Positions 1-64,000 of a stretch of DNA of 64,000 nucleotides are shown here, one piece after another. This DNA comes from Bacillota bacterium. Lineage in GTDB: Bacteria > Bacillota > Desulfotomaculia > Desulfotomaculales > Desulforudaceae. The stretch is taken from positions 1 to 64,000 of the forward strand of contig JBFLXL010000003.1 in assembly GCA_040757205.1 (NCBI GenBank), in the 5' to 3' direction. Numbering within the stretch: the first letter of the stretch is position 1; the number at the start of each line of letters is the position of its first letter. The notes beneath the pieces were generated by a model. The model did not search any database. It was not told where the DNA came from and saw only the letters and a program-made list of their open reading frames with translations. The position numbers and the translations under genes are program-made.

Positions 1-124
1 CTCGATCCAAGAGGTCCGGGGGCCGGGAACGTCAACTGTCACGGCTCCCGGTGCCATCCACTCCCGGCAATGACGAGTGCCATTGGCACGCGTCAATCAG
101 TGACAAATAGCTCCGGCAGCAACA

Positions 125-227
125 CCCGGCCCCTTAGGGCGGTGCGTTATGCTGGTCAGCTTTCAGGAAGAGGTTCGCGCATCTGAAGATGGTGAGGTTG
201 CCCGGCCCCAGGGCGGTGCGTTATGCT
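125..227. repeat. Two direct repeats upstream of abiV-like gene
   Basis: A block of about 27 bp ending in GGGCGGTGCGTTATGCT occurs at 125-153 and again at 201-227, with a 2-bp difference in length, so the period is 76 bp. The rest of 1-265 shows no gene I can support. The repeat lies just before the AbiV-like start and could be regulatory or a remnant array. Function unknown. Confidence 0.6.
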
Positions 228-265
228 ACAAGTGAGGCGGCGGTTTTTGCAGGGGGTGGGGTCAG

Positions 266-949
266 GTGTTTTCTTTCGACGAGAGCCAGCTGATCAAGGG
301 TTTGCGGAGTTGCCTGGAGAATGCGGACCGGCTGGTTCAGGAGTCGGACCTCCTGTACGGGGCGGGGCACCTGGAGCGGTCCCTGGCGCTGGCGGTGCTG
401 GCTCTGGAAGAACTGGGCAAGCTGATCTGCATCAACGGGCTGGCCTTCTCCCTGACCCACACCAACCAAGGCGAAGAGTCTTTCCACCACGTCCGCAAGA
501 CGCACCAGGCCAAGCTCTCGGCGCTCTACTCCTTCCCCCTGGTCATTTTTCAGTTTGCGGGGCTGAATGAACACGTCTTCGCGGACGAGATGCGCAACAA
601 GAGCATACATAAAATCATTCAGGACTTTCATAGCCATATGGAACGACTTGAACCGTGGATCGGCGGCATCGACAACCTGGAAGGCTTGAACCGCTGGAAG
701 CAACGGGCCCTTTACGTGGACTTCGACGATGAACAGGGTTTCACCGGCCCGTCCGGGTGCGACCCGGAACTGGTGACCGCGGTGCAGGGACTGGCCCGGC
801 ATATGGTCGACGGCCTGAAGAAAGTGCTTCTCGGCAACCTGGACCGTTACGCCGAAGCGATCCGGGCGATCCGCCGTACGGTGACCCCGGAGGAGTTCAG
901 CGAGATTCAGCGGTGGATTACCGAAGAACTCAAGCAGATCAGGGGCTAG
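266..949 (+). CDS. AbiV-family abortive infection / HEPN-like protein
   Basis: The 227-aa protein begins at a GTG that follows a G-rich ribosome-binding sequence (AGGGGGTGGGG). Its N-terminal third has the AbiV pattern: an N-A-rich helix, then a GHLERSLALAVLALEELGK stretch (residues about 47-65), the signature of the AbiV family, whose members are all-helical and HEPN-like. AbiV of Lactococcus blocks phage growth by interfering with translation. Here the gene is alone, upstream of tRNA-Cys, with no partner gene visible, so an anti-phage role is inferred from family only. The rest of the protein is helical and not recognised. Confidence 0.7.
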   Translation: MFSFDESQLIKGLRSCLENADRLVQESDLLYGAGHLERSLALAVLALEELGKLICINGLAFSLTHTNQGEESFHHVRKTHQAKLSALYSFPLVIFQFAGLNEHVFADEMRNKSIHKIIQDFHSHMERLEPWIGGIDNLEGLNRWKQRALYVDFDDEQGFTGPSGCDPELVTAVQGLARHMVDGLKKVLLGNLDRYAEAIRAIRRTVTPEEFSEIQRWITEELKQIRG

Positions 950-1111
950 ACGGACGGCGATTATGTCGGCGGCACTGCAAAACGCCGAAGCCCGGCGGCA
1001 ATCAGCCCGGGACCGACGCCTACCTTCGAGGCGCCCGATCGGTCTCGATCAGCCGATCAGCCCGAGCACCTTGAAACCTGGCGCCGGTTGTGGTAAACTG
1101 AACTTCACCGG

Positions 1112-1187
1112 GGCGGCGTAGCCAAGTGGCTAAGGCGACGGTCTGCAAAACCGTTATTCGGCGGTTCAATTCCGCCCGCCGCCTCCA
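1112..1187 (+). tRNA. tRNA-Cys (GCA)
   Basis: A complete 76-nt cloverleaf: acceptor GGCGGCG pairs with CGCCGCC, the anticodon stem ACGGT/ACCGT closes the loop CTGCAAA (anticodon GCA), the T stem is GGCGG/CCGCC with TTCAATT, and the CCA end is encoded. Confidence 0.95.
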
Positions 1188-1199
1188 AAGAAGATAAGA

Positions 1200-1244
1200 A
1201 CGGCAAGGATTTGCGGGTTCGCAGTCCTTGCCGTCTTGTTTTTT
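1200..1244 (+). terminator. Rho-independent terminator after tRNA-Cys
   Basis: Arms ACGGCAAGGA (1200-1209) and TCCTTGCCGT (1225-1234) form a perfect 10-bp stem followed by CTTGTTTTTT. Confidence 0.9.
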
Positions 1245-1358
1245 CAAGGTCGCTTTCGAGGACAAAGGCCATTAACCCGCGGTAAAACCCGCCGGCGGTT
1301 GAAGGGTTGACGACAACCGAAAAATTGATGGTTTCAACGATTTTTGGGTAAATCCCTA

Positions 1359-1413
1359 TTGACAATCCGGTGCTGGCGGGGTAATCTGTTCATTGAAGAT
1401 TATATATATCTAA
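1359..1413 (+). promoter_or_regulatory. feo promoter with TTA-N8-TAA element
   Basis: TTGACA (1359-1364), a 17-bp spacer and TAATCT (1382-1387) form a good sigma-A promoter. Twelve bases after the -10 lies TTATATATATCTAA (1400-1413), a 14-bp TTA-N8-TAA element. The same arrangement occurs at three other promoters in the window (4578, 17309, 18387), so it is probably an operator overlapping the transcription start. A DtxR/Fur-type iron repressor is the natural candidate for feo, by inference. Confidence 0.7.
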
Positions 1414-1475
1414 GATTATTAACGTTACCGCAGATCATTGGTTTTGCCTAGTTTTTATTAAGGGGTGAGGCGGGG

Positions 1476-1718
1476 ATGGACGCAAAAGAGGCGAAAACGC
1501 TCAACAAGCTCCGGCCCGGGGACGGCGGCAGGGTTGTCGGCGTGGTCGGTTCCGGCCTTCTCAAGCGGCGTATTCTGGAAATGGGCCTCGTGCCCGGTAC
1601 CGAAATCAGGCTGAAAGGGATGGCCCCCCTGGGCGATCCGATTGAGGTGCTGGTGAAGGGTTACAGCCTGACCCTGCGCCGGCGGGAGGCCGAGGCGGTG
1701 ACGGTGGAGGTGGATTAA
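1476..1718 (+). CDS. feoA: Ferrous iron transport protein A (first copy)
   Basis: An 80-aa SH3-like FeoA domain. It carries the family pattern: LRPGDGGRVVGVVG near the N-terminus, then RRILEMGLVPGTEIRL and GDPIEVLVKGYSLTLRR. FeoA is a small cytosolic partner of the FeoB iron channel. It is the first gene of an operon with a second feoA, which starts directly after its TAA, and feoB. The start follows an AAGGGGTGAGG ribosome-binding site. Confidence 0.92.
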   Translation: MDAKEAKTLNKLRPGDGGRVVGVVGSGLLKRRILEMGLVPGTEIRLKGMAPLGDPIEVLVKGYSLTLRRREAEAVTVEVD

Positions 1719-1991
1719 GTGTTGAGTTCGGTACTGCCTCTGGGGTTCCTTGCACCGGGCCGGGAGGCCGTGGTGCGGGAGGTGAGCGGCGGGAAGGAAC
1801 TCCGCCGGCGGTTGGGCGAACTGGGGTTCGTCAGGGGCAGCGTGGTAAGGGTGGTGCAAAGCCAGTCCTGCGGCCCGCTGATCATTTCCCTTGGTGACGG
1901 CCGGGTGGCACTGGGCCGGGGAGCTGCGCAGAAGATCATGGTGGAAGAACTGGATGGTCGAGAAATGGATGGTCGGTCGCCGGTCAAATAG
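1719..1991 (+). CDS. feoA: Ferrous iron transport protein A (second copy)
   Basis: A 90-aa FeoA-domain protein starting with GTG immediately after the stop of the first copy, so it is translationally coupled. It has [17 protein letters not shown] and [17 protein letters not shown], matching the FeoA fold, but is clearly divergent from the upstream copy rather than a recent duplicate. Paired FeoA proteins before FeoB are common in clostridial feo operons. The C-terminal tail of about 15 residues has no counterpart in the first copy. Confidence 0.9.
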
Positions 1992-2026
1992 CGAGTGATT
2001 TGAATTTTATTCATTGGGGGGGCGAA

Positions 2027-4072
2027 ATGGTGCAGTCAAGCCAAGCGGCGGCGAAAGCACCGAAAGAGATTACCGTCGGTCTGGCCGGCAACCCGAATTC
2101 CGGCAAGACCTCGATGTTCAACAACCTGACCGGGGCGCGGCAGCACGTGGGGAACTGGCCGGGGGTCACGGTCGAGAAAAAGGAAGGCCGGCACATCCGG
2201 GACGATGTGGTCGTCCGGGTGGTCGACCTGCCGGGCACGTACAGCCTGGGGGCCTTCTCGGAGGACGAGGCGGTGGCCCGGAACTACATCCTCTCCGGAG
2301 AACCGGACCTGGTGATCAACATCGTCGACGCCTCCAACCTGGAGCGCAATCTGTACCTCACCACCCTGCTCATGGAGATGGGCGCCAATGTGGTTATTGC
2401 CCTGAACATGTTTGACGAGGCCGAAAAGAAGCAGATCAGGATTGATCTGGAGGCTTTTGCCGGAATCCTGGGCGTGCCCGTGGTGCCCACCGTGGCCGTG
2501 CGCAACAAGGGCACTTCCGAACTGGTGGCCGCGGCGGTCGGTGCGGCCGGGAAAGGACCGGGCCGGGCCTTCACGGTGAACTACGGCAAAGAGGCCGAGC
2601 CGGGCATTGCCAGGCTGGAGGCGGCCCTGGCCGGGGTGGAGACAATCCGGAACCTGCCCGGGCGCTGGGTGGCCGTCAAGCTGCTGGAAGGTGACGAGAG
2701 CATTTACGGCCGGGTGATGCAATCCCCGCGGGCCGGCGAGATCATTAAGCTGCGCGACGAGGTGGCCGCGCACATTGAGCGTGTAACCGGACTGGACCCG
2801 GAATCCCTGTTCGCCGACCGGCGCTACGGGTTCATCGGGGGGCTGATCAGGGAAACGGTGACCCGCAAGAGCACCGTCGAAGACCGCCTGTCCGTCTCCG
2901 ACCGGATCGACCGCGTGGTGACCAACCGCCTTCTCGGCATACCAATTTTCTTCCTGTCCATGTATGCGGTGTTCCAATTCACCTTTGTTTTGGGCGACCC
3001 GCTGATCGGTTACGTGGAGGCGTTCTTCGGGTGGCTGGGCGCTAGTGCCGGAGCGCTCATCGCCAACGAACTGATCGCTTCTCTGGTGGCCGACGGCATC
3101 ATCGGGGGCGTCGGCTCGGTGTTGGTCTTTATCCCGCCGATCTTCCTGATCTTCTTCGCCATTTCCCTGCTCGAGGACAGCGGTTACATGGCGCGCGCGG
3201 CCTACGTCATGGACCGCTTTATGCACCGGCTGGGGCTGCACGGCAAGTCCTTCATTCCGCTTTTGGTCGGTTTCGGCTGCAACGTGCCGGCGATTATGGC
3301 CTGCCGCACCCTGGAGAACCGGCGTGACCGGATGATCACCATCCTGATCACCCCGCTGATGTCCTGCGCGGCCCGGCTGCCGGTTTACGTGCTTTTTGTG
3401 GGCGTCTTCTTCGCCGCCTATCAGGGTCTGGTCATCTTTTCCCTGTATCTTCTCGGGATCGTCCTGGCGATTGTGATGGGTGTTTTGTTCAAGCGCTTCC
3501 TGTTCAAGGGCGAAGTGTCGCCCTTCGTGATGGAACTGCCCCCCTACCGGGTGCCCACCCTCAAAGGGGTGCTCATCCACATGTGGGAACGGGGCTGGGC
3601 CTTTATCAAGCGGGCGGGGACGGTCATCTTCTCGGTCGTCATCATTGTCTGGGTTCTGGCCAGTCTGCCCGCCGGCGCGGAGTTCGCCGGCCGGGAGAGC
3701 TATCTGGGCGCCATCGGCGGCTTCATGGCGCCGGTCTTTGCGCCGCTCGGATTCGGCACCTGGGAAGCGGCGGCCGCCCTCATCTTCGGCCTGCTGGCCA
3801 AGGAGGTCGTGGTCGGCACGCTCGGCGTGGTTTACGGCATCGGGGAGGAGGGGCTGGCCGCGGCGATTCAGACCTACTGGACGCCGCTCTCGGCCTACGC
3901 TTTCATGGTGATGTCCCTCATTTACATTCCCTGCGCGGCCACCATCGCCACCATCAAAAGAGAGACCAATTCGTGGCGCTGGACCGGTTTCGCGGTGGCT
4001 TACAGCCTGACCCTCGGCTGGGTAATGGCCTTTCTGGTTTACCAGGGCGGGCGGTTGCTCGGCCTCGGTTGA
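2027..4072 (+). CDS. feoB: Ferrous iron transporter FeoB
   Basis: An inner-membrane GTP-dependent Fe(II) transporter of 681 aa. The cytosolic G domain shows G1 GNPNSGKT (residues 21-28), DLPGTYSLG as the G3 region, and NMFD as G4. It is followed by a helical GDI-like region and a polytopic C-terminal half with the two Gate regions (including [13 protein letters not shown] and the [12 protein letters not shown] segment). I chose ATG 2027 because a GGGGGGGCG site lies 5 nt upstream; an in-frame TTG at 2000 would add nine residues without a site. It is third in the feoA-feoA-feoB operon. Confidence 0.95.
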
Positions 4073-4120
4073 TCCGGGCCGGCGCCGCGGGTTTTTTGTT
4101 TGAGGACGGAAAAAGTGTTA

Positions 4121-4180
4121 GGGGCCAGACCCCTTTTCTTGCCCCGGGCTGCGGCGGAAAAAGGGGCCAGGCCTCTTTTT
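4121..4180. repeat. Two REP-like hairpins after feoB
   Basis: AGGGGCCAGACCCCT (4121-4135) and a longer hairpin at 4158-4180 (AAAAAGGGGCC, A, GGCCTCTTTTT) lie in the 138-bp gap between feoB and the Cys-rich gene. They resemble the GGGGACWGTCCCC palindromes seen elsewhere in the window and could attenuate transcription into the next gene. Confidence 0.6.
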
Positions 4181-4210
4181 GGGCATGTTTGAGGACGGGA
4201 GGCGGGTAGC

Positions 4211-4393
4211 GTGGAAACGGTGGTTATCGTCGGCATCGGCATCGCGGCGGTCGTGCTCATCGGTTTGCAGTTTCGGGGCAAGATGAACCCCAAAGACGGT
4301 TCGTCGTCCGGTTGCGGCTGCGGCTCGGGCTCGGGCTGCGGCGGGCGCACAGGCACCGAAAAGCATTGCTCGGACGACCGGAACCGGTCTTAA
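4211..4393 (+). CDS. FeoB-associated Cys-rich membrane protein
   Basis: A 60-aa protein: one N-terminal transmembrane helix (VVIVGIGIAAVVLIGLQF), a short KMNPKD linker, then a cysteine/glycine cluster (GCGCGSGSGCGG) and one more Cys near the end. This is the layout of the FeoB-associated Cys-rich family, found next to feoB in many Firmicutes and proposed to handle iron at the membrane. It starts with GTG after a GGGAGGCGGG site and lies directly downstream of feoB. Confidence 0.85.
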   Translation: METVVIVGIGIAAVVLIGLQFRGKMNPKDGSSSGCGCGSGSGCGGRTGTEKHCSDDRNRS

Positions 4394-4409
4394 ACCAGAG
4401 CAAAGAAAA

Positions 4410-4448
4410 GAGCAAGAAAAAGGGGGACAGTCCCCCTTTTTCTTGCTC
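4410..4448. repeat. REP-like palindrome, copy A
   Basis: A 39-bp near-perfect palindrome with 19-bp arms: GAGCAAGAAAAAGGGGGAC, centre A, and the complementary arm. Related copies lie at 4504, 11920 and 60656. It probably also acts as a bidirectional terminator for the feo operon. Confidence 0.85.
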
Positions 4449-4503
4449 AGTGCAGAAGGCTACATCGCTGTAGCCGTCAGGGCGAGGATCACATCTACTC
4501 GGC

Positions 4504-4530
4504 AAAAAAGGGGGACTGTCCCCCTTTTTT
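4504..4530. repeat. REP-like palindrome, copy B
   Basis: AAAAAAGGGGGAC, T, then the complementary arm ending in T6. It shares the AAAAGGGGGACWGTCCCC core with copy A, 55 bp upstream. Confidence 0.85.
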
Positions 4531-4577
4531 GGTGGGCGGGTCCGCAGAAAATTTTTCGTTTTCTTGCGGGGTTTTCA

Positions 4578-4650
4578 TTGACAAGCTCGGCCGGGTCGGA
4601 TAAACTAGGGATAAAGTTAAGGTACCTTAATATTATTAAGGTCCTTTACT
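4578..4650 (+). promoter_or_regulatory. Promoter of DUF2325 gene with palindromic operator
   Basis: TTGACA (4578-4583), a 17-bp spacer and TAAACT (4601-4606). Ten bases downstream is the perfect 14-bp palindrome TTAAGGTACCTTAA (4617-4630), followed by a second imperfect copy, TTAAGGTCCTTTA (from 4636). The placement matches the elements at the feo, 17.3-kb and 18.4-kb promoters. Confidence 0.75.
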
Positions 4651-4669
4651 AAATGCGGGGGGTTATAAG

Positions 4670-4999
4670 ATGTCTATTCTGATCATCGGCGGAGACAGGC
4701 TGGGCAGCATTTTGGACAACCTGCGCCGTCTCGGATTCAAGGATATCCGGCACGTTTCCGGGCGCAAAAAGGGCGACCTGGAGCTTAAGGTCACCCAAAA
4801 CGTGGATGTCGTGCTCGTCTTAACGGACTACGTGAACCACGGGCTGGCCCGGAAGATCAAGGGAACCTGCCGGAATGGACCTTGCCGGACCGTCTTCGCG
4901 CGTCGTGCCTGGTGCCACATCAAAAGCGAGATGGACCGGGTACTGTGCGATGAGTGCTGCGGTGCCGGAAGCTGTCCCCGCCGCGCCAAGGGAGCCTGA
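4670..4999 (+). CDS. DUF2325 family protein with Cys-rich C-terminus
   Basis: A 109-aa protein. Residues 1-85 match the DUF2325 family: SILIIGGDRLGSILDNLR, HVSGRKKGD, then VVLVLTDYVNHGLARKIK and VFARRAWCHIKSEM. The last 20 residues add a cluster of cysteines (LCDECCGAGSCPRR), which suggests metal or redox sensing. The molecular role of the family is unknown. The gene is driven by a promoter carrying the TTAAGGTACCTTAA operator and precedes an HD-GYP gene. The start follows a GGGGGG site. Confidence 0.8.
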   Translation: MSILIIGGDRLGSILDNLRRLGFKDIRHVSGRKKGDLELKVTQNVDVVLVLTDYVNHGLARKIKGTCRNGPCRTVFARRAWCHIKSEMDRVLCDECCGAGSCPRRAKGA

Positions 5000-5002
5000 G
5001 GC

Positions 5003-5186
5003 GGATGGTCGCACGGCCGGGTCTGATGGTGTGTAGCAATGCGCTCGAAGGAGAACACACCAAAACCGTATTTGGGGATGGTCGCACGGCCGGATCTGAT
5101 GGTGTGTAGCGTCGTCCCGCCCGCCGTTGACCGGAGCGCCTACGAGTTGGGGATGGTCGCCCGACTGGATCTGATGGTGATGTAGC
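5003..5186. repeat. Three 35-36 bp direct repeats, period 73-75 bp
   Basis: Copies at 5003-5037, 5076-5110 and 5151-5186 begin GGATGGTCGCACGGCCGG and end GATGGTGTGTAGC. The third is more divergent and has one extra base. The intervals are 38 and 40 bp and unrelated. The size classes look CRISPR-like, but there are only three copies and no cas gene. The repeats sit between the DUF2325 gene and the HD-GYP gene. Confidence 0.75.
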
Positions 5187-5244
5187 CAGGTTTGTCTCGG
5201 CAAGGGGACGTCAGGTCCGGCAAACGTCGTAGAGAAACTCGGAA

Positions 5245-5949
5245 ATGGAGAGATGGGTCTTGCGGGTATTAGTCGCCGAAAATTCCCGGTGCACGTGCTG
5301 CATGGGTGCCGCGCCCGCAACCGTCCCCGCCGTGCCGCAGGAGCAAAAGCCCGACTTGTACGACGTCTATCACGACACCATCGAATGCCTGGTGGCGGCC
5401 CTGGACACCCGGGATCATTACTCCGCCGGGCATTCGTCGCGGGTGGCCGATATGGCGGTACGGCTGGGCGCCGCCGCCGGGCTGGCCGGAGAGGACCTGG
5501 AAACCCTGCACATCGCCGCCCACCTGCACGATATCGGGAAAATCGGCATCCCGGATGCCATCCTCTTCAAAACCGGCCGGTTGACGGAGCCGGAGATGAA
5601 GACCGTACAGAGGCATCCGGTTCTCGGGAGCGACATCTTGCGTTCTTCTCCGGCACTGGCGGAGGTATCGCGCATCGTGCTGTACCACCACGAGCGGTGG
5701 GACGGCGGCGGTTACCCGTCAGGCCTGGCTGGTACGGCCATTCCGCCGGGTTCCCGGATCATCGCCGTTTGTGACGCCATTAACGCCATGCTTACCGACC
5801 GGCCCTACCGGAAGGCGCTGTCCTGGGAGCAGTGCGCCGAAGAGGTCTTGCGGGGTTGCGGCCGCCAGTTCGACGCTCGCCTGGCGCGCCTGGTCCTTGA
5901 AAAACCGCTGCGCACCGAGTTTCGGGAGTATTATCGGACCATTGCCTGA
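5245..5949 (+). CDS. HD-GYP domain cyclic-di-GMP phosphodiesterase-like protein
   Basis: A 234-aa protein. After a variable 40-residue N-terminus with CTCC, the HD-GYP domain runs to the end. It contains HSSRVADMA, the HD motif in HLHDIGKIGIPD, HH in LYHHERWDGGGYPSGL (the GYP loop), and VCDAINAMLTDRPYRKAL. These are the metal ligands and GYP signature of c-di-GMP phosphodiesterases. There is no receiver or sensor domain, so it acts as a stand-alone domain. The Shine-Dalgarno before 5245 is weak, and an internal start near 5305 is possible. A paralogue lies at 17588. Confidence 0.85.
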   Translation: MERWVLRVLVAENSRCTCCMGAAPATVPAVPQEQKPDLYDVYHDTIECLVAALDTRDHYSAGHSSRVADMAVRLGAAAGLAGEDLETLHIAAHLHDIGKIGIPDAILFKTGRLTEPEMKTVQRHPVLGSDILRSSPALAEVSRIVLYHHERWDGGGYPSGLAGTAIPPGSRIIAVCDAINAMLTDRPYRKALSWEQCAEEVLRGCGRQFDARLARLVLEKPLRTEFREYYRTIA

Positions 5950-6046
5950 CCTTTGTTTCAGGTAACCGGTTTGCTTGAACCAGGTGTGATATTCTGTGAC
6001 CGGCAAAAAGGAGCTGATGATCGCCCAAAGTCAGGATACAAGGGGG

Positions 6047-6256
6047 TTGACTTCGCCGCGACGCGGTGATAAAATGAGCGAAACACCGCACGGCAAGGTA
6101 TGGAATCTTGGGTCGGTGTGGTTGATTCGCGCGGAAGGTCGTACGTGTTGTGGGCGGCGGTTCGTAATTCAATAGCCCGCCGGGAGTAAAGCACGAGTTA
6201 CGGGGGTCAAGGAGGCCTCATCCCCATTCGGATTTGGGGATGTGGCCTCTTTTTTC
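6047..6256 (+). ncRNA. Putative structured leader or small RNA with own promoter and terminator
   Basis: TTGACT (6047-6052), a 17-bp spacer and TAAAAT (6070-6075) predict a start near 6082. The transcript would run about 175 nt with no open frame preceded by a ribosome-binding site. It ends in a strong terminator: GAGGCC and CATCCCCA pair across TTCGGATT up to 6249, followed by T6. Internal stems can be drawn (ACACCG/CGGTGT; GGCGG/CCGCC). It lies 150 nt before the nickel/peptide-type importer on the same strand, so it is either a terminator-controlled leader of that operon or a separate small RNA. I could not match it to 6S, cobalamin or NiCo riboswitch motifs. Confidence 0.5.
6212..6256 (+). 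terminator. Intrinsic terminator upstream of the importer operon
   Basis: A stem of about 14 bp with an inner GGGGA/TCCCC part and an outer GAGGCC/GGCCTC part, directly followed by a TTTTTT tract. Confidence 0.88.
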
Positions 6257-6405
6257 TATTTAGCAGGGGGTGGTTGCGACTCTTTTCCGGGATGTAGCCG
6301 GGGGCGGATGAGTTGCGAAGGGGAGGGTGAGCGCTTAAACCGCAGTAGGCAAAAACTTGTCTTGACAATGGGGGTCCACCTTAAGTTTGAAGGGGAGTGT
6401 GGGGA

Positions 6406-8019
6406 ATGAACATAAACCGAAAAGTGCTTGCCTTGGTGCTGGCTATCTCTTTGGCGGCGGGCTCGGTTGCCGGTTGTGCGGGGCCGAGGGGCACGGGGGC
6501 CGATTCGACGGGGGCGCTGAAAAACGAACTGGTGCTGGCCATCAGCCGCGAGCCCCGTGGCGGCTTTGACCCCACCACCGGATGGGGCCGGCGCGGGCAG
6601 CCGATTTTTCACAGCACGCTGCTCGCGCGCGATAACGACCTCAACGTAGTCAACGACCTGGCCACCGGGTATGAAGTAAGCAGCGACGGCCTGACCTGGA
6701 CGGTCACCATCCGTGAGGACGCGAAGTTCTCGGACGGTCATCCGGTGACGGCCGCAGATGTCGCGTATACTTTCGACTCGGCCGCGAAAAGCGGCGGGGT
6801 TGTTGACCTCACCGTCCTGGAAAGCGCCGAGGCCGTCGACGACAAGACCGTTGTGTTCAAGCTAAAGGAACCGCAGTCGCTGTTCTTAAGCCCGCTGATC
6901 GCCACCGGAATCGTGCCGAAACACGCTCACGGGCCCGGTTACGCCCAAAATCCGATCGTCGGCTCCGGTCCCTACAAATTCGTGCAGTGGGACAAGGGAC
7001 AGCAATTGATCGTCGAGGCTAACCCCTTGTATTACGGACCCAAGCCATATTTCCAGAAGCTTACTTTTCTGTTTTTGGAAGAGGATGCGGCCTTTGCCGC
7101 GGCCAAAGCCGGGCAGGTTGACGTTGTGTACGTGCCCCACAGTCTCGCCATACGTGGAGTTCCCGGAATGCGCCTCCTGGCCGTGGATAGTGTGGACAAC
7201 CGCGGCATCGGGTTCCCGTCGGTACCGTCCGGGCGTAAGACTGCGGACGGACATCCGGTTGGAAACGATGTGACGGCCGACGTCGCCATCCGCAAAGCCG
7301 TCAACGTGGCTGTCGACCGGCGGGCGCTTGTCGACGGTGTGCTGGAAGGTTTCGGGAGTCCGGCCTACACCGCGTGCGACCACCTGCCCTGGTGGAACCC
7401 GGAAACGGTGATCAAGGATGCCGACCCCGAAGAGGCGAAACGGCTGCTGGCCGAAGGAGGCTGGCAAGACCGCAACGGTGACGGTGTTCTGGAGAAAGGC
7501 GCCCTTCAGGCCAGGTTCACGCTGCTCCATCCGGCCGGCGACGCCACCCGCCAGGCATTGGCCCTTGCGGTCGCGGACATGGTCAAGCCGTTGGGGATTG
7601 ACATCAGGGTCGAGGGAAAGAGCTGGGACGACATCAAGAGGATGATGCACGCCAATGCGGTGCTTTTCGGCTGGGGCAGTCACGATCCGCTGGAGACGTA
7701 CAACCTTTACAGCAGTAAAACAGCCGGAGTCGGGTGGTTCAACGCCGGCTTTTACAGCAACCCGGTGGTGGACGGTTACATGGAAAAGGCGCTGGCCGCA
7801 ACCGACGAGAACACGGCGAACAAATACTGGAAGAAGGCCCAGTGGGACGGCACGACGGGTTGGAGCGCCAGGGGCGACGCGCCGTGGGCCTGGTTGGTGA
7901 ACCTTGATCACTGCTACTTCGTCAGAGAGGACCTTGACACCGGCCGGCAGCGAATCCAACCGCACGGGCACGGCTGGCCGTTTCTGGCGAACATTGCCGA
8001 GTGGACCTGGAAGAAATAG
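6406..8019 (+). CDS. ABC transporter substrate-binding lipoprotein, nickel/peptide family 5
   Basis: A 537-aa extracellular solute-binding protein. The signal peptide ends in a lipobox (AGSVAGC, Cys about residue 23). The body has family-5 features: GWGRRGQPIFHSTLL, LATGYEVSSDGLTWTVTIR, GSGPYKFVQWDKGQQLIVEANP and the DGDGVLE-type insert. Such HSTLL-type proteins lie in NikZ/CntA-like nickel or metallophore systems as well as peptide systems. The [NiFe] hydrogenase in the same window makes nickel supply plausible, but the substrate is inferred. ATG 6406 has an AAGGGGAG site. It is the first gene of a five-gene importer operon. Confidence 0.85.
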   Translation: MNINRKVLALVLAISLAAGSVAGCAGPRGTGADSTGALKNELVLAISREPRGGFDPTTGWGRRGQPIFHSTLLARDNDLNVVNDLATGYEVSSDGLTWTVTIREDAKFSDGHPVTAADVAYTFDSAAKSGGVVDLTVLESAEAVDDKTVVFKLKEPQSLFLSPLIATGIVPKHAHGPGYAQNPIVGSGPYKFVQWDKGQQLIVEANPLYYGPKPYFQKLTFLFLEEDAAFAAAKAGQVDVVYVPHSLAIRGVPGMRLLAVDSVDNRGIGFPSVPSGRKTADGHPVGNDVTADVAIRKAVNVAVDRRALVDGVLEGFGSPAYTACDHLPWWNPETVIKDADPEEAKRLLAEGGWQDRNGDGVLEKGALQARFTLLHPAGDATRQALALAVADMVKPLGIDIRVEGKSWDDIKRMMHANAVLFGWGSHDPLETYNLYSSKTAGVGWFNAGFYSNPVVDGYMEKALAATDENTANKYWKKAQWDGTTGWSARGDAPWAWLVNLDHCYFVREDLDTGRQRIQPHGHGWPFLANIAEWTWKK

Positions 8020-8022
8020 GCG

Positions 8023-9060
8023 ATGAAGATGCGGCTCGAAGAGCAAACGCGGATCGCGCGCGGTGCGCACGACGCATTGGTATTCATCGCGTTCACCGCG
8101 CGCCGGAGCTTCCGGTTGGGAACGCTGCTGGTGGCGGTGTGCGTCTTTTCCTACTGGCTCGTCAGCCACTCACCGATCGATCCCGTGGACGCCTACGTCG
8201 ACGCCGACGTGATGCTGGTCGGCCCCGAGCAGCGGGCGGCCATTGCCGCATACTGGGGCCTGGACGACCCGCCGCTGCAAAGGTTTGCAAAATGGGCGGC
8301 GGCGGTTGCTCACGGCGACTTGGGCACCTCGATGATCTTTCGTCAGCCGGTGAGCGAGGTGCTTCTGGAGCGGTTCACCGCTTCACTGACGCTCATGGGA
8401 GCGGCCTGGTTGCTCTCCGGGTTGCTGGGGTTCGCCTTGGGCATTATTGCGGGTGCGCGGCAAGGTACCTGGATCGACCGCGTCATCTTGTGGTACTGCT
8501 ACACCCTGGCCTCGACCCCGCTGTTCTGGTTGGGCCTGTTGCTGTTGCTCGTTTTTGCGGTGTGGCTCGGCTGGGCCCCGGTGGGACTCGGGGTTCCCGT
8601 GGGCGTTTTGTCCGCGGAAGTGACGTGGGGCGACCGGCTGCGGCACCTGGTTTTGCCCGCGGTGACCCTGAGCATCCTGGGCGTGGCGGCCGTGGCCTTG
8701 CACACAAGACAAAAACTCGTAGAGGTGCTGGCCAGCGACTACGTGTTGTTCGCCAGGGCCAAGGGCGAGTCCGAACCGGCCATTCTGTGGCGGCACGGCG
8801 TCCGTAACGTGGCCCTGCCGGCCGTCACCCTGCAGTTTGCGAGTTTGAGCGAGTTGTTCGGCGGGGCCGTCCTTGTCGAGCAGGTGTTCGCCTACCCCGG
8901 TCTCGGGCAGGCCGTCGTCCAGGCGGGCTTGCGCGGGGACGTGCCGCTTTTGCTGGGCGCGGTCATGTTCGGCGCGGTGTTCGTGTTCGTGGGGAACCTG
9001 CTGGCGGACATCATCTACCGCTTCGTCGACCCCCGGATACGACTGGAGGGTTCGGTATGA
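8023..9060 (+). CDS. ABC transporter permease, DppB/NikB family
   Basis: A 345-aa membrane protein. It has the DppB-type layout: one TM helix near residue 30, a periplasmic segment starting SHSPIDPVDAY, then a five-helix core with the EAA-like cytoplasmic loop (LFARAKGESEPAILWRHGVRN). It forms the importer channel with the next gene, whose ATG overlaps its stop codon (ATGA). Confidence 0.88.
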   Translation: MKMRLEEQTRIARGAHDALVFIAFTARRSFRLGTLLVAVCVFSYWLVSHSPIDPVDAYVDADVMLVGPEQRAAIAAYWGLDDPPLQRFAKWAAAVAHGDLGTSMIFRQPVSEVLLERFTASLTLMGAAWLLSGLLGFALGIIAGARQGTWIDRVILWYCYTLASTPLFWLGLLLLLVFAVWLGWAPVGLGVPVGVLSAEVTWGDRLRHLVLPAVTLSILGVAAVALHTRQKLVEVLASDYVLFARAKGESEPAILWRHGVRNVALPAVTLQFASLSELFGGAVLVEQVFAYPGLGQAVVQAGLRGDVPLLLGAVMFGAVFVFVGNLLADIIYRFVDPRIRLEGSV

Positions 9061-9929
9061 GCAGTGCGGATGCCGCGGCCGTCAAGCACTCCCGCGCCGG
9101 CCGCCTGCCGGGGCTTAACCGCCGGCAGCGGACGTTGGTGGTCATTGTCCTTTCGGCCGCCTTGTTGCTGGGCGTGGTGGCCGGAGGGGTGCTGCGCGGC
9201 GACGAGATGCTCGGCACAAACTTGGACCAGCGGAACCTGGCGCCTTCTCTGGCGCATCCGTTCGGTACGGACTGGCTCGGGCGGGACATGCTGACCCGCA
9301 CGCTGCAGGGACTCACCTTGAGCCTGGTAGTCGGCGTCCTGGCCTCCGCCGTAAGCGTGCTGATCGCCGTCACCCTCGGGATGGCCGCCGCTACTTTGGG
9401 CCGCATCGTCGACGGCGCCGTCACCTGGCTCGTCGATCTATTCTTGAGCAAGCCTCATCTATTAGTGTTGATTCTCATTGCTCTTGCATTCGGCGGCGGG
9501 GCCACGGGCGTGATTCTCGCGGTCGCCCTTACCCATTGGCCGAGCCTGACGCGGGTCATCAGAGCCGAAGTGCTGCAACTGCGCACCGCCGAGTTCGTCC
9601 AGGTCTCGCGCCGGCTGGGCCGGAGCCGCTGGTGGATCGCCCGGCGACACCTGCTGCCGCACGTGGCGCCGCAGATCCTCGTGGGATTCGTATTGCTGTT
9701 TCCACACGCCATCCTGCACGAGGCGGGGATCACGTTCCTGGGTTTCGGGTTTTCACCCCAGCAGCCGGCGGTCGGCGTTATCCTGTCGGAAGCGATGCGG
9801 TATCTTCAGGCCGGGTGCTGGTGGTTGGCCCTGTTTCCGGGCCTGGCCCTGCTGATTATGGTGCGCGCCTTCCACATTCTCGGCGACAATCTGCGCGCCC
9901 TGGCCGACCCGCGCACCGCGCACGAGTAA
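9057..9929 (+). CDS. ABC transporter permease, DppC/NikC family
   Basis: A 290-aa permease with the DppC-type signature: LGTNLDQRNLAPSLAHPFGTDWLGRDMLTRTLQG after the first TM helix, then the EAA loop EFVQVSRRLGRSRWWIARRHLLPH and GITFLGFGF. The start overlaps the previous stop by 4 nt. A 30-bp direct repeat lies between its end and the next gene. Confidence 0.88.
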   Translation: MSSADAAAVKHSRAGRLPGLNRRQRTLVVIVLSAALLLGVVAGGVLRGDEMLGTNLDQRNLAPSLAHPFGTDWLGRDMLTRTLQGLTLSLVVGVLASAVSVLIAVTLGMAAATLGRIVDGAVTWLVDLFLSKPHLLVLILIALAFGGGATGVILAVALTHWPSLTRVIRAEVLQLRTAEFVQVSRRLGRSRWWIARRHLLPHVAPQILVGFVLLFPHAILHEAGITFLGFGFSPQQPAVGVILSEAMRYLQAGCWWLALFPGLALLIMVRAFHILGDNLRALADPRTAHE

Positions 9930-9936
9930 CAAGCGA

Positions 9937-10031
9937 GAGGTGCTACGATGATTACCCACAAAGCTCGGCGACCGCCGCCCCCAAGGTGCGGTCCATACCC
10001 GGAGGTGCTACAATGATTATCCACAAAGCTC
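9937..10031 (+). repeat. Duplicated translation-initiation region before the first ATPase gene
   Basis: A 30-bp block with ribosome-binding site, ATG and first codons occurs at 9937-9966 and 10002-10031 with only two differences (GAGGTGCTAC, R, ATGATTA, Y, CCACAAAGCTC). The first ATG (9948) opens a 22-codon frame whose TGA overlaps the ATG of the real gene at 10013, so the upstream copy could serve as a coupled leader peptide. Confidence 0.75.
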
Positions 10032-10966
10032 CCGAATTTCAGCCGGTTCTGGAGGTTCGAGACCTTTCGGTGTCGTTTGAACAATATGATGCCCGCGGTC
10101 TCCAAAAGATAACCTTAAGGCCGGTCACCGGCTTAAGCCTCACGGTCCGCTCCGGCGAGGTCCTGGCGGTGGTGGGCGGGAGCGGTGCGGGCAAAAGCCT
10201 GCTGGCCCACGCCATCCTCGGCATCTTGCCGGGCAACGCCCGGGTGACCGGAACCATGCGCTATGCGGACGACGACCTCACGCCCGAACGCCAGGTGGCG
10301 CTGCGCGGGAGGGATATCGCGCTGGTGCCGCAGTCGGTGAGTTTTCTCAGCCCGCTTTGGCGGGTGGGGGGGCAGGTGCGTTCGGCGGCGCCCGACGGAA
10401 ACGCGCCCGCCGCCCAGCGGGCGGTATTTGCGCGGTACCGCCTGGCGCCCGAGGTCGAAAGGCTGTACCCTTTCCAGCTCTCGGGCGGGATGGCCCGCCG
10501 GGTGCTCGTTTCCACCGCTACGATCAGCGGCGCCGCGCTGATCATCGCCGATGAGCCGACGCCGGGGCTGGATCCGGCGGCGGTGGCCGAAGCGCTGGGC
10601 CACCTGCGCGAACTGGCCGGAGAAGGTAGGGCGGTGATGCTCATCACCCACGACATAGAGGGGGCGCTCACGGTCGCCGACCGCGTCGCCGTCCTGTATG
10701 CGGGCGCCACCGTGGAAATTGCTGCTGCGGCGGACTTCGCCGGTGACGGCCGGGCTCTGCGCCACCCGTACAGCAGCGCCCTCTGGCGCGCGCTGCCGCA
10801 AAACGGCTTTGTCGTGACGCCCGGCGCCCAACCGACTCCGGATCAACTGCCGCCCGGGTGTCTCTATGCGCCGCGCTGTTCCGGGTCCACACCCGATTGC
10901 ACCGCCGCGCGGCCCGAGTTCCGGGCGCTGCGCGGCGGGATGGTGAGGTGCTTCCATGCCGCTTGA
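10013..10966 (+). CDS. ABC transporter ATP-binding protein, DppD/NikD family
   Basis: A 317-aa ATPase: Walker A GGSGAGKS, Q-loop VPQSV, signature LSGGMARR, Walker B ALIIADEPT, H-loop LITHD, and the C-terminal Cys-bearing extension PPGCLYAPRCSGSTPDC typical of oligopeptide/nickel ATPases. The chosen start has GGAGGTG 5 nt upstream. Its end overlaps the next gene by 11 nt. Confidence 0.9.
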   Translation: MIIHKAPEFQPVLEVRDLSVSFEQYDARGLQKITLRPVTGLSLTVRSGEVLAVVGGSGAGKSLLAHAILGILPGNARVTGTMRYADDDLTPERQVALRGRDIALVPQSVSFLSPLWRVGGQVRSAAPDGNAPAAQRAVFARYRLAPEVERLYPFQLSGGMARRVLVSTATISGAALIIADEPTPGLDPAAVAEALGHLRELAGEGRAVMLITHDIEGALTVADRVAVLYAGATVEIAAAADFAGDGRALRHPYSSALWRALPQNGFVVTPGAQPTPDQLPPGCLYAPRCSGSTPDCTAARPEFRALRGGMVRCFHAA

Positions 10967-11579
10967 AGCACGGGGAATAGGCTTCCGTTACCGGCGCGGT
11001 CCGTGGGTTCTGCGGGGCGTGGATTTGGCGGTCGAGCCCGGCGAACTCGTCGGCCTTGCCGGCCCGAGCGGGATGGGCAAGACCACGCTGGCCCGCCTCC
11101 TTGCCGGGTATGAACGCCCGCTCGAAGGTACCGTCCAACTGGACGGGGCTCCCTTGCCCGCCACCGGATACAACCCCGTCCAGCTGGTGTTCCAACACCC
11201 TGAAAAGGCGGTCAACCCGCGTTGGCGCATGCGGGACACCCTCACCGAGGGTTGGGAACCCCTTCCGGAGCTGCTTGCGGCGCTCGGCATCGAGCCGGGG
11301 TGGTTCAACCGGTGGCCGAATGAGCTTTCCGCGGGAGAACTGCAGCGGTTTTGCCTGGCGCGGGCCCTCGGGCCACGGACCCGCTACCTGATTGCCGACG
11401 AGATAACCACCATGCTCGATGCCGTCACCCAGGCACAGATCTGGCACGTGGTGCTTGGCCTGGTGCGGGAACGGAATCTCGGCGTGCTGGTGATAAGCCA
11501 CGACCGGCCGCTGATAGAACATCTGTGCCACCGGACAGTGGACCTGAAATCTCGCCCTGTTCTTCCCGCCACATGGTGA
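10956..11579 (+). CDS. ABC transporter ATP-binding protein, DppF/NikE family
   Basis: A 207-aa ATPase: Walker A GPSGMGKT, Q-loop VFQHPEKAVNPRW, signature LSAGELQR, Walker B YLIADEIT, H-loop VISHD. At 207 aa it is short for the family and lacks the C-terminal oligopeptide-type extension, as nickel NikE-type partners often do. In Walker B the usual P of DEPT is I. It is the last gene of the importer operon. Confidence 0.88.
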   Translation: MPLEARGIGFRYRRGPWVLRGVDLAVEPGELVGLAGPSGMGKTTLARLLAGYERPLEGTVQLDGAPLPATGYNPVQLVFQHPEKAVNPRWRMRDTLTEGWEPLPELLAALGIEPGWFNRWPNELSAGELQRFCLARALGPRTRYLIADEITTMLDAVTQAQIWHVVLGLVRERNLGVLVISHDRPLIEHLCHRTVDLKSRPVLPATW

Positions 11580-11686
11580 AACGCGCCTTGTTGCGCGCCC
11601 AAGGTCTTCTATGGCGCGCCGCCCCGAATAATTCCATAATTCCATGGTCAGAATAACTAAAGGCTTTCGGAAGGAGGTGGAGCATT

Positions 11687-11839
11687 ATGCCCGATATCAA
11701 GTGCAGCGTTGCCGAATGTCACTACAACCGAAACGTCATGTGTAGCGCATCGATGATTCAGGTGGCCCGTGACGCACAGCTCAGTAACGCCAAGAACTCC
11801 GATCAAACCAAGTGTGAGACCTTTAAACCGAAAAGCTGA
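11687..11839 (+). CDS. DUF1540 small Cys protein
   Basis: A 50-aa protein not long enough for most gene callers. It has the DUF1540 pattern: IKCSVAECHYNRNVMCSA, then the second half ending SDQTKCETF. Four cysteines (C6, C11, C19, C43) are placed as in the family, which is common in spore formers and probably binds metal. An ideal AAGGAGGTGG site lies 6 nt before the ATG. Confidence 0.88.
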   Translation: MPDIKCSVAECHYNRNVMCSASMIQVARDAQLSNAKNSDQTKCETFKPKS

Positions 11840-11919
11840 GCACAGGAGAAGCCGATTGGAGAAGCCGACCCGCACCGGGCCGGCTTCTCCCACTTCTTCC
11901 ACTCCTCCCGCCCCTTCGA

Positions 11920-11952
11920 GCGAAAAAAGGGGGACTGTCCCCTTTTTCTCGC
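11920..11952. repeat. REP-like palindrome, copy C
   Basis: GCGAAAAAAGGGGGAC, T, and the complementary arm ending CTCGC. It lies between DUF1540 and the marR promoter and probably ends transcription from both sides. Confidence 0.8.
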
Positions 11953-11992
11953 CGGCGGGCGGCGGCCAAGCGCCGCAGGCCGCCAAAAAATT

Positions 11993-12039
11993 TTGCTTGC
12001 CAGACTAGAACGCCTGTGTTATTGTTTGATTATCAAACA
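11993..12039 (+). promoter_or_regulatory. marR promoter with perfect 17-bp operator
   Basis: TTGCTT (11993-11998), an 18-bp spacer and TGTTAT (12017-12022) are followed at once by TGTTTGATTATCAAACA (12023-12039), a perfect palindrome centred on one T. This is the size and symmetry of a MarR-type operator, so autoregulation of the marR-ATPase unit is likely. Confidence 0.75.
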
Positions 12040-12070
12040 GTATCAATATCCAACGAAAGGGGGGTGGTCT

Positions 12071-12502
12071 ATGGAGCCGACCGAGAAAATTCTGGAAGAG
12101 TTGACGGACGAGTTGGTGCTCTTTTTCAACGGTTTTGCCTCGTGGGAAAGCTCGGTGATCCGGGCCGGCGACCTGACGGTTTCAGAGGCGCACGCCATCG
12201 AGGTTTTGGGCCAGCACGGCAAAATGAATATGAAAAGCCTGGCGCAAAAGCTGGGGGTGACCACCGGAACCACCACCGTTACGGTGGACAGGCTGGAGAA
12301 AAAGGATTACGCGCGGCGCGAAACAATCAAGGAAGACCGGCGGGTCAACCTGATCGTCTTAACCAAGAAGGGGGAGGATGCTTATCAGGAACACCACCAA
12401 TACCACCGGCACCTAACCGAACAAATGGCCGCCGACCTTTCCGAGGACGAAATCGGGCAATTCCTGGCCGTCCTCAAGAAGATCAATTCCGGAACCTTTT
12501 AA
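12071..12502 (+). CDS. MarR family transcriptional regulator
   Basis: A 143-aa winged-helix repressor. The recognition region reads MNMKSLAQKLGVTTGTTTVTVDRLEKKDYARRE (residues about 56-88), followed by the wing DRRVNLIVLTKKG. The ATG at 12071 follows a GAAAGGGGGG site. It lies 29 bp upstream of a P1B metal ATPase and downstream of a palindromic operator, so it probably controls itself and the ATPase in response to a metal or oxidant. It has a single Cys-free core, so direct metal sensing by Cys is not visible. Confidence 0.85.
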   Translation: MEPTEKILEELTDELVLFFNGFASWESSVIRAGDLTVSEAHAIEVLGQHGKMNMKSLAQKLGVTTGTTTVTVDRLEKKDYARRETIKEDRRVNLIVLTKKGEDAYQEHHQYHRHLTEQMAADLSEDEIGQFLAVLKKINSGTF

Positions 12503-12531
12503 CTTTACTCGCAAAGGAGTGTGCCGGCAGG

Positions 12532-14481
12532 GTGATCGGCAGATATAAAGACAGTAAGTATACTGCAGGCTGCGGTTGCAAACGCCATTCTTCACCGGTG
12601 ATCGGCAAATATAAAGACGGTAAGTACCGCGAATTGCTGCGCATGCACGAATTCTACCGGGTTCTTTCGGGGGCTTTGCTGATCGCGGCCGGTTATTTTC
12701 TTGGCGGAAACGGCTACCCCGTTCCGGCGGACCTGTCGTTGCTGCTGGCCGTGGCCGTCCTGGGAGGGCCGATCATTCTCGGTGCTGTCCGGGGGCTTTT
12801 GAACAAGGAACTCAACGTGGACGAGCTGGTCAGCCTGGCCATCATCGCCGCGGTGTTCATCGGCGACTATTTGGAGGCGGCAGTGGTGGCGTTGATCATG
12901 ACTCTGGGCGCGTTGTTGGAAGAGTATGCGGCGCAAAAGTCCCGTTCCGCCATCAACGCCCTCGTCCAGCTCAGCCCCGAAAAAGCCGTGGTCATACGCG
13001 ACGGAGCCGAGGTCTCGGTCCCGGTGGAGGAAATCCAGCCGGGCGACACCGTTCTTATTCGTTCCGGGGAAAAGGTGCCGGTGGACGGTAAAGTCACGCG
13101 AGGCCACGCCACCTTCAACGAATCATCCCTTACCGGGGAGAGCCTGCCCGTGGAGAAAGCGGCGGGAGACATGGTCTTTGCCGGTTCGGTCAGCTACGCG
13201 GGCATGGTCGTGGTCCAAACCCTCAAAACAGGCGCGGCCACCACTCTGGGGAAGCTGACCGAACTGGTGCAGGAGGCGGAAAGCCAGAAAGCGCCGATTC
13301 TCAGAGCCATAGACCGTTATGCCAAGTATTTCACCCCGGTCATCATCGGCTTGAGCGTCGCCGTGTACCTGTTCACCGGGGACCTCCACCGGGCGATTAC
13401 GGTACTGATCGTCGGCTGTCCCTGCGCCTTCATCCTGGCCGCGCCCACGGCGGTCGTGGCGGCGCTGGGTAACGCCTCCCGCAACGGCATCCTCATCAAA
13501 GGCGGTGCTTTCCTGGAGCGGGCGGCCCAGGTCGACGCGCTGGTCTTCGACAAGACCGGCACCCTCACGACCGGGAAGCCCGTAGTGACCAGGATAGTCC
13601 CGCTTGGCGGCGCTTCGGAAAACCGGGTGTTGGCCGCGGCGGCCGCGGTGGAGAAGTACTCCGAACATCCCCTGGGCCGGGCGATTGTGGATACGGCCGG
13701 ACGAAGGGGATTGGCGCCGGAGGAACCCGAGCGGTTCAAAAGCGCCCCTGGAATCGGCGTGGAGGCCCTGGTCGGCGGCCGCCGGGTCTTTGTGGGTGGT
13801 TTCGGGCCCGGAGAAGCCGCGGCGGAGGCCGAAGGACTTGCCGGGCTGAAGCCACCGAGGGGAATAAAGGCGCTGGTGGTTAAAGAAGACGGCCTGCCCG
13901 TCGGTGTGATTTACCTGCAGGACGTGCTGCGTCCGGAAGTCCCCGCCGTGGTCGAATCTCTCCGGGATGCGGGCATCAAAAGAGTGCCGATGCTGACCGG
14001 GGACGACGAGGCGGTGGCGGCGCACCTGGCTGCGGCCGGCGGCATCGGGGAATACCGGGCCGGGCTCCTTCCGGAGCATAAGCTGGAACAGATCAAGAAA
14101 TATCAGCGCCGGGGCCACACGGTGGCCTATGTCGGTGACGGGATCAACGATGCTCCGGCTTTGGCCGCGGCCGATATCGGCATCGCCATGGGGGCGATGG
14201 GGACGGACGTGGCTATCGAAGCGGCGGACATCGCGCTCTTAAACGACGACCTTACCAGGCTGCCGTACCTTTTGCGCCTGGCCGGGGCCACAATGAACAC
14301 CATCAACCTTAACGTTGTCTTTGCCGTCGGCTTCAACGTCCTGGCGTTGGTTCTGTCCGGCGCAGGCTTCTTGACCCCGATCATGGGGGCGGTGGCCCAC
14401 AACATCGGGTCCGTGCTGGTGATATTGAACTCGGTCCGTCTCATCGCCTTCCGGCCCGGGCGGGGCTTTGCCGCCACATAA
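12532..14481 (+). CDS. Heavy-metal P1B-type ATPase
   Basis: A 649-aa metal pump. The CPC membrane motif (VGCPCAFILAAP), phosphorylation loop DKTGTLTTGKP, TGES (LTGESLPVEK), HP in SEHPLGRA, and GDGINDAPAL are all present. The last TM pair has AHNIGSVLVILNS, closest to Zn/Cd/Pb-type or unassigned pumps. There is no N-terminal HMA domain. Instead the first 40 residues hold a short tandem repeat (VIGRYKDSKY, then VIGKYKDGKY, 22 residues apart) with a CGCKRH cluster. Start GTG 12532 follows GGAG by 12 nt; GTG 12598 in the second repeat is an alternative. Confidence 0.88.
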   Translation: MIGRYKDSKYTAGCGCKRHSSPVIGKYKDGKYRELLRMHEFYRVLSGALLIAAGYFLGGNGYPVPADLSLLLAVAVLGGPIILGAVRGLLNKELNVDELVSLAIIAAVFIGDYLEAAVVALIMTLGALLEEYAAQKSRSAINALVQLSPEKAVVIRDGAEVSVPVEEIQPGDTVLIRSGEKVPVDGKVTRGHATFNESSLTGESLPVEKAAGDMVFAGSVSYAGMVVVQTLKTGAATTLGKLTELVQEAESQKAPILRAIDRYAKYFTPVIIGLSVAVYLFTGDLHRAITVLIVGCPCAFILAAPTAVVAALGNASRNGILIKGGAFLERAAQVDALVFDKTGTLTTGKPVVTRIVPLGGASENRVLAAAAAVEKYSEHPLGRAIVDTAGRRGLAPEEPERFKSAPGIGVEALVGGRRVFVGGFGPGEAAAEAEGLAGLKPPRGIKALVVKEDGLPVGVIYLQDVLRPEVPAVVESLRDAGIKRVPMLTGDDEAVAAHLAAAGGIGEYRAGLLPEHKLEQIKKYQRRGHTVAYVGDGINDAPALAAADIGIAMGAMGTDVAIEAADIALLNDDLTRLPYLLRLAGATMNTINLNVVFAVGFNVLALVLSGAGFLTPIMGAVAHNIGSVLVILNSVRLIAFRPGRGFAAT

Positions 14482-17262
14482 TTATTCGGCTAATCGGCCG
14501 CTTTTCAGGCGGCGGCGCACCAGTTTTTCCAGTTCAACGGCCAGGAAGCCGGGCGTAGCCGCCAGTGCGATGTACACCCACCATTCGGCCGGGAAAGGCA
14601 GCGTTCGGAACGGACTGAAGCCGAAGAGCGGTTTGCTGTAGACAATCAATAACTGCAGCCCCAGTGTAAACGACGCCCCCGCCAGGAGCCAGCGATTCGA
14701 AAACGGACTCATGGTGAAGGCCGAGGCGGTGACCCACCGTGCGGTGCCCAGGTAGGCCAACTGCACCATCACGATGGTGGTGAAAGCCACCGTCTGGGCC
14801 TGGGCGAGCACGGTGCCGGAGGGGTGGCCGCCGGCACCGTTCACGTACAGCAGGAACATGGTGAGCGCGGCACCCGCCGAAACCACCGACACGATGGCCA
14901 CCTTCAAGATGAACAACCGGTTGACCAGCGCGGCCGCCGGGTCCCGCGGCGGGCGGTCCAAAATACGCCGCTCCTTCGGCTCGTGGCTCAGCGGGATGGC
15001 GCAGGCCACGGCCATGACCAGATTCACCCAAAGGATCTGGATCGGCTCCACCGGCAGGCGCAGGGCAAACACCGGCACCAGCGGCGCCAGCAGCACCGCG
15101 CCCAGCACCGCCAGTCCCTGCCCGCCGTTGGTGGGGAGCAGGAACAAAATCACCTTCCAGATGTTGTTGAAGGTATGCCGTCCCTCTTCTACGGCCCGCA
15201 CGATGCTGGCGAAGTTGTCGTCGGCCAGCACCATGTCCGACGCCTCCTTGGACACCTGGGTGCCGGTGATACCCATGGCGATGCCGATGTCGGCGGCCGA
15301 CAGCGCCGGGGCATCGTTCACCCCGTCTCCGGTGACCGCCACCACGTGGCCACGCCGCTTGAGCTGCTGCACGATCCGGTACTTGTGCTCCGGGGCCGCC
15401 CGGGCATACACCGAGACCGATTCGGTCACCGCGTAGAGTTGATCGTCGCTCATGACCTCAATTTCCGATCCGGTCACCGTGCGCTCCTCGCCCAACCCGA
15501 TCTGCAACTGAGTGGCGATGGCCCTGGCGGTATGGGCGTGGTCGCCGGTGATCATCACCACCCGGATCCCGGCCCGGAGACAATCCTTCACCGCCGCCGC
15601 CGCTTCCTCCCGGGGCGGGTCGATCATTCCTTGCAGCCCCAAAAAAACCATTCCGGTGAGGTCGTCGGTAGTGATGGACGTCACGTGGCCCGGAACGTAC
15701 TTTTGAGCCATGCCCAAGACCCGCATCGCGTCGGCCGCCATGTTGTCCGCCTCGGCGACGATCCGCCGTGCGGCGAGGTCGGTGGTGATGCCGTCCTCCA
15801 ATTGGCTGGCGCACATCGCCACCACCCGCTCGGGTGAACCCTTGACGTAGATTATGTTCTCCCGGGAGCTTGCGCGCACCAACACGGCCATATACTGCAG
15901 TTCCGAATCGAACGGAATCTCGTCCAGGCGCTCGTCCCGGCCGTTGATGCCCGCCTTGAGGGCGGCGACCACCAAGGCGCCTTCGGTGGGGTCGCCGGTA
16001 ATGCCGTACGCGCCGTTGCCGCTATTGGCGGCGTTGCCGCCGCCGCCTTCGGCGCCTGGTTGGTTGAGGATGGCGTTGTTGCACAGGTAGCCGGCGCGCA
16101 AGGTCGCGAACAGATCCGGTGCTTGTTTTTCGGGCCACGCGATCAGGTTTTCGTCTTCGTCCTTAAACTCGCCCCGCGGTTCGTAACCCACGCCGGTGAT
16201 CACGTAGCTCCGGCCGCCGGCGAACACCTCGCGCACCGTCATCTCGTTCCTGGTCAGTGTCCCGGTCTTGTCGGAACAAATGACCGTGGCGCAGCCCAGG
16301 GTTTCCACGGCGGGCAGGCGCCGAATCAAGGCGTTGCGGCGCGCCATGGCCGTCACTCCCAGCGAGAAGGCGGCGATCAGGGCCGCCGGCAGACCTTCGG
16401 GCACCATGGCCACCACCATGCCCACCGAGGCCAGGAAGATGTACCCGAGTTCGTAACCCAGATGCAGCCCCAGGGCGAAGTTCACGGCGCTGAGCGCGAA
16501 GATGCCGATCATGATCGCCTTAGTGAACTCGCCGATCTTTTTCAAAATAGGCGGGGTGGACTTCTGCGTACCGGTAATGAGGCCCGAAATCTTTCCCATC
16601 TCGGTGCGCGGGCCGGTGGCCGTCACCACCCCGCGCCCCACGCCCCGAGCCACGAAAGTGCCGCTGAAGGCCATGTTCCGCTGATCGCCCAGCGGCAGGC
16701 GCCCGTGGTGGTCATGTGGTTCGAAGCGCTTGCCGGTGGGCACCGACTCCCCGGTCAGCAGGGCCTCGTCCAGCGCCAGGTTCTTGCCGGCGATCAGGCG
16801 CAGATCGGCGGGCACGCGGTCACCGGCCTCCAGCAGCACCACGTCGCCGGGCACCAAGTCACGGGTGGCCGTCGTCCGCGCCTCGCCGTTACGCAGCACC
16901 CGGCACTGAGGGACCATCATCCGCCGCAGGGCGCCGATCGCCCCCTCGGCCTTGCCCTCCTGGATAAAGCCGATGATCGCCGTGGCCAGCACCACCGCCA
17001 GGATCACCCAGGAATCCAGGTGCTTGCCCAGCCCAAACGCCACCACCGCGGCCACCATGAGCACGTAGAGCAGCGGGTTGTGGAACTGCAGCAGGAAGCG
17101 GGCCAGCGGGCCGCGTGCCCTGAGTTCCAGTTCGTTCGGCCCGTACGCTTGCAGGCGCCGGGAGACCTCACCCGGCGTCAGCCCCTCTTCGGTGGTTTTC
17201 AATTCGGCCAGCGCCTCCTCGACGGAGAGCGCGTAATACCGCACTTGCTGGTCATCAACCAT
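14482..17262 (-). CDS. P2-type cation-transporting ATPase (Ca2+ type)
   Basis: A 926-aa pump with the N-terminal cation ATPase domain, TGES (LLTGESVPTGKR), VPEGLPAALIAAFSLG in M4, DKTGTLTRNEMTV, GDGVNDAPALSAADIG and the C-terminal six-helix module. The M4 motif fits SERCA/PMA1-type Ca2+ pumps. The start is set at 17262 (MVDDQQ) because an AAGGGGTG site lies 8 nt before it; a GTG at 17271 has none. It converges on the metal ATPase with no gap: the two stop codons are adjacent. Confidence 0.9.
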   Translation of the reverse strand: MVDDQQVRYYALSVEEALAELKTTEEGLTPGEVSRRLQAYGPNELELRARGPLARFLLQFHNPLLYVLMVAAVVAFGLGKHLDSWVILAVVLATAIIGFIQEGKAEGAIGALRRMMVPQCRVLRNGEARTTATRDLVPGDVVLLEAGDRVPADLRLIAGKNLALDEALLTGESVPTGKRFEPHDHHGRLPLGDQRNMAFSGTFVARGVGRGVVTATGPRTEMGKISGLITGTQKSTPPILKKIGEFTKAIMIGIFALSAVNFALGLHLGYELGYIFLASVGMVVAMVPEGLPAALIAAFSLGVTAMARRNALIRRLPAVETLGCATVICSDKTGTLTRNEMTVREVFAGGRSYVITGVGYEPRGEFKDEDENLIAWPEKQAPDLFATLRAGYLCNNAILNQPGAEGGGGNAANSGNGAYGITGDPTEGALVVAALKAGINGRDERLDEIPFDSELQYMAVLVRASSRENIIYVKGSPERVVAMCASQLEDGITTDLAARRIVAEADNMAADAMRVLGMAQKYVPGHVTSITTDDLTGMVFLGLQGMIDPPREEAAAAVKDCLRAGIRVVMITGDHAHTARAIATQLQIGLGEERTVTGSEIEVMSDDQLYAVTESVSVYARAAPEHKYRIVQQLKRRGHVVAVTGDGVNDAPALSAADIGIAMGITGTQVSKEASDMVLADDNFASIVRAVEEGRHTFNNIWKVILFLLPTNGGQGLAVLGAVLLAPLVPVFALRLPVEPIQILWVNLVMAVACAIPLSHEPKERRILDRPPRDPAAALVNRLFILKVAIVSVVSAGAALTMFLLYVNGAGGHPSGTVLAQAQTVAFTTIVMVQLAYLGTARWVTASAFTMSPFSNRWLLAGASFTLGLQLLIVYSKPLFGFSPFRTLPFPAEWWVYIALAATPGFLAVELEKLVRRRLKSGRLAE

Positions 17263-17308
17263 CCCGAACACCCCTTGATCAAGTTGATTCTAGTAATAAA
17301 AATAGCTA

Positions 17309-17364
17309 TTGACAACCCCGCGAAGGCAGGCATATTATTACAATAAAACATTAGGCGCATCTAA
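17309..17364 (+). promoter_or_regulatory. Promoter upstream of HD-GYP gene with TTA-N8-TAA element
   Basis: TTGACA (17309-17314), an 18-bp spacer and TATTAT (17333-17338), then TTAGGCGCATCTAA (17351-17364) 12 nt downstream. The same layout is found at the feo, DUF2325 and 18.4-kb promoters. It fires away from the divergent cation ATPase. Confidence 0.7.
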
Positions 17365-17405
17365 TCATATAAGTCATGCTTAACAAGGACTGCCGCGGAG
17401 GAATA

Positions 17406-17549
17406 GTGCTGAAACCGGCAGCCGGGAGGGGTGTTTCATGGCGGCGCATACCTAATGAAATGGTCCTGGCCAAGATGCGGCAGTTTGTGCCGCTTATATT
17501 TGGTCGGAACGATGGGCGACCGCGCACAGCGGGAGGCGGACGCGACTAG
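17406..17549 (+). CDS. Possible small leader protein, 47 aa
   Basis: A GTG-started frame with a well-placed GGAGGAAT site lies just after the 17.3-kb promoter and before the HD-GYP gene. The product is basic (it begins MLKPAAGRGVSWRR) and resembles nothing I know. Codon choice gives no strong support, so it could be a chance frame. Confidence 0.3.
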   Translation: MLKPAAGRGVSWRRIPNEMVLAKMRQFVPLIFGRNDGRPRTAGGGRD

Positions 17550-17587
17550 GGAGGCCGGATGGTTTGGGATTTTATTGGAGATTTAAT

Positions 17588-18184
17588 ATGCACTCGATTT
17601 TCCACGACGCCATTGAATGCCTGACTGCCGCTTTGGAAGCCAGAGATCCGTATTCGCACGGGCATTCCGAGCGTGTGGCCAGCCTGACCTACGATTTGGC
17701 GCGCAAGATCGGTCTCCGGGGCCGAGAGTTGGAAACGGTGCATATCGCCGCCCATCTGCACGATATCGGCAAGATTGGTGTGCCGGACGGCATCCTGCGT
17801 AAGCCGCACAAGCTTCTGCCCCACGAGTGGGCGCAAGTGAAACAGCATCCCGAGATCGGATATCAAATCCTGAGTAAGTCCCGTCGTCTGAGGGACGTGG
17901 CCAGAATCATACGTCACCACCACGAACGGTGGGACGGCAAGGGCTATCCGGCCGGTCTGAAGGGAGAAGGTATCCCTTTAGGCGCTCGTTTGATCGCGGT
18001 GTGTGACGCTATCGACGCCATGACTTCCGACCGGCCTTACCGCGCGGCGTTAAGCCCGCAAGACTGTCTGGCGGAGGTCAGCATCGGCAAGGGTATGCAG
18101 TTTGATCCGGTGGTGGCGGATGCGGCCGCAGATCTATGGCGACAGTGGGATGAACGGTTTTTTTCTAACAGGATGATCGGGTAG
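17588..18184 (+). CDS. HD-GYP domain cyclic-di-GMP phosphodiesterase-like protein
   Basis: A 198-aa stand-alone HD-GYP domain: HGHSERVASLTY, HLHDIGKIGVPDGIL, RHHHERWDGKGYPAGL and VCDAIDAMTSDRPYRAAL. It is a close paralogue of the protein at 5245 and shares its lack of a sensor domain. ATG 17588 follows GGAG by 9 nt. The expressed unit starts at a promoter with the same downstream element as the feo and DUF2325 promoters, so c-di-GMP turnover and metal status may be linked. Confidence 0.85.
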   Translation: MHSIFHDAIECLTAALEARDPYSHGHSERVASLTYDLARKIGLRGRELETVHIAAHLHDIGKIGVPDGILRKPHKLLPHEWAQVKQHPEIGYQILSKSRRLRDVARIIRHHHERWDGKGYPAGLKGEGIPLGARLIAVCDAIDAMTSDRPYRAALSPQDCLAEVSIGKGMQFDPVVADAAADLWRQWDERFFSNRMIG

Positions 18185-18386
18185 TCACTCCCATTCCGGT
18201 CCGGGACTCCCGCCTGTTCCACCTCCCCCGGGCGGGGGGTTCCGGACTTTTTCCGGCCACAGCTGCCGCACCTGCTGTTATTAACGGGGATAAAGCTTTG
18301 GTTCCGTCAGGCGCCGCTATTGTCACCAGCGCTATTTGTCACAGCCTGACTGCTCCTTTTTGGTGCTTGGCGGGAGTGAAAACCTA

Positions 18387-18451
18387 TTGACAATACCAAA
18401 AAGGCAAGCATATAATCAATTATAGTTAGGTACCACTAATAATATTAGTGG
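18387..18451 (+). promoter_or_regulatory. Promoter of DtxR-like Cys-rich gene with dyads
   Basis: TTGACA (18387-18392), an 18-bp spacer and a consensus TATAAT (18411-18416). TTAGGTACCACTAA (18426-18439) lies 9 nt downstream and overlaps a perfect inverted repeat, CCACTAAT, AAT, ATTAGTGG (18433-18451). Confidence 0.78.
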
Positions 18452-18486
18452 GTGCTTAGATAATACTGCTATCCCAAGGAGGAAAC

Positions 18487-18852
18487 GTGTTGGTTAAGAG
18501 CAGCACATCCATCAGGTCTTCATTAAGACCTCACAAATCTGAGTGCGGTCCGGGCTGCCGCTGCAACAAGCGTGTGGAGCCGTACCAACAACTGCAAAAA
18601 ATGGCCGGGACAACTGCAGGCGGTCCGGGCTGCCGCTGCCACAGGAATGTGGAGACGGAGGAACAAAGCGCCGAGTTTCAACAGCACGCCGACCCGATCG
18701 AAAACTTTCTAGTCCGTGTTTTGGGTCTGGAAGAAGAGGTTGCTAGACGAGACGCCTATGGGTTGCGGTATGTTCTGAGTGCCCGGACGGTGCAGAAAAT
18801 GGCTGCCTATTGCCGGCAGCTGTCAGAGAGCGGTAATAATACAAGGTCTTGA
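18487..18852 (+). CDS. Cys-rich protein with a DtxR-type dimerisation domain but no HTH
   Basis: A 121-aa protein starting at GTG after AAGGAGG. Residues 15-55 hold two related metal-binding-like motifs, ECGPGCRCNKR (C20, C24, C26) and GGPGCRCHRN (C49, C51). Residues 69-112 align with the metal-binding and dimerisation domain of DtxR/MntR repressors: IENFLVRVLGLEEEVARRDA, then VLSARTVQKMAAY. The family's primary-site residues (the C and E-H of the DAC..EH motif) read Y, R, Y here. There is no winged helix. It may be a dimer partner, decoy or metal buffer for a true DtxR protein. That is inference; the domain match is by eye. Confidence 0.65.
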   Translation: MLVKSSTSIRSSLRPHKSECGPGCRCNKRVEPYQQLQKMAGTTAGGPGCRCHRNVETEEQSAEFQQHADPIENFLVRVLGLEEEVARRDAYGLRYVLSARTVQKMAAYCRQLSESGNNTRS

Positions 18853-18973
18853 AAAGGCCTCCGGCGCGACAATGGAGGCACAATTCCGGGCAGAAAGGAC
18901 TGCGGACCGACTGTGGGACAGCCTCTGAGCAAGGACGTGGCCGGCTCCGCGCCGGGTAGGGGAGGGGTTGCTG

Positions 18974-19105
18974 ATGGAGCTTAGAGTATGCCCCAACTGC
19001 AACGAACTCCTCTACAGCGCGGCCGCCGCAAGTGCGTGGATATGCCCCGAATGCGGGGCTGAGGTGGATACGACGCGCAGCTCACCGGAACAGGAGTCAG
19101 GGTGA
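18974..19105 (+). CDS. Small zinc-ribbon protein
   Basis: A 43-aa protein with two CxxC knuckles (CPNC, CPEC) 15 residues apart, in the order expected for a rubredoxin-like zinc ribbon, and a short acidic tail. The ATG follows a GGAGGGG site by 5 nt. No specific family recognised. Confidence 0.65.
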   Translation: MELRVCPNCNELLYSAAAASAWICPECGAEVDTTRSSPEQESG

Positions 19106-19332
19106 TATCCGTGCACCGATAATCTACCGATAATCTAAGGATATCCAGGCCGGCTGGTTACAGGGTCCAGGCAAAAAGCCCGCGCGTGGGCACGGAGCAG
19201 CAACCGCTAATTTATGGGAAAAAGGGAGGGGGTGGTCGGCCAAGCATACCATCAAAAGTGGAAATGTTTGCATACGAGCCTTGTTTGGCGCCAACGCTTG
19301 CAAAGAGAATGAGATTTGGAGGAATGTAAGAA

Positions 19333-19545
19333 ATGGGCCGCTTAATTGACGACATCCTGCACATTGAAGCCGACTTGCGTCACCTGCACGACGATGTCGA
19401 ACATCTTGCCAAGGACCTGGAAGCCTGCAACTGCAACAGCACCTACCTGCAAGACTTGAAGGACCACTTGGCAAACCTGGACAACCATATTCATGACCTG
19501 ATGAACCACGTCGGCCACGTCAAAACCGAAACCCAGGCCGACTAG
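19333..19545 (+). CDS. His-rich helical small protein
   Basis: A 70-aa protein, GGAG site 9 nt before ATG. The whole length is an amphipathic helix or coiled coil with heptad Leu/Ile and many His/Asp pairs (HLHDDVEHL, DNHIHDLMNHVGHV) plus CNC in the middle. The composition suggests metal binding, which fits the surrounding metal-related genes, but I recognise no family. A pair of identical hairpin repeats follows. Confidence 0.6.
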   Translation: MGRLIDDILHIEADLRHLHDDVEHLAKDLEACNCNSTYLQDLKDHLANLDNHIHDLMNHVGHVKTETQAD

Positions 19546-19562
19546 CAAACCATCCAGGCTCC

Positions 19563-19662
19563 AGAGGATCAGGCATAACGCCCGGTCCTCTCCGGTACGT
19601 CCGTCGACTTCTTCTGAAAACCGTTCCAAATCGAGAGGATCAGGCATAACGCCCGGTCCTCT
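19563..19662 (+). repeat. Two identical 29-bp hairpin repeats, period 71 bp
   Basis: Identical copies at 19563-19591 and 19634-19662. Each folds on itself: AGAGGA/TCCTCT outer stem and GGC/GCC inner stem around ATAAC. They may act as tandem terminators for the upstream gene. The core GCATAACGC is shared, in inverse orientation, with the repeat at 125-227. Confidence 0.75.
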
Positions 19663-19803
19663 GTCTTTTGTGTCGGGAGTATCGCTAAAACGGGGCGAAT
19701 TTGGCCGGTTTGAAGCTGGTTCACAGCCGAATGATAATCGGCCCGCGGGGTACAATGAAAGCGGACGCTTTTGGCCCGACTTGCGCTGGGGGGGGATTTC
19801 CAA

Positions 19804-20100
19804 GTGGAAACGAATGTCGAATGGCACGACTGGAAGCGGCTCTTGGGGACGGCGGTGCACGCCGCCAAAGCGGTGGGCGTGCCCGATAGATTCATCGAAG
19901 AAGTGGCTTACCGGATCGGCGGGGTGCTGGCCGACCACTTCGACCCCGGAAACCGGGAACAGCGCCTGATCAAGGAACTCTGGGAACAGGGCAATGAGAG
20001 CGAAAAGCGGGCCCTGGCGGCCCTGTTCGCCCGGATGCTCGACAACGACGCCGGCCGCCCGGGACCGGCGGACACCGCGAGGCAATCCGACAACCATTGA
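19804..20100 (+). CDS. DUF3243 family protein
   Basis: A 98-aa protein with the DUF3243 pattern: WHDWKRLLGTAVHAAKAVGV, AYRIGGVLADHFDPGNREQR and LIKELWEQGNESEKRALAAL. The family is found in spore-forming Firmicutes (B. subtilis YmfJ type) and has no assigned function. GTG 19804 follows a GGGGGGGGAT site; the longer frame upstream lacks one. A 204-bp gap with no gene separates it from the next gene. Confidence 0.78.
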   Translation: METNVEWHDWKRLLGTAVHAAKAVGVPDRFIEEVAYRIGGVLADHFDPGNREQRLIKELWEQGNESEKRALAALFARMLDNDAGRPGPADTARQSDNH

Positions 20101-20304
20101 ATTTAAACCGAAAATCCGCGCTGCTGGTCTTTTGCGACCGGTGTCGCCGCGCGGGGACGGTTACGGCGCGAACAGGAACAGGCCGTGCTCCGCGGCCGTC
20201 CGTTCCAGGAAGCGGCGCAGCTTTTTCCGGGCTTCGCGGACCTCGTTCTGTGTTATGATACGGTTAGGTAAAAACAGACCATCGGGGAGAGGAGTATTCC
20301 GCCC

Positions 20305-20754
20305 GTGCGACCGACCTGGGACGAAATCTTCATGGAGCAGGCGCACCTGATGGCCCGCCGCTCCACCTGCCTGCGCCGGCAGGTCGGTGCCGTGCTGGTC
20401 CGCGACAACCGGGCCATCGCCAGCGGCTACAACGGCCCGCCTTCCGGTCTGCCGCACTGCGACGAGCGCGGCGGCTGCTTGCGGGAGCAACTGGGGGTGC
20501 CGAGCGGGCACCGCCAGGAAATCTGCCGGGCTCTGCACGCCGAGCAGAACGTCATTTTACAATTGGCCATCACCGGCCTGAACGGGCGCGACACCATCCT
20601 GTACGTCACCCACTTCCCGTGCTTCACCTGCGCCAAGCTCTTGGTGCAGCTCGGGGTCCGCCGGATCATCTACCAGTTTGGGTATCCAGACCAGTTTTCA
20701 GCCGACCTCCTGGAGGAAGCCGGAATCCAACTGTGCTTAGTGCGCGAAGGTTGA
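20305..20754 (+). CDS. dCMP deaminase family protein
   Basis: A 149-aa zinc-dependent deaminase that converts dCMP to dUMP (ComE-type family). It has HAEQN (catalytic zinc His and Glu) and PCFTCAK (two zinc Cys), plus GYNGPPSGLPHC near residue 50, as in deoxycytidylate deaminases. GTG start. Its end overlaps the end of the convergent ykgJ-like gene by 18 bp. Confidence 0.9.
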   Translation: MRPTWDEIFMEQAHLMARRSTCLRRQVGAVLVRDNRAIASGYNGPPSGLPHCDERGGCLREQLGVPSGHRQEICRALHAEQNVILQLAITGLNGRDTILYVTHFPCFTCAKLLVQLGVRRIIYQFGYPDQFSADLLEEAGIQLCLVREG

Positions 20755-21342
20755 ACCGGCCGTAAGCGCGCGCCACAAACCCGGCGGGCAGACCGCCTTC
20801 AAGGTCACCTCGCGATAAGAAGAACAGCCGGCGAACGGGGTGGGAGGCCAGTCCCCCAGCCGGGGCCGGGGGCTCGAGCCTTCGTGGATGAGCGGGGGTT
20901 GGCGTGAGCGGCGGGCGTCCAGCAGCCACTGCCGCACCAGTTCGTCCTCGCCGCGGTTGGTCAGGACGGCCCGCAGGCGGCGGGCGCGGGCGGTGGAGGG
21001 GCAGCAGATGAAGGTCCGGCACACCAGCGGCCGGGCGTGGTAAGCCCGGCAGGTCCGGTTTTGGCGGTCCAGGAGACAGCAGCTTCCATCGGCGCCGGCG
21101 GCCAGAATGATGTCCACGGCCGGCCCGTTCACCAGCACGTGTGCGTAGGCGGCCAAAAAGTCCGCCAACCCGGCTTCGGGGGCGACGGCGGCTTTGAGGT
21201 TTAAGCAGTCGATCCAGGTCAGCGGCAATCGCTCGGCGCAGCAGCGGTCGCAGCCCGTGCAGGCGCCGCGGCCGGGCGCGCGGCCCCGGTCAAGGGGCCG
21301 CTCCAGGTGTAGCTTCTCACGCCGAGTGCGAAAAAATCTCAC
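20737..21342 (-). CDS. YkgJ-family Cys-cluster protein, 5' end replaced by prophage DNA
   Basis: The conserved part contains CTGCDRCC, GSCCLLDRQNRTCRAYHARPLVCR and FICC, the cysteine clusters of the YkgJ (CxxCxxCC) family, which probably bind zinc or iron. Everything upstream of about 21308 is prophage terminus, so the native N-terminus is lost. A GTG at 21342 inside the phage end is in frame and could drive a chimeric protein. A sequence at the other phage end (ATG 59744, reading METER) would restore the reading METER-PLDRG if joined. No counterpart gene lies next to it on this side. Confidence 0.65.
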   Translation of the reverse strand: MRFFRTRREKLHLERPLDRGRAPGRGACTGCDRCCAERLPLTWIDCLNLKAAVAPEAGLADFLAAYAHVLVNGPAVDIILAAGADGSCCLLDRQNRTCRAYHARPLVCRTFICCPSTARARRLRAVLTNRGEDELVRQWLLDARRSRQPPLIHEGSSPRPRLGDWPPTPFAGCSSYREVTLKAVCPPGLWRALTAGSTFAH

Positions 21343-21366
21343 ACCGAATGCGAAAGATTCGGTGTG
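21308..21366 (+). other. Phage terminus with two 22-bp-spaced MuA-type end sites
   Basis: Two sites, TCTCACGCCGAGTGCGAAAA (21315-21334) and TCTCACACCGAATGCGAAAG (21337-21356), start exactly 22 bp apart. They fit the Mu consensus TTTCAY..NN.AARYRCGAAAR and point inward as in Mu. The terminus TGTA plus nine bases to CAC, then fourteen to GAAAA, has the same length as the Mu L1 end. The second site is also part of a dyad, CACACCGAAT/ATTCGGTGTG (21340-21366). Confidence 0.75.
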
Positions 21367-21466
21367 TTGGATGGATTTTCTGGTAATTCCTAGAAACGCT
21401 TGTGCTGACCTCGTTAGCGTTAGGGGTGGCCGTAGCGTGACGCAGCATTCACGATATTTCTCACAA

Positions 21467-22537
21467 TTACTGGCGGCGCAGCACCAGCCCACCAAAAACA
21501 CTCTCCCGCAACCGGTAGCTATTACAGTGCATTAACAGCCCAACGTAGCTCTGCACACTGGCGTTTGACGTCTCAAGGCCGACCTCGCCCCGGGCGTAAG
21601 CCCGGCTCAAGAACCGGAGTCGCCGGCGCATCTTCTTGGCGGTAGTCTTGCGGAGCCGGCGGTGCGTGGGCCAGGTGCGGTATCCGCAGAAATCGACCCC
21701 CTGGTCTGCACTCCGAACGGTGGTCTTGTTGTTGAGCGTCAGACGCAACTGATCCTGTAGAAAGGCGCTGATTTCTTCCTTAAGCCGCCACAAGCGCCGC
21801 TTATCTGGATGCAGAATGATCACGTCATCCATGTAGCGAATGTAGTGCCGGGCTTTCAGCACGTGCTTGGCGTGCTGGTCCAGCTCGTTCAAATAGAGAT
21901 TGGCGAACATTTGGGATGACAGATTGCCGATCGGCATGCCGCATTCCGCCACCCGCTCCCGCTGAAAAGAATGGTCGCCCAACACCAGGCCGAATTTTGT
22001 GTTCTCTGCCCTGATGATGCTTTCCAAAAGCCACATCAGGTCCCGGTCTTTGATGATCCGCCCCAGGATCTTGAGCAGCGTGTCGTGATCGACCCGGTAG
22101 AAATATTTACTGATATCAAGTTTTAGGACATAGATTCGGCCAGGTCTGCGGTCTAGATACCGAAGCCAGTGCTGCAGCCGGTCAACAGCCCTGTGGGTGC
22201 CGTAGCCCGCCCTGCAGGCGAATGAATCCGCAATATAACGCCTGTCAAAGACCGGGTTTAGAACCCGGTATATGGCCCATTGCACCACTCGGTCCCGGAA
22301 GGGGAGTGCCATTATCAGCCGCTTTTTTGGTTCGTAAACGAAAAACTCCCGGTACTGGCCGACCCGATATGTGCGCCAGATTAGCTCGTTCTGAATACTA
22401 ATCAGGCTTTCTTCCAGGTTGCGCGTAAACTCCAACACCTCACGGCGGAATCGTTTGCCTTTCCGGGCCTCTTTGTATGCTGCCAGCAGGTTCTCAAAAT
22501 CATATATTTGCGGATAAAGATTCCCGTGGCGCTTAAT
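21467..22537 (-). CDS. DGR reverse transcriptase
   Basis: A diversity-generating retroelement RT of 357 aa if read from the conserved start. Markers are KRHGNLYPQIYDFENLL at the N-terminus, FRDRVVQWAIYRVL, SFACRAGYGTHRAVDR, LKLDISKYFYRVDH (motif with catalytic Asp), GMPIGNLSSQMFANLYL, and YMDD in RYMDDVIIL. It copies TR RNA into mutagenised cDNA. The conserved MKR start is ATT-AAG-CGC here (22535-22537), 9 nt after AGGGGG. Initiation is either at ATT or at an upstream TTG (22615). It is the last gene of the DGR and of the phage. Confidence 0.92.
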   Translation of the reverse strand: MKRHGNLYPQIYDFENLLAAYKEARKGKRFRREVLEFTRNLEESLISIQNELIWRTYRVGQYREFFVYEPKKRLIMALPFRDRVVQWAIYRVLNPVFDRRYIADSFACRAGYGTHRAVDRLQHWLRYLDRRPGRIYVLKLDISKYFYRVDHDTLLKILGRIIKDRDLMWLLESIIRAENTKFGLVLGDHSFQRERVAECGMPIGNLSSQMFANLYLNELDQHAKHVLKARHYIRYMDDVIILHPDKRRLWRLKEEISAFLQDQLRLTLNNKTTVRSADQGVDFCGYRTWPTHRRLRKTTAKKMRRRLRFLSRAYARGEVGLETSNASVQSYVGLLMHCNSYRLRESVFGGLVLRRQ

Positions 22538-22727
22538 TGCATTGTCCCCCTTTTTGATAAGGGGCCGGGCGTGGCACCGTTCGTCCCGCAGGGCTACTAA
22601 CTGCCTTCCCGGCAATTCAGTTTTTTACCGGCCGTCTTGCGCGGGCGCGGTAAGGAAGAAGGCCCCTTTACCCCCTGCGCGCTGGATGCTGGCCCGATGA
22701 GCCAGCAACTTCTGGCTAGCAGGGTAG

Positions 22728-22843
22728 AGCGGCGCGGAAGCCGATGTTCGTGTTCACGTTCGAGCGGGCGTTGTTCAAGTTCAGGGCAAACACCCCGGCG
22801 TTGGACGTGTTGTTCCAGTTGCCGCCCCGGATCGGCAAGCGCT
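22728..22843 (-). other. DGR template repeat (TR)
   Basis: A 116-bp non-coding segment between avd and the RT gene. It is the template for the variable repeat at 23274. Read on the - strand it would encode GGNWNNTSNAGVF and NLNNARSNVNTN, the AAC-rich pattern typical of templates where adenines are mutated. Aligned without gaps to VR, 18 positions differ and all 18 are A on the - strand TR (18 of 25 A; 0 of 91 other bases). Confidence 0.95.
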
Positions 22844-22864
22844 ATGGCCGTCTCCCCAGAATGC

Positions 22865-23197
22865 TTAGCGGGCGGATTTCAGCCAACCGCCGATCATTCT
22901 CCCAATCTCTGTGTTCATCTTGCTCCAGTTCTCATATTGGCGCAGGGGCAAGAACTGCAAGTCTTTCCCTAGCCTGACCAGATATTTGAGCGCCTCTAGT
23001 TCCACGTCCGCCTCGTGGATCGCGGCCTGTTTGTGGTAGCGCTTGTTGGCCCTGATGACCGCCCGGAGGAGGCCTAGTATAGCGAGCTTGGTCTCCGCCG
23101 CCAGGGTGTGCCGCTCACTGCGCGGATACTGACGCAGGCACACATACCCGTACTGGGCCATGTCGTAGAGTTTTTGCAGGATCTTTAGTTCGTCCAT
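22865..23197 (-). CDS. avd: DGR accessory variability determinant (Avd)
   Basis: A 110-aa basic four-helix protein of the Avd family: ELKILQKLYDMAQYGYVCLRQ, PRSERHTLAAETK, IRANKRYHKQAAIHEADVEL and a C-terminal helix ending MNTEIGRMIGGWLK. Avd binds the RT and the TR RNA and is needed for cDNA synthesis. ATG 23197 is chosen because GGAGGC lies 8 nt upstream. It sits between the variable-protein gene and TR, the classical DGR order. Confidence 0.9.
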   Translation of the reverse strand: MDELKILQKLYDMAQYGYVCLRQYPRSERHTLAAETKLAILGLLRAVIRANKRYHKQAAIHEADVELEALKYLVRLGKDLQFLPLRQYENWSKMNTEIGRMIGGWLKSAR

Positions 23198-23217
23198 ATT
23201 CATTGCCTCCGGGCCAT

Positions 23218-23235
23218 GGCGGGCGATCGCCCGCC
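23218..23235. repeat. Hairpin/cruciform downstream of VR
   Basis: GGCGGGCGATCGCCCGCC is an 18-bp perfect palindrome 38 bp past the end of VR. DGRs commonly carry such inverted repeats at this place, where they raise retrohoming efficiency. Confidence 0.8.
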
Positions 23236-23258
23236 TGTCAGATTACAGGGGGCAGGTT

Positions 23259-24317
23259 TCAGATTGCAACAAAAGCGGCGCGGAAGCCGACGTGCGCGAA
23301 CACGCTCGAGCGGGCGTTGAGCAAGTACAGGGCAAACACCCCGGCGAGGGACGCGCCGGCCCAGTCGCCGCCCCGGACCGGCAAGCGCTCGCCGTTATTT
23401 CGCACCCACAGGGAATCCCCACCGTGAGACGCGTCCAGGCGCGCCAAGATCAGGGCCTGCATAACGGTGGGAATACTAACACCGCTCGCAGCAACCACTG
23501 TCTCAAACGACTTATTTACCGAATTTGCGTCGGTCGTCCAGTGCTCCACAGTCGTGTTGATCCGGATGCCCGAAGGGGTGGCTGTTTCGGCATCGTACTT
23601 CAGTGTGCCCGCGGTCCCCGGGGCCACGAGGCTCCCGTCCGGCAGAATGGCCTTCCACAGCGTGCTGCCAGCGCCCTGGTCGATGGCCTGCGCGGCGTTG
23701 TTGTCCGGTATGACCTGGATCTCCCCGTCAACCAACCTCAGTCCGCCGGTCCACTCCCACACGTTCCCGTTAAGGTCGAAGACGCCGCCGTTCGTTCCGT
23801 CGTGCGCCCACGTTACCGGGCCGGACCCGGTGGCCACGCGTAGCGTCCGGAACAAGCCGCTGGTCTCCTTGGTGGTCTCGATGCCCTTTTCATGCGCCGC
23901 GCCGTGATCGGCACCGTAGTTGTTGTTTCCGCGGGGCATGAAGCCGTTCTTTTTGCACCACAAGGCCAGCGCGGCCCACTCGGCATTGGTCATCAGGTGC
24001 CAGCCCGGGCCCTTGGCTTCGCACCGCGCCTTCGCGGTGTCGAAATTAATTGACACCGCCGGGTCCTTGAGTGGCAAACTGTAGGCCCGGTCGTTGATGA
24101 CGATGTTCTGGTATTTCGAGACGAAGATCTCGTTCTTCTCGACGCCGGCGACGACAAACGCCGGATGGGTGGTGCTGGGGCCGCCGGAGATAACGTCGGA
24201 GATCTGGAATCTGGGAATGCGGACCATGATTGACGGCATGCCCTTGTCGTCGAAAATAACGGTGTTCTTCCCGCCACTCAGGGCTTCCACACTGAGCTTC
24301 AGATCGTCAAAATTCAT
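23259..24317 (-). CDS. DGR variable protein, formylglycine-enzyme/C-type-lectin fold
   Basis: A 352-aa phage receptor-binding candidate. The C-terminal 250 residues have the FGE-sulfatase/CLec look: KARCEAKGPGWHLMTNAEWA, NNNYGADHG, GGVFDLNGNVWEWTGGL, and end with the VR-coded RLPVRGGDWAGASLAGVF. The variable residues lie in the last 43 codons, as in Mtd-like targets. It is the most distal gene of the tail/baseplate cluster, so it likely forms the host-binding tip. RT, Avd and TR follow directly. Confidence 0.92.
   Translation of the reverse strand: MNFDDLKLSVEALSGGKNTVIFDDKGMPSIMVRIPRFQISDVISGGPSTTHPAFVVAGVEKNEIFVSKYQNIVINDRAYSLPLKDPAVSINFDTAKARCEAKGPGWHLMTNAEWAALALWCKKNGFMPRGNNNYGADHGAAHEKGIETTKETSGLFRTLRVATGSGPVTWAHDGTNGGVFDLNGNVWEWTGGLRLVDGEIQVIPDNNAAQAIDQGAGSTLWKAILPDGSLVAPGTAGTLKYDAETATPSGIRINTTVEHWTTDANSVNKSFETVVAASGVSIPTVMQALILARLDASHGGDSLWVRNNGERLPVRGGDWAGASLAGVFALYLLNARSSVFAHVGFRAAFVAI
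23274..23389 (-). other. DGR variable repeat (VR)
   Basis: A 116-bp segment at the 3' end of the variable-protein gene, ungapped match to TR at 22728-22843 with 18 substitutions, each at a TR adenine. The GC-rich invariant 3' part (GGCTTCCGCGCCGCT on the - strand) fits the initiation-of-mutagenic-homology position. Confidence 0.95.
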
Positions 24318-24329
24318 TGATCAGCCCTC

Positions 24330-24641
24330 CTATACCGCCCACAATGTGAGCTGTGTTTTTAATACATCGAACGGTCTCGGGACCAATGCGACGGGGTTTT
24401 CCGGATCGCCCGTCGGTTCTTCGTCGTACCCCCGGGCCGAAATAGCAATCTCGGCCACATACTTTCGGCCGAGGCCGACAACCAGCATGTCGTACTCGTT
24501 GGAGCACACGTCAATGTGGACCGGAAAGTCCCTCTCGTATCTGCTTAAATCAAGTGCCAGCTCACCGCCCCGAAAGGCCAGGACGTTGCCCTGCAGCTCG
24601 TAGGCCACTTTGTCGCCCTGATTTTTCTCAACGGTTATCAT
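24330..24641 (-). CDS. Phage tail-tip associated protein, unknown
   Basis: A 103-aa protein, beta-rich by eye (VAYELQGNVLAFRGGELALDL, YDMLVVGLGRKYVAEIAI), with no recognised domain. Its start overlaps the end of the 146-aa gene before it by 4 nt, and it directly precedes the DGR target, so a role as adaptor or chaperone for the variable tip is plausible but inferred. Confidence 0.6.
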   Translation of the reverse strand: MITVEKNQGDKVAYELQGNVLAFRGGELALDLSRYERDFPVHIDVCSNEYDMLVVGLGRKYVAEIAISARGYDEEPTGDPENPVALVPRPFDVLKTQLTLWAV

Positions 24642-25078
24642 TGATACATCCCTCCTTGAACGAAGTATTTAATGGTGACCGAGGTTGCACTGCCCGTGAA
24701 TTGGATTTTGAAGCCATTCAGGGCCTTGTCGGCAATCTTAATATCACCGACCATGCCCTGGGCAGCCAGCACCTCGGTTAGTACCCGGTAGTTCAGAGTA
24801 TCCCTGGGCTTCGCCAGGGCCACAGTCCAGACCGAGTTGTTGAAGGGGTATACCTGGTTGTTTGTGAGGGTGACTTGTCCGATCTCCCCCTCCAGGTCGC
24901 TCAAGAGCCTCTTATGCTGCAGCATCTGCTGGCCAAGAACGTCCAGCTCGGCACCGCCGCCGAATATCCCCTCCTCGATGTTGTTGAAGTTTGTCGCGGA
25001 CTGGGGGGTGCCTTGCTGTATCACGGTCTGCCCGTCGACCACGTGGTCTCTCCAATAGGTCCTGTTGTATGGCCGCAC
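24638..25078 (-). CDS. Tail fibre-like protein, unknown
   Basis: A 146-aa protein. The N-terminal NRTYWRDHVVDGQTVIQQGT and SATNFNNIEEGI resemble the start of short baseplate-attached fibre proteins in Firmicute phages; the middle has a coiled-coil-like stretch (LGQQMLQHKRLLSDLEGEI). Located between baseplate genes and the DGR target. No firm family. Confidence 0.6.
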   Translation of the reverse strand: MRPYNRTYWRDHVVDGQTVIQQGTPQSATNFNNIEEGIFGGGAELDVLGQQMLQHKRLLSDLEGEIGQVTLTNNQVYPFNNSVWTVALAKPRDTLNYRVLTEVLAAQGMVGDIKIADKALNGFKIQFTGSATSVTIKYFVQGGMYQ

Positions 25079-25081
25079 GCT

Positions 25082-25387
25082 CTACACCTCCTGTATCGAG
25101 AATGAGAACCTGACCAAGACTCCCTGGATGGCGTCTTTCGCGATGCTGATATCGGCTCTATCAGCGAACAGCTCGTTGCTTACATCGAAAAGCTGGCACC
25201 TGTTGACGGTCCCGGCGGCAGTGTGGTCAATCAGCAGGTACACGTACACTTTGTCGCCTTCAATAACAACTTCGTGGATGGGGACGGTGTAAAACGTGCT
25301 GCCGACACGGTATCTGCCGTAACTGACTGTCCGCCGTATAAATTCCCTGAATTTGCCCAGCGCCGTCGGTGTGAGCAATGCAACCAC
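25082..25387 (-). CDS. Phage baseplate-region protein, unknown
   Basis: A 101-aa protein with alternating hydrophobic strands (YRVGSTFYTVPIHEVVIEGDK, VYVYLLIDHTAAGTVNRCQL). It lies in the tail cluster after the tail protein I gene. I recognise no domain. Confidence 0.55.
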   Translation of the reverse strand: MVALLTPTALGKFREFIRRTVSYGRYRVGSTFYTVPIHEVVIEGDKVYVYLLIDHTAAGTVNRCQLFDVSNELFADRADISIAKDAIQGVLVRFSFSIQEV

Positions 25388-25402
25388 CTCCTCTTATCGT
25401 CT

Positions 25403-26191
25403 TTACGGATACGTACCGCAAAGCAGGGTCCCGCAGGGCGGGTAATCAAACCTATAGCTGTTGAATTGGGCAGCAATGTTCAGGCCCGCCGCCAGGATTT
25501 TGCCTATGGTCGCCGGGCGCGGGTGCAAGCCGGCCAACGGGTAGCTGAACACATACCGCTCCCAACCCGTGGCAATGCCCAGCACCGACGCCAAGACCTT
25601 ACCGATGGTCGCGGGCCCGGGGTGCAAGCCGCAAAACAACGTATTACAGGGGATGTACGGGAATAGATAGCTTTTGAGATTGATTTTGACCGTCAGCTCG
25701 CTTGCGCCGATCTCAACAACAATCATATCAAGACCGATGTGCGCGGGCTTAATCTCCTCAAGCACAACTCGTACATCCGCTAGGTTAAGTGATGCATTTA
25801 ATAACTGCACAAACTTAACCGTGAAGCTGTACGCGGCCGGTGTCTGTACGACCTCGACCGTGCCGCCGAAGATTTCAGCGGTCCTCTTTATGAAGTTAAC
25901 TGTTGCCATGTTCGGTTGGCCCAGCCTGCTCAAAACTGTACTTCGGCGTTGGTTTAGCGGCTTGCCAACAAAAGAGCTGAGGCCCAGCTCTTGCTCCCAA
26001 AGGTCGAGGCCCCAGGTGGCCGTGTTGACGAAGAATTGATCCAGGATCTCCTCGACACCGTGCTTGAGGCTGTCCAGCTCTACCCCGGACGCCTGCAGGT
26101 TGAACTTGAAAACCCGCGACGCCTGGTAGTAGCGCGGGCAATGCGAGAGCATCTCCTTCCCGCGCTCAGAGGTGAGCATGTCACTACTCAT
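25403..26191 (-). CDS. Phage tail protein I-like (DUF2313/YmfQ, XkdU type)
   Basis: A 262-aa baseplate protein with the YmfQ/XkdU pattern (LLSHCPRYYQASRVFKFNL, WGLDLWEQELGL, RRSTVLSRLGQPNMATVNFI). It follows baseplate J with an 8-bp overlap, as in PBSX. The last 80 residues carry two copies of a unit of the form GLHPxPATIGKxLA, separated by 36 residues, with a third weaker start. This repeat tail is unusual for the family. Confidence 0.8.
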   Translation of the reverse strand: MSSDMLTSERGKEMLSHCPRYYQASRVFKFNLQASGVELDSLKHGVEEILDQFFVNTATWGLDLWEQELGLSSFVGKPLNQRRSTVLSRLGQPNMATVNFIKRTAEIFGGTVEVVQTPAAYSFTVKFVQLLNASLNLADVRVVLEEIKPAHIGLDMIVVEIGASELTVKINLKSYLFPYIPCNTLFCGLHPGPATIGKVLASVLGIATGWERYVFSYPLAGLHPRPATIGKILAAGLNIAAQFNSYRFDYPPCGTLLCGTYP

Positions 26192-27302
26192 TGAGCATCA
26201 CCGTCCCCAGGACGGCTACCTCACCGGCGGCAATCGCTACGTTCGCGGTGCCACCGTTAAGCAACAGATCTGAATAATCCAGCACGCCCGCGACGTTAAG
26301 CAGTAAACTGCCCATTTTGCCGTAGCGTATTCGATCTTCGTTTTCACGAAAAGCGATTTCCTTGAAGTGGGATGCCAGGGCCCATTCGTAATCGGCCCGG
26401 ATGCCGGCCAGGCTCCGTGTGCCGTCGTGAATTACCATAGCCGTCACGGCGATGCTGACGCTCTCCGCGGCCGACACCGTGACCGTGGCTCCAATCGGCG
26501 CCTTGCCTTCGCCAAGGGCCGGGGCGGGGTCTATGTACGCCTGGACCGCGTCGACCAGGGCCTGGGTGGCCGGCAGTTTGTCGGTGTCCAGAAGGACTAC
26601 TTTCACAGTGCCGTTGCCGGCCCACAGGGGCACCACCTGAACCCCACCCACACCGGGTACTTCCAGGGCCCACTGCTTGTAATCGACCTTATTGCCCGAT
26701 GCTCCTGGCTTCCGCCGTCGGACAAGGTATCTGTCTAACAGTGAGGAATCGCTCTCAGCGTTAACCCCGCCGCTGGTAGGGGCTGCGTTGGTCACCGTAG
26801 TCACACCGCTCACAGGTACTACCAATAGGTTGATTTTGCCGGCCGCTACGTTACCGCCGGCACCGGCTTCACGGGCTGCGATATTCACAGTAATGGTGCC
26901 GCCGGAGGGTATCTCCGCATCTTGCGTGGTGACAAACTCCACAGCGGGTACCGACAAGATCTCATCCGCAGTGGTTGATAGCAGCGTCCCGGCCTGGATG
27001 ATGGCTCCCGGAGTACCGGTAAACGCAACTTGGCCAGAAGCCTTGACCGCGGGACGGGGGGATAAGCCGACCTCCTGGGCTCGCAGCACCAGGTACGGAC
27101 CGAATGTGGTTGCAGCAAACCCCCGTTTCAGATAGGTGCCCATATCAACTTTCATCTGAGCGATCTCGGACGCCACGGGCGCCAGGGCATCCCAGATGTA
27201 AGACCCCTCGGACTTATCAATATCGTCCGGAATTCGGGCCAGCATCCGCTGCAGGATCGCGCTTTCAGTTTCTTCATCCAAAAAGTCCGGCATGGTCGTC
27301 AT
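26184..27302 (-). CDS. Baseplate J-like protein (XkdT type)
   Basis: A 372-aa baseplate wedge protein of the gpJ/XkdT family. It has the N-terminal MLARIPDDIDKSEGSYIWDAL, the central FTGTPGAIIQAGTLL and GAGGNVAAGKINLL, and DSSLLDRYLVRRRKPGASGN. It connects the baseplate hub to the fibres. The order XkdS, XkdT, XkdU is kept. Confidence 0.9.
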   Translation of the reverse strand: MTTMPDFLDEETESAILQRMLARIPDDIDKSEGSYIWDALAPVASEIAQMKVDMGTYLKRGFAATTFGPYLVLRAQEVGLSPRPAVKASGQVAFTGTPGAIIQAGTLLSTTADEILSVPAVEFVTTQDAEIPSGGTITVNIAAREAGAGGNVAAGKINLLVVPVSGVTTVTNAAPTSGGVNAESDSSLLDRYLVRRRKPGASGNKVDYKQWALEVPGVGGVQVVPLWAGNGTVKVVLLDTDKLPATQALVDAVQAYIDPAPALGEGKAPIGATVTVSAAESVSIAVTAMVIHDGTRSLAGIRADYEWALASHFKEIAFRENEDRIRYGKMGSLLLNVAGVLDYSDLLLNGGTANVAIAAGEVAVLGTVMLNE

Positions 27303-27751
27303 CCCGTCACCGCCCTTGATCCCAGAGTTATGGTCTCACCGCGCGCGGTGGTCACGTCGAAGGTGAAGTACACCGCGTCACCGTCCCAAGCGAACCGGAA
27401 ATTCTCCACTGAGGCCGTGCGCGGGTTGACCTTCAGGGCCTCGGTGACCATTCGCTTGATTTCGCTTTCATTCCCAGCCCGGGTGAGGTTTCGGCGGATA
27501 AGGTCCTCGAATTCCTGGCCGTAGTTGCGGCCGTAAATGAGGTGACGGTGCCGGGGCGTCAGTAACGCTTTGTTGCACCATTCCAGGTACGCATGCAGTT
27601 CATCCGCCAGCGCCACGGTGCCCGTTGGGGTCAGCATGAAGTCGCCGGCGTCGAAATCGAAGCGCCAGGAGCGGGGGAAGGGGGTCCGCGGCCGGGCGCC
27701 AGCCGCCGGTTCCGGTTCGTATGTCGGCTCCGCTGTGGGGAAAAGGCCCAT
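27299..27751 (-). CDS. Baseplate protein, DUF2634/gp25-like (XkdS type)
   Basis: A 150-aa wedge protein. Features: WRFDFDAGDFMLTPTGTVAL, EWCNKALLTPRHRHLIYGRNYG and the EDLIRRNLT helix, as in the XkdS/DUF2634 family related to T4 gp25. It overlaps the baseplate J gene by 4 nt. Confidence 0.82.
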   Translation of the reverse strand: MGLFPTAEPTYEPEPAAGARPRTPFPRSWRFDFDAGDFMLTPTGTVALADELHAYLEWCNKALLTPRHRHLIYGRNYGQEFEDLIRRNLTRAGNESEIKRMVTEALKVNPRTASVENFRFAWDGDAVYFTFDVTTARGETITLGSRAVTG

Positions 27752-27752
27752 G

Positions 27753-28163
27753 TCAGCTCACCACCTTGGCGATCACTACATAGTCCTGGCCGCCGTGGAT
27801 TGGGGCGACCAGCACCCGGTCGCCGGGTTTGAGCCCGGCCCGGAAATCAACGCGCACACCCGGGATCTCGATCTCTGCAAAGTCAAACCTTGTGAGTTCG
27901 CTGGTCGAGGTCCCGGGCTCCGGATTGCCGTTTTCGTCCACCGGGCTGGTCATGGTGCCGATTTTCGCATGCGCCGGCAGGTGCAGGGTCACCGTCCAGT
28001 CGGCCACCAGGTAGTCCTTGATCTCGTGCTTAAAGCTGTCCAGCTTGAGGCCCGAAGCCCTGATTGTGCCGAGTTCCAGGGGGACGCCCTGGAGGGCGGC
28101 GGCCGCCTGGCCAGCCGCCTGGCCCTGGATTATCCCCGCGATCTCTTTGAATGGATTCTCCAT
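27753..28163 (-). CDS. DUF2577-like phage protein (XkdR type)
   Basis: A 136-aa protein with an OB-like half (LAPIHGGQDYVVIAK with KPGDRVLVAP before it), a feature of the DUF2577/XkdR family located between the hub and wedge genes. ATG 28163 overlaps the stop of the XkdQ-like gene (TAATG); the longer frame extends into that gene and is not used. Confidence 0.72.
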   Translation of the reverse strand: MENPFKEIAGIIQGQAAGQAAAALQGVPLELGTIRASGLKLDSFKHEIKDYLVADWTVTLHLPAHAKIGTMTSPVDENGNPEPGTSTSELTRFDFAEIEIPGVRVDFRAGLKPGDRVLVAPIHGGQDYVVIAKVVS

Positions 28164-29167
28164 TACCGCATCAGCCTCCGCCGCACCAGGGCCAAGGGAG
28201 CCAGCTCCACACGCATCCGGCCCGGGCTGCCCAGCTCGTGCCGCACGGCCCATACTATGTAATCCGTATTCACTCCGCCCGGGCTGTACAGCCGGACGGC
28301 GTCACCGGCCCGGATGGTGTTGATGTCGATGCCTGCAATCGGGAAAACCTCGTCGATACCCCACAGCTCCTGCAGTGCGGCCGTCTTGGCCTGGCCGGCG
28401 GTCGTGATCTCGGGGTCGTGAATCAATCTTTGGATGGTGCCGTATTTGTCGGTGTCTTTTTTCTCAAGGGCCAGTACCGGCGAGCGGGCCTCACCTTCGG
28501 TCTGGCCAAGGACCTTAACCTGAGTGACGGTGTTTTCGAGTGATCGCTCCTGGCCCAGTTCTTCGATATTCACCGCCGGCTCCAGCACCCACACGGGTTG
28601 ATTCCGGCCGACCTCGACCAGGTTCAGCTGTTTCCCCACCATCCGGGGACGGTAGGGCTTGCCGCCCTTTTTGATGGTCTCGGCCAGTGAGCTGTCGATG
28701 ATTTGATACAATGCGTTACTCCGGAACACCCCCTTGGCCAGGGGCACACCGGTGTCGGCCACTGTCCCGAGAGGGACATTCCAGTCCTGGACGATCTTGC
28801 GCATCCGCGCCGTAGCCGTCAGCCCGGCGGGGAAGAGGTATTCCTCTTCGCTCTTGAGATAGATGGCCCGGTCGTAGATGGTCAGGGTAAGCTGTTTGAC
28901 TCCCTTGGTACGAGAGCTGACGCGCCAAATCACGCCGTCCACAAAGACGTGCATCGGGCCGCCGCCAAAGGGCTCACCGGAGAGTCTTATGGCCAGGCCC
29001 GGACCGATGGGGGGGAAGCCCTTTACAACGCTGACGTCAACCGTCACGCGGACCGCGATCTCGTCAAGGCTTTCCTCGATGACCGGGGCCAGGCCCAGCA
29101 GATCGCCAAGGTGCCATTTGTCCTGCAGGACCAGGTTGTATTGCAGGTTTCCTGCGGATGCGCTCAT
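28163..29167 (-). CDS. Phage hub protein, late control D / XkdQ type
   Basis: A 334-aa tail hub protein of the gpD/gp27-like fold: FPPIGPGLAIRLSGEPFGGG, HVFVDGVIWRVSSRTKGVKQ, KKGGKPYRPRMVGKQLNLVEVG and the C-terminal INTIRAGDAVRLYSPGG. It forms the central hub of contractile tails. It follows the LysM gene as xkdQ follows xkdP in PBSX. Confidence 0.85.
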   Translation of the reverse strand: MSASAGNLQYNLVLQDKWHLGDLLGLAPVIEESLDEIAVRVTVDVSVVKGFPPIGPGLAIRLSGEPFGGGPMHVFVDGVIWRVSSRTKGVKQLTLTIYDRAIYLKSEEEYLFPAGLTATARMRKIVQDWNVPLGTVADTGVPLAKGVFRSNALYQIIDSSLAETIKKGGKPYRPRMVGKQLNLVEVGRNQPVWVLEPAVNIEELGQERSLENTVTQVKVLGQTEGEARSPVLALEKKDTDKYGTIQRLIHDPEITTAGQAKTAALQELWGIDEVFPIAGIDINTIRAGDAVRLYSPGGVNTDYIVWAVRHELGSPGRMRVELAPLALVRRRLMR

Positions 29168-29823
29168 CAGGGCATCACCAACTGCTGGCCGGGCTTGATC
29201 AGGTTGGGGTCGGGGCCGATGACTTCGCGGTTGGCCTCATAGATCTGTTTCCATTTGGCGCCGTCACCAAGCTGCATCTTAGCGATCTTCCAAAGGCTGT
29301 CTCCGGCCTTGACCGTGTAGGTGCCGGGTACCGGTTTTGTGTCCGGGCGGGCGGCAACTGTGCTTACTCCCGCGCCCAGGCCGAAGCCGATCTCGGCGGC
29401 GGTCCGCACCTTGGTTTCCTGCCATGTCCGGAGAACGATGTCAAAATAGATATCACCCGGGGCGCCGCCAATGATTTGGGTATTGAACGATACGATATAG
29501 ACCAGGCCGTTGATCGGACTGTCGGTTACAATGAACCGTAAGGGCTGCTTCGCCTTGCGCCAAGCCTCCAGCTGCTTGGCGGCCGCGACCGGATCAGGGA
29601 TGGACGGATACTGGCAGTATACGTCATACTCATAAGGCAAAAAGCAAGAGAACCGGATTTCGGCTCTCTTGTCGCCCCAAGGAAAGTCCACCTCGCCTAT
29701 GTTTGTTATTTCTATTGTCTCTTTCAATGTCTCGGTCGCTACCGAGATCTCCTCGGGATTCACCGGAAACCGAAAGGCGGTGTCTTCTTTGGGGTTGATC
29801 AGGTATAGATCCATCAGCCTCAC
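29167..29823 (-). CDS. LysM-domain tail protein (XkdP type)
   Basis: A 218-aa protein. Residues 1-130 are the XkdP-like tail-tube initiator region (RFPVNPEEISVATETLKETI); the C-terminal 50 residues are a LysM repeat (GTYTVKAGDSLWKIAKMQLG, then IYEANREVIGPDPNLIKPGQ). LysM binds peptidoglycan. The gene sits between the SecD-like moron and the hub gene. Confidence 0.9.
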   Translation of the reverse strand: MRLMDLYLINPKEDTAFRFPVNPEEISVATETLKETIEITNIGEVDFPWGDKRAEIRFSCFLPYEYDVYCQYPSIPDPVAAAKQLEAWRKAKQPLRFIVTDSPINGLVYIVSFNTQIIGGAPGDIYFDIVLRTWQETKVRTAAEIGFGLGAGVSTVAARPDTKPVPGTYTVKAGDSLWKIAKMQLGDGAKWKQIYEANREVIGPDPNLIKPGQQLVMP

Positions 29824-30503
29824 CCTTCAAACACCAGTTGCCCTTTCTCGTCAACGATCTGCAGGATTTGCACCGCAAACGGTAGCGCATCCCAACTGAT
29901 AAGGGTGGCCACCCTGCGCGCGTCATCCAGGTTCTCGTAGCCCGTTATTACGAGTTTGCCGTCCGTAATTGGTTGTTTCACGACAGGGTTCTGCAGCAAA
30001 AGCCCGTCCACGCAAATAGCAATAGTCCTTCCAATGTTGGCCTCGGTAGCCTCCGCAAACAACCGGGTGCCCTCTTTGGTTAAACTGATTCCAACTTCCA
30101 TGTGGCCGCTGGCCGGGTTTCTAACGACTTCTACCTGCTTAATGTGCGTATTGCTGATTACCGTCTTGCCGTCCTCGGTCCTGAACTCCACGAGGCCCCG
30201 TTCCAGCAGGAGCTTTGCGGTCCAGATCTCATCGACGTCCGGCAACCAAACGACCAGCTTATCGTCATACTGTTCCACCGTGGGTGCGGGAAACCCGTGG
30301 CGCCCGGCACGCTTTTGCAGTGCCTGCTCCAGCTCCTTCAGCTGCGTTTCCTTTAGTTCGCCATCCAGCCCTACTGGGACGACCTGCACAGTCATCCCTG
30401 GCTCCGGCATTGCCACCGGGGAAGGGTTGCCGTTTGAGGAACAGCCGGTAACCAGAATGAACACCAGGGCCACCGCCAATACGATCAAAGCCCTTTTGCG
30501 CAT
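29820..30503 (-). CDS. SecD P1-head-like lipoprotein inside the tail operon
   Basis: A 227-aa lipoprotein: signal peptide ending in VTGC, a short linker, then a domain like the periplasmic P1 head of SecD/SecDF (RGLVEFRTEDGKTVISNTHI, VGISLTKEGTRLFAEATEAN, IGRTIAICVDG, DGKLVITGYENLDDARRVA, DALPFAVQI). It has no SecD membrane helices. It separates the tape measure from the LysM gene, where PBSX-like phages have no such gene, so it is probably a moron. A role in the lysogen envelope or exclusion is speculation. Confidence 0.7.
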   Translation of the reverse strand: MRKRALIVLAVALVFILVTGCSSNGNPSPVAMPEPGMTVQVVPVGLDGELKETQLKELEQALQKRAGRHGFPAPTVEQYDDKLVVWLPDVDEIWTAKLLLERGLVEFRTEDGKTVISNTHIKQVEVVRNPASGHMEVGISLTKEGTRLFAEATEANIGRTIAICVDGLLLQNPVVKQPITDGKLVITGYENLDDARRVATLISWDALPFAVQILQIVDEKGQLVFEG

Positions 30504-30554
30504 TGTCTTACACCTCCACCCACATTTTACGCCACTAGGTGTGAGAATCCTTGT

Positions 30555-32603
30555 TTAGTCAGCCAAATTTTGGAGTACATCACGTACTTTCGTGGCGATT
30601 ACCGCCGCAACGCCTTCGGCAACTTCGGCCACGTCACCGGCGTTCTTGACCTCAATGCTCTGCTGCACGGCGCCATCGAGATAGACGTTGATAACTGTGC
30701 CGCCACCGGCACCGGCCGCCGCAAGCGGCGCGCCCAGCCGCGCACCGGCATCTGCCCACAACCCCAGCGCCCGGCCCCGGAAGCGTTCCGACAGAGGGAT
30801 GATTGCTTCAGGACCAGCCTCGGCCACCAGACCCAGGTGCGGCTGCGCAAAAATGCCGCCGAGCGCATGTTTGGCTGGTCCGATAGTGCCACCTCTGACC
30901 AGCGGTTCGTCTGGACTAGACTGGCGCATGAGCTCCCGCGCCTCATGTTCTTCGTACATCCATGCCTTCCGCTCGGCCTCTTTCCGCTTATGGTAGTAAT
31001 GCGCCTGGCGGGAAGGTTCCAGGATAAGCGCCGCCCCGGCGCCGGCGAGGAGACCCGGGGTGCCCGCGTACTTGCGTCCGACAGCGCCCATAATAAGGGT
31101 GCGCAGCACCGGATGTTCGGCTAGGGCGGTGGTAAAAGCACTGACAACCCCCTTGCCCAGAGCGGTCCCTATGTCTGCGCCGAGTTGGATCACCTTTTGT
31201 CCGCCTTCGCCGGTAAGCCATTCGTTGCCGGCATTGACCATCTCATTGAGCACGATGCCTATCTTCCCGCCCCAGTTGGCCCGTTGAAACTCCGGACTTT
31301 CAAGGATATCGGCGAACCGGTTGAACACCCGGTTGAGCCGCTCACCCACGGCGGCCGCGAGCCCGTCGGAATCATCGATAACCCTCTTGACGTACTCGGA
31401 GAGGCGTTTCAGGCCCGGTATCGACCTGAGCCCCAGGCTTATCGAGACCGCCTCCCATGCCGATTGCAGATACTTCACCGACCCGGACAAAGTGTCCATT
31501 TGCATTTCGGACATTTCGGCCGCCTTGTTGGTGTTGGTGATGTCTTTTTCCATCTTGCGCAAGGCAGCGGAACCCTGCTTGATCATGGCTGTCATGCCCG
31601 AGCCCGCTTCTTGGCCGAAGAGCTGCATGGCCGTTGCCGTGTCTACCCCGCGTTTCTCAAGGGTTTCAACTATGTCGGCAATGCTGTGCAGCGCCGGGTT
31701 CACTTGGTGGGCGCTAAGCCCCAACCGCTTAAGAGCATCCCTGGTCTGCCCCGCAGGATTCGCCAGAGAGACCAGAGCGCCCCTCAGCGTCGTGCCCGCC
31801 TGCTCCCCTCGTAAGCCGGCGTTGTATAGGATGCCAAGCGCCGCCGCAGTGCTTTCAATGGTCATCCCGAAACTGCCGGCGATGGGGCCTACATACCTCA
31901 TCGAGTCTGACAACTTGGAGATGGTGGCCTGGCTCCGGCTGATCGTTGCCGCGAACACGTTCGCCACGCGATTGGCATCCTCGGCCTGCAAACCGAAGCC
32001 GGACAGGGTTGCTGCGACCGTCTCTGCGGTAAACGCCAGGTCCGCCTGGGTGGCCGCCGCGAGGCTGAGGGTCCCGCTCAGGGCACCAATCTGCTGATCG
32101 ACTGTGAAACCGGCCGACGCCAGGTAGTACAGCGCATCGGCCGCCTCGGACGCCTTGAACTGCGTGGTCCGGCCCATGTCGAGGGCGGCATTGGTCAAAC
32201 GGATCATTTCATCCCGGCCGGCACCGGCCACGGAGGCAACATTTGCCATTGCCTGCTCGAAGCCGGCCGCGGTACTGATCATTCTGCCTATGATCACGCC
32301 CGGCCCCGCGGTGACGGCACCCAGCCCGAGCATGCCCGGCACGCTGGTGGCAATGCCGGAAATGCGCTCCCTCGCGCCCGCCGCCGCCGCGCTGACGCGC
32401 TTCAGGCTGGTTTCGATTTTCTTCAGCGGACTGGACACCCTGTCGACCAGGCTGACCGTGGGGCTCATCTTCATTCTGTCGAGGACTTTGCCCCGGCGCT
32501 CGGTGTCCTGGATGAACCTCTTGACACGGTCCAGGCTGTGTCTGGCGTTGTCTTCGCCGGTTACATCAATGACGATGGCCGCCCGGTAGAATTCATTGGC
32601 CAT
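30555..32603 (-). CDS. Tape measure protein, TP901 family
   Basis: A 682-aa protein that sets tail length. Residues about 110-400 match the TP901 core tape measure domain: AMANVASVAGAGRDEMIRLT, DMGRTTQFKASEAADALYYL, YNAGLRGEQAGTTLRGALVS. The C-terminal part is Ala/Gly rich and ends in a coiled helix. At 682 aa it predicts a short to medium tail. ATG 32603 has AAGGGG 9 nt upstream; GTG 32612 is alternative. It follows the frameshifted tail chaperone. Confidence 0.9.
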   Translation of the reverse strand: MANEFYRAAIVIDVTGEDNARHSLDRVKRFIQDTERRGKVLDRMKMSPTVSLVDRVSSPLKKIETSLKRVSAAAAGARERISGIATSVPGMLGLGAVTAGPGVIIGRMISTAAGFEQAMANVASVAGAGRDEMIRLTNAALDMGRTTQFKASEAADALYYLASAGFTVDQQIGALSGTLSLAAATQADLAFTAETVAATLSGFGLQAEDANRVANVFAATISRSQATISKLSDSMRYVGPIAGSFGMTIESTAAALGILYNAGLRGEQAGTTLRGALVSLANPAGQTRDALKRLGLSAHQVNPALHSIADIVETLEKRGVDTATAMQLFGQEAGSGMTAMIKQGSAALRKMEKDITNTNKAAEMSEMQMDTLSGSVKYLQSAWEAVSISLGLRSIPGLKRLSEYVKRVIDDSDGLAAAVGERLNRVFNRFADILESPEFQRANWGGKIGIVLNEMVNAGNEWLTGEGGQKVIQLGADIGTALGKGVVSAFTTALAEHPVLRTLIMGAVGRKYAGTPGLLAGAGAALILEPSRQAHYYHKRKEAERKAWMYEEHEARELMRQSSPDEPLVRGGTIGPAKHALGGIFAQPHLGLVAEAGPEAIIPLSERFRGRALGLWADAGARLGAPLAAAGAGGGTVINVYLDGAVQQSIEVKNAGDVAEVAEGVAAVIATKVRDVLQNLAD

Positions 32604-32608
32604 TCTGT

Positions 32609-32788
32609 TCACCCCTTGCGCCGGGCCCGGCTGGCCTTTTTCTCGTCTTCCAGTTCACGCAAAGCGAAGGCCGTGATCAGCAACCGTTCTCCGCGCGGCA
32701 GGTTATAAAACTCGCCAGGGCGCATATGGTGCCGCTGCCAGATATGGTATAGCAGCGTAACCAGCCCGCCCTGGCCGATCAGTTTTTT
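32609..32788 (-). other. Programmed -1 frameshift extension of tail assembly chaperone
   Basis: The last codons of the chaperone are GTA-AAA-AAC-TGA. The heptamer A-AAA-AAC (32782-32788, read on -) is a classical X-XXY-YYZ slippery site in frame. After a -1 slip the frame stays open for 57 codons (starting LIGQGGLVTLLYHIWQ) and stops at 32609, just before the tape measure start. This is the gpG/gpGT arrangement of tailed phages. Confidence 0.85.
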
Positions 32789-33186
32789 ACGTCGTCGAGG
32801 TCGGTGTAGTAGCCGCTGAGATCCAGGATGGCGTCCACCAGCTGGCGGACCTCGCCCGCCAAGAGGATGCGCTTGACGGCCTCCTCGGCGCTGGACGCCT
32901 TGAATTTATCGAGGAGCTGTGGGTCGGCCCAGTTGGGTGCCACGGTGGCCGCGACGATGACGGCCGCGTTGAATTCCTCGTCGTTGATGCGCCTTATTTC
33001 CTCTCCGCGCTTCCGCCTGATGACGGTGCACTGCTCCTGAATGCGGTCGACTTGCTTGTCGGAGAGCGCCCTGATCTTAACCGGAATGCCCAGCCGTTTC
33101 AACAGCACCGTGCGCTCCGGAACGGCATCGGCCGCGCCCAGCAACTTCTTAATGATTTCTTCCTGCGTCATGTCTTCCAACCGCAT
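32779..33186 (-). CDS. Tail assembly chaperone, XkdN-like
   Basis: A 135-aa cytosolic chaperone that binds the tape measure. It has the XkdN-like TQEEIIKKLLGAADAVPERT, then KRLGIPVKIRALSDKQVDRI and NWADPQLLDKFKASSAEEAV. It lies between tail tube and tape measure, and its 3' end carries the slippery heptamer for a longer -1 product. Confidence 0.85.
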   Translation of the reverse strand: MRLEDMTQEEIIKKLLGAADAVPERTVLLKRLGIPVKIRALSDKQVDRIQEQCTVIRRKRGEEIRRINDEEFNAAVIVAATVAPNWADPQLLDKFKASSAEEAVKRILLAGEVRQLVDAILDLSGYYTDLDDVKN

Positions 33187-33202
33187 ACATCACAACCCCT
33201 TT

Positions 33203-33610
33203 CTACGGCGCCTCAATCGGGTCCAAGAGTTCATAGCCCTCGAACGTGAAGGGCGTAGATTCTTCAACCACCTCGCCGGCGGTCCAGTTGGCCAGGACGA
33301 TCTCGTCGGCCATGCAGTTCTTCAGTCTAATTCGTTCGTGCCCGAATGCTTCCGGATCTTCCAGCTTCGAGATGATTTCAAAGCGTCCAAAGCCGTGCGC
33401 GATCATCTCGGACGTCACCTTAAAACCACTCATCGTGCCGGTGCCCTTCAAGATGCCTTTCTTGTGCCGCACCCAGGCACTGCCGGGCAGCTTGAGTTCA
33501 GTCTTTTCCATTGCCGCTTTAGCTTCTAGATGGTTGACATTGGTCAGCCACCTGCCGTCCTTGAACAGTTTCCCATAATGACCCTGGATCGCCCTTTCAG
33601 CCTCAAGCAT
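33203..33610 (-). CDS. Tail tube protein, XkdM type
   Basis: A 135-aa tube subunit: GHYGKLFKDGRWLTNVNHLE, KAAMEKTELKLPGSAWVRHK and KGTGTMSGFKVTSEMI match the XkdM/DUF2001 family. It directly follows the sheath gene, as in PBSX. Confidence 0.85.
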   Translation of the reverse strand: MLEAERAIQGHYGKLFKDGRWLTNVNHLEAKAAMEKTELKLPGSAWVRHKKGILKGTGTMSGFKVTSEMIAHGFGRFEIISKLEDPEAFGHERIRLKNCMADEIVLANWTAGEVVEESTPFTFEGYELLDPIEAP

Positions 33611-33710
33611 CTAAGGCCGCACCTCCTTCAGTTTGTGGACCGGCCCGGGCCCGGCGCCCCGGGCGGTCCTCGGTCAGCTGTCCTGGCGGTGCCAGTGCCG
33701 GTGGCGTCAG

Positions 33711-35141
33711 CTACTTGATGTAGCCCGTGCCGTAGATCTTCTCCATGGAGTCGATGATCGTGGCCTCGTAGCGCCAGTAGAATTCGTCCGACTCGGCGTT
33801 CGCCTGCAGATCGCGGTCGGTCTCGACCACGAAGTCCGGCGCCAGCAGGGCAGGGGAGAGGGTTTCGAAGTAATTTTTGATCGCGCTCAGCACCGCCGCC
33901 TGGCCGTCCTCGTTGTTGAGTACCTTGCCGATGTAGGCGTCGTGAGCCGCCTGGGCAGTGTCCATGTCGATGGCGTCCATGATCCGGATGGGCTTGACTT
34001 TCCGCCAGGCGCGGCCCTGGCCCTCCCGGAGGGATGTGAGGGTGTTGATACCCTGTTCGATGATCACTTTCTCGCCGTCGTGCACAAACACCAGGGTTCC
34101 GGATTGCAGTGCCCGGACGACCTGGTTGTGCGTGAGCCGGGGGGCGACATCAGTAAAAGGTGTGGCCGCGTAGGTGAGACTTTCGGCCAACCGCTGACCG
34201 GTACCCCGGCCCGCCACGTAACAAGCTGCTACTGCGCTCGGCCACCACGTGCCAGCCAGCTCCACACTGGTACCAACGTTAACCACACCCTCGTGATTGA
34301 AGCCGGTGGACCGGGCATTCGCGGTCGCCGGCGTCTGGTCGTCGACCGCGCTGCCGCCCAGGTAGGCAATAACCTTCTTGCCCTCGTCGCGCAGCCGTTC
34401 GACCCACGCCCGCACGGACGCCTGCAGGCTTGCGTCCGCAGCGCCGTCCAACGCGAACCCCTGGAACTGTCTGGCCTCGAAGGCGTCCATCGCACCAAGG
34501 TAATCCGCCGTTATCACGTTCGCCACGCCGGCGTTGCCACCGGTGAGGGGCTGAGTGGCCACGTTGGCGATTGTGCCGCTGCCGGCCGCCAGTTTCTGCG
34601 CTTCCAGCCAGACGTTATTCGCGCCGTCGCTGACAGCCGCCACCGCGTTGTCCACGGCGGCGCCTTTGGCGAACGTGTAGGTGTGAAGACGCCTGGCACC
34701 TTCGTAGAGGACGATGTCCTGTTTGGTCTCGTCCTGGATGTTGTCCTGTACCGCAACCTTAAAGTCCCGCGTGGTCTCGTACTTAGTGGTGAGCCTCAGT
34801 ACGTCCAGTGCCGCCGAGTCTTTCAGGGTTATGCCGGCTTTCGCTTCGCTGCCGTCCGCCAGCCGGTAGGCCAGGATCGTTTTCGGCCGTCCCAGGAGGC
34901 ACATGCGGACGCATGTGTAGGCCGTGAAGCCGCCCCCGGTGTCGGTGCCGAGAATGTCCACCAGGCCCTTTTCGCTGGTGATCTCCACCACTTGCTTCAC
35001 AGGTCCCCAGTTGGCTTTCACCGGAATGGCCACGATCCCCCGGGCGCCCGGCTGGATCGCCGCCAGGGCGGCCGCGATGAACCGCATGTAAAAGCCCGGC
35101 CTAATCGGCTTGCCCGCAGGGTCCCAAATACCGCTCGCCAT
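33711..35141 (-). CDS. Tail sheath protein, XkdK type
   Basis: A 476-aa contractile sheath subunit. Markers: KPIRPGFYMRFIAAALAAIQ at the N-terminus, IVAIPVKANWGPV, and the C-terminal RIMDAIDMDTAQAAHDAYIG and NEDGQAAVLSAIKNYFE, the sheath handshake region. It makes the particle a myovirus. There is a 100-bp gap before the tube gene. Confidence 0.92.
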   Translation of the reverse strand: MASGIWDPAGKPIRPGFYMRFIAAALAAIQPGARGIVAIPVKANWGPVKQVVEITSEKGLVDILGTDTGGGFTAYTCVRMCLLGRPKTILAYRLADGSEAKAGITLKDSAALDVLRLTTKYETTRDFKVAVQDNIQDETKQDIVLYEGARRLHTYTFAKGAAVDNAVAAVSDGANNVWLEAQKLAAGSGTIANVATQPLTGGNAGVANVITADYLGAMDAFEARQFQGFALDGAADASLQASVRAWVERLRDEGKKVIAYLGGSAVDDQTPATANARSTGFNHEGVVNVGTSVELAGTWWPSAVAACYVAGRGTGQRLAESLTYAATPFTDVAPRLTHNQVVRALQSGTLVFVHDGEKVIIEQGINTLTSLREGQGRAWRKVKPIRIMDAIDMDTAQAAHDAYIGKVLNNEDGQAAVLSAIKNYFETLSPALLAPDFVVETDRDLQANAESDEFYWRYEATIIDSMEKIYGTGYIK

Positions 35142-35344
35142 TATTTCGCCCTCCTTCTCAAGAAGCGGTTAACCGCTTTTTGCACCTCAGCCTTCGTCAG
35201 CTCCGGGGCCGGATCGCCGTGCAGCGCTCCAACGACCACTTCCGGTTTTACCCCGAAAAGTCCCTGTGCGTTTTTGATGAATTCTCCCCGGGGATACTTC
35301 GCAGGCTTGGTTTTGGCTTCGCCGTTGGTTGCCCCTTCAGTCAA
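35141..35344 (-). CDS. Small phage protein before the sheath, unknown
   Basis: A 67-aa protein with KYPRGEFIKNAQGLFGVKPE, a pattern I have seen in small genes just upstream of XkdK-type sheath genes. Its stop overlaps the sheath start. Function unknown. Confidence 0.6.
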   Translation of the reverse strand: MTEGATNGEAKTKPAKYPRGEFIKNAQGLFGVKPEVVVGALHGDPAPELTKAEVQKAVNRFLRRRAK

Positions 35345-35367
35345 CTTGCTTCCCCCCTGTCTTTGTC

Positions 35368-36207
35368 TTACTTGATTTCTCCGGTGCCGGCAACCTTCTG
35401 GATCAGGCTCACTTCCGGCTGCGGCCTGGCGACCATCTTCGTCAGCACCAAAGACACCTGGCCTTTGCGGAAGGCATCGGCCTGCAGATCCGCCCTGGGC
35501 GTCACTGCCGTCATATAGTCCTTGGCCTCGGCGTCAATCGGTATCTTGACCGCCCCCGTTAAATCCTGACTGATCCGCAACACCGCCTGCAGTTGACCGT
35601 TCGGCGTGAGACCCACCAAATGGATGGCCACGTGCTTCCGCAGCTCGTAGGCGGCGCGGCTTTTATCGGTGGCCTGGATATCCGTCACCCGGATTAGCAC
35701 CGCTGGTCTGACGTAACCCAGGGGCCAACCGTTCAGGTAGACATTCCATCCCGGCATAAAGCCTTGGATCCACCGAGCCAGCGCCTGCAGCCAGGGATCA
35801 TCCTGCACAGTCTCCGGCACATCCACGGGCTGCAGGGCCATGGCCGCGAAGCGGAGGGGCCTGGTCAGCGCGTCCCAATCGTCGTCGACGAAGTCGGGGG
35901 ACGTGGGGCCCAAGTAGTTGCACGTAAAGACCTCTTCGGTTTCCGGGTCGCCGATGAGCTGCTTGTCCAGTGCCGCCACTACGGAATTGACCAGGACATC
36001 CAGATCCGTAAAGCTGGTCCGCAAAACATAGGGGTATATCTCAAACACCCGGCGCCAGCCGGCCCAGGCCGACTCCTCGGCGTCCACGCCCTGGCGGATC
36101 ACCAGATACGGCTTTTCAGTATCCTTGTCGGCGGCGTGGGGTTCAAGCGCCCGACCGCCCAGGGCCGGAATTTCGCTGATCAGCTTTTCGCGCAGCGCAT
36201 TCCTCAA
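35368..36207 (-). CDS. Tail completion/terminator protein with two domains
   Basis: A 279-aa protein. The N-terminal 125 residues look like a tail-terminator (DUF3168-like) domain (MRNALREKLISEIPALGGRA, KPYLVIRQGVD). The C-terminal half looks like a second terminator domain (RWIQGFMPGWNVYLNGWPLG, YVRPAVLIRVTDIQ). Two usually separate proteins appear fused. Assignments are by position and pattern. Confidence 0.6.
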   Translation of the reverse strand: MRNALREKLISEIPALGGRALEPHAADKDTEKPYLVIRQGVDAEESAWAGWRRVFEIYPYVLRTSFTDLDVLVNSVVAALDKQLIGDPETEEVFTCNYLGPTSPDFVDDDWDALTRPLRFAAMALQPVDVPETVQDDPWLQALARWIQGFMPGWNVYLNGWPLGYVRPAVLIRVTDIQATDKSRAAYELRKHVAIHLVGLTPNGQLQAVLRISQDLTGAVKIPIDAEAKDYMTAVTPRADLQADAFRKGQVSLVLTKMVARPQPEVSLIQKVAGTGEIK

Positions 36208-36228
36208 GGCCGACCCCTCCCGGTACAG

Positions 36229-36558
36229 TTAACTCCATAGATCATTGAGCGTTTTTTTAACCGCGACCAGGTGGACGTCCAGCGTGGGTAGAATAATCGC
36301 GTTCTTGCCGCCGTGAGCGATTTCCAACCAGATACCGTACTCTACGCCGTGGCCAAGGGAGAGGACGACTTTGTTGTCGTCCGGCTGCTCAACACCGGCG
36401 TGCAGAGCCTGCCGGGCGTGACCGGTACGGTCCCGCCATTTGGCGCGTTGCTTGGCGTGGGACTCCATCGCACCAGCCCAGGTTTGCATCAGCATCACCG
36501 TGGCCGCTTTCTGCCGCTCAATGTGCTTCAGCGCTCCGTCTCCGAAGACCATCGGCAT
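36229..36558 (-). CDS. HK97 gp10-like head-tail protein (XkdI type)
   Basis: A 109-aa protein with WAGAMESHAKQRAKWRDRTGHARQALH and VEYGIWLEIAHGGKNAIILPT, typical of gp10/XkdI neck proteins. Its ATG (36558) overlaps the end of the broken metallopeptidase-like gene. Confidence 0.78.
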   Translation of the reverse strand: MPMVFGDGALKHIERQKAATVMLMQTWAGAMESHAKQRAKWRDRTGHARQALHAGVEQPDDNKVVLSLGHGVEYGIWLEIAHGGKNAIILPTLDVHLVAVKKTLNDLWS

Positions 36559-36765
36559 CACCCGTCCCGCAGCAGATTGTTCTCCTTGAGGACCATGTAG
36601 AGCCCGACTGACAGCCGTTCAACTTGCTCTTCGTTGAGACCGACACCCATGAAAACGTCCGCCACGTGGACCATTTCGTGGAAGAAGACCTCCATTGTTA
36701 ACAAGAGCCGGACGCTCTACCCGGTAGGGGAACGGCCCCACCTTGAGGGTCTCCGGAATCTTCAT
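36558..36765 (-). pseudogene. Broken HExxH metallopeptidase-like gene
   Basis: The frame from ATG 36765 starts MKIPETLKVGPFPYRVE, like the protein at 57345 (MKIPQHVRIGGHSFQVS). After about 23 codons the similarity shifts to another frame, which from 36695 reads MEVFFHEMVHVADVFMGVGL and ends at 36558. The HEMVH matches HEILH of the intact copy. About 25 codons are missing at the junction. So this looks like a deletion plus frameshift in a second copy of the gene. Confidence 0.65.
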
Positions 36766-37151
36766 CAACTCACCCTTTCCAGGTCGGCCTGGTAGCCGAC
36801 CACAACGCCGTCCACGACCTGCGGGTAGACGGCCCGGACGAGGAACGTGCCTAGCCCCGGGGCCTCGAATTTGTCCGTGACGTTGGGGCCAGCCTTGAGA
36901 TCGGCCGTGTGGTCCACTAATAGGCCGTAAACCGTATCCGTTTCTTTCTTTCCGGCCACGCTGGAGACATCTTGCCCGCCGGCAGGACTGCCCTGCATGA
37001 ACACGCGCACCGTCAGTGGGCCGATAGTGGAGACCCACTCCACGAACCCGCCGCCGGACCGGACCTTTTCGGTCCGTTTTATGACGATCACAGTCGGGTT
37101 TTGCGCGATGGACCACCTGATGTGCTTCTTCCGAGCCGCTACCGGATTCAT
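36765..37151 (-). CDS. Head-tail connector protein, unknown type
   Basis: A 128-aa protein, beta-rich (WSIAQNPTVIVIKRTEKVRS, GPLTVRVFMQG, LGTFLVRAVYPQVVDG), in the position of a neck/adaptor protein between capsid and tail genes (XkdH-like). Stop overlaps the start of the broken gene. Confidence 0.6.
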   Translation of the reverse strand: MNPVAARKKHIRWSIAQNPTVIVIKRTEKVRSGGGFVEWVSTIGPLTVRVFMQGSPAGGQDVSSVAGKKETDTVYGLLVDHTADLKAGPNVTDKFEAPGLGTFLVRAVYPQVVDGVVVGYQADLERVS

Positions 37152-37486
37152 CGCAGCACCTCCGGCGGGCGCACCCGGATGATCGCCGCGCCCGGCGCGG
37201 CCGCCGTCCGGGCCATTGCGGCGTAGGTGTCCGACATTTTCAGGGCGTGATCGACCTGATCTTTAAGCTTGGTCACGTCGTAAGACTCGTTGCCGACCTT
37301 GTAGCTCTCGATCTGCCCCTGGTAGAGGCCGGCCTTGATGGTCCAGGCCAGCGACGCCGCCAGGTAGAGGTCCTGCTTGTCATCCAGCAAGGACTCCAGT
37401 TCGGCGTCGGTGAAGTGGGTGTCCGCCTCGGTACCGCCGGGCGGGATGGCCTCGTTGATCAGCTTCCGTAGCGGAATTACGTCCAT
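37148..37486 (-). CDS. Head-tail adaptor protein, gp6-like
   Basis: A 112-aa helical protein: IPLRKLINEAIPPGGTEADT, FTDAELESLLDDKQDLYLAA and the KLKDQVDHALKMSDTYAAMA helix, the pattern of HK97 gp6-like/XkdG-adjacent connectors. Overlaps the next gene by 4 nt. Confidence 0.65.
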   Translation of the reverse strand: MDVIPLRKLINEAIPPGGTEADTHFTDAELESLLDDKQDLYLAASLAWTIKAGLYQGQIESYKVGNESYDVTKLKDQVDHALKMSDTYAAMARTAAAPGAAIIRVRPPEVLR

Positions 37487-37649
37487 CTATATCAGCCCCC
37501 TCATCAGGCCCCTTCCCCGGCGCCGGTCCCATGGCAGCGCTGGCGCGCGACGCTTGGAGAGGGTAGTTGCGACCGTCCCCTTTCCGGCACCGGGGGAGAG
37601 GAGGGAGTGGGAGGAAGACCCCACCCCCTATGCGTTGTGAGAAAAATGG

Positions 37650-38684
37650 TTACTGCAGGGACAGTTCCTGCACGTTTTCGCCGACCGCGGCAAACACTCC
37701 CCGATAGGCGTAGCCCACGATCTGGGCTTCCACCAACCGGGCCAAGTCGCCCCGGGCGGCCTCAAGCCGGAGATCCTGCTTGAGCAACGCCTTGAAGCCT
37801 CTCTCGGGCCTGACCAGATACGCCTTGTTTTCCGGCACCCCCGGATAGTTGTGCGTCTTTTTGCCGACGGTTACTTCCCAGCCGTCGTAGTAGACCACGG
37901 CGCTGATGCCGCTGATGCCCGGATACTTCGTGCCCGCGATCTGGTGTCCGCCCTCCAGGGCCATCTGGATGTCGGCCTCGTTGGCCGAGTTGGCCAGGAG
38001 CACCGTGCCCTTGCGCTTCTTCTTGGCCGCATCTTTCTTCGCCGCCTGGATGGTCTTCCAAACGCCGACCCAGGCAGGATCTTCGGCCGCGCCGGCGTAG
38101 GCCGTCTTGTTCGCGGCGGGATAGGTGAAGGCGAAGATGGGGTAGAGGTGGATGTGGTTCACCAGCGCGTTGTATGCCTCACCGATCGCTTTATTGAGCA
38201 TCTCGACCGAGAATGACTGATTGAAGTCCTTCATGAACTTCGTGTACTCGAAGCCGGCGGAGTAAGGCAGAATCCTGGCGGACGGCCCTTCTTCGGCGTA
38301 CAGCTTGCCGAATTTGACTTCTTCGCCCTCCATGTGTTCGGTGAAGACACACGCCCCGCCGAGCGCCCACTTGGCGTCCACGACGGGCGGAAGGTTCTTG
38401 TCCTCGATTATGTCGTAGATCGGGCGATATAGGACCGGCACCTTTTCGCGTCCCAGCTCCACATCCAGCACGGCTTTGCCCACCAGATCCTTGATGCTCT
38501 CAATGGAGCCCAGGGTCAACAACTCGCCAATCGGCTTTGTCAGCTGCAATGTCTCCATCTCGCCGTTGACGATGCGTTTGGTGACCTGGTATTCCTTGCC
38601 GTCCACAAGGAAGGACACCGGCACCTCGATGGTGCCCGCCCTGCGTTTTTCACGCAGTGTCTCGATACTGATTACTTGAACCAT
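37650..38684 (-). CDS. Major capsid protein
   Basis: A 344-aa protein in the place of the major capsid, downstream of protease/scaffold and decoration genes. Pattern fits an HK97-fold capsid of the Mu-like/minor type: SIETLREKRRAGTIEVPVSF, FGKLYAEEGPSARILPYSAG, and the large A-domain region GTVLLANSANEADIQMALEG. The 163-bp gap after it has no gene. Confidence 0.78.
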   Translation of the reverse strand: MVQVISIETLREKRRAGTIEVPVSFLVDGKEYQVTKRIVNGEMETLQLTKPIGELLTLGSIESIKDLVGKAVLDVELGREKVPVLYRPIYDIIEDKNLPPVVDAKWALGGACVFTEHMEGEEVKFGKLYAEEGPSARILPYSAGFEYTKFMKDFNQSFSVEMLNKAIGEAYNALVNHIHLYPIFAFTYPAANKTAYAGAAEDPAWVGVWKTIQAAKKDAAKKKRKGTVLLANSANEADIQMALEGGHQIAGTKYPGISGISAVVYYDGWEVTVGKKTHNYPGVPENKAYLVRPERGFKALLKQDLRLEAARGDLARLVEAQIVGYAYRGVFAAVGENVQELSLQ

Positions 38685-38700
38685 CGACTACTCAGCCTCC

Positions 38701-39216
38701 TTACGATGCAATGATGCCGGCTGTCCGGAGCTTGGCCAGCAGCGCATTGAAATCACCAACAATGGCCGCCACATCCCCCGCCGTGCTGTTGGCCTGCGCC
38801 GCAGCCTGCCGGAGCGCACCGGGCTGATCCGCAAGCTTGAACCGGATTACATTGTTGGCGTCTTTGGCCAACGTCACCCGGCCCGCGTAACGATTGCCGG
38901 GCGCCGCCTGGGTAAAGCGGTTGTTGGCGGCGTCCCAGTAGATGTCCGCGCCGCCCGCCATGGCATCGGTGGTCAGGATCTGGTCCGTCTCGTACTCCGC
39001 CTGTTCGATGTTCAGCACCAGCTCGGCCGTTTCTCCCGCGCCGGTGGTAACGCTCCGCATGGCCGCGCCCAAAAACCCGCCGATCAGGTAGAACTTACCC
39101 GCAGAAATAGTGGTGTTTTGCGGCACGGTCACTTGCACCGCTCTGCCGTTCGATACCTTGGGGTCGGTGCTCTGGTGCACTGTGGTCGGTACCGGTTGAC
39201 CCTGGTACATCTGCAT
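38701..39216 (-). CDS. Capsid decoration protein-like
   Basis: A 171-aa protein with a DUF2190-like beta domain (VTVPQNTTISAGKFYLIGGF, ADIYWDAANNRFTQAAPGNR, YAGRVTLAKDANNVIRFKL), typical of small decoration proteins encoded before the capsid gene. The C-terminus adds an Ala-rich helix. Confidence 0.68.
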   Translation of the reverse strand: MQMYQGQPVPTTVHQSTDPKVSNGRAVQVTVPQNTTISAGKFYLIGGFLGAAMRSVTTGAGETAELVLNIEQAEYETDQILTTDAMAGGADIYWDAANNRFTQAAPGNRYAGRVTLAKDANNVIRFKLADQPGALRQAAAQANSTAGDVAAIVGDFNALLAKLRTAGIIAS

Positions 39217-39229
39217 TCACGTCCTTTCG

Positions 39230-39757
39230 TTAAATGGCGGTCCGCTTTACGCGCACGTTGGCGGGACCGCCTTTGTCGCCGACGGCGCGCACGGCGCCGG
39301 CGACCATTGCCGGCGTGTCAGTGTGCAGCCGACTCAGGGCCTCCTTTACCGACGCTTCGGCCAGCAGTGCGTCGATCTCGCCGACGATCTGCTCCTTGGT
39401 CTTGCCCGCCGGCTGCAACATCTTCCGAATCAACGCCTGAGCCATCTCGCCGGCGACTTTTTCTTTGAGCACGCCGTCGACCAGGGCCTGCTGGCTACGC
39501 TCGCGGTCTTTGTCCATAGCCGCCTTGGCATCCCTGGCCGCCTGTACGATGTCCATTTCGCCGGTCACGCCCAGGGCTTCGGCCACGGCCTGCAGCGCTG
39601 CTTTCTCCGCGCCGGCCTTGCGCTCCACCCACTTGCCGTCAATCGCCCCGGCCACCTGCTCCGGCGTCCAGCCCATCTCCCCGGCCACCTGGGCCAGGGT
39701 CACATCACCGCTCTGCAGCAAGCCCTTCAGTTGCTGCACCAACTCTTTCCAACCCAT
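39230..39757 (-). CDS. Nested scaffold protein (Mu gpZ-like)
   Basis: Inside the protease gene an ATG at 39757 (MGWKELVQQLKGLLQ) is preceded by AAGGAGG with 7-nt spacing, a near-ideal internal site. It would yield the 175-aa scaffold alone in the same frame. Mu makes scaffold Z from within gene I in the same way. Confidence 0.75.
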   Translation of the reverse strand: MGWKELVQQLKGLLQSGDVTLAQVAGEMGWTPEQVAGAIDGKWVERKAGAEKAALQAVAEALGVTGEMDIVQAARDAKAAMDKDRERSQQALVDGVLKEKVAGEMAQALIRKMLQPAGKTKEQIVGEIDALLAEASVKEALSRLHTDTPAMVAGAVRAVGDKGGPANVRVKRTAI

Positions 39758-40309
39758 CGCTTTGCCTCCTTCAATCTCACCAGTGGCCACTATTCTGGTT
39801 TGCATCCCCGCCCGGTCCAGAGGCGTCCAGTCAATTGAAAGCGCCTCATAGTCAATAACCTCGGTCTCTCCGCCCGCCGTCCGCAGCTTGGGATAGCCGA
39901 AGATGGACACCTGCTTAACCCGTCCGGTGCGTATCCAGCGTTTGAGATCCACCGCCGCCTGGTCAACCACGCCCCGAAAATACGCTTTGCCGTTCTGCAT
40001 CTTGGCTCCGACCCAATGGGTTACAACCGCCGGGAACTGGGTGGGCACATCGTCGGCCTTCTGGTGCCCCAAGAACCCGTTCAGCGTTTGCTCTTGGACA
40101 CGCCGGACGATGGCTTCCAGCGCCGGCATCTTGTAGTTCCAACCTCGCTTACTCTTGCCCGGGGCAATCTCGACCACGACCTCCAGGGGGTCCTGGTCGC
40201 CGGCTTTAAGCGCCGACAGATCCACGCCCGGCGCCGCCGGCACATCATCGGGCCGCATCTCCCCGGAGACGGCTGCCGGCAGCCATGTCATTTCTCCCAC
40301 ATGCAACAA
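39230..40309 (-). CDS. Prohead protease with fused scaffold (Mu gpI-like)
   Basis: A 359-aa protein. The N-terminal 175 residues look like a phage maturation protease (EAIVRRVQEQTLNGFLGHQK, KQVSIFGYPKLR, YEALSIDWTPLDRAGMQTRI; His and Ser are candidates for the catalytic pair). The C-terminal 180 residues are helical, charged scaffold. A nested start for the scaffold alone is listed separately. Confidence 0.75.
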   Translation of the reverse strand: MLHVGEMTWLPAAVSGEMRPDDVPAAPGVDLSALKAGDQDPLEVVVEIAPGKSKRGWNYKMPALEAIVRRVQEQTLNGFLGHQKADDVPTQFPAVVTHWVGAKMQNGKAYFRGVVDQAAVDLKRWIRTGRVKQVSIFGYPKLRTAGGETEVIDYEALSIDWTPLDRAGMQTRIVATGEIEGGKAMGWKELVQQLKGLLQSGDVTLAQVAGEMGWTPEQVAGAIDGKWVERKAGAEKAALQAVAEALGVTGEMDIVQAARDAKAAMDKDRERSQQALVDGVLKEKVAGEMAQALIRKMLQPAGKTKEQIVGEIDALLAEASVKEALSRLHTDTPAMVAGAVRAVGDKGGPANVRVKRTAI

Positions 40310-40345
40310 ATCACACCTCCTTTCGGGGCATACTGAACACCGCAG

Positions 40346-40416
40346 GCGTTAACGGGGTTAACCCCCGGCGTTAACATAGCGTTAATACCGCGTTACATGG
40401 GCGTTATTTTGCGTTA
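40346..40416 (+). promoter_or_regulatory. Phased GCGTTA array at prophage midpoint
   Basis: Six GCGTTA motifs in one orientation start at 40346, 40368, 40379, 40390, 40401 and 40411, so spacings are 22, 11, 11, 11 and 10 bp, all near whole helical turns. A palindrome GGGGTTAACCCC (40354-40365) fills part of the 22-bp gap. It occupies the 195-bp gap between the protease and DUF4926 genes. The prophage midpoint is about 40520. Related TAACGC/GCGTTA motifs cluster near the phage left end. Protein bound is unknown. Confidence 0.8.
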
Positions 40417-40504
40417 CTAGATTTGGGTACGTGGGTGGGTAGGGGTGTGCCCGGCTACGAGGCTTGCAGGGCCGTATAGGCCCTGCTGCCAAATCATGGG
40501 TGCT

Positions 40505-40723
40505 TTATGGCTTGCCGACGGAGCCTATGCTGTGAACCAGTTCCAAATCGTCGGGGCCGAACTCCTCCAGGGCCGGGGTTTCTCCCTCGTCGCCGAATTC
40601 CACTGTGTAGGCTTCATCCGGATGCCGAAACGCCATTACCACCGTTCCGGTGTCACCGTTTTTCAGTCCGTGCTCCGGAAAATCCCTGGTCAATCGTACC
40701 ACATCAAGTTCCTCGAACTTCAT
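40505..40723 (-). CDS. DUF4926 protein, putative immunity partner
   Basis: A 72-aa protein with the DUF4926 pattern (LDVVRLTRDFPEHGLKNGDT, GTVVMAF, AYTVEFGDEGET). DUF4926 genes are often next to DUF6883 genes, and here the ATG overlaps the stop of a DUF6883-ending gene (ATGA). A role as antitoxin/immunity protein is inferred from this pairing. A longer frame upstream (to 40798) overlaps coding sequence and is not used. Confidence 0.75.
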   Translation of the reverse strand: MKFEELDVVRLTRDFPEHGLKNGDTGTVVMAFRHPDEAYTVEFGDEGETPALEEFGPDDLELVHSIGSVGKP

Positions 40724-42144
40724 TTCTTCACCTTCTTCTTCTTGGCAACCAGAGTAGTCACCAGCTCGGGGAAGTCCTTGCCCGTCTTGATGCGCCACGC
40801 CGTCACCACATCTGCCGTGTTGCCGTTCGGCCCCGTCAGTGCCATGATCACTTGATACCTGTGCCCATATTGATCACGGCCCTTATCGACCGCATTGTAA
40901 TAGGGCAGGTTATCCAAGATATCTCTCTCCAGGCGCCCGGCGGTGCTCGGGTCATATCCAAGGACTCTCTCGAAAACTATCGCCTTGTTCTTCCCCCTGG
41001 GGTGCTCCTTGTCCAGGGAATACTTCAACAGCTTCGGCGGGGCAATATAGGCCCGTTCCAGCCCCGGCAGCGGCTTTTCGGCCCATGCCTTTTCTCTGAT
41101 TATACCACCTGGCGGCCCGGCGCTAAACCCTTTGTAGACATTATTGTACCAATTTTCCAGGTCGGGCTGGGCAGCCGGGTCCTGTGTCCATTCCTTGATC
41201 TTATCGGCCATTTCCTCCGGCTGGGTGTGTACCGGTACCAGAAAGCTCAGTGTGTTCGGATGCGCAGGATAGACCGGCTCGTTACCCGCGGCGTACACTC
41301 CCGGCCCCAGACCGTCCTCGTCGGCGGTCGCCAGTACGTCACAGATGTCGTAGATCCGATGCTGTGCCGAAAGACAATACTTGATCCCGACGTAGGAGGG
41401 AGTGAGCCGCGCACTGTTGATACTGGCCTGGCCGAAGGCGGCCGTGGCCTCGGTGCGCGCCAGGCGCAGCGCCTCGTAGCTGATGTCCTTCGGCACGCGC
41501 CCCTTGAGGCGCTCCCACGCCTCGGGGTAGTCCCGCAGGAGCGTCCCAGTGCCCTGCTTTACGTATCGTTCCAACATCCGGGCGGTCTTCACCGCGTCCT
41601 GGCCAGCGGCCGCCGATTCCTGCACGAGCCTGGTCAGTTGCTTACCGTAGTTCTCCCCGGTGCGCCAGATCCGGTCCGACACCTTTAGCCCCTTGTGGGT
41701 CCGCTGCCACGCGGCTTCCACCGCCCGGGCGTTGACCCGGGCGAACATGCTGTTAATGCCGGATGCGGTCACCAGGGTGCTGCCCGCATCTTGGAAGAGG
41801 GTGGTCGTCACTCCTTTGGAGTAGGTCGTCCCGGCTTCGACCGCGCCGTGGATCTGCCGGCGCAACGCCGCAGCCAAATCGTCCGTCAGCTGGCCGGCCT
41901 CCAGCCGCAGCATCTTCTCCAGCTCTTCGAGCTGTTGTTTCCTGATGTAGCTTGAAGGGGCTTTAAGGACCAGTTTCCGTATCTCGGCGGCGATGTGGTC
42001 GGCGGACCGCGCATAGACCTGTCTGATCTCCAGATCCTGTTTCAGGCGCAGCTCGATAAACTCCCGCCGGGCCTGCAGGAAACGCCGCTTATACTCCTCG
42101 TTTCGGGTGGCGGCCGCGATCTGGTCGATCTCCCGCGGGCTCAT
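40720..42144 (-). CDS. MuF-type minor head protein fused to C-terminal DUF6883 domain
   Basis: A 474-aa protein. Residues 1-290 are a phage Mu gpF/SPP1 gp7-like head morphogenesis protein: QAREEF-type coiled helices, ALRLARTEATAAFGQASINS, DICDVLATADEDGLGPGVYA and YPAHPNTLSF. From about residue 365 a DUF6883 domain follows: LKYSLDKEHPRGKNKAIVF, RVLGYDPSTAGRLERDIL, DQYGHRYQVIMALTGPNG. MuF proteins carrying toxin domains with a downstream immunity gene are a known phage-borne polymorphic toxin class. The toxin activity here is inferred. Confidence 0.8.
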   Translation of the reverse strand: MSPREIDQIAAATRNEEYKRRFLQARREFIELRLKQDLEIRQVYARSADHIAAEIRKLVLKAPSSYIRKQQLEELEKMLRLEAGQLTDDLAAALRRQIHGAVEAGTTYSKGVTTTLFQDAGSTLVTASGINSMFARVNARAVEAAWQRTHKGLKVSDRIWRTGENYGKQLTRLVQESAAAGQDAVKTARMLERYVKQGTGTLLRDYPEAWERLKGRVPKDISYEALRLARTEATAAFGQASINSARLTPSYVGIKYCLSAQHRIYDICDVLATADEDGLGPGVYAAGNEPVYPAHPNTLSFLVPVHTQPEEMADKIKEWTQDPAAQPDLENWYNNVYKGFSAGPPGGIIREKAWAEKPLPGLERAYIAPPKLLKYSLDKEHPRGKNKAIVFERVLGYDPSTAGRLERDILDNLPYYNAVDKGRDQYGHRYQVIMALTGPNGNTADVVTAWRIKTGKDFPELVTTLVAKKKKVKK

Positions 42145-43640
42145 TGCTTACCGCCAAACTTGTCGATCTTCGTTTTTTCATCCAGTAGACCTTCCGCGTC
42201 CTCCAACCGGGCTCTTTCGATTCGGTTCCTGATGATCCGTTCTCTTTCTCCCGGTTCATCATCCGCTTCGGACTCATAACTGCGCATGGTGTCCACGTAC
42301 CGACTGAGGAATTCGGCGGCCGCGTCATCGGAGAGGAACCCGCCCTGCACAGCGCGGTCCAGAGCGATGGCGACCTTCTCCAGGATCTCGGCCACCTCTT
42401 TTTCGTCGCGCGGGTCCACTTCGTCCCAGTCCAGTTCCGTGGCATAGGTTGAGTACGCTTTGCCCTCGGACTTGGCCGTCATCGCCAATACGATCCGGCC
42501 CACGAGTTGCCAAGAGTCCGCAAACTGGTCGCGCTTGCGGGCCACCTTGCGCACCACGACCGGCATTTGCTCTTTGACCGATGACATAGAGCTGGGAGTA
42601 TGCACACCAAACACGAATTCCGGTGTTTCGCTGGTATCCACGATGCAGTAGAAAACCAGCTTCAGCAGCGCGATGGTATCCCCGGTGGCGCTTTTTACCT
42701 CAATGAATTCCGCATCCTCTTCGGTCGAAAAGACCAGCAGTTCGTGGCCCTGCAGATTGATGCTGCCGCCCCGTTTTGCGAACTCCGCCGGGTCGGTGAT
42801 GTTGAAATTGTGGCGCAGAAACGCGGCCACGTCTTTCAACTTCAGCTTCAACCGGGGAGTGGAATGCATCTTGGAACCTTGCGCGGCGTGCAGCATCAGA
42901 TCGTGATACAGCTTTAGGAAAGGTTCGACGGGCTCCAGCTCCGAACGGCCGAACAGCGCTGTTTCGTCGCCCTCGTTCCGGAAATGGACGATGGGAATGA
43001 AGCCCCAAATATTTTCTTCCGTGCCCGGTCGCACTCCGGGGACTTGGTCGCCGTCGACCACAATAGTCCTGGTATCACGGGTAATCCGCTGAGTGACGGT
43101 CGCCTGTCTCTTACTGCCGTGCTCGTCCGTCCAGGTATGCTTGGACTTCAGTATATACTCATATGCATCACCGGTGACCGGGTTACGTTTGATCTCGTCC
43201 ACTTGCTCAGGCGGGATGATGTGGTACACCAACCGGGTCTTCAGCTCCGGGTAGAGCTCCTTGTCGGTTTCTTCCCGCGTGATCCAGACAAAGCAGTCTC
43301 CATCACGCAGCGCGTTGCGGTGTGTCCGCTGCACGCGGGACCGGTTGGCGCCGAAGAATCCATCCAGCACCGCCTGGGCGTCGTCATCATCCGAAAGAAA
43401 GCGGGGCACACCCATGAAAGCCACCGGCGTGTTGATGATGCCGCGCGCGAACCCGGCCCCCAGTTTGTACCCATCCCGGCTGTTTTCGTAAAGCTCCCGG
43501 GCCAGCTCGTAGTCCACCCGGCTGGAGTCCAGCTGGTAGACCGCATAGCCGCCGGTGGTCACCCCGAAAGGTGAGTACCCGCGCAGCCGGCTCATTTCGC
43601 CGATAGCCCGTTTGACCCGTCTTATCCAGCTTCCGCGCAC
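42141..43640 (-). CDS. Phage portal protein
   Basis: A 499-aa portal: YQLDSSRVDYELARELYENS at the N-terminus, DGFFGANRSRVQRTHRNALR, GDCFVWITREET, LKLVFYCIVDTSETPEFVFG and SMSSVKEQMPVVVRKVARKR. The C-terminal 60 residues are charged helix. It overlaps the MuF gene by 4 nt. Confidence 0.88.
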   Translation of the reverse strand: MRGSWIRRVKRAIGEMSRLRGYSPFGVTTGGYAVYQLDSSRVDYELARELYENSRDGYKLGAGFARGIINTPVAFMGVPRFLSDDDDAQAVLDGFFGANRSRVQRTHRNALRDGDCFVWITREETDKELYPELKTRLVYHIIPPEQVDEIKRNPVTGDAYEYILKSKHTWTDEHGSKRQATVTQRITRDTRTIVVDGDQVPGVRPGTEENIWGFIPIVHFRNEGDETALFGRSELEPVEPFLKLYHDLMLHAAQGSKMHSTPRLKLKLKDVAAFLRHNFNITDPAEFAKRGGSINLQGHELLVFSTEEDAEFIEVKSATGDTIALLKLVFYCIVDTSETPEFVFGVHTPSSMSSVKEQMPVVVRKVARKRDQFADSWQLVGRIVLAMTAKSEGKAYSTYATELDWDEVDPRDEKEVAEILEKVAIALDRAVQGGFLSDDAAAEFLSRYVDTMRSYESEADDEPGERERIIRNRIERARLEDAEGLLDEKTKIDKFGGKQ

Positions 43641-43655
43641 ATTATCACCGCCACT

Positions 43656-45221
43656 TTACCCGTAAATCCTGGCCCGGCGGAAGATCCCCATCAGCCCCGA
43701 ATCCAGGGTGGATGCGTTCTTGCACAGGGTGCGGCAGCCCTCCAGGGCGTCCGGTCCGTCGTCGTAATCGGCCATGGGGAAATACTTGAGCTGTTCCAGC
43801 AGCCGGCGGTGCCTGGGGTTGAACTTGATGTACTTGTTCTTGATATCCGGCTGCAGGGTCTGGATGCGCAGGATCTTATCCTTTGACTGATAGACTTCTT
43901 CGATGGGCAGGTACAGCTTCTCACGGGCGCTGGCCTTGGCCAGCTCTTCCTTCAAGAACCACTGAAACTGGTTCGACTCGGAGCCGAACTTAGCATAACC
44001 CCGGCCGTAATCCCTGCGCAGCCAGCGTTCTTTCTCCAGGATGTCGGCAATGATCCGGTCCGGGTGCCGCCGCTCAATATCGGCGTCCAAGACGTACATG
44101 TAGCCAGTCTGCGTGTCCAAGGCGACGGTAATGACCGCGGAAAAGTCCGATTTTTTGCTCTTGCCCAGAGACGGGTCCACAAAACCGAAAAAGAGAAAGC
44201 CTCTGCCGAACTGCATCCCCACGGGGTTGAAGTAGTCAAACCATCCATCGTCAAAGAGGCAGTCTTCGGGGTTGATCGGCTCGTTCTGCAGCTCCGAGTT
44301 GAAGCTGGCCTCGCCCTCGGAAACCCGGGTCACCATCAGGTCGTAATAACTGTTTTTCTCCTCCCAGAGAACCCGGGCCCCCTCCAGCATGGCGTCACGA
44401 TGCTCTTCAAAAAACCGTCGCGCATTCTCCTCGCGGTCTTCGCCAGACAGGTCGGTGTAGATCTCATCCCACTCATCCCACAGCCCCTGGTTCTTGGCGA
44501 AGCTCAGTACCGCCTGGTATTTCTTGGTCCGGTAGGCCGGGTTCTTGAGCACTTTGGCCAGCAGGCTGTCGTAGTGCAGGAGGGTGCCGATGTAGATGAT
44601 GTCCGTGTAGTCGTCGCCCGCTTTGGACACGGCCTTGTAGAACCAGTTCTCCAGCTTCTTGCGCTGCTCCGGCGTCCGGACGTTCTCGTCGTTTTCAATG
44701 TCGTCCAGGATGATCAAGTCCGGCCGCCAGTTCTTGTGCTTCCGGCCGCGGACCTTCTTGCCGGCGCCCAGGGCCTCGATCTTGACGCCGGTGCTGGTCA
44801 ACAGGACGCTGTTCTTCCAGACCTTGCCTTCCAGCTTCCCGAAGTCCTGGATGATCAGCTCGTTTTCTTCCATCTCCTCGCGGATGCTGGTTAGAAAACC
44901 CTCGGCCTGCTCGCTGCTGTCCGAGATAATGAGGATATAGTGCTTGTAGCCATAGAGGATGGCGTGCAACGCATTTTTGAACGTGAGCGTGGTGCTCTTG
45001 GCGTGCCCGCGCGGGGCGCCGACGGCGCGCCGGGTACCCGTTTCCGTGTCGATGACGCCTTCGAGCCAGATCTGATCCAGCTCCCGGTGAAATTCCGGCG
45101 ACGGGCGAGAGAAGTAGTGGGGGAAATAAGCTTTGCCGAAGTAGTCCAGGTCCCGCTGCCCGCGGCGTTTTCTGCTCGAGTCGCCGCTGCGGCCTTGGAC
45201 CAAGCCCTCAAGGATGCTCAT
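43656..45221 (-). CDS. Terminase large subunit
   Basis: A 521-aa packaging motor. ATPase half: APRGHAKSTTL (Walker A-like, residues about 68-78), LIILDDIEND (Walker B), GTLLHYDSLL (coupling). Nuclease half: FGFVDPSLGKSKKSDFSAVI and DALEGCRTLCKNA. It fits the Mu gp28-like terminase group. The upstream gene is a small membrane protein, and portal follows. Confidence 0.92.
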   Translation of the reverse strand: MSILEGLVQGRSGDSSRKRRGQRDLDYFGKAYFPHYFSRPSPEFHRELDQIWLEGVIDTETGTRRAVGAPRGHAKSTTLTFKNALHAILYGYKHYILIISDSSEQAEGFLTSIREEMEENELIIQDFGKLEGKVWKNSVLLTSTGVKIEALGAGKKVRGRKHKNWRPDLIILDDIENDENVRTPEQRKKLENWFYKAVSKAGDDYTDIIYIGTLLHYDSLLAKVLKNPAYRTKKYQAVLSFAKNQGLWDEWDEIYTDLSGEDREENARRFFEEHRDAMLEGARVLWEEKNSYYDLMVTRVSEGEASFNSELQNEPINPEDCLFDDGWFDYFNPVGMQFGRGFLFFGFVDPSLGKSKKSDFSAVITVALDTQTGYMYVLDADIERRHPDRIIADILEKERWLRRDYGRGYAKFGSESNQFQWFLKEELAKASAREKLYLPIEEVYQSKDKILRIQTLQPDIKNKYIKFNPRHRRLLEQLKYFPMADYDDGPDALEGCRTLCKNASTLDSGLMGIFRRARIYG

Positions 45222-45234
45222 GCCGCCACGCCCC

Positions 45235-45426
45235 TTATCTCCCTACCGCCTTGCCGTCCACATAACTCTCGCCGACTATGAAGGCGATGACCCCGCCGGT
45301 GATGGCGAAGTACGCCTCCCGGTCGACCGGGGCTCCCAGGATTTCGTTTAACACCACAAATCCGAAGTTCGCCAAGGCCACAAGGAACTTCCGGGACTTC
45401 AGCCGGTCAAAAAAGGGTCTTTGCAT
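45235..45426 (-). CDS. Small phage membrane protein, holin-like
   Basis: A 63-aa protein with two hydrophobic segments (FLVALANFGFVVLNEIL and AITGGVIAFIVGESYV) and basic ends. It lies between the endolysin and terminase genes. Size and position fit a small holin or antiholin; no family proof. Confidence 0.6.
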   Translation of the reverse strand: MQRPFFDRLKSRKFLVALANFGFVVLNEILGAPVDREAYFAITGGVIAFIVGESYVDGKAVGR

Positions 45427-45429
45427 GGC

Positions 45430-46089
45430 CTACACCCCCTTTGCGGGAACAATTACATCCACCGTCTGCGTGGTCGCGTCCCAGTCGATGGTTGCCTGCG
45501 GAATCATCTCAATTACGCTCCGCAGCTGCACCCACTGGCTATCCAGTTGCATCTGGGTCCGCCCGTCCACGATCTGCGCCGGGATCTTCGTCCGCCGACC
45601 ATTAAAGAGTACCGTGACGCCGACGCCGACGCCGGCACTGCCTGCCTCCAGCAACTTTTCCAGCTCTGCCCAGGGGAACATCGTCCCTGGGCAGGCTGTG
45701 GCACCCACATCTTTATGGCCGATCACCGGGATGTTGCCATATCGCCTCCGGATGTCCCCGATGAGCCAAGCCAGCGACTGCATCTGCTCCGGCGCCGGTC
45801 GCGCACTTGTAAAATCACCGGCCAGGGCGATACCGATTCCGTCAGCGTTTGCAACCGGCGCGTGGGCTCCCTGCATATGCTCGGGCCGGCCCCGCTCGAT
45901 AACGCCGTTCCGGCGCAAAAGATAGTGGTATCCCACACCGGCCCAATTATTGGGATGGCTTCTATGCCATTGGTGAACAGTCTCAATTGAAACGTCCCCC
46001 GATGCGGTGTGGTGTACCACGATGCGCCGAGTGCTTGCCCGCGGGGGCAGAGCGCCATTAAACCGGAGGCCCGTCTCTGTGATCTGCAC
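45430..46089 (-). CDS. N-acetylmuramoyl-L-alanine amidase endolysin with copper-amine-oxidase-like domain
   Basis: A 219-aa endolysin. Residues 20-145 are an amidase_2/PGRP domain with zinc ligands in IVVHHTASG, HWHR-like QWHRSHP, YHYLLRRNG and GHKDVGATACPG. The C-terminal 60 residues (VLFNGRRTKIPAQIVDGRTQ, MQLDSQWV, IDWDATTQTVDVIV) resemble the copper amine oxidase N-terminal-like domain common in clostridial envelope proteins. GTG 46089 has GAGGAGG upstream and overlaps the membrane protein gene. Confidence 0.88.
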   Translation of the reverse strand: MQITETGLRFNGALPPRASTRRIVVHHTASGDVSIETVHQWHRSHPNNWAGVGYHYLLRRNGVIERGRPEHMQGAHAPVANADGIGIALAGDFTSARPAPEQMQSLAWLIGDIRRRYGNIPVIGHKDVGATACPGTMFPWAELEKLLEAGSAGVGVGVTVLFNGRRTKIPAQIVDGRTQMQLDSQWVQLRSVIEMIPQATIDWDATTQTVDVIVPAKGV

Positions 46090-46336
46090 GATAATCCCTC
46101 CTCGATTGATACGCATCCGTGCCCATCCGGGCCACCTCATGCACGAAGTAGCCACCCAGAATAATCTGGATCATCCGCCCCAGTTGGTCCACCGCCCATT
46201 CTTCGCCGTATCCAAAATAACTGGCGATGATCATAGGCAGATAAACCAGCACAAAGGAGACCGCCAGACCGTCCTTAAAACTGAACTGCCTGGGGGCGCT
46301 GAAGCGATCTTCTATTTTTTTCAGGCTCTCACCCAT
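46058..46336 (-). CDS. Putative holin
   Basis: A 92-aa protein with two predicted TM helices (GLAVSFVLVYLPMIIASYF and IQIILGGYFVHEVARMG). AAGGTGTGAG precedes ATG 46336. First gene after the long RNA dyad and overlapping the endolysin gene, as expected for a lysis pair. Confidence 0.65.
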   Translation of the reverse strand: MGESLKKIEDRFSAPRQFSFKDGLAVSFVLVYLPMIIASYFGYGEEWAVDQLGRMIQIILGGYFVHEVARMGTDAYQSRRDYRADHRDGPPV

Positions 46337-46357
46337 AAGCTCACACCTTACCACACA

Positions 46358-46421
46358 AAAGGGGCTGATTTTGGCCGTGCTACGCCATTTGGCCCTCATC
46401 GCGGCCAAAGTCAGTCCCTTT
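46358..46421 (-). promoter_or_regulatory. Large RNA dyad between loaP-like gene and late operon
   Basis: On the - strand, AAAGGGACTGACTTTGGCC (from 46421) pairs with GGCCAAAATCAGCCCCTTT (to 46358) with two mismatches in 19. Inside the loop a second GGCCAAA (46394-46388) can pair instead with the first TTTGGCC (46409-46403), closing an 8-nt loop. So two exclusive folds exist. It ends 22 nt before the holin start. The position suits a LoaP recognition hairpin or attenuator for lysis and structural genes. Confidence 0.7.
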
Positions 46422-46463
46422 AACATCCTGGCTCGAACTGCACCGCCGAAACAGGCGCGGTCC

Positions 46464-46961
46464 TTACTCGGACTTTTGCAACACGTTTACGCTCAACTCA
46501 ATGATCTTGGGCTCGCCAAACAGTGGGATATTGACCTTCGCCCGGCCCTTGCGCCGATCCAACTTAACGATTTGCCCCTCTAAACCCCGCAACGGTCCCG
46601 ACACTATCCGGACCCCATCCCGCTCAAGCAAGGCAGTCGATACACCGATCAGTTCATCGTCCCGCACCAGGCTAAGTACCCGGTTCATCTCCGCCGGCCG
46701 TACCGGCTGCGGTCTGCCGGCGCCCAAGATCCGGATTACGCCGCCAATTCCAGTGAGTGTGTAGTAGTCATTCGGCTCCAATGCTGTGTTTACGAACACA
46801 TAGCCCGGAAACAAACACCTGGTCACCTTTTTTGTCACGCCGCGTCGCCGCTCCATCATCTGTCGGCGGGGGACCAGGGCGTGAATCCCCGCGTCCCGCA
46901 CGCGGCGGCTGACCTCAGCCTCTTGCGCCGTTTTGGTATGCAGTACATACCACTCAACCAT
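46464..46961 (-). CDS. NusG paralogue, LoaP-type antiterminator
   Basis: A 165-aa NusG-family protein. The NGN domain has VEWYVLHTKTAQEAEVSRRV, ALVPRRQMMERRRGVTKKVT, CLFPGYVFVNT and YYTLTGIGGVIRILG. The KOW domain has VRIVSGPLRGLEGQIVKLD, RRKGRAKVNIPLFGE and ELSVNVL. The VPRRK-type insert and the RKGRAKV KOW are typical of LoaP, the antiterminator for long operons in Firmicutes. Here it lies at the junction of middle and late genes of the phage, just before an RNA dyad. It may do the job of Mu protein C. Confidence 0.85.
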   Translation of the reverse strand: MVEWYVLHTKTAQEAEVSRRVRDAGIHALVPRRQMMERRRGVTKKVTRCLFPGYVFVNTALEPNDYYTLTGIGGVIRILGAGRPQPVRPAEMNRVLSLVRDDELIGVSTALLERDGVRIVSGPLRGLEGQIVKLDRRKGRAKVNIPLFGEPKIIELSVNVLQKSE

Positions 46962-47532
46962 CCTTGTCCTCTAAGCGGGAGACGATCTTGTCATCCAACA
47001 AGCAGCAGATCTTCTCATGCAGATCGGGGTTGCGCTTCAGCTCCTTGGCCAGCTCATCCTTGACCTCCTGGACGGCTTGTTTAATCAGCCGACCCTGCTC
47101 CGCCCGGAACTTCTCCTTGTGGACGATACTCCTCTGCAGGTAGACCAGGAGCCGGCCCACCTTGTCCAGAGGCATTCGATCCCACTCATCCTCGGCGGTG
47201 GCCAATCGCTCGGTCAGGGCATTGATCAAGATCGTCTCTGCGGCGTCCGAGGCCTCGATGTTCTGGTTCTCCTTAACAGTCTGGACCAGGAGCCGGGTCT
47301 TCTCATACGCTTCCTTCAGCCGCCGGGCGGCCGCGTTCTTGTTCAGCGCATACCGTCCGACGCTGGATTTTGATATCCGAAAGGCTCCATGCCCCCGTGA
47401 TGTAATTTCGGCCGCGATCTGCTCGTAGGTATAGTTCACGTTGGCCAGCATCTCATCCAGCCGCGCACGGACATCTTCCGGAAGTTCGTCCACCCGTGAC
47501 TTGATCCGGTGGCGTTCACGCTCCTTGCCCAT
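46954..47532 (-). CDS. Mu gp27-like protein (DUF3486), putative small terminase
   Basis: A 192-aa protein with KSRVDELPEDVRARLDEMLA, YTYEQIAAEITSRGHGAFRI and SKSSVGRYALN, the DUF3486 pattern. Such proteins precede gp28-type terminases and probably select DNA for packaging. A long helix follows. It overlaps the loaP-like gene by 8 nt. Confidence 0.82.
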   Translation of the reverse strand: MGKERERHRIKSRVDELPEDVRARLDEMLANVNYTYEQIAAEITSRGHGAFRISKSSVGRYALNKNAAARRLKEAYEKTRLLVQTVKENQNIEASDAAETILINALTERLATAEDEWDRMPLDKVGRLLVYLQRSIVHKEKFRAEQGRLIKQAVQEVKDELAKELKRNPDLHEKICCLLDDKIVSRLEDKDG

Positions 47533-47849
47533 TACACGTCAACCCCGGGATCTTCCCGGGAACCCTCCAGCAGGTCGATCCCCGTGGGCGTCAACCGCAC
47601 GGCAATGTCATCCTTGAGCACGTTATAGGACTTGATCTTGTCATCCGTGAACTCGATATAGCCCTTTTGCTCCAAGTAGTTGATGTAGTTGCCGATATCG
47701 TATGAGACAATCAGGCCGTCCCCGAAAAGGGAAGAGGCGATCTGGCGGCAAAAAAGCGTTAAGTTCTGCGACTTCAAGAGGCTCCTCAGGATATATCCCC
47801 TGATTGCCTTGTTTTTCCTTATTTCCATCGTCCGCTCCGGGCTCTCCAT
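47532..47849 (-). CDS. Mu gp26-like winged-helix protein
   Basis: A 105-aa protein with a winged-helix look (RGYILRSLLKSQNLTLFCRQ, YINYLEQKGYIEFTD, DDIAVRLTPTGIDLLEGS). It occupies the Mu gp26 place between the gp25- and gp27-like genes. Start MESPE at 47849 overlaps the gp25-like stop. Confidence 0.7.
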   Translation of the reverse strand: MESPERTMEIRKNKAIRGYILRSLLKSQNLTLFCRQIASSLFGDGLIVSYDIGNYINYLEQKGYIEFTDDKIKSYNVLKDDIAVRLTPTGIDLLEGSREDPGVDV

Positions 47850-48145
47850 TACGCACCCTTCCTTTCGATCCACGACTGAATCCTGTCTAGTTTCTTTTCC
47901 AGGATGCCGGCAAAGCGGATGAAGTCGTCCTTGGCGGTGTAAATAAACGGCAGATCGGCCTTCAGTTCATTCAGGCCCCTCTCCAGCCGCCGGGCCTCAT
48001 CCTGGCAGTCCCGGCTCACCTGGGCGATTGCTTCCTTGTTCTCCTTGATTTCCTCGTCGATCCGCTTTTTCAGATCTCGCAAGAAATAGGCTATCGTACT
48101 AATCGCCAGCAGTGTGGCCGTTTGCACCACCCAGGAGAGATCCAT
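47849..48145 (-). CDS. Mu gp25-like protein (DUF2730)
   Basis: A 98-aa protein: N-terminal TM helix (VVQTATLLAISTIAYFL), then a charged coiled coil (KKRIDEEIKENKEAIAQVSR) and a C-terminal FAGILEKKLDRIQSWIE. This is the DUF2730 layout of Mu-like phages. It is the first gene downstream of the Mor-controlled region. Confidence 0.72.
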   Translation of the reverse strand: MDLSWVVQTATLLAISTIAYFLRDLKKRIDEEIKENKEAIAQVSRDCQDEARRLERGLNELKADLPFIYTAKDDFIRFAGILEKKLDRIQSWIERKGA

Positions 48146-48339
48146 TGAGCTACCTCCCGAATAGATAGATGGTTTAGATGGTTTGCATCCCGGTCCCCAC
48201 CAGCCACAGGATGCTGCTCCGCCGCCCTTCCTTCCCGGCGCGCGGCAACCCGTCGGCCGGGGCGAAGCTCCTCACAAAAGCCCGTTTTGGCTAAGGGCTT
48301 CGACTAATGTTGCTTTCTGTTGCATCTTTACTTTGGTTA

Positions 48340-48422
48340 ATTGTACCGATAATTCCTTTGATTTTGCGGATTGGTCACAAGTTGTTGACACGTTTTGTTG
48401 ACACGTTTTACTGAAACGTGTC
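48340..48422 (-). promoter_or_regulatory. Middle promoter region with GACACGTTT sites
   Basis: Directly downstream of the mor-like gene, GACACGTTT, TACTG, AAACGTGTC (48400-48422) forms a perfect 9-bp-arm dyad, and a further GACACGTTTT half-site follows at 48387. On the - strand a TACAAT (48345-48340) could serve as -10. Mu places its Mor-dependent middle promoter at the same place with a dyad target. Nothing else is visible in 48146-48426. Confidence 0.65.
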
Positions 48423-48426
48423 CGAG

Positions 48427-48732
48427 CTAAAGTCCTTTAAGGCTGACTGACAATGGCGAATTCTCAATAACTCTTCGAATACTGCGTTCCGACATCTCGA
48501 ATTTACGGGACAAATCATCAATGTTGTATCCATTGAACTCCGCCCTGATCCGCCGGTCACGGGCTTCTTGGACTATGCGTGCCGGTTGCGGAAAGTAAAG
48601 CTGCCGCCCGCCGAACTCGTGGGCCAGCAAAAGGGTTGCTTCGAGCCCGATCAGCTCCGCCATCCGGTGATACGGCTCCGGCAGATCTTCCGTCTCAATC
48701 TCGATGTTATCCCGCTCCTGCAGCTCCCGCAT
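48427..48732 (-). CDS. Mor transcription activator family protein
   Basis: A 101-aa activator: EPYHRMAELIGLEATLLLAH (dimerisation half), EFGGRQLYFPQP, then the HTH RIRAEFNGYNIDDLSRKFEM and SERSIRRVI. This matches the Mor/C family that activates Mu middle transcription. It is the last gene of the early operon and faces the GACACGTTT dyad. Confidence 0.88.
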   Translation of the reverse strand: MRELQERDNIEIETEDLPEPYHRMAELIGLEATLLLAHEFGGRQLYFPQPARIVQEARDRRIRAEFNGYNIDDLSRKFEMSERSIRRVIENSPLSVSLKGL

Positions 48733-48749
48733 CGCCTCACGCTCCTCCT

Positions 48750-49154
48750 TTAGGTTTCTTCGGCAGCGCCTTGCTCCTGGCGCTCCAAGAGCTTCTTAAG
48801 TCCCTCGATTACCCGCCATGCCTGGGCGGTCGTCAACCACTCCAGCCGGTCCACGCCAGCGTACTTCTTCACAAAACCTTGGACCCGCCTGGGATTGTCC
48901 GCCCAGCCCAGCGCCCGGGCCAGTTCGTTGATCTTCCAGATCTGTTTCCTGCTGGCCCGTCCGGATCGCGCGCGGCCGATCCGGCGCTCAAGTTCATCAA
49001 TCACCCGGATCGCCTCCGCCTTTGTGAGCTTTGACATGCTCTCCTTGCCGGCCACGTTTTGGATGATAGCCCGCCGCAGATCGTCGTCAATTCCCAGTTC
49101 CCGCGTCACCGCGAAGATCTTCTTGCGCTGCGCCGCCGTGATCGGTTCACCCAT
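48750..49154 (-). CDS. Mu gp16-like protein (DUF1018)
   Basis: A 134-aa protein with the DUF1018 pattern: ITAAQRKKIFAVTRELGIDD, DLRRAIIQNVAGKESMSKLT, KAEAIRVIDELERR, and a second half with WADNPRRVQGFVKKYAGVDR and WLTTAQAWRVIEGLKK. Function unknown; a regular member of Mu-like early operons. Confidence 0.85.
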   Translation of the reverse strand: MGEPITAAQRKKIFAVTRELGIDDDLRRAIIQNVAGKESMSKLTKAEAIRVIDELERRIGRARSGRASRKQIWKINELARALGWADNPRRVQGFVKKYAGVDRLEWLTTAQAWRVIEGLKKLLERQEQGAAEET

Positions 49155-49572
49155 CTGCTTTGACCTCCTCCCACAACGAGCTTTGCTCAGGCTCCCGATC
49201 CGCTTCCAGCTTCAGCGCCAACTGGCCGGCCATCTCCGCCACCCACCCGGCCCGGTCATACGCTTTGGCCCGCCCCAAGATCGACACCGCCCGGCGGACT
49301 AGAGAGGCACGCACCTGGCGCAGTTCCTTGAGTTCTGTGATCATGTAGTACCCGCCGTCTACCGCACTGGTGCTGCCGATGGGCAAATGGTGCTGCTCGA
49401 CCAGCTTTTTGATGATCTCCCGGACTTTGCGCTCGGGGAGGCCAACCTTGTAACCGACGTGCCGGGCCTGGACAGCTTTGCCCCGGCCCCGGCACTTGGC
49501 GATGATTTCGGCCACCCGTCGCTCTTCCGGAGACATCTGGGGCATCAAACTTGTCTGATCCACCTGTGCCAC
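49147..49572 (-). CDS. Phage DNA-binding-like protein, unknown
   Basis: A 141-aa protein with a winged-helix-like N-terminal half (RVAEIIAKCRGRGKAVQARH, VGYKVGLPERKVREIIKKLV, HLPIGSTSAVDGGYYMIT), similar to replication/regulatory small proteins in Mu-like phages. Overlaps DUF1018 by 8 nt. Confidence 0.6.
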   Translation of the reverse strand: MAQVDQTSLMPQMSPEERRVAEIIAKCRGRGKAVQARHVGYKVGLPERKVREIIKKLVEQHHLPIGSTSAVDGGYYMITELKELRQVRASLVRRAVSILGRAKAYDRAGWVAEMAGQLALKLEADREPEQSSLWEEVKADG

Positions 49573-49578
49573 CTCGCA

Positions 49579-49824
49579 TCACCTGACGGTTACCGCTACA
49601 AACATTCCGTCGTATTCCCGAGCCAGCACCACGGCCCGGGAGCTCCCCCGGAGCCTCACGTGGTACTTGCCGTCCTCAAGCCTTTTCAGGCTTCGCTTTC
49701 GGATCGTATTTGCGATCCAGGCCCGCTGCGCCGCGGGAGATGCATTCCCGATCCTCTCCTGGTAGCGCTCCACAAAGTGTCCGGTGAGAAAAACCGTTAC
49801 CCGCCTTTTCCTCATCGGTGTCAC
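49579..49824 (-). CDS. Phage early protein, unknown
   Basis: An 81-aa basic protein: VFLTGHFVERYQERIGNASP, GKYHVRLRGSSRAVVLAREY. It has a compact beta look with a conserved FVERYxER-type stretch known from small relaxase- or toxin-like proteins, but I cannot assign it. Confidence 0.5.
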   Translation of the reverse strand: MTPMRKRRVTVFLTGHFVERYQERIGNASPAAQRAWIANTIRKRSLKRLEDGKYHVRLRGSSRAVVLAREYDGMFVAVTVR

Positions 49825-49831
49825 CCGCCAA

Positions 49832-50188
49832 TCAACTAAGATACAGCTTCTTGATCATCTCCCGTTCTTTCTTCCGGTCCCTGGAATCGCCGCCCGTGCC
49901 AGGTCGGGCTTGTAGAACATACCTCGGCCACAGTCCTTCGATTCTTGCCAAGTGATCAATCCGGTTTTTCCAGTACGGCTCCGTAAACGCCCAGTCAATG
50001 CATTTACGCCACTCATCCAAGCTCGGAGCATTTCGGCCGGCCAGCATCACCCTGGCCGTTGCCAGTTGCCGCAGGTGCCAGTCGCGGGGGAAACGGAGCA
50101 CCCCGCGCTTCTTGAGCGCTTCCTTGAGATAGTTGACTAGTGCCTTTTCGTCCTCCGCGTAACCCGTCTCAGACCCCTTTGGCGTCAC
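49832..50188 (-). CDS. Phage early protein, unknown
   Basis: A 118-aa protein with WHLRQLATARVMLAGRNAPS, EWRKCIDWAFTEPYWKNRID and HLARIEGLWPRYVLQ. The WAF.DPYW.. pattern recurs in helix-rich replication-accessory proteins of Firmicute phages. Not assigned. An 87-bp gap without a gene separates it from gam. Confidence 0.5.
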   Translation of the reverse strand: MTPKGSETGYAEDEKALVNYLKEALKKRGVLRFPRDWHLRQLATARVMLAGRNAPSLDEWRKCIDWAFTEPYWKNRIDHLARIEGLWPRYVLQARPGTGGDSRDRKKEREMIKKLYLS

Positions 50189-50275
50189 CGTTCACCGACA
50201 ACCCCCTTTCGCGGCTCCTCTTCCCGTCACCCGGACAGCGCCCTGGTAACAGGAAGGGGAGAGGGGAACATCCCC

Positions 50276-50788
50276 TCAGCCCTGATCACGCAGCCTTTCA
50301 CGATCCCACTCGTACCAAAACACATCGTCCACATCGACACCCGCGCCCACCTTTAAGATCTCGGCCGGGGGGTACTTTTTCAGTGCTTCCTTGTCCACCT
50401 TTTCCGGTGGCTGCACCACACAGTCGGTCATCCCAAAAGCCTTGAGGTTTCTAATGATCTCCGCCAGCCTGTTGGCTGCCCGGGGCAACTTGACCTTCGT
50501 GCTCTTCCGAAAGCCCAACTTGCCGAAGTTCAGAAGCATCGTTTTTTTCTTGCCCAGGTCGTCGCGGCGGGCCTCGGTGAACTCCTTGATTTCCACCTCA
50601 AGCTTTTTGACCCGATCCTTGTGCGGCTTGGCCCGCATCTCGGCATCCAACTTCAGATCGTGGATCATCTCTGTCAGCTCAGCCTCAATAGCCTCGACGG
50701 CCAGCTCACATTCCCCGATCTCTTTTAAATTGAGGTTCACATCATCCCAGCTCCGTAACGCAGTGCCTTCGATTCTCACCCGTGCCAT
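50276..50788 (-). CDS. gam: Gam-like host-nuclease inhibitor
   Basis: A 170-aa protein of the Mu Gam family: the long helical hairpin (CELAVEAIEAELTEMIHDLK, DRVKKLEVEIKEFTEARRDD), KTMLLNFGKLGFRKSTKVKL, and the C-terminal domain. Mu Gam binds DNA ends like Ku and protects linear phage DNA from exonuclease. Its place after the transposition genes matches Mu. Confidence 0.88.
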   Translation of the reverse strand: MARVRIEGTALRSWDDVNLNLKEIGECELAVEAIEAELTEMIHDLKLDAEMRAKPHKDRVKKLEVEIKEFTEARRDDLGKKKTMLLNFGKLGFRKSTKVKLPRAANRLAEIIRNLKAFGMTDCVVQPPEKVDKEALKKYPPAEILKVGAGVDVDDVFWYEWDRERLRDQG

Positions 50789-50791
50789 GCG

Positions 50792-51007
50792 TTATCTCTC
50801 CTTTATGTCCCCTTCATAGGGTTGGTAATAATGCACCGATTCCTCGCCGCAATAGCCGCACTCAAAGAACACAGCCACAAGACCGTCGTCGGGGTAGTTC
50901 TTTGCGGTTCCAATCTCCGCGTCCGGAAACGCTTTTTCGCAGTTTCCGCAGACCGGCATATAACCATCGCCTGCATCGTTGAGCCGATACTTCCCTCTCT
51001 TTGGCAT
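50792..51007 (-). CDS. Small zinc-binding phage protein
   Basis: A 71-aa protein with CGNC and CGYC knuckles 28 residues apart (PVCGNCEKAFPD, VFFECGYCGEES). It overlaps both neighbours and belongs to the early operon. Function unknown. Confidence 0.6.
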   Translation of the reverse strand: MPKRGKYRLNDAGDGYMPVCGNCEKAFPDAEIGTAKNYPDDGLVAVFFECGYCGEESVHYYQPYEGDIKER

Positions 51008-51444
51008 CAAGTACCCCTCCCTTTGAGTTCCGCCGGCAGCACCACCTTTGCCGACTCTATCTGCCTGAGCCTCGACTCACATTCATCCGCATATTGCCGT
51101 AGCGTCGCGGCGACATTGCTGGTTAAGCTGCTCTCTGCAAGAAGCTCTGCACAGCATTCAGCATCCCGGCGCAACTCCTGAAGGATGTTGATCACTTCGC
51201 TGACGGTCAGGGCTTCCGGCCCGGCCGCCTCGGACTCACAGGTGGATGACACACGTCCGGATTCTCCGGCTGCCGGCATCTTGCTGGGTCTGAGGCTTAC
51301 GCCGATGAGCTTCTGCTTGCGCTTCCACAGGGCCTCGCGCCAGTCCTGGCCTTTAGGGACTCCATCTGTTTGGAGCGCCAATTCCAGGTCTCCGGCCTCA
51401 GTCACCGCCGGTGGCACCGGCGCACTGTCCCCATCAGCTCTCAT
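51007..51444 (-). CDS. Phage early protein, unknown
   Basis: A 145-aa protein; the first half is low complexity, the second half helical (LTVSEVINILQELRRDAECC, AATLRQYADECESRLRQIES). ATG 51444 is chosen; the longer frame upstream overlaps the next gene in another frame and has foreign codon use. Confidence 0.5.
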   Translation of the reverse strand: MRADGDSAPVPPAVTEAGDLELALQTDGVPKGQDWREALWKRKQKLIGVSLRPSKMPAAGESGRVSSTCESEAAGPEALTVSEVINILQELRRDAECCAELLAESSLTSNVAATLRQYADECESRLRQIESAKVVLPAELKGRGT

Positions 51445-51448
51445 CTGA

Positions 51449-51688
51449 TCATCCCCCCTTTCTCTGTTCCTGCCGGGCCGGGCCGTCGCGCTGGACCACG
51501 CGGACCCGGACCCCGCTAATGATGTGACTCCTCGACACCGAGAACGTGAACCCCAGTCGGTGGCGAACCTCCAGGAACCGCGGGAGCACCTTAACGATCT
51601 CCCCAACATTGCCGTAATCGCGCGCATTTTCTTCTCTTATGCCACCCGCCGCCCAGTCGATTTCGACTACATCCCCCGGGCGATACAA
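51449..51688 (-). CDS. Phage early protein, SH3-like, unknown
   Basis: A 79-aa protein with a beta-barrel look (YRPGDVVEIDWAAGGIREEN, VGEIVKVLPRFLEVRHRLGF). It starts just after a run of ten G (51710-51719) that lies between it and the upstream gene. Confidence 0.5.
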   Translation of the reverse strand: MYRPGDVVEIDWAAGGIREENARDYGNVGEIVKVLPRFLEVRHRLGFTFSVSRSHIISGVRVRVVQRDGPARQEQRKGG

Positions 51689-51740
51689 CCCCTGCAGTGC
51701 AGGTACAGTGGGGGGGGGGTGATCTTCTGGCCACCGGTGG

Positions 51741-52322
51741 TCACCTCGCCATCACTGGGGCCGTCTTATAAGCAACCAGCACCTGCTTGCGTCCCCAGCG
51801 CAGAGCGTCGTTCCTGGCCGCCGACCCGGCGCCCATATAAAGATCGATTGACCTGCCCCGGATGGCCGCTCCCGTGTCTTCGGCCATCCGCCAACCCAGC
51901 CCCTGAACGTAGATCCAGCTGCCCAGGGGGATGACTCCGGGGTCCACCGCCACGGTATGTCCCGGTACCGGAATAGTCATGCTGGCTGTGAAACCGTCGC
52001 CATTCCCGCACTGCGCGGTGTAAGCTGTGGACTCGAACGTCTCCACCTGCCAGATTTCCACCCACTCCTGCCACCGCGCCCGCAACTCCTCGTTTTCCCG
52101 CCGCAGCTCAACAATCTCGTCCAGCAGCATCCGGTTGAGGTCCAGCAGCTCCTGTCTGCCGGCAAGTTCCTTCTGCAGCCTATCGGCTCCGGACAAATAG
52201 CTGCACCCGATGACCAGGAGACCAAGCAAGAGCAGTACCGCAGGCAGAATCTTTAACCGTTCCGCGCCGCCAACCCGGCCAACGTGACCAGGGCCAAGGC
52301 GATAAACCCGGCAGCAACCCAA
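51741..52322 (-). CDS. 3D-domain protein with N-terminal membrane/lipo segment
   Basis: The C-terminal 100 residues are a 3D (Asp-Asp-Asp) domain like that of MltA/YuiC: ESTAYTAQCGNGDGFTASMT, VAVDPGVIPLGSWIYVQGLG, DTGAAIRGRSIDLYMG. It probably acts on peptidoglycan. A hydrophobic stretch (ILPAVLLLLGLLVIGC) and a coiled helix precede it. The start is unclear: the frame opens with TTG 52322, but the natural N-terminus should lie just before the hydrophobic stretch, where there is no ATG, GTG or TTG. Confidence 0.75.
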   Translation of the reverse strand: MGCCRVYRLGPGHVGRVGGAERLKILPAVLLLLGLLVIGCSYLSGADRLQKELAGRQELLDLNRMLLDEIVELRRENEELRARWQEWVEIWQVETFESTAYTAQCGNGDGFTASMTIPVPGHTVAVDPGVIPLGSWIYVQGLGWRMAEDTGAAIRGRSIDLYMGAGSAARNDALRWGRKQVLVAYKTAPVMAR

Positions 52323-52339
52323 TCAGCCAACACCATCAT
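52253..52339 (-). CDS. Possible 28-aa single-TM protein
   Basis: A tiny frame from tandem ATGs at 52339 encodes MMVLADWVAAGFIALALVTL and ends with TAA inside the 3D-protein frame. It overlaps the preceding gene by 17 nt and the 3D gene entirely. It could be a small membrane peptide coupled to the 3D protein, or chance. Confidence 0.3.
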   Translation of the reverse strand: MMVLADWVAAGFIALALVTLAGLAARNG

Positions 52340-52673
52340 CCATCACCTCGTACGCTTCCGGCACGCACATGGCACAAAGCGCTTCGTCCTCGATCTCCGC
52401 GCCAACACGCCGGTCGCCTTCGCTCACCAGCCCACCGCACCGCCGGCAAGGCACCTGCCAGCCCTTTTCCACCAGTACCCGGGCCGGTACCCGGCCGGCC
52501 TCCGCGTATTGGTCAAACTCCTTGACGCGCCGGACCGAAATTGAGGGGTTGGTCGGCACCATTTGAGGGTCTTCTACCGCCTCGAATGCCTCATCGCGCG
52601 TCCGGGTGAATACCACCTGGCTGCCGAGAGCATCCGTTACCACCCAGGCCCGCAGGCTTTGCTCGGGCATCAA
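52323..52673 (-). CDS. Phage early protein with zinc-knuckle, unknown
   Basis: A 116-aa protein with CRRC and CAMC motifs (VPCRRCGGLVSEGDRRVGAE, EALCAMCVPEAYEVM), suggesting a small zinc finger, preceded by a VFTRTRDEAFEAVEDP strand-helix. No family recognised. Confidence 0.5.
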   Translation of the reverse strand: MMPEQSLRAWVVTDALGSQVVFTRTRDEAFEAVEDPQMVPTNPSISVRRVKEFDQYAEAGRVPARVLVEKGWQVPCRRCGGLVSEGDRRVGAEIEDEALCAMCVPEAYEVMDDGVG

Positions 52674-52676
52674 ATC

Positions 52677-52994
52677 TCACCTCACAATCCGCTCCGCCGC
52701 CGCCCCCCACAGATCAAAGTGGGGGAGGCCGCTGTTGCTCACGTGCATCCAAGAATCCGGTATCCCGTTTGTTCGGCACCAGCTCCGGAGCTTGTCCGGA
52801 TCGCTGCAGAGCACCTTGACGATCAGCCGCCCCCGGTGCCGGTGGCGAATCACAGCGATCTCGCCAGCCCGGGCCTTGCCCAGTGCCGCCGCCCGCTGGT
52901 TGCGCACCAGGTGCATCACCCAACAGACCAGGCACAAGTGATAAGTCGTCCCGCCCCCCCCCCCGACCACGGCAGGCCGAGAGGTCGGCCGCAC
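52677..52994 (-). CDS. Phage early protein, DUF4031-like, with poly-C tract
   Basis: A 105-aa frame. The C-terminal half, KVLCSDPDKLRSWCRTNGIP and HVSNSGLPHFDLWGAAAERI, resembles DUF4031-type proteins. Codons 10-15 are a glycine run encoded by eleven C on the + strand (52954-52964), so slippage could switch the N-terminus on or off. A start after the run (MHLVRN) is an alternative. Confidence 0.5.
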   Translation of the reverse strand: MRPTSRPAVVGGGGGTTYHLCLVCWVMHLVRNQRAAALGKARAGEIAVIRHRHRGRLIVKVLCSDPDKLRSWCRTNGIPDSWMHVSNSGLPHFDLWGAAAERIVR

Positions 52995-53019
52995 ACGAAG
53001 CAGTTAGCTGTTGAGTGCA

Positions 53020-53232
53020 TCAAAACCGGCCTCCACTATCGCCGCCCGCTTGATAATGGCGGTCCGAACCACTTGAAGCATCCACGGCTTCCGGAATGTC
53101 CAGCCGTCTGAAAGCCCGGGATGTTTCGTTAGCCGCCCGTTCGTCAGGCCATCGCTGCCACCCGTCAACGAAGAGGGGCAAGGCATCCGGGGCATATACC
53201 TGCAAGATTTCCCATGCTTCGCCGTACAGCAC
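53020..53232 (-). CDS. Phage early protein, possibly frameshifted
   Basis: A 70-aa frame beginning MLYGEAWEILQVYAPDALPL. The first 48 codons look natural, but the end (SGSDRHYQAGG) looks out of frame, while an overlapping frame ending at 53004 offers a better continuation (WMLQVVRTAIIKRAAIVEAG). A single-base shift near 53085 would join the two into one protein. Confidence 0.45.
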   Translation of the reverse strand: MLYGEAWEILQVYAPDALPLFVDGWQRWPDERAANETSRAFRRLDIPEAVDASSGSDRHYQAGGDSGGRF

Positions 53233-53436
53233 CTACATCACCGCCCATCTGATCATCTGTCCGGCCAGCATCAGGCCGGCCAAGACAACCACGGCCCAGC
53301 CCAGCCAGCTCAGCTTGTCCTCGATGAGTCCGCGCCCAGCACGCTCCAGGAACTCATCCGTCCGAGCCGTCAGCGCGGCCCGGATGATCTGGCCGTTCAA
53401 CTTGTAGGGCTTGCGCTTTAGGATCATGTGAGACAT
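53233..53436 (-). CDS. Small phage membrane protein
   Basis: A 67-aa protein with a basic N-terminal half (MSHMILKRKPYKLNGQIIRA) and one TM helix near the C-terminus (WLGWAVVVLAGLMLAGQMI). Unknown; in the early operon after muB. Confidence 0.5.
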   Translation of the reverse strand: MSHMILKRKPYKLNGQIIRAALTARTDEFLERAGRGLIEDKLSWLGWAVVVLAGLMLAGQMIRWAVM

Positions 53437-53519
53437 GCGATTCCTCCTCTCGGCTTGCCACCGGTTTCCCGGCCCGCGCTATGCGCGGCCATCAGGTGCG
53501 GGGAAGCCCCCCGTCACGA

Positions 53520-53538
53520 CCCCGGGCTGAGCCCGGGG
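53520..53538. terminator. GC-rich hairpin in early operon
   Basis: CCCCGGGC, TGA, GCCCGGGG forms a perfect 8-bp stem after the 58-aa gene, without a strong T tract. It could reduce read-through from the transposition genes into the rest of the early operon. Confidence 0.5.
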
Positions 53539-53546
53539 TTTCGGCG

Positions 53547-53723
53547 TTAACTCGGCACCCACGCCCAGGCCACCCGCTCCCGTGCGATGTCCCAGTACAC
53601 CACCATCGTCGCCCCATACCGGTCGGTGATCATCTGGCCGGCCGGGAGCAGGGGGAAGTCCTCGACCCTGATCGCATCCAAATGGAAGCTTGCCTCTATC
53701 CAATCCCGGACCGCCTTCTCCAT
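53547..53723 (-). CDS. Small phage protein, 58 aa, unknown
   Basis: A frame from ATG 53723 with an AAGGGGTGA site 8 nt upstream, directly after muB. It reads MEKAVRDWIEASFHLDAIRV, then a strand-rich end (RYGATMVVYWDIARERVAWA). Just too short for many callers; the site and position support it. Confidence 0.6.
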   Translation of the reverse strand: MEKAVRDWIEASFHLDAIRVEDFPLLPAGQMITDRYGATMVVYWDIARERVAWAWVPS

Positions 53724-53757
53724 TGCTAATCACCCCTTGCGCCGAGGGTTTCGGCAT

Positions 53758-54798
53758 CTACGCCTTGAAACTCAGCACGATCTGGCCCAGCTCTTCGACC
53801 AGGTCCTCGGTGATCTGCTCGCCCTGGGTCACATCCAAGAGCCGCCCCAGCGCTTTGACTAACTGGCGAATACCACGCCTGGCGCCTATGGCGCACAGCA
53901 GCCGCCTGGCCGCTGGCGTCGCGTTGATCCGTGCCAGGAACACGTGGGCTTCCTCATCGGTCAGGCCGTTCAGTCGCACGTAATACCCGATGCGGTCGCG
54001 CAGACGGGCCATTTCCGGCCGGTCCTCGGCATAGAGGAGGATCTTTTCCGCCAGCACCTCATTGCCGACCAGCACCACGCCCACCCGGGCCTTGTCGTAG
54101 ATCGCCCGCACCGTCTCCAGCACGACGTCATTCTTCATCAGATCCGCCTCGTCATAGACCAGGAGGCGGGGTTTTTGCTTCAGGCTTTTAACGATCCGCT
54201 TCAGTAGCATGGCCGAGGAACCGTAATCCTTCAGGCCCAGTGCTTCCGCGGTGTCCGCCAAGATGCTGCGCTTCGTGCTGGTGGTGTCGCACGTGATGCA
54301 CACCATCGGCACGGCGGCCCGCTGCTCATACTCCTCAAGCGCGAAGCTTTTGCCCGCGCCCGGGTCCCCGGTGATGACGCCCATCTCAACAGAGTCGTGG
54401 CACTTCTTGCATACGCCCCAGATCCGCTCCATGTCCCGCGTGGGCACCAGCCCCAGCTCCCGGATTGACCTCATCCAACCATCCGCCGGGAGCCTGTCCG
54501 GCGCCGTCGCCGTCTCGTCGTCAACCGTCCCATCCGTAGCGATAGCGCTATCGCCCTCTTGCCAATAGCCAGTGCTTTTGAGATAATCCCGGATGAGAGG
54601 CTCCAGCGTGCGCGCGCTTGAGTACTTGCCGCTCAGGTACAGACTTACGGCGCTCCGGTGCTTGCCGATGGCCCGGGCGACATCCGCTACGCTGGTGCCC
54701 TCTTCTTTGACGACTTTGTGCAGCAACCGCCGCTCCGGGCTCCAGCCATCCTGCTGCTGATGGATCTCCAATACGGTTTGCTCCAGCGCCTGACCCAC
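53758..54798 (-). CDS. MuB-like transposition ATPase
   Basis: A 346-aa AAA+ protein. Residues 25-65 are an HTH (TSVADVARAIGKHRSAVSLY), Walker A is GDPGAGKS (144-151), and Walker B is RLLVYDEADLM. A C-terminal helical domain follows, as in MuB. MuB binds target DNA, activates the transposase and gives target immunity. It follows the transposase gene with a 30-bp gap, as in Mu. Confidence 0.92.
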   Translation of the reverse strand: MGQALEQTVLEIHQQQDGWSPERRLLHKVVKEEGTSVADVARAIGKHRSAVSLYLSGKYSSARTLEPLIRDYLKSTGYWQEGDSAIATDGTVDDETATAPDRLPADGWMRSIRELGLVPTRDMERIWGVCKKCHDSVEMGVITGDPGAGKSFALEEYEQRAAVPMVCITCDTTSTKRSILADTAEALGLKDYGSSAMLLKRIVKSLKQKPRLLVYDEADLMKNDVVLETVRAIYDKARVGVVLVGNEVLAEKILLYAEDRPEMARLRDRIGYYVRLNGLTDEEAHVFLARINATPAARRLLCAIGARRGIRQLVKALGRLLDVTQGEQITEDLVEELGQIVLSFKA

Positions 54799-54828
54799 AA
54801 CAACTCCCCCTTTGATAGAATTTGGAAC

Positions 54829-57006
54829 CTAGATTTCACTGCCCGCCTTGCGCAAGAAGTCATCGAACCGGCTTCCGGCCGCCTTCTTCCGGGTCGCCTT
54901 GGCCTCATTGGCCGGCGGCTGCCCGCCCTCAGTCCTTGGCGCATTGGCCGCGCGGCGCTCGAACCCCGTGATGTAGCGAGTGTCGGGCTTCTTGTCGCCG
55001 TCGATTTCGCCGCTGGTCATCGCCGGCCCGGCCGCCCGCCGCGCCCTGGCCACCGCCTCGACGCTTTGCTTCCCGGACTCCTTAAGCCGCCGCTTCAAGT
55101 CCTTCTTCCGGGCGGCGTTGGCCTTGCGGATCGCCGCGATATCGTCTTTGGACGCATCCCAGCTTAAGAGTTCCGCGTTGGTCGCCGTGCAGATCTCGCG
55201 GCCGGTCTTCGGGTCAAAGACCCGTATCTCCCCGAGCCGGTTGGGATCGTAGCGGATGACCACCTTCCGGCCCACGTACTTGTCCATCAGCAGTTCGTGC
55301 TTGTAGTAGCGCGGCCGCCCCCGGATACCGAACCGCTGAATGCCGCTGGCGGAAACGGTGGCCTTCTCCACATCCATCAGGCAGATGTCCAAAGCGCGCA
55401 ACTCCGGCATCCCGGCCCGAGCTTTGGGTGTTGACTCGTATTTTTGGATCGGGGTCATTCCCAGGGTGCTGTGTACCGCGTTGTGGTACCGGTGGATATA
55501 CATCTCAACCAAAAAGGCCGCTTCCTCAACATCAAGCAATTCACCACGTGCCGCCATTTGTTTCTCATCAAGATCGTGCGGCCGCTGCTTGTTGTCCTTG
55601 CCGCAGTAACTCGGCAGGTCGCGGTCAAACTGGTTCGCCAGCGTACCATACCAGCGCTCCATATGGGCTTTGCCCCAGGGAGAGTATTTTGTGCAGAATT
55701 GGGGCTTGATGCCCAGTGATTCGCAGGCACCGCGAACCTCGCGGGAATACTCAAAACCTGGATGTGCCGTGCCCTTCTTCAGTTTTGCCTTGTAGTCTTC
55801 GCCATTGTCGATGTACAGCACAGAAGGCAGGCCGCTGAAGGGTAGCTCCTGGCCGGCACAGCCGGCGATTTCATCCCAGTCCCAGTCCAGGCTGTCCAGG
55901 TGCAACCGCAAGGCCGGGCTGATCTCCCGGTCCCAGCGCGGCAGCCGTTTGTGCCAGATACCGTGCCGCAGTGCCAGAGCAATGGTCCGGCCGTTCGCCT
56001 GAATAGAAAGAGACCAGCCAACGATCACCCGCGAGCAAACATCCATCCAGGTTGTCAGCCAAGGGCGCACCGGCCGGCCGTTGTAAATGACAAAGAAGTC
56101 CATCCGCCGGTGGTCGCCCATCCACACTTGGTTCACAAAGTCCGGCTCCTTGCGGATGACCTTCTCGCTAACCCTCTTGTTGTATTCCTCTTCGCCTTCC
56201 TCGATCAGGCAAATCAAGCCCGGGTCCTCGCCGCGTTTTTCGCTTATGAGCCGATAAACGGTCGCCCGGCTGGGGGGCTTGATCCCCTGTTGATCGCAGA
56301 ACTTCACGCACTTGTCATACACTTTGCTGACCTTGAGCGTGCCCCGCCCCGGCCTGTCGCGCCGGAGGTGTGTAACCCAGGCGTACTCTTCCACTTCCGC
56401 CGGCACCGACCTGCGGACGGTGCCCACGTGCAACCTCGGGGGTGCCTCCATAAGTCCCACCGTCCCTGCTTCCTGATATGCGTCCACCCAGCGGTAAATC
56501 GTTTGCCACGTGACGCCGTGCCGTGCGGCGATTTCCACCGCCGCCTGCTTCTTCTGGCCGCGCATGTCAACCGCCAGCAGCCCCCGTGCTGCTTCGGCCT
56601 TCATCTCCGCTGCCGCCAAGAGCACCTGGAAGCGCTCTTCGCCCACGAGCGCCTTGACCTCGGCCAGGTTCACCGGCCGGGCCGCCGGGGAAGCCGGTGC
56701 CGGCACCGATTCCGGCCGGTTCTGACTTTCCGGTTCTTCCGCCGGTGCCGGCACCGGTCCGGCCCCGGCTGCCCGCTCGGGCTCTTTAGCGTACCGCTCA
56801 TACCAGCGCTGCCGCGCCACCACCGAGAGAGAGGAGAGTGCAATCAGATAGCGCTGGCCGCCGTTACCGCCGCCCCGACCAGCCCTTTCGGTTTTGACTG
56901 TCCAGGCACCGGTCTTCGCCCTAGAGTGCGCAGCCTGGCGAGAGATCCCTTCAAGCTCCGCCGCCTGGCTGGTGGTCAGCCACGTCTCCCGCGCTGTCGG
57001 TTGCAC
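54829..57006 (-). CDS. MuA-like DDE transposase
   Basis: A 725-aa transposase. It has N-terminal MerR-like and HTH end-binding domains (TTSQAAELEGISRQAAHSRA near residue 11; GVTWQTIYRWVDAYQEAGTV near 164). The catalytic core has D298 (WMGDHRRMD), D400 (VLYIDNGEDY) and E450 (WGKAHMERWYG). A beta-barrel domain follows, and the C-terminal tail (residues about 690-725) is expected to contact MuB. It does replicative transposition in lytic growth. Confidence 0.93.
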   Translation of the reverse strand: MQPTARETWLTTSQAAELEGISRQAAHSRAKTGAWTVKTERAGRGGGNGGQRYLIALSSLSVVARQRWYERYAKEPERAAGAGPVPAPAEEPESQNRPESVPAPASPAARPVNLAEVKALVGEERFQVLLAAAEMKAEAARGLLAVDMRGQKKQAAVEIAARHGVTWQTIYRWVDAYQEAGTVGLMEAPPRLHVGTVRRSVPAEVEEYAWVTHLRRDRPGRGTLKVSKVYDKCVKFCDQQGIKPPSRATVYRLISEKRGEDPGLICLIEEGEEEYNKRVSEKVIRKEPDFVNQVWMGDHRRMDFFVIYNGRPVRPWLTTWMDVCSRVIVGWSLSIQANGRTIALALRHGIWHKRLPRWDREISPALRLHLDSLDWDWDEIAGCAGQELPFSGLPSVLYIDNGEDYKAKLKKGTAHPGFEYSREVRGACESLGIKPQFCTKYSPWGKAHMERWYGTLANQFDRDLPSYCGKDNKQRPHDLDEKQMAARGELLDVEEAAFLVEMYIHRYHNAVHSTLGMTPIQKYESTPKARAGMPELRALDICLMDVEKATVSASGIQRFGIRGRPRYYKHELLMDKYVGRKVVIRYDPNRLGEIRVFDPKTGREICTATNAELLSWDASKDDIAAIRKANAARKKDLKRRLKESGKQSVEAVARARRAAGPAMTSGEIDGDKKPDTRYITGFERRAANAPRTEGGQPPANEAKATRKKAAGSRFDDFLRKAGSEI

Positions 57007-57051
57007 CCATAACCCTCCTCTCCGCAGGTAAGTAGGTAAGTGCTGGCCTGA

Positions 57052-57345
57052 TTAGTCTTCTAACCCGAAGTACAATTTGTTGATTTTAATTGCTGCGTAG
57101 AGGCTTTCAGCCAGTCGGGCCACAGCGTCTTCATCCAGCCCGATTGCGCATTGTTGGTCGATCTCGTGCAGTATCTCGTGAAGCAGTGATTGTTCCTGGC
57201 GGCTGTGACTCATAGCATCATTAATTCGTATCTTGTTTTCCAAATGATCTATCTCCGCCCGCCTCGGAACATGTTTGTTGACAATCTCCACTATAGACAC
57301 CTGAAATGAATGACCGCCAATTCTTACATGTTGAGGAATTTTCAT
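57052..57345 (-). CDS. HExxH metallopeptidase-like phage protein (ImmA-like)
   Basis: A 97-aa protein: MKIPQHVRIGGHSFQVS, then HLENKIRINDAM, EQSLLHEILHEIDQQCAIGL with an HExxH zinc motif, and a C-terminal helix LAESLYAAIKINKLYFGL. It resembles short ImmA/IrrE-type metallopeptidases of phages, which can cleave repressors. A broken second copy lies at 36558-36765. It sits between muA and yjzC. Confidence 0.65.
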   Translation of the reverse strand: MKIPQHVRIGGHSFQVSIVEIVNKHVPRRAEIDHLENKIRINDAMSHSRQEQSLLHEILHEIDQQCAIGLDEDAVARLAESLYAAIKINKLYFGLED

Positions 57346-57395
57346 CCGCATTCCCCCGAAAAACATGTATAATTACTTCTAAGGAGGTGATTTCG

Positions 57396-57584
57396 TTGTC
57401 GAAGAAACCCGTGCACAAACCGGGAGAAAAAGTCCCGCGCTCCGGTCAAGCTGAGATCGTTGGGCCTCGTGGCCGTCGGACCGGAGTTGAAAGAACCGTG
57501 GTCAAGGGTGAGCCTTTCCCGCCTACCCCGAAGCCTGGCCAAGGATACCAGATCGTTGACCCGACAAAACATAAAAAACCGTGA
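57396..57584 (+). CDS. YjzC-like small protein (moron)
   Basis: A 62-aa protein from TTG 57396 with an ideal AAGGAGGTGA site. It has the YjzC pattern: HKPGEKVPRSGQAEIVGPRG, GEPFPPTPKPGQGY. It reads opposite to the early operon and has its own TATAAT (57368-57373) and terminator, so it is an independent moron that could be expressed in the lysogen. Function of the family is unknown. Confidence 0.75.
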   Translation: MSKKPVHKPGEKVPRSGQAEIVGPRGRRTGVERTVVKGEPFPPTPKPGQGYQIVDPTKHKKP

Positions 57585-57605
57585 ACCTGAATTTGCACAA
57601 CCTCG

Positions 57606-57626
57606 GCCCCGGCAACGGGGCTTTTT
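57606..57626 (+). terminator. Terminator of the yjzC-like gene
   Basis: GCCCCG, GCAA, CGGGGC followed by TTTTTG, 22 nt after the stop codon. Confidence 0.88.
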
Positions 57627-57704
57627 GTTTTGTCGGCAAAGGGATCGCCGCATTCTCATTGCCCCCTTAAAGTCGGTAACGGTCATTCTCACAGCTCCGC
57701 TGGT

Positions 57705-58109
57705 TCACTGCCGTTCCGCCTCACCCCCTTCCGGCGGGGGAACATACAGCCGCTTGCCCTGCCGCAGCTTCGCCACCAGCCTATAGATCGTCTGATACAC
57801 CCCGATCCGCCAGCCCTGGGCGGCCGCTTCGCTCTGCAGCGCCCGGACCAACTGCGCCGTCTTCCACCCCGGATTGTCCGCGTACAACGACTCCAGGTAG
57901 GCCAGTGCTTCCGGATCGAAGCCGGGATGGCGGCTTTGCTGGCCGGCGCTGGCCTCCCGGATTACCTGTTCCAGCGCCAACAGGCTGTGCTCAAGGTTTC
58001 TGATCCGCCGCTGCATCCGCTGCAGTTCAGACAAAACCGGACGAGCGGGAATCAGTATTTCCCGCTGGCCGGAACCGACTTTGTCCGAATCAAACAAGCT
58101 GACCTGCAC
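57705..58109 (-). CDS. Phage early protein with DNA-binding look, unknown
   Basis: A 134-aa protein: a helical N-terminal half (LSELQRMQRRIRNLEHSLLA) and a C-terminal half that reads like a winged helix (PGWKTAQLVRALQSEAAAQG, WRIGVYQTIYRLVAKLRQGK). It is encoded between the Xre gene and the metallopeptidase-like gene. Not assigned. Confidence 0.5.
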   Translation of the reverse strand: MQVSLFDSDKVGSGQREILIPARPVLSELQRMQRRIRNLEHSLLALEQVIREASAGQQSRHPGFDPEALAYLESLYADNPGWKTAQLVRALQSEAAAQGWRIGVYQTIYRLVAKLRQGKRLYVPPPEGGEAERQ

Positions 58110-58142
58110 TGATTGTCACACCCTTTAAATCCGAGCCTGGGC

Positions 58143-58355
58143 TCACTGCCTTCTGGTCTTCGTGGGCAATTTTATCCCCAATTCCGTTGCGATCAGCTCT
58201 TTGTGTTTCTTGCCAGATACAGCTCCATAGAGTGCCTCAGAAACGCGGATTTCGCTAATGCCTAGCTTTTCGGCCAGTTGCTTCTGGGTCATGCCCCGCT
58301 CCAGTAGGCGTCTTTTCACCGCCAGGCCGAAGGATGTCAATGTTCGCCTGCCCAT
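58143..58355 (-). CDS. Xre-family early regulator (Ner-like role)
   Basis: A 70-aa HTH protein: FGLAVKRRLLERGMTQKQLA, EKLGISEIRVSEALYGAVSG. It is the first gene of the early operon, the place of ner in Mu, and likely down-regulates early transcription and the repressor. Confidence 0.8.
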   Translation of the reverse strand: MGRRTLTSFGLAVKRRLLERGMTQKQLAEKLGISEIRVSEALYGAVSGKKHKELIATELGIKLPTKTRRQ

Positions 58356-58441
58356 CCCGCGCTCCGCCGCCTCCTCCCGACAATTTCTCCTACTTGGAAG
58401 GCCGTTACGTTCGTGCTACAATCAAGTGTAAGTTATTACAC

Positions 58442-58556
58442 AGTATACTGAATCTTTTCAGCAATGTCAATTGCAATCCTGAAAAAGTTCAGCACATGAA
58501 CCCCTGGTAAACTTGGTTTTTATAGTGTATCCTGCGCAAGTGCTGATTCTATTCAG
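58442..58556. promoter_or_regulatory. Early promoter and repressor operators
   Basis: On the - strand TTGACA (58470-58465), a 17-bp spacer and TATACT (58447-58442) make a strong early promoter. A CTGAA-N4-TTCAG-type dyad fills the spacer (58448-58461, CTGAATCTTTTCAG on +). Further copies are CTGAAAAAGTTCAG (58479-58492, perfect) and CTGATTCTATTCAG (58543-58556). These three are the likely repressor operators for the divergent early and repressor units. Confidence 0.85.
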
Positions 58557-58576
58557 TGATTTGGGGAAGTGTTTAC

Positions 58577-59380
58577 TTGGATACGATTGGGAAGCGAATA
58601 CGCTACCTTCGGCGGCGAGAGGGTCTATCAACTGCAGCGCTAGAAGAGGCTATAGGTTCATCATCAGGCAGCGCCACAAAATGGGAAAAGGACCTGAGCA
58701 TGCCGGGTGGGAAGTTCATCCTTGCGTTGGCGAACCTTTTCGATGTGAGCACAGATTGGCTGCTGACAGGCAAGGATCAACCAGCCACTGCATTGTTTTT
58801 GAGAGGACTGACTGATGAGGAAAGGTACGATGTGGAACGATATGCTGGGTACCTCGTGTGGAGACGCAAGCGAAGGGGCGTAGCGTTAAAGAAACGACAC
58901 GCCGAACTAACCATCAAAACAGGGTATGGGGTCGCCGAGGAAAGAGAGCCTTGGGACTATAAAGATACTGATGTTTTTCTCCCTGTTCTGGGCAGCGCTC
59001 CTGCTGGTGTGCCTATATTTGTTGATGAGATTCTGGAAGGCTATATTCCAGTTAATCAGCGTATGGTCCGGGGTGCCGCCTTTTTGGTCAGAGCTAAGGG
59101 AGACAGCATGGTCGGTGCCGACATCGCAGATGGTGATCTAGTCCTTATACGCCGCCAGGCCCAAGTTGAGAGTGGCGACATAGCCCTCATCCGAATCGGC
59201 GAGGATCTAACTATTAAATATTGCCACTATCATGGCGATGCTCTAGTCTTAAAACCAGCAAACCCGCATTATTCCTCAATGACGGTTAAAGATGGAGCTG
59301 TGGTCATCGGCCGTGTGGTCGGCACCATTAAACGAGCGGATGCCGATCAGGGATTGCGCCACTTCATGGGAGATGAGTGA
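58577..59380 (+). CDS. Phage repressor, Xre-type HTH with S24 peptidase domain
   Basis: A 267-aa CI/LexA-type repressor from TTG 58577 (GGGGAAG site). HTH at residues 1-65 (IGKRIRYLRRREGLSTAALE). The S24 domain has the cleavage bond A143-G144 in SAPAGVPI, catalytic S177 in AKGDSMVGAD and K214 in DLTIKYC. So RecA-dependent self-cleavage and SOS induction of the prophage are predicted. Three CTGAA-type dyads lie upstream. Confidence 0.9.
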   Translation: MDTIGKRIRYLRRREGLSTAALEEAIGSSSGSATKWEKDLSMPGGKFILALANLFDVSTDWLLTGKDQPATALFLRGLTDEERYDVERYAGYLVWRRKRRGVALKKRHAELTIKTGYGVAEEREPWDYKDTDVFLPVLGSAPAGVPIFVDEILEGYIPVNQRMVRGAAFLVRAKGDSMVGADIADGDLVLIRRQAQVESGDIALIRIGEDLTIKYCHYHGDALVLKPANPHYSSMTVKDGAVVIGRVVGTIKRADADQGLRHFMGDE

Positions 59381-59459
59381 GTTTATGCCATGGCTTACAT
59401 GGAAATGCGCAAAAAACTCTTTCCCAATACCTTTTATCACCCTCAAGCCCTTGTGCCAC

Positions 59460-59740
59460 CTGACTTTAACGCCAGCCTTTACCACTTGACCACTTTACCA
59501 ATACGGCTTTACCAATCCGGGGACGGTACTTCGCTACCACACCGTTCGGATCGCGCCCCCCGAACGCCTTATTCTCTTAAAGCGTTAAGTCTTCTAACGC
59601 CTGTTATTACTGGCTTGTAACGCCAACACCACTTTTCGTAACGCCTACAAAACGGCCCATCGTTACAAACCGTTATCTCCACCGTTGCACGCCGGCCAAA
59701 ACCAAAAAACGGCCGCAAAAAATCTCACAGCCGTTCAGTT
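59460..59740. other. Phage left-end region with TAACGC and TTTACCA repeats
   Basis: The 400-bp gap 59381-59780 has no gene. It carries TAACGC at 59467, 59595, 59618 and 59639, GCGTTA at 59582 and CGTTA at 59661 and 59671 (spacings of 21-23 bp in the inner part), and three TTTACCA motifs at 59478-59515. It should contain the transposase-binding left end. AAAAAATCTCACA (59717-59729) also occurs at 21331-21343 near the other end. The exact terminus is not resolved. Confidence 0.6.
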
Positions 59741-59780
59741 TCCATGTTGCCCGCCCGGGCCGCCCGCCCCCTGGTATGTC

Positions 59781-59999
59781 TCACTTTAACCGGGCTAACA
59801 GGGGGTTTTCCGTCGGTTTCCCGGGTAGTGGGTTATTCGCATTCCCTGTGAGAACTGACACCAGGATCGCCCGGTCGAGCGCCGCCAGGTAGTCCTCAAC
59901 GGTCGCTTCCGGGTCGCGGACGCTCACGTCGTACCCGGCCTTGCCCCCGATTCTCCGCATAATGACGGCCACTTTGTTCCCCGGTGCGTTTTCGCTCAT
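59781..59999 (-). CDS. Conserved-looking small protein after hydrogenase genes, unknown
   Basis: A 72-aa protein from ATG 59999: KVAVIMRRIGGKAGYDVSVR, then a helix (TVEDYLAALDRAILVSVL) and a Pro-rich tail. No family known to me. It ends the hydrogenase operon before the prophage; a longer frame upstream overlaps the cytochrome gene and is not used. Confidence 0.55.
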   Translation of the reverse strand: MSENAPGNKVAVIMRRIGGKAGYDVSVRDPEATVEDYLAALDRAILVSVLTGNANNPLPGKPTENPLLARLK

Positions 60000-60046
60000 G
60001 TTGGTATTATAACGCTGCAGGTCGGCCACCGGCATCCCCGGCTTCC

Positions 60047-60607
60047 TCAGGTGCGCCCGGTGAAGATGGACTTGAGGAAGGCCGTGTTGCTGGTCAGGGC
60101 GAAGTACACGTGCCCGGCGATGGAGGCGGCGAGCAGGACGCTGCACAGGTAAATCATCCGGCGGATGTTGTTTAAGCCCCCGAAAAGGTTGATCCACCGG
60201 GCGAAGAACCGGGGGAAGTACAGGAACCAGCCCAGGAGCAGGGCGTAGGGGATCAGCACCAGCCAGAAGGTGTACAAAAATTTCTGGAACGGATTGTATT
60301 TGGGGAACTTCGGTTTCCGGGGGGTCAGGAAGAACTCGTAGGCCAGGAACTTCTTCAGCCGGGGGCCGAGGTCCTTAGGCTCCGGCACGATCTCGGTCTT
60401 GTCCCGCCCGTAGAGGTAGGCGGCGAAAAGCGCCGTCAGCAGGTAACCGGCCACAAAATGGATCTTTTTCGCCGGGCGCATGCTCCGGAAACCCCAGCGC
60501 CGCGACGGGTTGGTAAGGTAAAACCCGGTGGCCACCTCCAGGGCCAAGGTGGGCACCAGCAGCCAATGAAAGAGCCTTATCGGCAACGGATGCCGCAGTT
60601 TACCCAC
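60047..60607 (-). CDS. Cytochrome b subunit of [NiFe] hydrogenase (cyt b561-like)
   Basis: A 186-aa membrane protein with four hydrophobic segments. Likely heme ligands are His in RLFHWLLVPTLALEVATGFY, KKIHFVAGYLLTALF and IAGHVYFALT. It resembles HyaC/PhsC-type cytochromes that pass hydrogenase electrons to quinone. It follows the large subunit with a 40-bp gap. Its long middle loop (PEPKDLGPRLKKFLAYEFFL) is larger than in HyaC. Confidence 0.78.
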   Translation of the reverse strand: MGKLRHPLPIRLFHWLLVPTLALEVATGFYLTNPSRRWGFRSMRPAKKIHFVAGYLLTALFAAYLYGRDKTEIVPEPKDLGPRLKKFLAYEFFLTPRKPKFPKYNPFQKFLYTFWLVLIPYALLLGWFLYFPRFFARWINLFGGLNNIRRMIYLCSVLLAASIAGHVYFALTSNTAFLKSIFTGRT

Positions 60608-60646
60608 TATTCTTCACCCCTTTTTCGTCGACACTTTAAGCCCGAC

Positions 60647-62086
60647 CTACCTCCCTTGAAAAATAGGGGACTGTCCCCCTTTTTCTTTTTCATCGAGGAC
60701 AATCACGTGGGCCACGCACGACATGCAGGGATCGAAGGAATGGAGCACGCGTGCGATCTCGACCGGTTTTTCAGCGTCGGCCACCGGAGTGCCGATGAGG
60801 GCCTCCTCCACCGGGCCCAGGCCCCCTTGGTCGTCGTGGGGCGAGAAGTTCCAGGCCGTGGGGGTGATGATCTGGTAGTGTTTGATGCGGCCGCCCTCCA
60901 CCTCGAGCCAGTGTCCCACCCCCCCGCGCATGGCCCCGGTCAATCCCACCCCGGCGCCGGATTCGGGAACCCGGTAGCGGTTGAACACCGGCTCGCCCGG
61001 GATCAAGGCCGTCAGCCATTTCCGCATCAGCACGGCCACCTCGCGGGAGATCAGGGACCGGGCAATCAGGCGGTCCATCACCGAAACGCCCCGGCGGTAG
61101 TCGCCCCGTGCCCAAAGCTGGGCCAGCGGCCCGCCTTCCAGCGCCCGGCCGCGGTAGCGGGGCGCCTTGCACCAGGAGTAGCCCCCTGGTTTGTCGGGGT
61201 CGGGCCGGGTTTCACCCCGGGCCGGGTGGGCGGCCTCTTCACCGTCGAAGTGGCTGTAGCGCAGGTGTTCGGTGATCTCCCCTAAATCAACCGCCTCCAT
61301 GCGGCCATCGATCACGGCCGCCCCCGGGAAATAGTCTTCCGAAGTCTCCGGGTCCAGGGGAAACAGCCCGAAGCTCAAGAAATCGGCTCCCCGTACGCCG
61401 ATCTCAAAATAATCGGGATAGTGCTCGGCCAGGGTGTGCACGTCCGGCAGCATCCGCTCCTCGATAAACTTCTGGATCGACTTTACGATCGAAAGCAGGT
61501 TCAAAACGGTGATGGCGGTCACCGGGACGCTTGAGCCCCCGGGGATGATGCCGTGCGGGTGAGGCGCCTTGCCGCCCAGCAGGGCGTTGATCTCGTACGC
61601 CTTCCGGCTCACGTCGACGGCCTGAAAGTAACTGTCGACCAGCCGCTCGTTTTTCGCCCGGGGCAGGCGGTAGTCGGTGGTCGGCGGGGGAACCAGGGGC
61701 CGGAGCTCCGGTAACCGGACGTAGTCCGGGACGGCAAACAGGTAGAAGTGCCGGATATGGTTCTGGAGCATGTCGCCGGCGAAGATGAGGTTTCGCAAGA
61801 GGTTGCCGTTGTGCGGCGGCCGTACCCCCGCCAGGTCCTCGACCGCAAAGGAGGCGGCGACGGCGTGCGCCGTGGGGCAGATGCCGCAGATGCGCTGAGT
61901 GATGTAGGCCGCGTCCCGCGGGTCCCGGTCCCGCAGGATCAATTCGAAACCCCGGAAGACGGTGGCGCCGCAGCGGGCGTGGATCACACGTCCCCCTTCG
62001 ACCCGCGCCTCGATCTGACTGGCGCCCACGGTGCGGGTGGTGGGGTTGATCACGATCTTTTGCCCTTTTTCCGCGTCTGCCGCCAA
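60647..62086 (-). CDS. [NiFe] hydrogenase large subunit (group 1 type)
   Basis: A 479-aa catalytic subunit. The nickel ligands are in RICGICPTAHA (C67, C70) and DPCMSCVAH (C454, C457). Maturation should cut after H460, removing 19 residues. The last 12 of these are encoded by a copy of the REP-like palindrome (EKGGQSPIFQGR). It works with the small subunit encoded 12 bp upstream and oxidises or makes H2. No maturation protease is in the window. Confidence 0.92.
   Translation of the reverse strand: MAADAEKGQKIVINPTTRTVGASQIEARVEGGRVIHARCGATVFRGFELILRDRDPRDAAYITQRICGICPTAHAVAASFAVEDLAGVRPPHNGNLLRNLIFAGDMLQNHIRHFYLFAVPDYVRLPELRPLVPPPTTDYRLPRAKNERLVDSYFQAVDVSRKAYEINALLGGKAPHPHGIIPGGSSVPVTAITVLNLLSIVKSIQKFIEERMLPDVHTLAEHYPDYFEIGVRGADFLSFGLFPLDPETSEDYFPGAAVIDGRMEAVDLGEITEHLRYSHFDGEEAAHPARGETRPDPDKPGGYSWCKAPRYRGRALEGGPLAQLWARGDYRRGVSVMDRLIARSLISREVAVLMRKWLTALIPGEPVFNRYRVPESGAGVGLTGAMRGGVGHWLEVEGGRIKHYQIITPTAWNFSPHDDQGGLGPVEEALIGTPVADAEKPVEIARVLHSFDPCMSCVAHVIVLDEKEKGGQSPIFQGR
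60656..60690. repeat. REP-like palindrome, copy D, inside hydrogenase 3' end
   Basis: AAAATAGGGGACTGTCCCCC followed by TTTTTCTTTTT. It shares the core of copies A-C. It encodes the last codons of the large subunit, so the element appears to have inserted at or near the old stop codon. Confidence 0.8.
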
Positions 62087-62098
62087 TGGACACGCCCC

Positions 62099-63175
62099 TT
62101 ACTTCCGCTTCAGGCGAAAGGTTTTCCCCGCTTTTCCAAGGCTTTTCCCCCACTCTTTCTGCAGCCGGCCGGTGAGCAGTTTGCCGGCCAGGTGCAGGCC
62201 GATCCCCAGGGCGGCGGCCAGCCCGGCCCCCACCCCGATCCGGTCGGCCCCCACCCGCACCCCCGGCAGCCGCACATCCGGCAGGTGCTCAAAGAAAGGC
62301 GCGGTCCGTTCCAGGAACTCCGGGCTGGTGCAGCCGATGCAGGGCGTGTTGGCGCCCACCGGCCAGTTCAGGTGCTCGCCGCACCACTGGCGGCTGGGGC
62401 AGTCGGCGTAGGTCACCGGCCCCTTGCAGCCGATCTTGTACAGGCACCAGGGCTCCCCCACCTCTTCGGCGAAGATGCCGCTCTCGAAGTAGTGCCGCCG
62501 CTGGCACAGGTTGTGGATCGTCTCGCCGTAGAACACCACCGGCCGGTTCAGGGCGTCAAGCTCGGGCACCCCGTACCAGACCAGGTGGGCCAGCGTGCCC
62601 AGGATCCAATCGGGATGCGCCGGGCAGCCGGGGACGTTGATCACCGGCCGGTCCACGACGGCCGAGACGGGTTTACTGCCGGTCGGGTTGGGGTGCGCCC
62701 CGAAGGGCAGCCCCCAGGCGGCGCAGGAGCCGACGGCAACCACGTGCCTGGCGGCGGCGGCCAGTTCCACCACCGCGTCCCACGCCGTCCAGGGCTCTCC
62801 ATTCCCGCGCAGACCGACATAGGCGTACCGGCCTCCGGCCGCGGTCGGCACCGTGCCCTCCACCACCAGGATGTACTCGCCCGCTCGCTCGACCACGACC
62901 TTTTCCAGGACGGCGACGGCCTGGTGCCCCTTGGCCCCCATCAGGGTGTTGGTCCAGTAAATATCCAGCAGTTCCCGCAAAACCGCCCCGAAATCCGGAT
63001 GCCGGCCGTTCAGCGCGGACAGGATGTCCCCGTGGCAAGTGTTAGTCTCCAGCCAGACCAGGGGGTGTTTTCCCGGGCGCTCGGAAGCGGCGGCCGAAGG
63101 CTCGGGCGCACGGATGTCCCCGGCCCGCAGCCCGCCCAGGGCCTCGCCGGTCCCCGGAACACCAGTGTCCCGCAT
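62099..63175 (-). CDS. [NiFe] hydrogenase small subunit with CxxD proximal-cluster motif
   Basis: A 358-aa Fe-S subunit. The first cluster motif reads ETNTCHGDILSAL, so the usual CxxC is CxxD. Other ligands are kept: VGSCAAWG, PGCPAHPDW, LCQRRHYF, CLYKIGCKGPVTYADCP and PCIGCTSPEF. The N-terminus has no twin-arginine signal. The C-terminus has a hydrophobic anchor (GVGAGLAAALGIGLHLAG). ATG 63175 has AAGGAAG upstream. A 3Cys-1Asp proximal cluster is known in actinobacterial-type hydrogenases. Confidence 0.9.
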   Translation of the reverse strand: MRDTGVPGTGEALGGLRAGDIRAPEPSAAASERPGKHPLVWLETNTCHGDILSALNGRHPDFGAVLRELLDIYWTNTLMGAKGHQAVAVLEKVVVERAGEYILVVEGTVPTAAGGRYAYVGLRGNGEPWTAWDAVVELAAAARHVVAVGSCAAWGLPFGAHPNPTGSKPVSAVVDRPVINVPGCPAHPDWILGTLAHLVWYGVPELDALNRPVVFYGETIHNLCQRRHYFESGIFAEEVGEPWCLYKIGCKGPVTYADCPSRQWCGEHLNWPVGANTPCIGCTSPEFLERTAPFFEHLPDVRLPGVRVGADRIGVGAGLAAALGIGLHLAGKLLTGRLQKEWGKSLGKAGKTFRLKRK

Positions 63176-63439
63176 CAACAATCTTCCTTTCGGGGAAGAA
63201 CATTTACCGAATCTAGTATTGTCTGAATCTCCCGGGCTATGCGAACCAGCTGGTTTGGGTGGTGGATTGCCGCGTTCGGATCTCTAATATTCCCCGGGTT
63301 CCCGGTGTTATGCACCCCCGGGCGGTTGGGGTTGGGCGGTGCATTGCCGCCGCAGGCCCGGGGAATGTTAACCGTATCCAGGATGGGGGGTTTGAAGGGG
63401 AAATGTGGTTCGGCAACCGTTTTCGGGGCGGGGTTTTTT

Positions 63440-64000
63440 ATGTCTAGCGGGTCGCCGCGGGTGGGCTTCGGCGAGGCCGTGGCGCTCCTCGTTGTTTTCC
63501 TCAGCATGAAGGTCTTGATCTCGCACCTGGCCCTGATCTTTCCGCTCGGGCTTTCGGCCTCCTGGATGATTCCGCTCATGCACCTGCCGGTGGGCCTGGT
63601 GGGTGTCGCGGTTATCGTGTGGCTTTTAAACCGGTTTCCCGGCCGGACCATCGTCGAGATCGGCGAGGAACTGGTCGGCCCGGTGGTGAACGGCTTCTTC
63701 GTCCTGCTCTACTACGCTTTCTTCGTCGTCTTTACCGCCCTGGTCCTGCGCCAGTTCGCCGAATTCGTGCTGATTGGTTTCTTCCCCGAGACGCCGCTCA
63801 GCATCGTGGTGCTGGCCTTTGCGGCCAGCGCGACCGTGATCGTTTTTCTGGGGCTGGAAACCCTGGCCCGGACCGCCCGGGTGCTGTTCTACCTCTTGGG
63901 GTTTAGTTTCGTGCTCCTGCTCCTGCTGACCTCGAACGTGTGGAGCCAGCACGGGATCTTCCCGCTCTGGGGTCCAGGGGCGCCGGAATTATTCTGGGCC
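63440..64000 (+). CDS. GerAB-type spore germination permease, partial
   Basis: The 5' part (187 codons) of an amino-acid-permease-like protein. From ATG 63440: GFGEAVALLVVFLSMKVLIS, RFPGRTIVEIGEELVGPVVN, LRQFAEFVLIGFFPETPLSI and ETLARTARVLFYLLGFSF, with six hydrophobic helices so far. This matches the endospore germination permease (GerAB) family. The gene runs off the window. The upstream 260 bp hold an ATTCCCCGGG/CCCGGGGAAT inverted repeat but no gene. Confidence 0.82.
   Translation, partial: MSSGSPRVGFGEAVALLVVFLSMKVLISHLALIFPLGLSASWMIPLMHLPVGLVGVAVIVWLLNRFPGRTIVEIGEELVGPVVNGFFVLLYYAFFVVFTALVLRQFAEFVLIGFFPETPLSIVVLAFAASATVIVFLGLETLARTARVLFYLLGFSFVLLLLLTSNVWSQHGIFPLWGPGAPELFWA

Follow-up and report, generated by a model that had tools for sequence, protein, structure and literature searches.

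A complete DGR in a Mu-like prophage and a seven-base array with a possible targeting role beside its VR

The stretch of DNA analyzed here (the window; 64,000 nucleotides) carries a complete DGR in the classical order of variable protein, avd, TR and RT, with all parts on the minus strand. The cassette and its target-side DNA comprise the following features:

23259-24317, minus strand: variable protein, 352 aa, FGE-type C-type-lectin fold with VR at the C terminus (Pfam FGE-sulfatase, E 1.8e-9; phrog_2889, E 8.1e-144)
23274-23389, minus strand: VR, with 18 mismatches to TR, every one at a TR adenine
23239-23273, minus strand: five 7-nt units ending in TTG or CTG (TTTGTTG, CAATCTG, AAACCTG, CCCCCTG, TAATCTG), between VR and the hairpin
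23218-23235, minus strand: target hairpin with a 7-bp GC stem and the loop GATC, an 18-bp perfect palindrome
22865-23203, minus strand: avd, 112 aa (Pfam bAvd, E 6.7e-33; phrog_3206, Avd protein of DGR)
22728-22843, minus strand: TR, an ungapped 116-bp match to VR
22565-22729, minus strand: RT-14 structured RNA (Rfam RF02921; 61.8 bits against a gathering score of 48.1)
21467-22615, minus strand: DGR reverse transcriptase (RT), 382 aa, with a YMDD motif (Pfam RVT_1, E 8.3e-25; phrog_1423, E 1.2e-142)

The RT falls in the DGR group by its phrog_1423 and RVT_1 matches and carries the YxDD motif as YMDD in the translation. Its called start codon, a TTG, is uncertain, and the RT-14 RNA lies directly after TR and overlaps this called start. 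An RT query across the organism's own genome showed no second RT copy. The adenine signature can be read directly from the alignment of the two repeats, in which all 18 differences (nine A>G, five A>T and four A>C) hit TR adenines, i.e., 18 of 25 adenines as compared to 0 of 91 other bases (hypergeometric P = 8.6e-16), and 13 VR codons are now unlike those of TR. The original prediction had described a complete DGR with adenine-only divergence at this locus, and the same genes, order and coordinates were recovered.

Over its full length, the variable protein is homologous to TaqVP, a DGR variable protein of solved structure (5vf4; E 3.3e-83). Its AlphaFold2 model, built on an alignment of 34 sequences out of 81 variable proteins (80 genome loci and the window), reaches a mean pLDDT of 95, and a fold search with this model returns 5vf4 as the best match (TM 0.94), followed by TvpA, PvdO and, more weakly, Mtd; homology and fold match thereby both place the protein in the C-type-lectin fold. 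In an ungapped C-terminal alignment, residues D318, G321 and L324, all three of which are changed relative to TR, fall on TaqVP D348, N351 and V354, which are named as variable residues in the published description of TaqVP (PMC6328139). The gene stands directly after baseplate genes both in the window phage and in the Bacillus phage BalMu-1, and in FP_Lagaffe and ACA1 it follows tail genes. A role as the receptor-binding tail tip is plausible, and indeed probable, for the variable protein, given the gene position after the baseplate genes and the homology to TaqVP.

The DGR resides in a Mu-like transposable prophage that interrupts a host gene, which is intact in related genomes. Specifically, the prophage and its surroundings contain:

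20737-21307, minus strand: 3' portion of the host gene (CxxCxxCC domain) split by the prophage
21303-21307: target-site duplication CCAGG flanking the prophage at the DGR-proximal end
21308-59860, minus strand: Mu-like prophage, 38,553 bp, with TG...CA ends (TG at 21308, CA at 59860)
50276-50788: Gam, a Mu-like phage marker
53758-54798, minus strand: MuB-like ATPase (AAA_22; phrog_296, DNA transposition protein)
54829-57006, minus strand: MuA-like transposase, 725 aa (Mu-transpos_C; phrog_310, E 5.9e-96)
58556-59380, plus strand: S24-type repressor (Peptidase_S24 and HTH)
59861-59865: target-site duplication CCAGG flanking the prophage at the repressor-proximal end

Further Mu-like phage genes encode Gp27, Gp48, the large terminase and portal, head, sheath, tape-measure and baseplate proteins; the structural and transposition genes examined are on the minus strand and the repressor is on the plus strand. 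The termini carry inverted end repeats, and the TG...CA ends and the 5-bp duplication are read from a single copy, since a phage-end query in the organism's own genome returned one copy and no second. Joining the flanks of the prophage restores a single open frame for the CxxCxxCC protein, the gene of which was found in 8 of 8 genomes of the family (its own genome counted). When five loci, including its own, were compared with the joined flanks, the junction was spanned by two loci of the same genus (L167, L168) and two of the same family (L169, L170). The original assignment to Mu-like phages, supported by the MuA-type transposase, the MuB-type ATPase, Gam, Gp27 and Gp48, is thus strengthened by the phage ends, the duplication and the empty site.

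The relatives of this cassette diversify their VRs. Related RTs were present on 80 viral contigs, and on 71 of these a script-based finder located a TR/VR pair upstream of the RT. In these 71 pairs, 885 of 1644 TR adenines differ as compared to 26 of 6149 other positions, a count that is biased since the finder demands mostly-A differences; comparison of close relatives is therefore the fairer test. In 22 of the listed close-relative pairs, which share members, VRs differ from each other at 320 of 532 TR-A positions and at 46 of 1916 other VR positions, while TR differs at 56 of 2450 and the flanks at 1353 of 41331 positions. The clearest case is provided by three loci (L048, L049, L050) with identical TRs and 1527-2120 compared flanking bases that are also identical, the VRs of which differ at 12-16 of 24 TR-A positions and at 0 of 76-83 others; in another near-identical pair (L061/L068) the VRs are the same (0 of 24 TR-A positions different). 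The original prediction had been staked on VR not being clonal in all relatives, and VRs are indeed strongly different between near-identical relatives. Because these differences are almost confined to VR positions where TR has an adenine, the lineage is active. The nearest RTs are ~75% identical to that of the window, and the related-RT search found no relative close enough for comparison with the window's own VR; activity of the cassette in the window copy itself is plausible.

Past VR, the 7-base units come first and the hairpin second. In BPP-1, efficient homing is reported to need a hairpin after VR, the stem of which is free in sequence but not in structure, and the loop of which matters and has the consensus GRNA; changing the BPP-1 loop from GAAA to CTTT, or enlarging it, brought activity near background (Guo et al., PMC3240598). 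In a BPP-1 reconstitution, omission of the hairpin is described as lowering homing without abolishing it (PMC12875486). Such hairpins are common among relatives, the window and BalMu-1, which together give 106 loci once duplicates of the post-VR sequence are removed from 122: 79 have a four-base-loop hairpin with a stem of at least 5 bp after VR, and their loops are GRNA in 70 and GNNA in 75 cases, over 58 different stems. The window hairpin fits the usual form (7-10-bp GC stem, GRNA loop) in its stem and departs from it in its loop. Among the 162 four-base-loop hairpins called after VR (79 + 36 + 47), GATC forms the loop of a single one, that of the window; the 36 and the 47, which come from two further RT groups, contain none. 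The original prediction had singled out this palindrome as support for the DGR. Its presence, its length of 18 bp and its distance of 38 bp from VR all stand; furthermore, no other perfect palindrome in the window is as long, and the 2.03-Mb genome contains it at a single site. It offers, however, no independent support, because it is the usual DGR target hairpin, and it is perfectly symmetric because its loop reads GATC, off the GRNA consensus. The idea of a special palindromic site was accordingly dropped. The original prediction touched the target-side DNA through this palindrome, without comparison to relatives.

How far alternative readings can account for these data differs considerably between them. 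An ordinary duplication, with TR and VR drifting apart through common mutation, has a negligible chance of being correct: it would have to produce 18 of 18 differences at adenines despite the P value given above, next to an RT, Avd and structured RNA as neighbors, and in a family in which VR turns over among relatives. The variable protein might also be another displayed virion or cell-surface protein rather than a receptor-binding tip, and FGE-type folds do occur in non-phage proteins as well; the gene neighborhoods, with baseplate genes directly before the gene in the window phage and BalMu-1 and tail genes before it in FP_Lagaffe and ACA1, speak against this, and we regard it as improbable.

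More serious, although still rather unlikely, is the reading that all DGR parts are present but that the window copy is impaired through loss of the GRNA loop, in which case the adenine signature would record past activity. The BPP-1 loop changes that cut activity to near background (PMC3240598) and the restriction of GATC to the window, 1 in 162 hairpins, both favor it, and by analogy to BPP-1 the off-consensus loop may weaken homing here. Yet the departure amounts to one base only, the stem is intact and the folding energy is similar to that of a relative (-9.6 kcal/mol as compared to -10.5 for L017). There is also no sign of long decay, because 0 of 91 non-A positions differ. Moreover, VR turnover persists in a clade whose hairpin loop has 7 bases and is not GRNA (L041, L043, L051, L053, L055); in L051/L053, VR differs at 17 of 27 TR-A and 0 of 90 other positions, and the loss of the whole hairpin in BPP-1 is reported to lower homing rather than abolish it (PMC12875486).

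Between VR and the hairpin, the phased 7-base units of the window recur in most relatives. A search of both strands of the window turns up no other row of four strict CTG heptads. Counts across relatives were made on 100 loci, i.e., the 106 loci including the window and BalMu-1, less six with a VR end called inside VR (L006, L025, L031, L040, L073, L143). Within 45 bases after VR, the CTG-to-CTG spacing is 7 in 146 of 263 cases and 8 in 93 of 263; chains of four or more occur in 67 of 100 loci as compared to 0.2% of dinucleotide shuffles, a comparison that, like the other shuffle comparisons below, ignores shared ancestry. After TR, a chain of even two is present in 1 of 100 loci. Fourteen of the 100 loci have a CTG/TTG chain shorter than three. 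When the post-VR stretches are grouped at 70% identity into 49 groups, 29 of the 49 representatives retain a CTG chain of at least three, and 39 of 49 do so if TTG is also accepted. Additionally, two units in register appear in 37 of 41 loci of the RT group around BPP-1 (about 17% of shuffles), three or more in 40 of 54 loci of the group around phage ACA1 (about 4% of shuffles), and two units in 0 of 8 loci of the group around hankyphage. In the follow-up RT sets, a TR/VR pair passed the finder in 54 of 67, 72 of 80 and 9 of 27 loci, and other loci were left uncounted.

These units overlap the directionality element (IMH) of BPP-1. In that phage, a 21-bp element with five mismatches is reported to set the direction of homing (Guo et al., PMC3240598), and the final 15 bases of its VR hold five mismatches to TR, with a CTG of VR standing opposite CAC in TR. 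From this overlap, we infer that the heptad array may be an extended form of the BPP-1 element. Tentatively, and with somewhat less than an even chance of being right, we propose that in phage DGRs of the Avd/FGE lineage the element past VR that directs homing is a phased array of 2-5 seven-base units, each with CTG or TTG at its end, that is separated by a few bases from the GRNA hairpin behind it. Within this proposal, the five mismatches at the end of the BPP-1 VR would create a CTG unit that TR lacks. The register of 7-8 bases suggests that the array is read by a repeating protein surface, such as an Avd oligomer, or by an RT-RNA complex. Avd is a pentamer. Pairing of the heptad CTGs with a CAG conserved in the RNA that directly follows TR is unsupported, because chains are no commoner in loci with the CAG: CTG chains of at least three occur in 45 of 65 loci with it and in 29 of 35 without. 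BPP-1, FP_Lagaffe and three further loci (L086-L088), which have heptads without a CAGA loop, likewise speak against RNA-DNA pairing. No earlier description of such an array was found in the openly accessible text searched, and one may still be published.

The available data are very probably best explained by a complete DGR of the Avd and FGE-fold phage lineage that a Mu-like prophage carries at its tail-gene end and that rewrites the face of a TaqVP-like lectin domain via TR RNA, RT and Avd. By analogy to BPP-1, RT and Avd would bind the TR transcript, whose 3' portion is the structured RT-14 RNA, and the copy made from it would carry errors at adenines. The heptads and, after them, the hairpin beyond VR would then guide the resulting cDNA into the place of VR, thereby rewriting codons for the ligand face of the lectin domain, probably at the receptor-binding tail tip. 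The RT-14 RNA takes the place of the BPP-1 spacer RNA, which has been described as recruiting the RT-Avd complex (PMC12875486), and may recruit RT-Avd in the same way. The phage itself would relocate through Mu-type transposition.

Taken alone, the locus is a further example of a transposable phage whose DGR probably targets a tail protein, and it is mostly ordinary; the wider comparison is more useful than the single case, and its interest lies in the target-side DNA. DGR target recognition, and the one-way flow of information from TR to VR, are only partly understood. The 7-base array, which follows VR, is absent after TR and lies on the BPP-1 directionality element, offers a concrete target for mutation, and the GATC loop puts the strictness of the published loop rule to the test. 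If the array reading is true, the window prophage, with its array intact and its loop off consensus, is a natural test of which of the two matters more.

The original prediction saw receptor switching and replicative transposition combined in one element. The DGR does lie within a transposable prophage, as the ends, duplication and empty site show, but the combination is not new: hankyphage, with its measured DGR activity (PMC6199706, PMC12135933), and Mushu, a Faecalibacterium phage that is transposable and carries a DGR (PMC11792537), are published, and BalMu-1 has the same layout. A confinement of this DGR clade to Mu-like phages was rejected, with Mu-transpos_C, the only domain considered, in 6 of 32 records (29 viral contigs >36 kb and 2 shorter ones from the 80 viral loci, and BalMu-1), some of which are possibly fragments. 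BalMu-1 (NC_030945) is Mu-like, carries Mu-transpos_C, and shares the order of three small tail-end genes, SUMF1-type protein, Avd and RT, with an RT that is 58% identical and a TR/VR pair found by the script (L085); it differs in its host and in a holin and endolysin after its RT. Hankyphage (Bacteroides phage p00, BK010646) also unites Mu A/B-like transposition genes with a DGR, and 5-bp duplications and DGR activity on its tail fibre are reported (PMC6199706, PMC12135933), but its RT is distant, and the GRNA hairpin and heptad chain follow VR in 0 of 8 loci of its group. Mushu, by its published description (PMC11792537), differs in a target protein with Ig-like repeats. TaqVP, from a DGR of a Thermus aquaticus prophage, has the same VR position and equivalent variable residues at about 43% identity to the window protein. 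The BPP-1 DGR, finally, differs in its variable protein Mtd, its GAAA loop, a hairpin 4 bp from VR, and in that no RT-14-like CAGA loop was seen directly after TR, but it shares with the window the gene order, the hairpin after VR and, at the VR end, two YTG units in a 7-nt register.

The called TTG start of the DGR reverse transcriptase (22615) lies within a structured RNA that directly follows the template repeat, listed here with two further genes of the Mu-like prophage.

22565-22729: RT-14 RNA (Rfam RF02921), spanning the TTG start
40720-42144: head morphogenesis protein with an extra C-terminal domain, DUF6883
46464-46961: phage-borne NusG/KOW protein, PHROG 'transcription antiterminator'

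Because of this overlap, and because the tblastn matches of several close relatives start at residue 18-22 of the reverse transcriptase, its first ~20 residues as called may be RNA rather than protein. The Gp48-like baseplate gene contains an internal, imperfect (77%) 60-bp direct repeat, with copies 99 bp apart (25473-25631).

Over both prophage ends, a 19-bp site resembling TTTCGCATTCGGTGTGAGA occurs in three copies (21315-21355 and 59835-59853; chance expectation 0.03), oriented at one end opposite to the other, and these are possibly binding sites for the transposase. The chromosomal neighbours (12016-17271 and 60647-63181) comprise a pair of oppositely oriented P-type ATPases, together with a NiFe hydrogenase that adjoins the prophage.

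Among the relatives' DGR loci, five (L041, L043, L051, L053 and L055) form a clade in which the target hairpin past the variable repeat (VR) carries a 7-base loop, CACCAAA or a near variant, and VR turnover is strong despite this departure from the published GRNA consensus.

Follow-up and report, generated by a model that had tools for sequence, protein, structure and literature searches.

A helically phased TAACGC array at the centre of Bacillota transposable prophages, a probable counterpart of the gyrase site of phage Mu

In phage Mu, nu mutations leading to the central strong gyrase site (SGS) were mapped near genes G and I, and foreign sites mostly did not work in this phage (PMC10052514). 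The gap between G and I holds the annotated gyrase cut (17879-17880 in AF083977) together with the late promoter PI. In the right arm of the SGS, which is wrapped around the GyrA pinwheel, AT sits where the minor groove faces inward and GC points outward (PMC11626157). This arm is built of helically phased AT-rich units (TTTAAAACGCG / TTTAAACCGG / TTTAACGG); the Mu units at about +20, +40, and +51 from the cut fall within this arm. The E. coli gyrase motif obtained by Topo-Seq is degenerate, with 47-bp arms and a GC periodicity of 10.75 bp (PMC6379681), and a 10–11 bp periodicity was described for Bacillus anthracis gyrase (PMC12324340). For Pseudomonas phage Ab30, an insertion-free central segment is the candidate SGS (PMC5977238).

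The DNA analyzed here (the window, a stretch of 64,000 nucleotides from a Bacillota bacterium) contains a Mu-like prophage with a phased array in a noncoding gap. Six exact GCGTTA copies were located on the plus strand at 40346, 40368, 40379, 40390, 40401, and 40411, in the same orientation and at the steps originally predicted (22, 11, 11, 11, and 10 bp), and a degenerate seventh unit (GGTTAACC at ~40357) sits within the 22-bp step, giving seven units 10–11 bp apart. Read on the minus strand, along which the phage late genes run, the motif is TAACGC with steps of 10, 11, 11, 11, 11, and 11 bp (mean 10.83 bp), and shows the helically phased AT/GC pattern of a wrapped arm. In the window, the best phased chain of any 6-mer had 6 members, and none of 60 dinucleotide shuffles exceeded 3; the array is real. 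It was also the sole strong one within the prophage when scored with a TAACGC weight matrix. A motif-free scan for GC periodicity placed the array first or third, varying with the window length of the scan, both in this prophage and in the 13.3-kb mini-element described below; the scan gave the Mu SGS no high rank and is thus not decisive. In several loci, an apparent G-rich/ACC box lies 9–18 bp ahead of the array.

The prophage ends were determined from empty sites in two genomes of the same genus: similarity to the left flank ended at 21307, similarity to the right flank began at 59861, and the two flanks overlapped by 5 bp at the empty site in both genomes. The element is 38,553 bp long and has a 5-bp target-site duplication (TSD), TG...CA termini, and inverted end repeats, its L end being the right-hand end in the window (Table 1). 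The original prediction had put the array at the centre of a prophage spanning 21.31–59.73 kb. The central position stood (array centre 40,381, 203 bp from the midpoint at 40,584 and 50.5% from the L end), while the ends were corrected to 21308–59860. Copies of the hexamer said to recur near the L end were real, but they are spaced by ~21–23 bp and more, not by 10–11 bp. These TAACGC-type sites (59467–59644) lie 221, 242, 265, and 393 bp from the L end, with one further inverted copy; the three at 21–23 bp steps are candidate transposase-binding sites. Near the R end, GCGTTA occurs as a single copy at 21417, as had been noted. Directly upstream of the array, a small DUF4926 gene (40505–40744, minus strand) follows the MuF-like gene carrying a C-terminal DUF6883, and the pair looks like a MuF-type polymorphic toxin and its immunity gene.

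Table 1. Features of the prophage and its central gap, in window coordinates
Feature	Coordinates	Strand	Basis or remark
Mu-like prophage (L end 59860, R end 21308, midpoint 40584)	21308..59860	-	Empty sites, TSD, termini
Target-site duplication CCAGG, R-end side	21303..21307	.	Empty sites, termini
Target-site duplication CCAGG, L-end side	59861..59865	.	Empty sites, termini
Array of six exact TAACGC units and one degenerate (~40357), 10–11 bp steps; proposed gyrase-wrapped arm	40346..40416	-	Conserved in L002/L003 (close relatives); arrays of this class also seen in further MuA-bearing elements
Noncoding gap (195 bp) containing the array, flanked by the DUF4926/MuF-like genes and the protease-position gene; corresponds to the SGS-bearing G/I gap of Mu	40310..40504	-	
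phrog_3219 gene, protease/scaffold position, downstream of the array	39230..40309	-	
MuF-like head morphogenesis gene, C-terminal DUF6883, upstream of the array	40720..42144	-	
MuA-like transposase	54829..57006	-	
MuB-like ATPase	53758..54798	-	
Predicted gyrase cleavage segment, array side facing away from the protease gene	40417..40450	.	By analogy with Mu (first AACG unit ~20 bp past the cut)

Both the window array and the Mu SGS occupy a central noncoding gap preceding the protease gene of a transposable phage, and both have an arm of AT-rich TTAA-type units that alternate with GC about once per helical turn. They differ in that the units in the window are exact TAACGC copies, seven against three in Mu, and that gyrase cutting is here only predicted. 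The TAACGC weight matrix had no match at the Mu SGS, so homology to Mu at the motif level is not claimed. According to the original prediction, the array might serve instead of, or in addition to, a gyrase site; the first alternative found no support, since the equivalent gap in Mu holds a gyrase site whose right arm is itself phased. For the same reason, an array that is the gyrase-wrapped arm is the simpler reading. The Topo-Seq motif of E. coli gyrase is alike in its ~47-bp arms with AT/GC phasing (10.75 bp, compared with 10.83 bp in the window array), but the published motif is degenerate and the phage array is a sharp repeat. The candidate gyrase site proposed for Ab30 is likewise intergenic and central in a transposable phage, but it contains a palindrome and lacks a phased array of TTAA-type units. 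The iterons of the R1 parC plasmid centromere are 11-bp direct repeats. They resemble the array in being direct repeats at one helical turn, whereas no par genes were seen beside the window array, and palindromic and inverted array variants exist.

The central gaps (~50% of the genome) of complete Proteobacterial transposable phages hold TTTAAA-type units at 10–11 bp (e.g., ATTTAAAGCGAATTAAAGCGATTTAAACTGCATTTAAAGC in AFS-2018a and TTTAAAACAATTTAAAACGGTTTTAAAACGTTTTAAAATGGG in SuMu). A score for TTAA-type steps with GC half a turn later, applied to the middle stretch only, placed the central gap at rank one or two in 12 of 14 phages, with Mu among those ranked first; Mushu and Ab30 failed, and a Vibrio phage and BalMu-1 did not beat all shuffles. 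As this score was designed after the sequences had been seen, the comparison of spacings is the fair control: across 11 gaps not belonging to the main array set, the best chain averaged 5.5 at 10/11 bp versus ~3.3–3.8 at 6–9 and 12–18 bp. This preference of the central gaps for 10/11 bp alone extended to Mu. The Firmicute arrays likewise peaked at 10/11 bp.

Additional arrays were retrieved by searching viral contigs for a pattern of three TAACGC copies and by applying weight matrices from which elements had been held out. Related arrays were present in most of the MuA-encoding Bacillota elements examined, in direct (TAACGC), palindromic (CGTTATAACG), mixed, or looser (AAACG) form, pointing with or against transcription from element to element. 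An unbiased phased-5-mer scan of MuA-bearing loci recovered the same motif in three further elements, and in BalMu-1, whose protease shows 49% identity, the homologous gap carries phased AAACG. The array lies in the head/protease gap in most elements, in the terL/portal gap in L103 and L134, in the portal/head gap in L464 and L469, between the protease and capsid genes in G039, G068, and G454c, and past a capsid-like gene in G492 and G458. The 21-bp palindromic pattern had seven matches across IMG/VR, all seven adjoining Mu-type head genes; MuA was present in three of the six palindrome records checked (G510, G513, and G519), and none was found in the other three, which are smaller records. 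A backwards-read pattern gave no matches in the 13 records tested. No array was detected in MuA-bearing Mushu, RTG5, G297, and G099, or by inspection in Ab30, and it was weak in G419 and G077.

The predicted tie between a helically phased central array and transposable phages agreed with these relatives and with the phages used as controls. Six phages with a protease of the same family in which no MuA was found (phiCD27, BSP7, Youna2, and prophages in G082, G090, and G056) had no TAACG chain, and excess phasing was absent from five of the six and marginal in G056.

Several searches were set aside. A search of viral contigs for the 15-mer TAACGCRAAATAACG gave 94 matches, mostly without a Mu-type neighbour and at about chance level, and the three-copy pattern in bacterial genome contigs matched mostly unrelated repeats. 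The protease search of genome contigs returned no relatives, and no TAACG units were found in the region upstream of the pSC101 replication gene. Elsewhere in phages, phased TAACGC arrays were located in coding linkers of replication-initiator-like proteins. In many unrelated phages (L117, L121, L152, L185, L206, L078, L305, and others), GTAACGC arrays with alternating 10/11 bp steps lie inside the NAxVTxx-repeat linker of such proteins. They are real, but lie in coding DNA and were left out of account. It may be that a phased array at the DNA level, perhaps a phage origin, gave rise to the NAxVTxx protein repeat as a by-product.

The position of the array was compared along 11 elements with assigned ends (13.3–38.6 kb). 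The ends were based on empty sites for the window, on two near-identical copies for the first copy in G454, and, for the mini-element (G244:C1:112710-126019; L050, L064), on a 5-bp duplication (AAAAG), inverted repeats, and a ~96% alike copy in another genome ending at the same R end. The remaining ends were obtained by searching for 5-bp duplications with inverted TG...CA ends. In this search, the true ends came out best in the window and the mini-element, but those of the G454 first copy were missed. For G386, G305, G049, and G458, a lower-ranked candidate was chosen on the resemblance of its ends to proven ones, and these four are less certain. In all 11 elements, the array was found at 42–57% from the L end. 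The fractions were 0.505 in the window (38,553 bp), 0.496 in the mini-element (13,310 bp), 0.454 in the G454 first copy (33,611 bp), 0.538 in the G454 third locus (31,634 bp), 0.466 in G305 (33,254 bp), 0.462 in G244:C23 (32,739 bp), 0.537 in G039 (31,574 bp), 0.425 in G386 (35,679 bp), 0.569 in G068 (37,188 bp), 0.443 in G049 (38,262 bp), and 0.514 in G458 (35,716 bp). The corresponding values are 0.453 for the array of BalMu-1 and 0.487 for the cut of Mu; the window array lies centrally in a transposable prophage, as a Mu-type SGS would. Off-centre arrays were observed in G514 (far off-centre, contig incomplete) and G030 (AAACG, 0.336), both near the start of the late genes.

The mini-element, which was also found in G269:C18 (L051) and is thus known from two genomes, has the gene order MuA, MuB, GemA, array, tape measure, protease and carries Xre too. 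It counts most among the elements compared, because it has one-third of the length of the window prophage and its array is out of the protease gap, but still only 48 bp from the element's own midpoint. The original prediction had named an absent or non-central array in relatives of different length as counting against it, and in this 13.3-kb relative the central place was kept. The mini-element seems to have no terminase, portal, or capsid genes, and may be a deletion derivative or a satellite.

In our preferred reading, to which we assign a probability of about 0.68, the array would be the DNA-wrapping arm of a central gyrase site, the counterpart of the Mu SGS in a Bacillota transposable phage. 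Most likely, it represents a sharply repeated, new sequence variant of the SGS; the likeness rests on place and phasing, and from it we infer gyrase binding, cleavage adjoining the array, and synapsis of the ends. Each unit would present a flexible TTAA/TAAC step on one helix face and GC-rich DNA half a turn on, and five to seven units (50–77 bp) would together bend smoothly over roughly the length needed to wrap one GyrA C-terminal pinwheel. Once loaded at the array, gyrase would draw the prophage into a single supercoiled plectoneme with the array at the tip, and the two equidistant ends would slide together, upon which MuA would build the transpososome. In support, the array is near-central across lengths, is not tied to one gene or orientation, and is absent from non-transposing relatives, and TTAA-type units are helically phased at the Mu SGS and in other central gaps as well. 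Against the gyrase reading, exact TAACGC is more conserved than a degenerate gyrase motif would require, the TAACGC matrix is blind to the Mu SGS, there are MuA-bearing elements without the array, G514 and G030 are off-centre, and arrays occur in initiator genes of other phages.

A less likely explanation is a central site for a sequence-specific host or phage DNA-binding protein (e.g., GemA or a nucleoid protein), bound on one helix face and looping or bridging the prophage, perhaps indirectly with gyrase. In its favour, the pentamer TAACG is almost exactly kept and the first two units (TAACGCRAAATAACG) are nearly identical in divergent elements; the motif is also found in the replication-initiator genes of unrelated phages, and GemA is encoded by many of the phages with arrays. 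However, palindromic, direct, inverted, and AAACG/TTTAAA variants take the same place, a pattern more in keeping with shape readout than with a single recognition helix. The transposase is an unlikely reader of the motif, because MuA proteins only 25–35% identical accompany it.

It was considered improbable that the array serves the protease gene and the late genes downstream of it as a promoter or operator, similar to PI in the equivalent gap of Mu. Although the array is just upstream of a late gene, and the off-centre arrays of G514 and G030 are also near the late-gene start, no sigma-70-like promoter was found in the 40310–40504 gap by a scan that does not cover activator-dependent promoter types, and there is only one strong array in the prophage versus several late promoters in Mu. 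The mini-element array is central though another gene lies downstream. Simple promoter or operator function for the flanking genes had been named in the original prediction as the competing explanation; among relatives, the orientation flips, the downstream gene varies, and the array is not bound to either.

The arrays inside initiator-like genes of other phages might suggest a replication origin of the iteron type to which a phage initiator binds. This is very improbable: no initiator gene adjoins the window array, which sits among head genes (flanks DUF4926, MuF-like, and protease-position), and replication of Mu-type phages proceeds by transposition from the ends. It is hardly credible that the array arose by chance or is a relic with a centrality that merely mirrors conserved gene order, for although many transposable phages have the head/protease gap near the middle in any case, the shuffle tests, the recurrence in divergent elements and in several different gaps, and the central array of the 13.3-kb element with rearranged gene order all speak against it.

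Beyond the gyrase-wrapped arm itself, it may tentatively be proposed, with the odds somewhat against it, that Bacillota and some distant transposable phages share a modular 'centre-marker' code of one TAACG per helical turn, selected to stay near the midpoint despite threefold shrinkage or changed flanking genes. Its reader would be either gyrase with a much sharper preference than known or a dedicated unknown protein. The array provides a searchable sequence signature that stays near the centre in elements of 13 to 39 kb and predicts the position of the gyrase cut; as a gyrase-wrapped arm, it would provide sharp natural gyrase-wrapping sequences of Gram-positive hosts for structural work.
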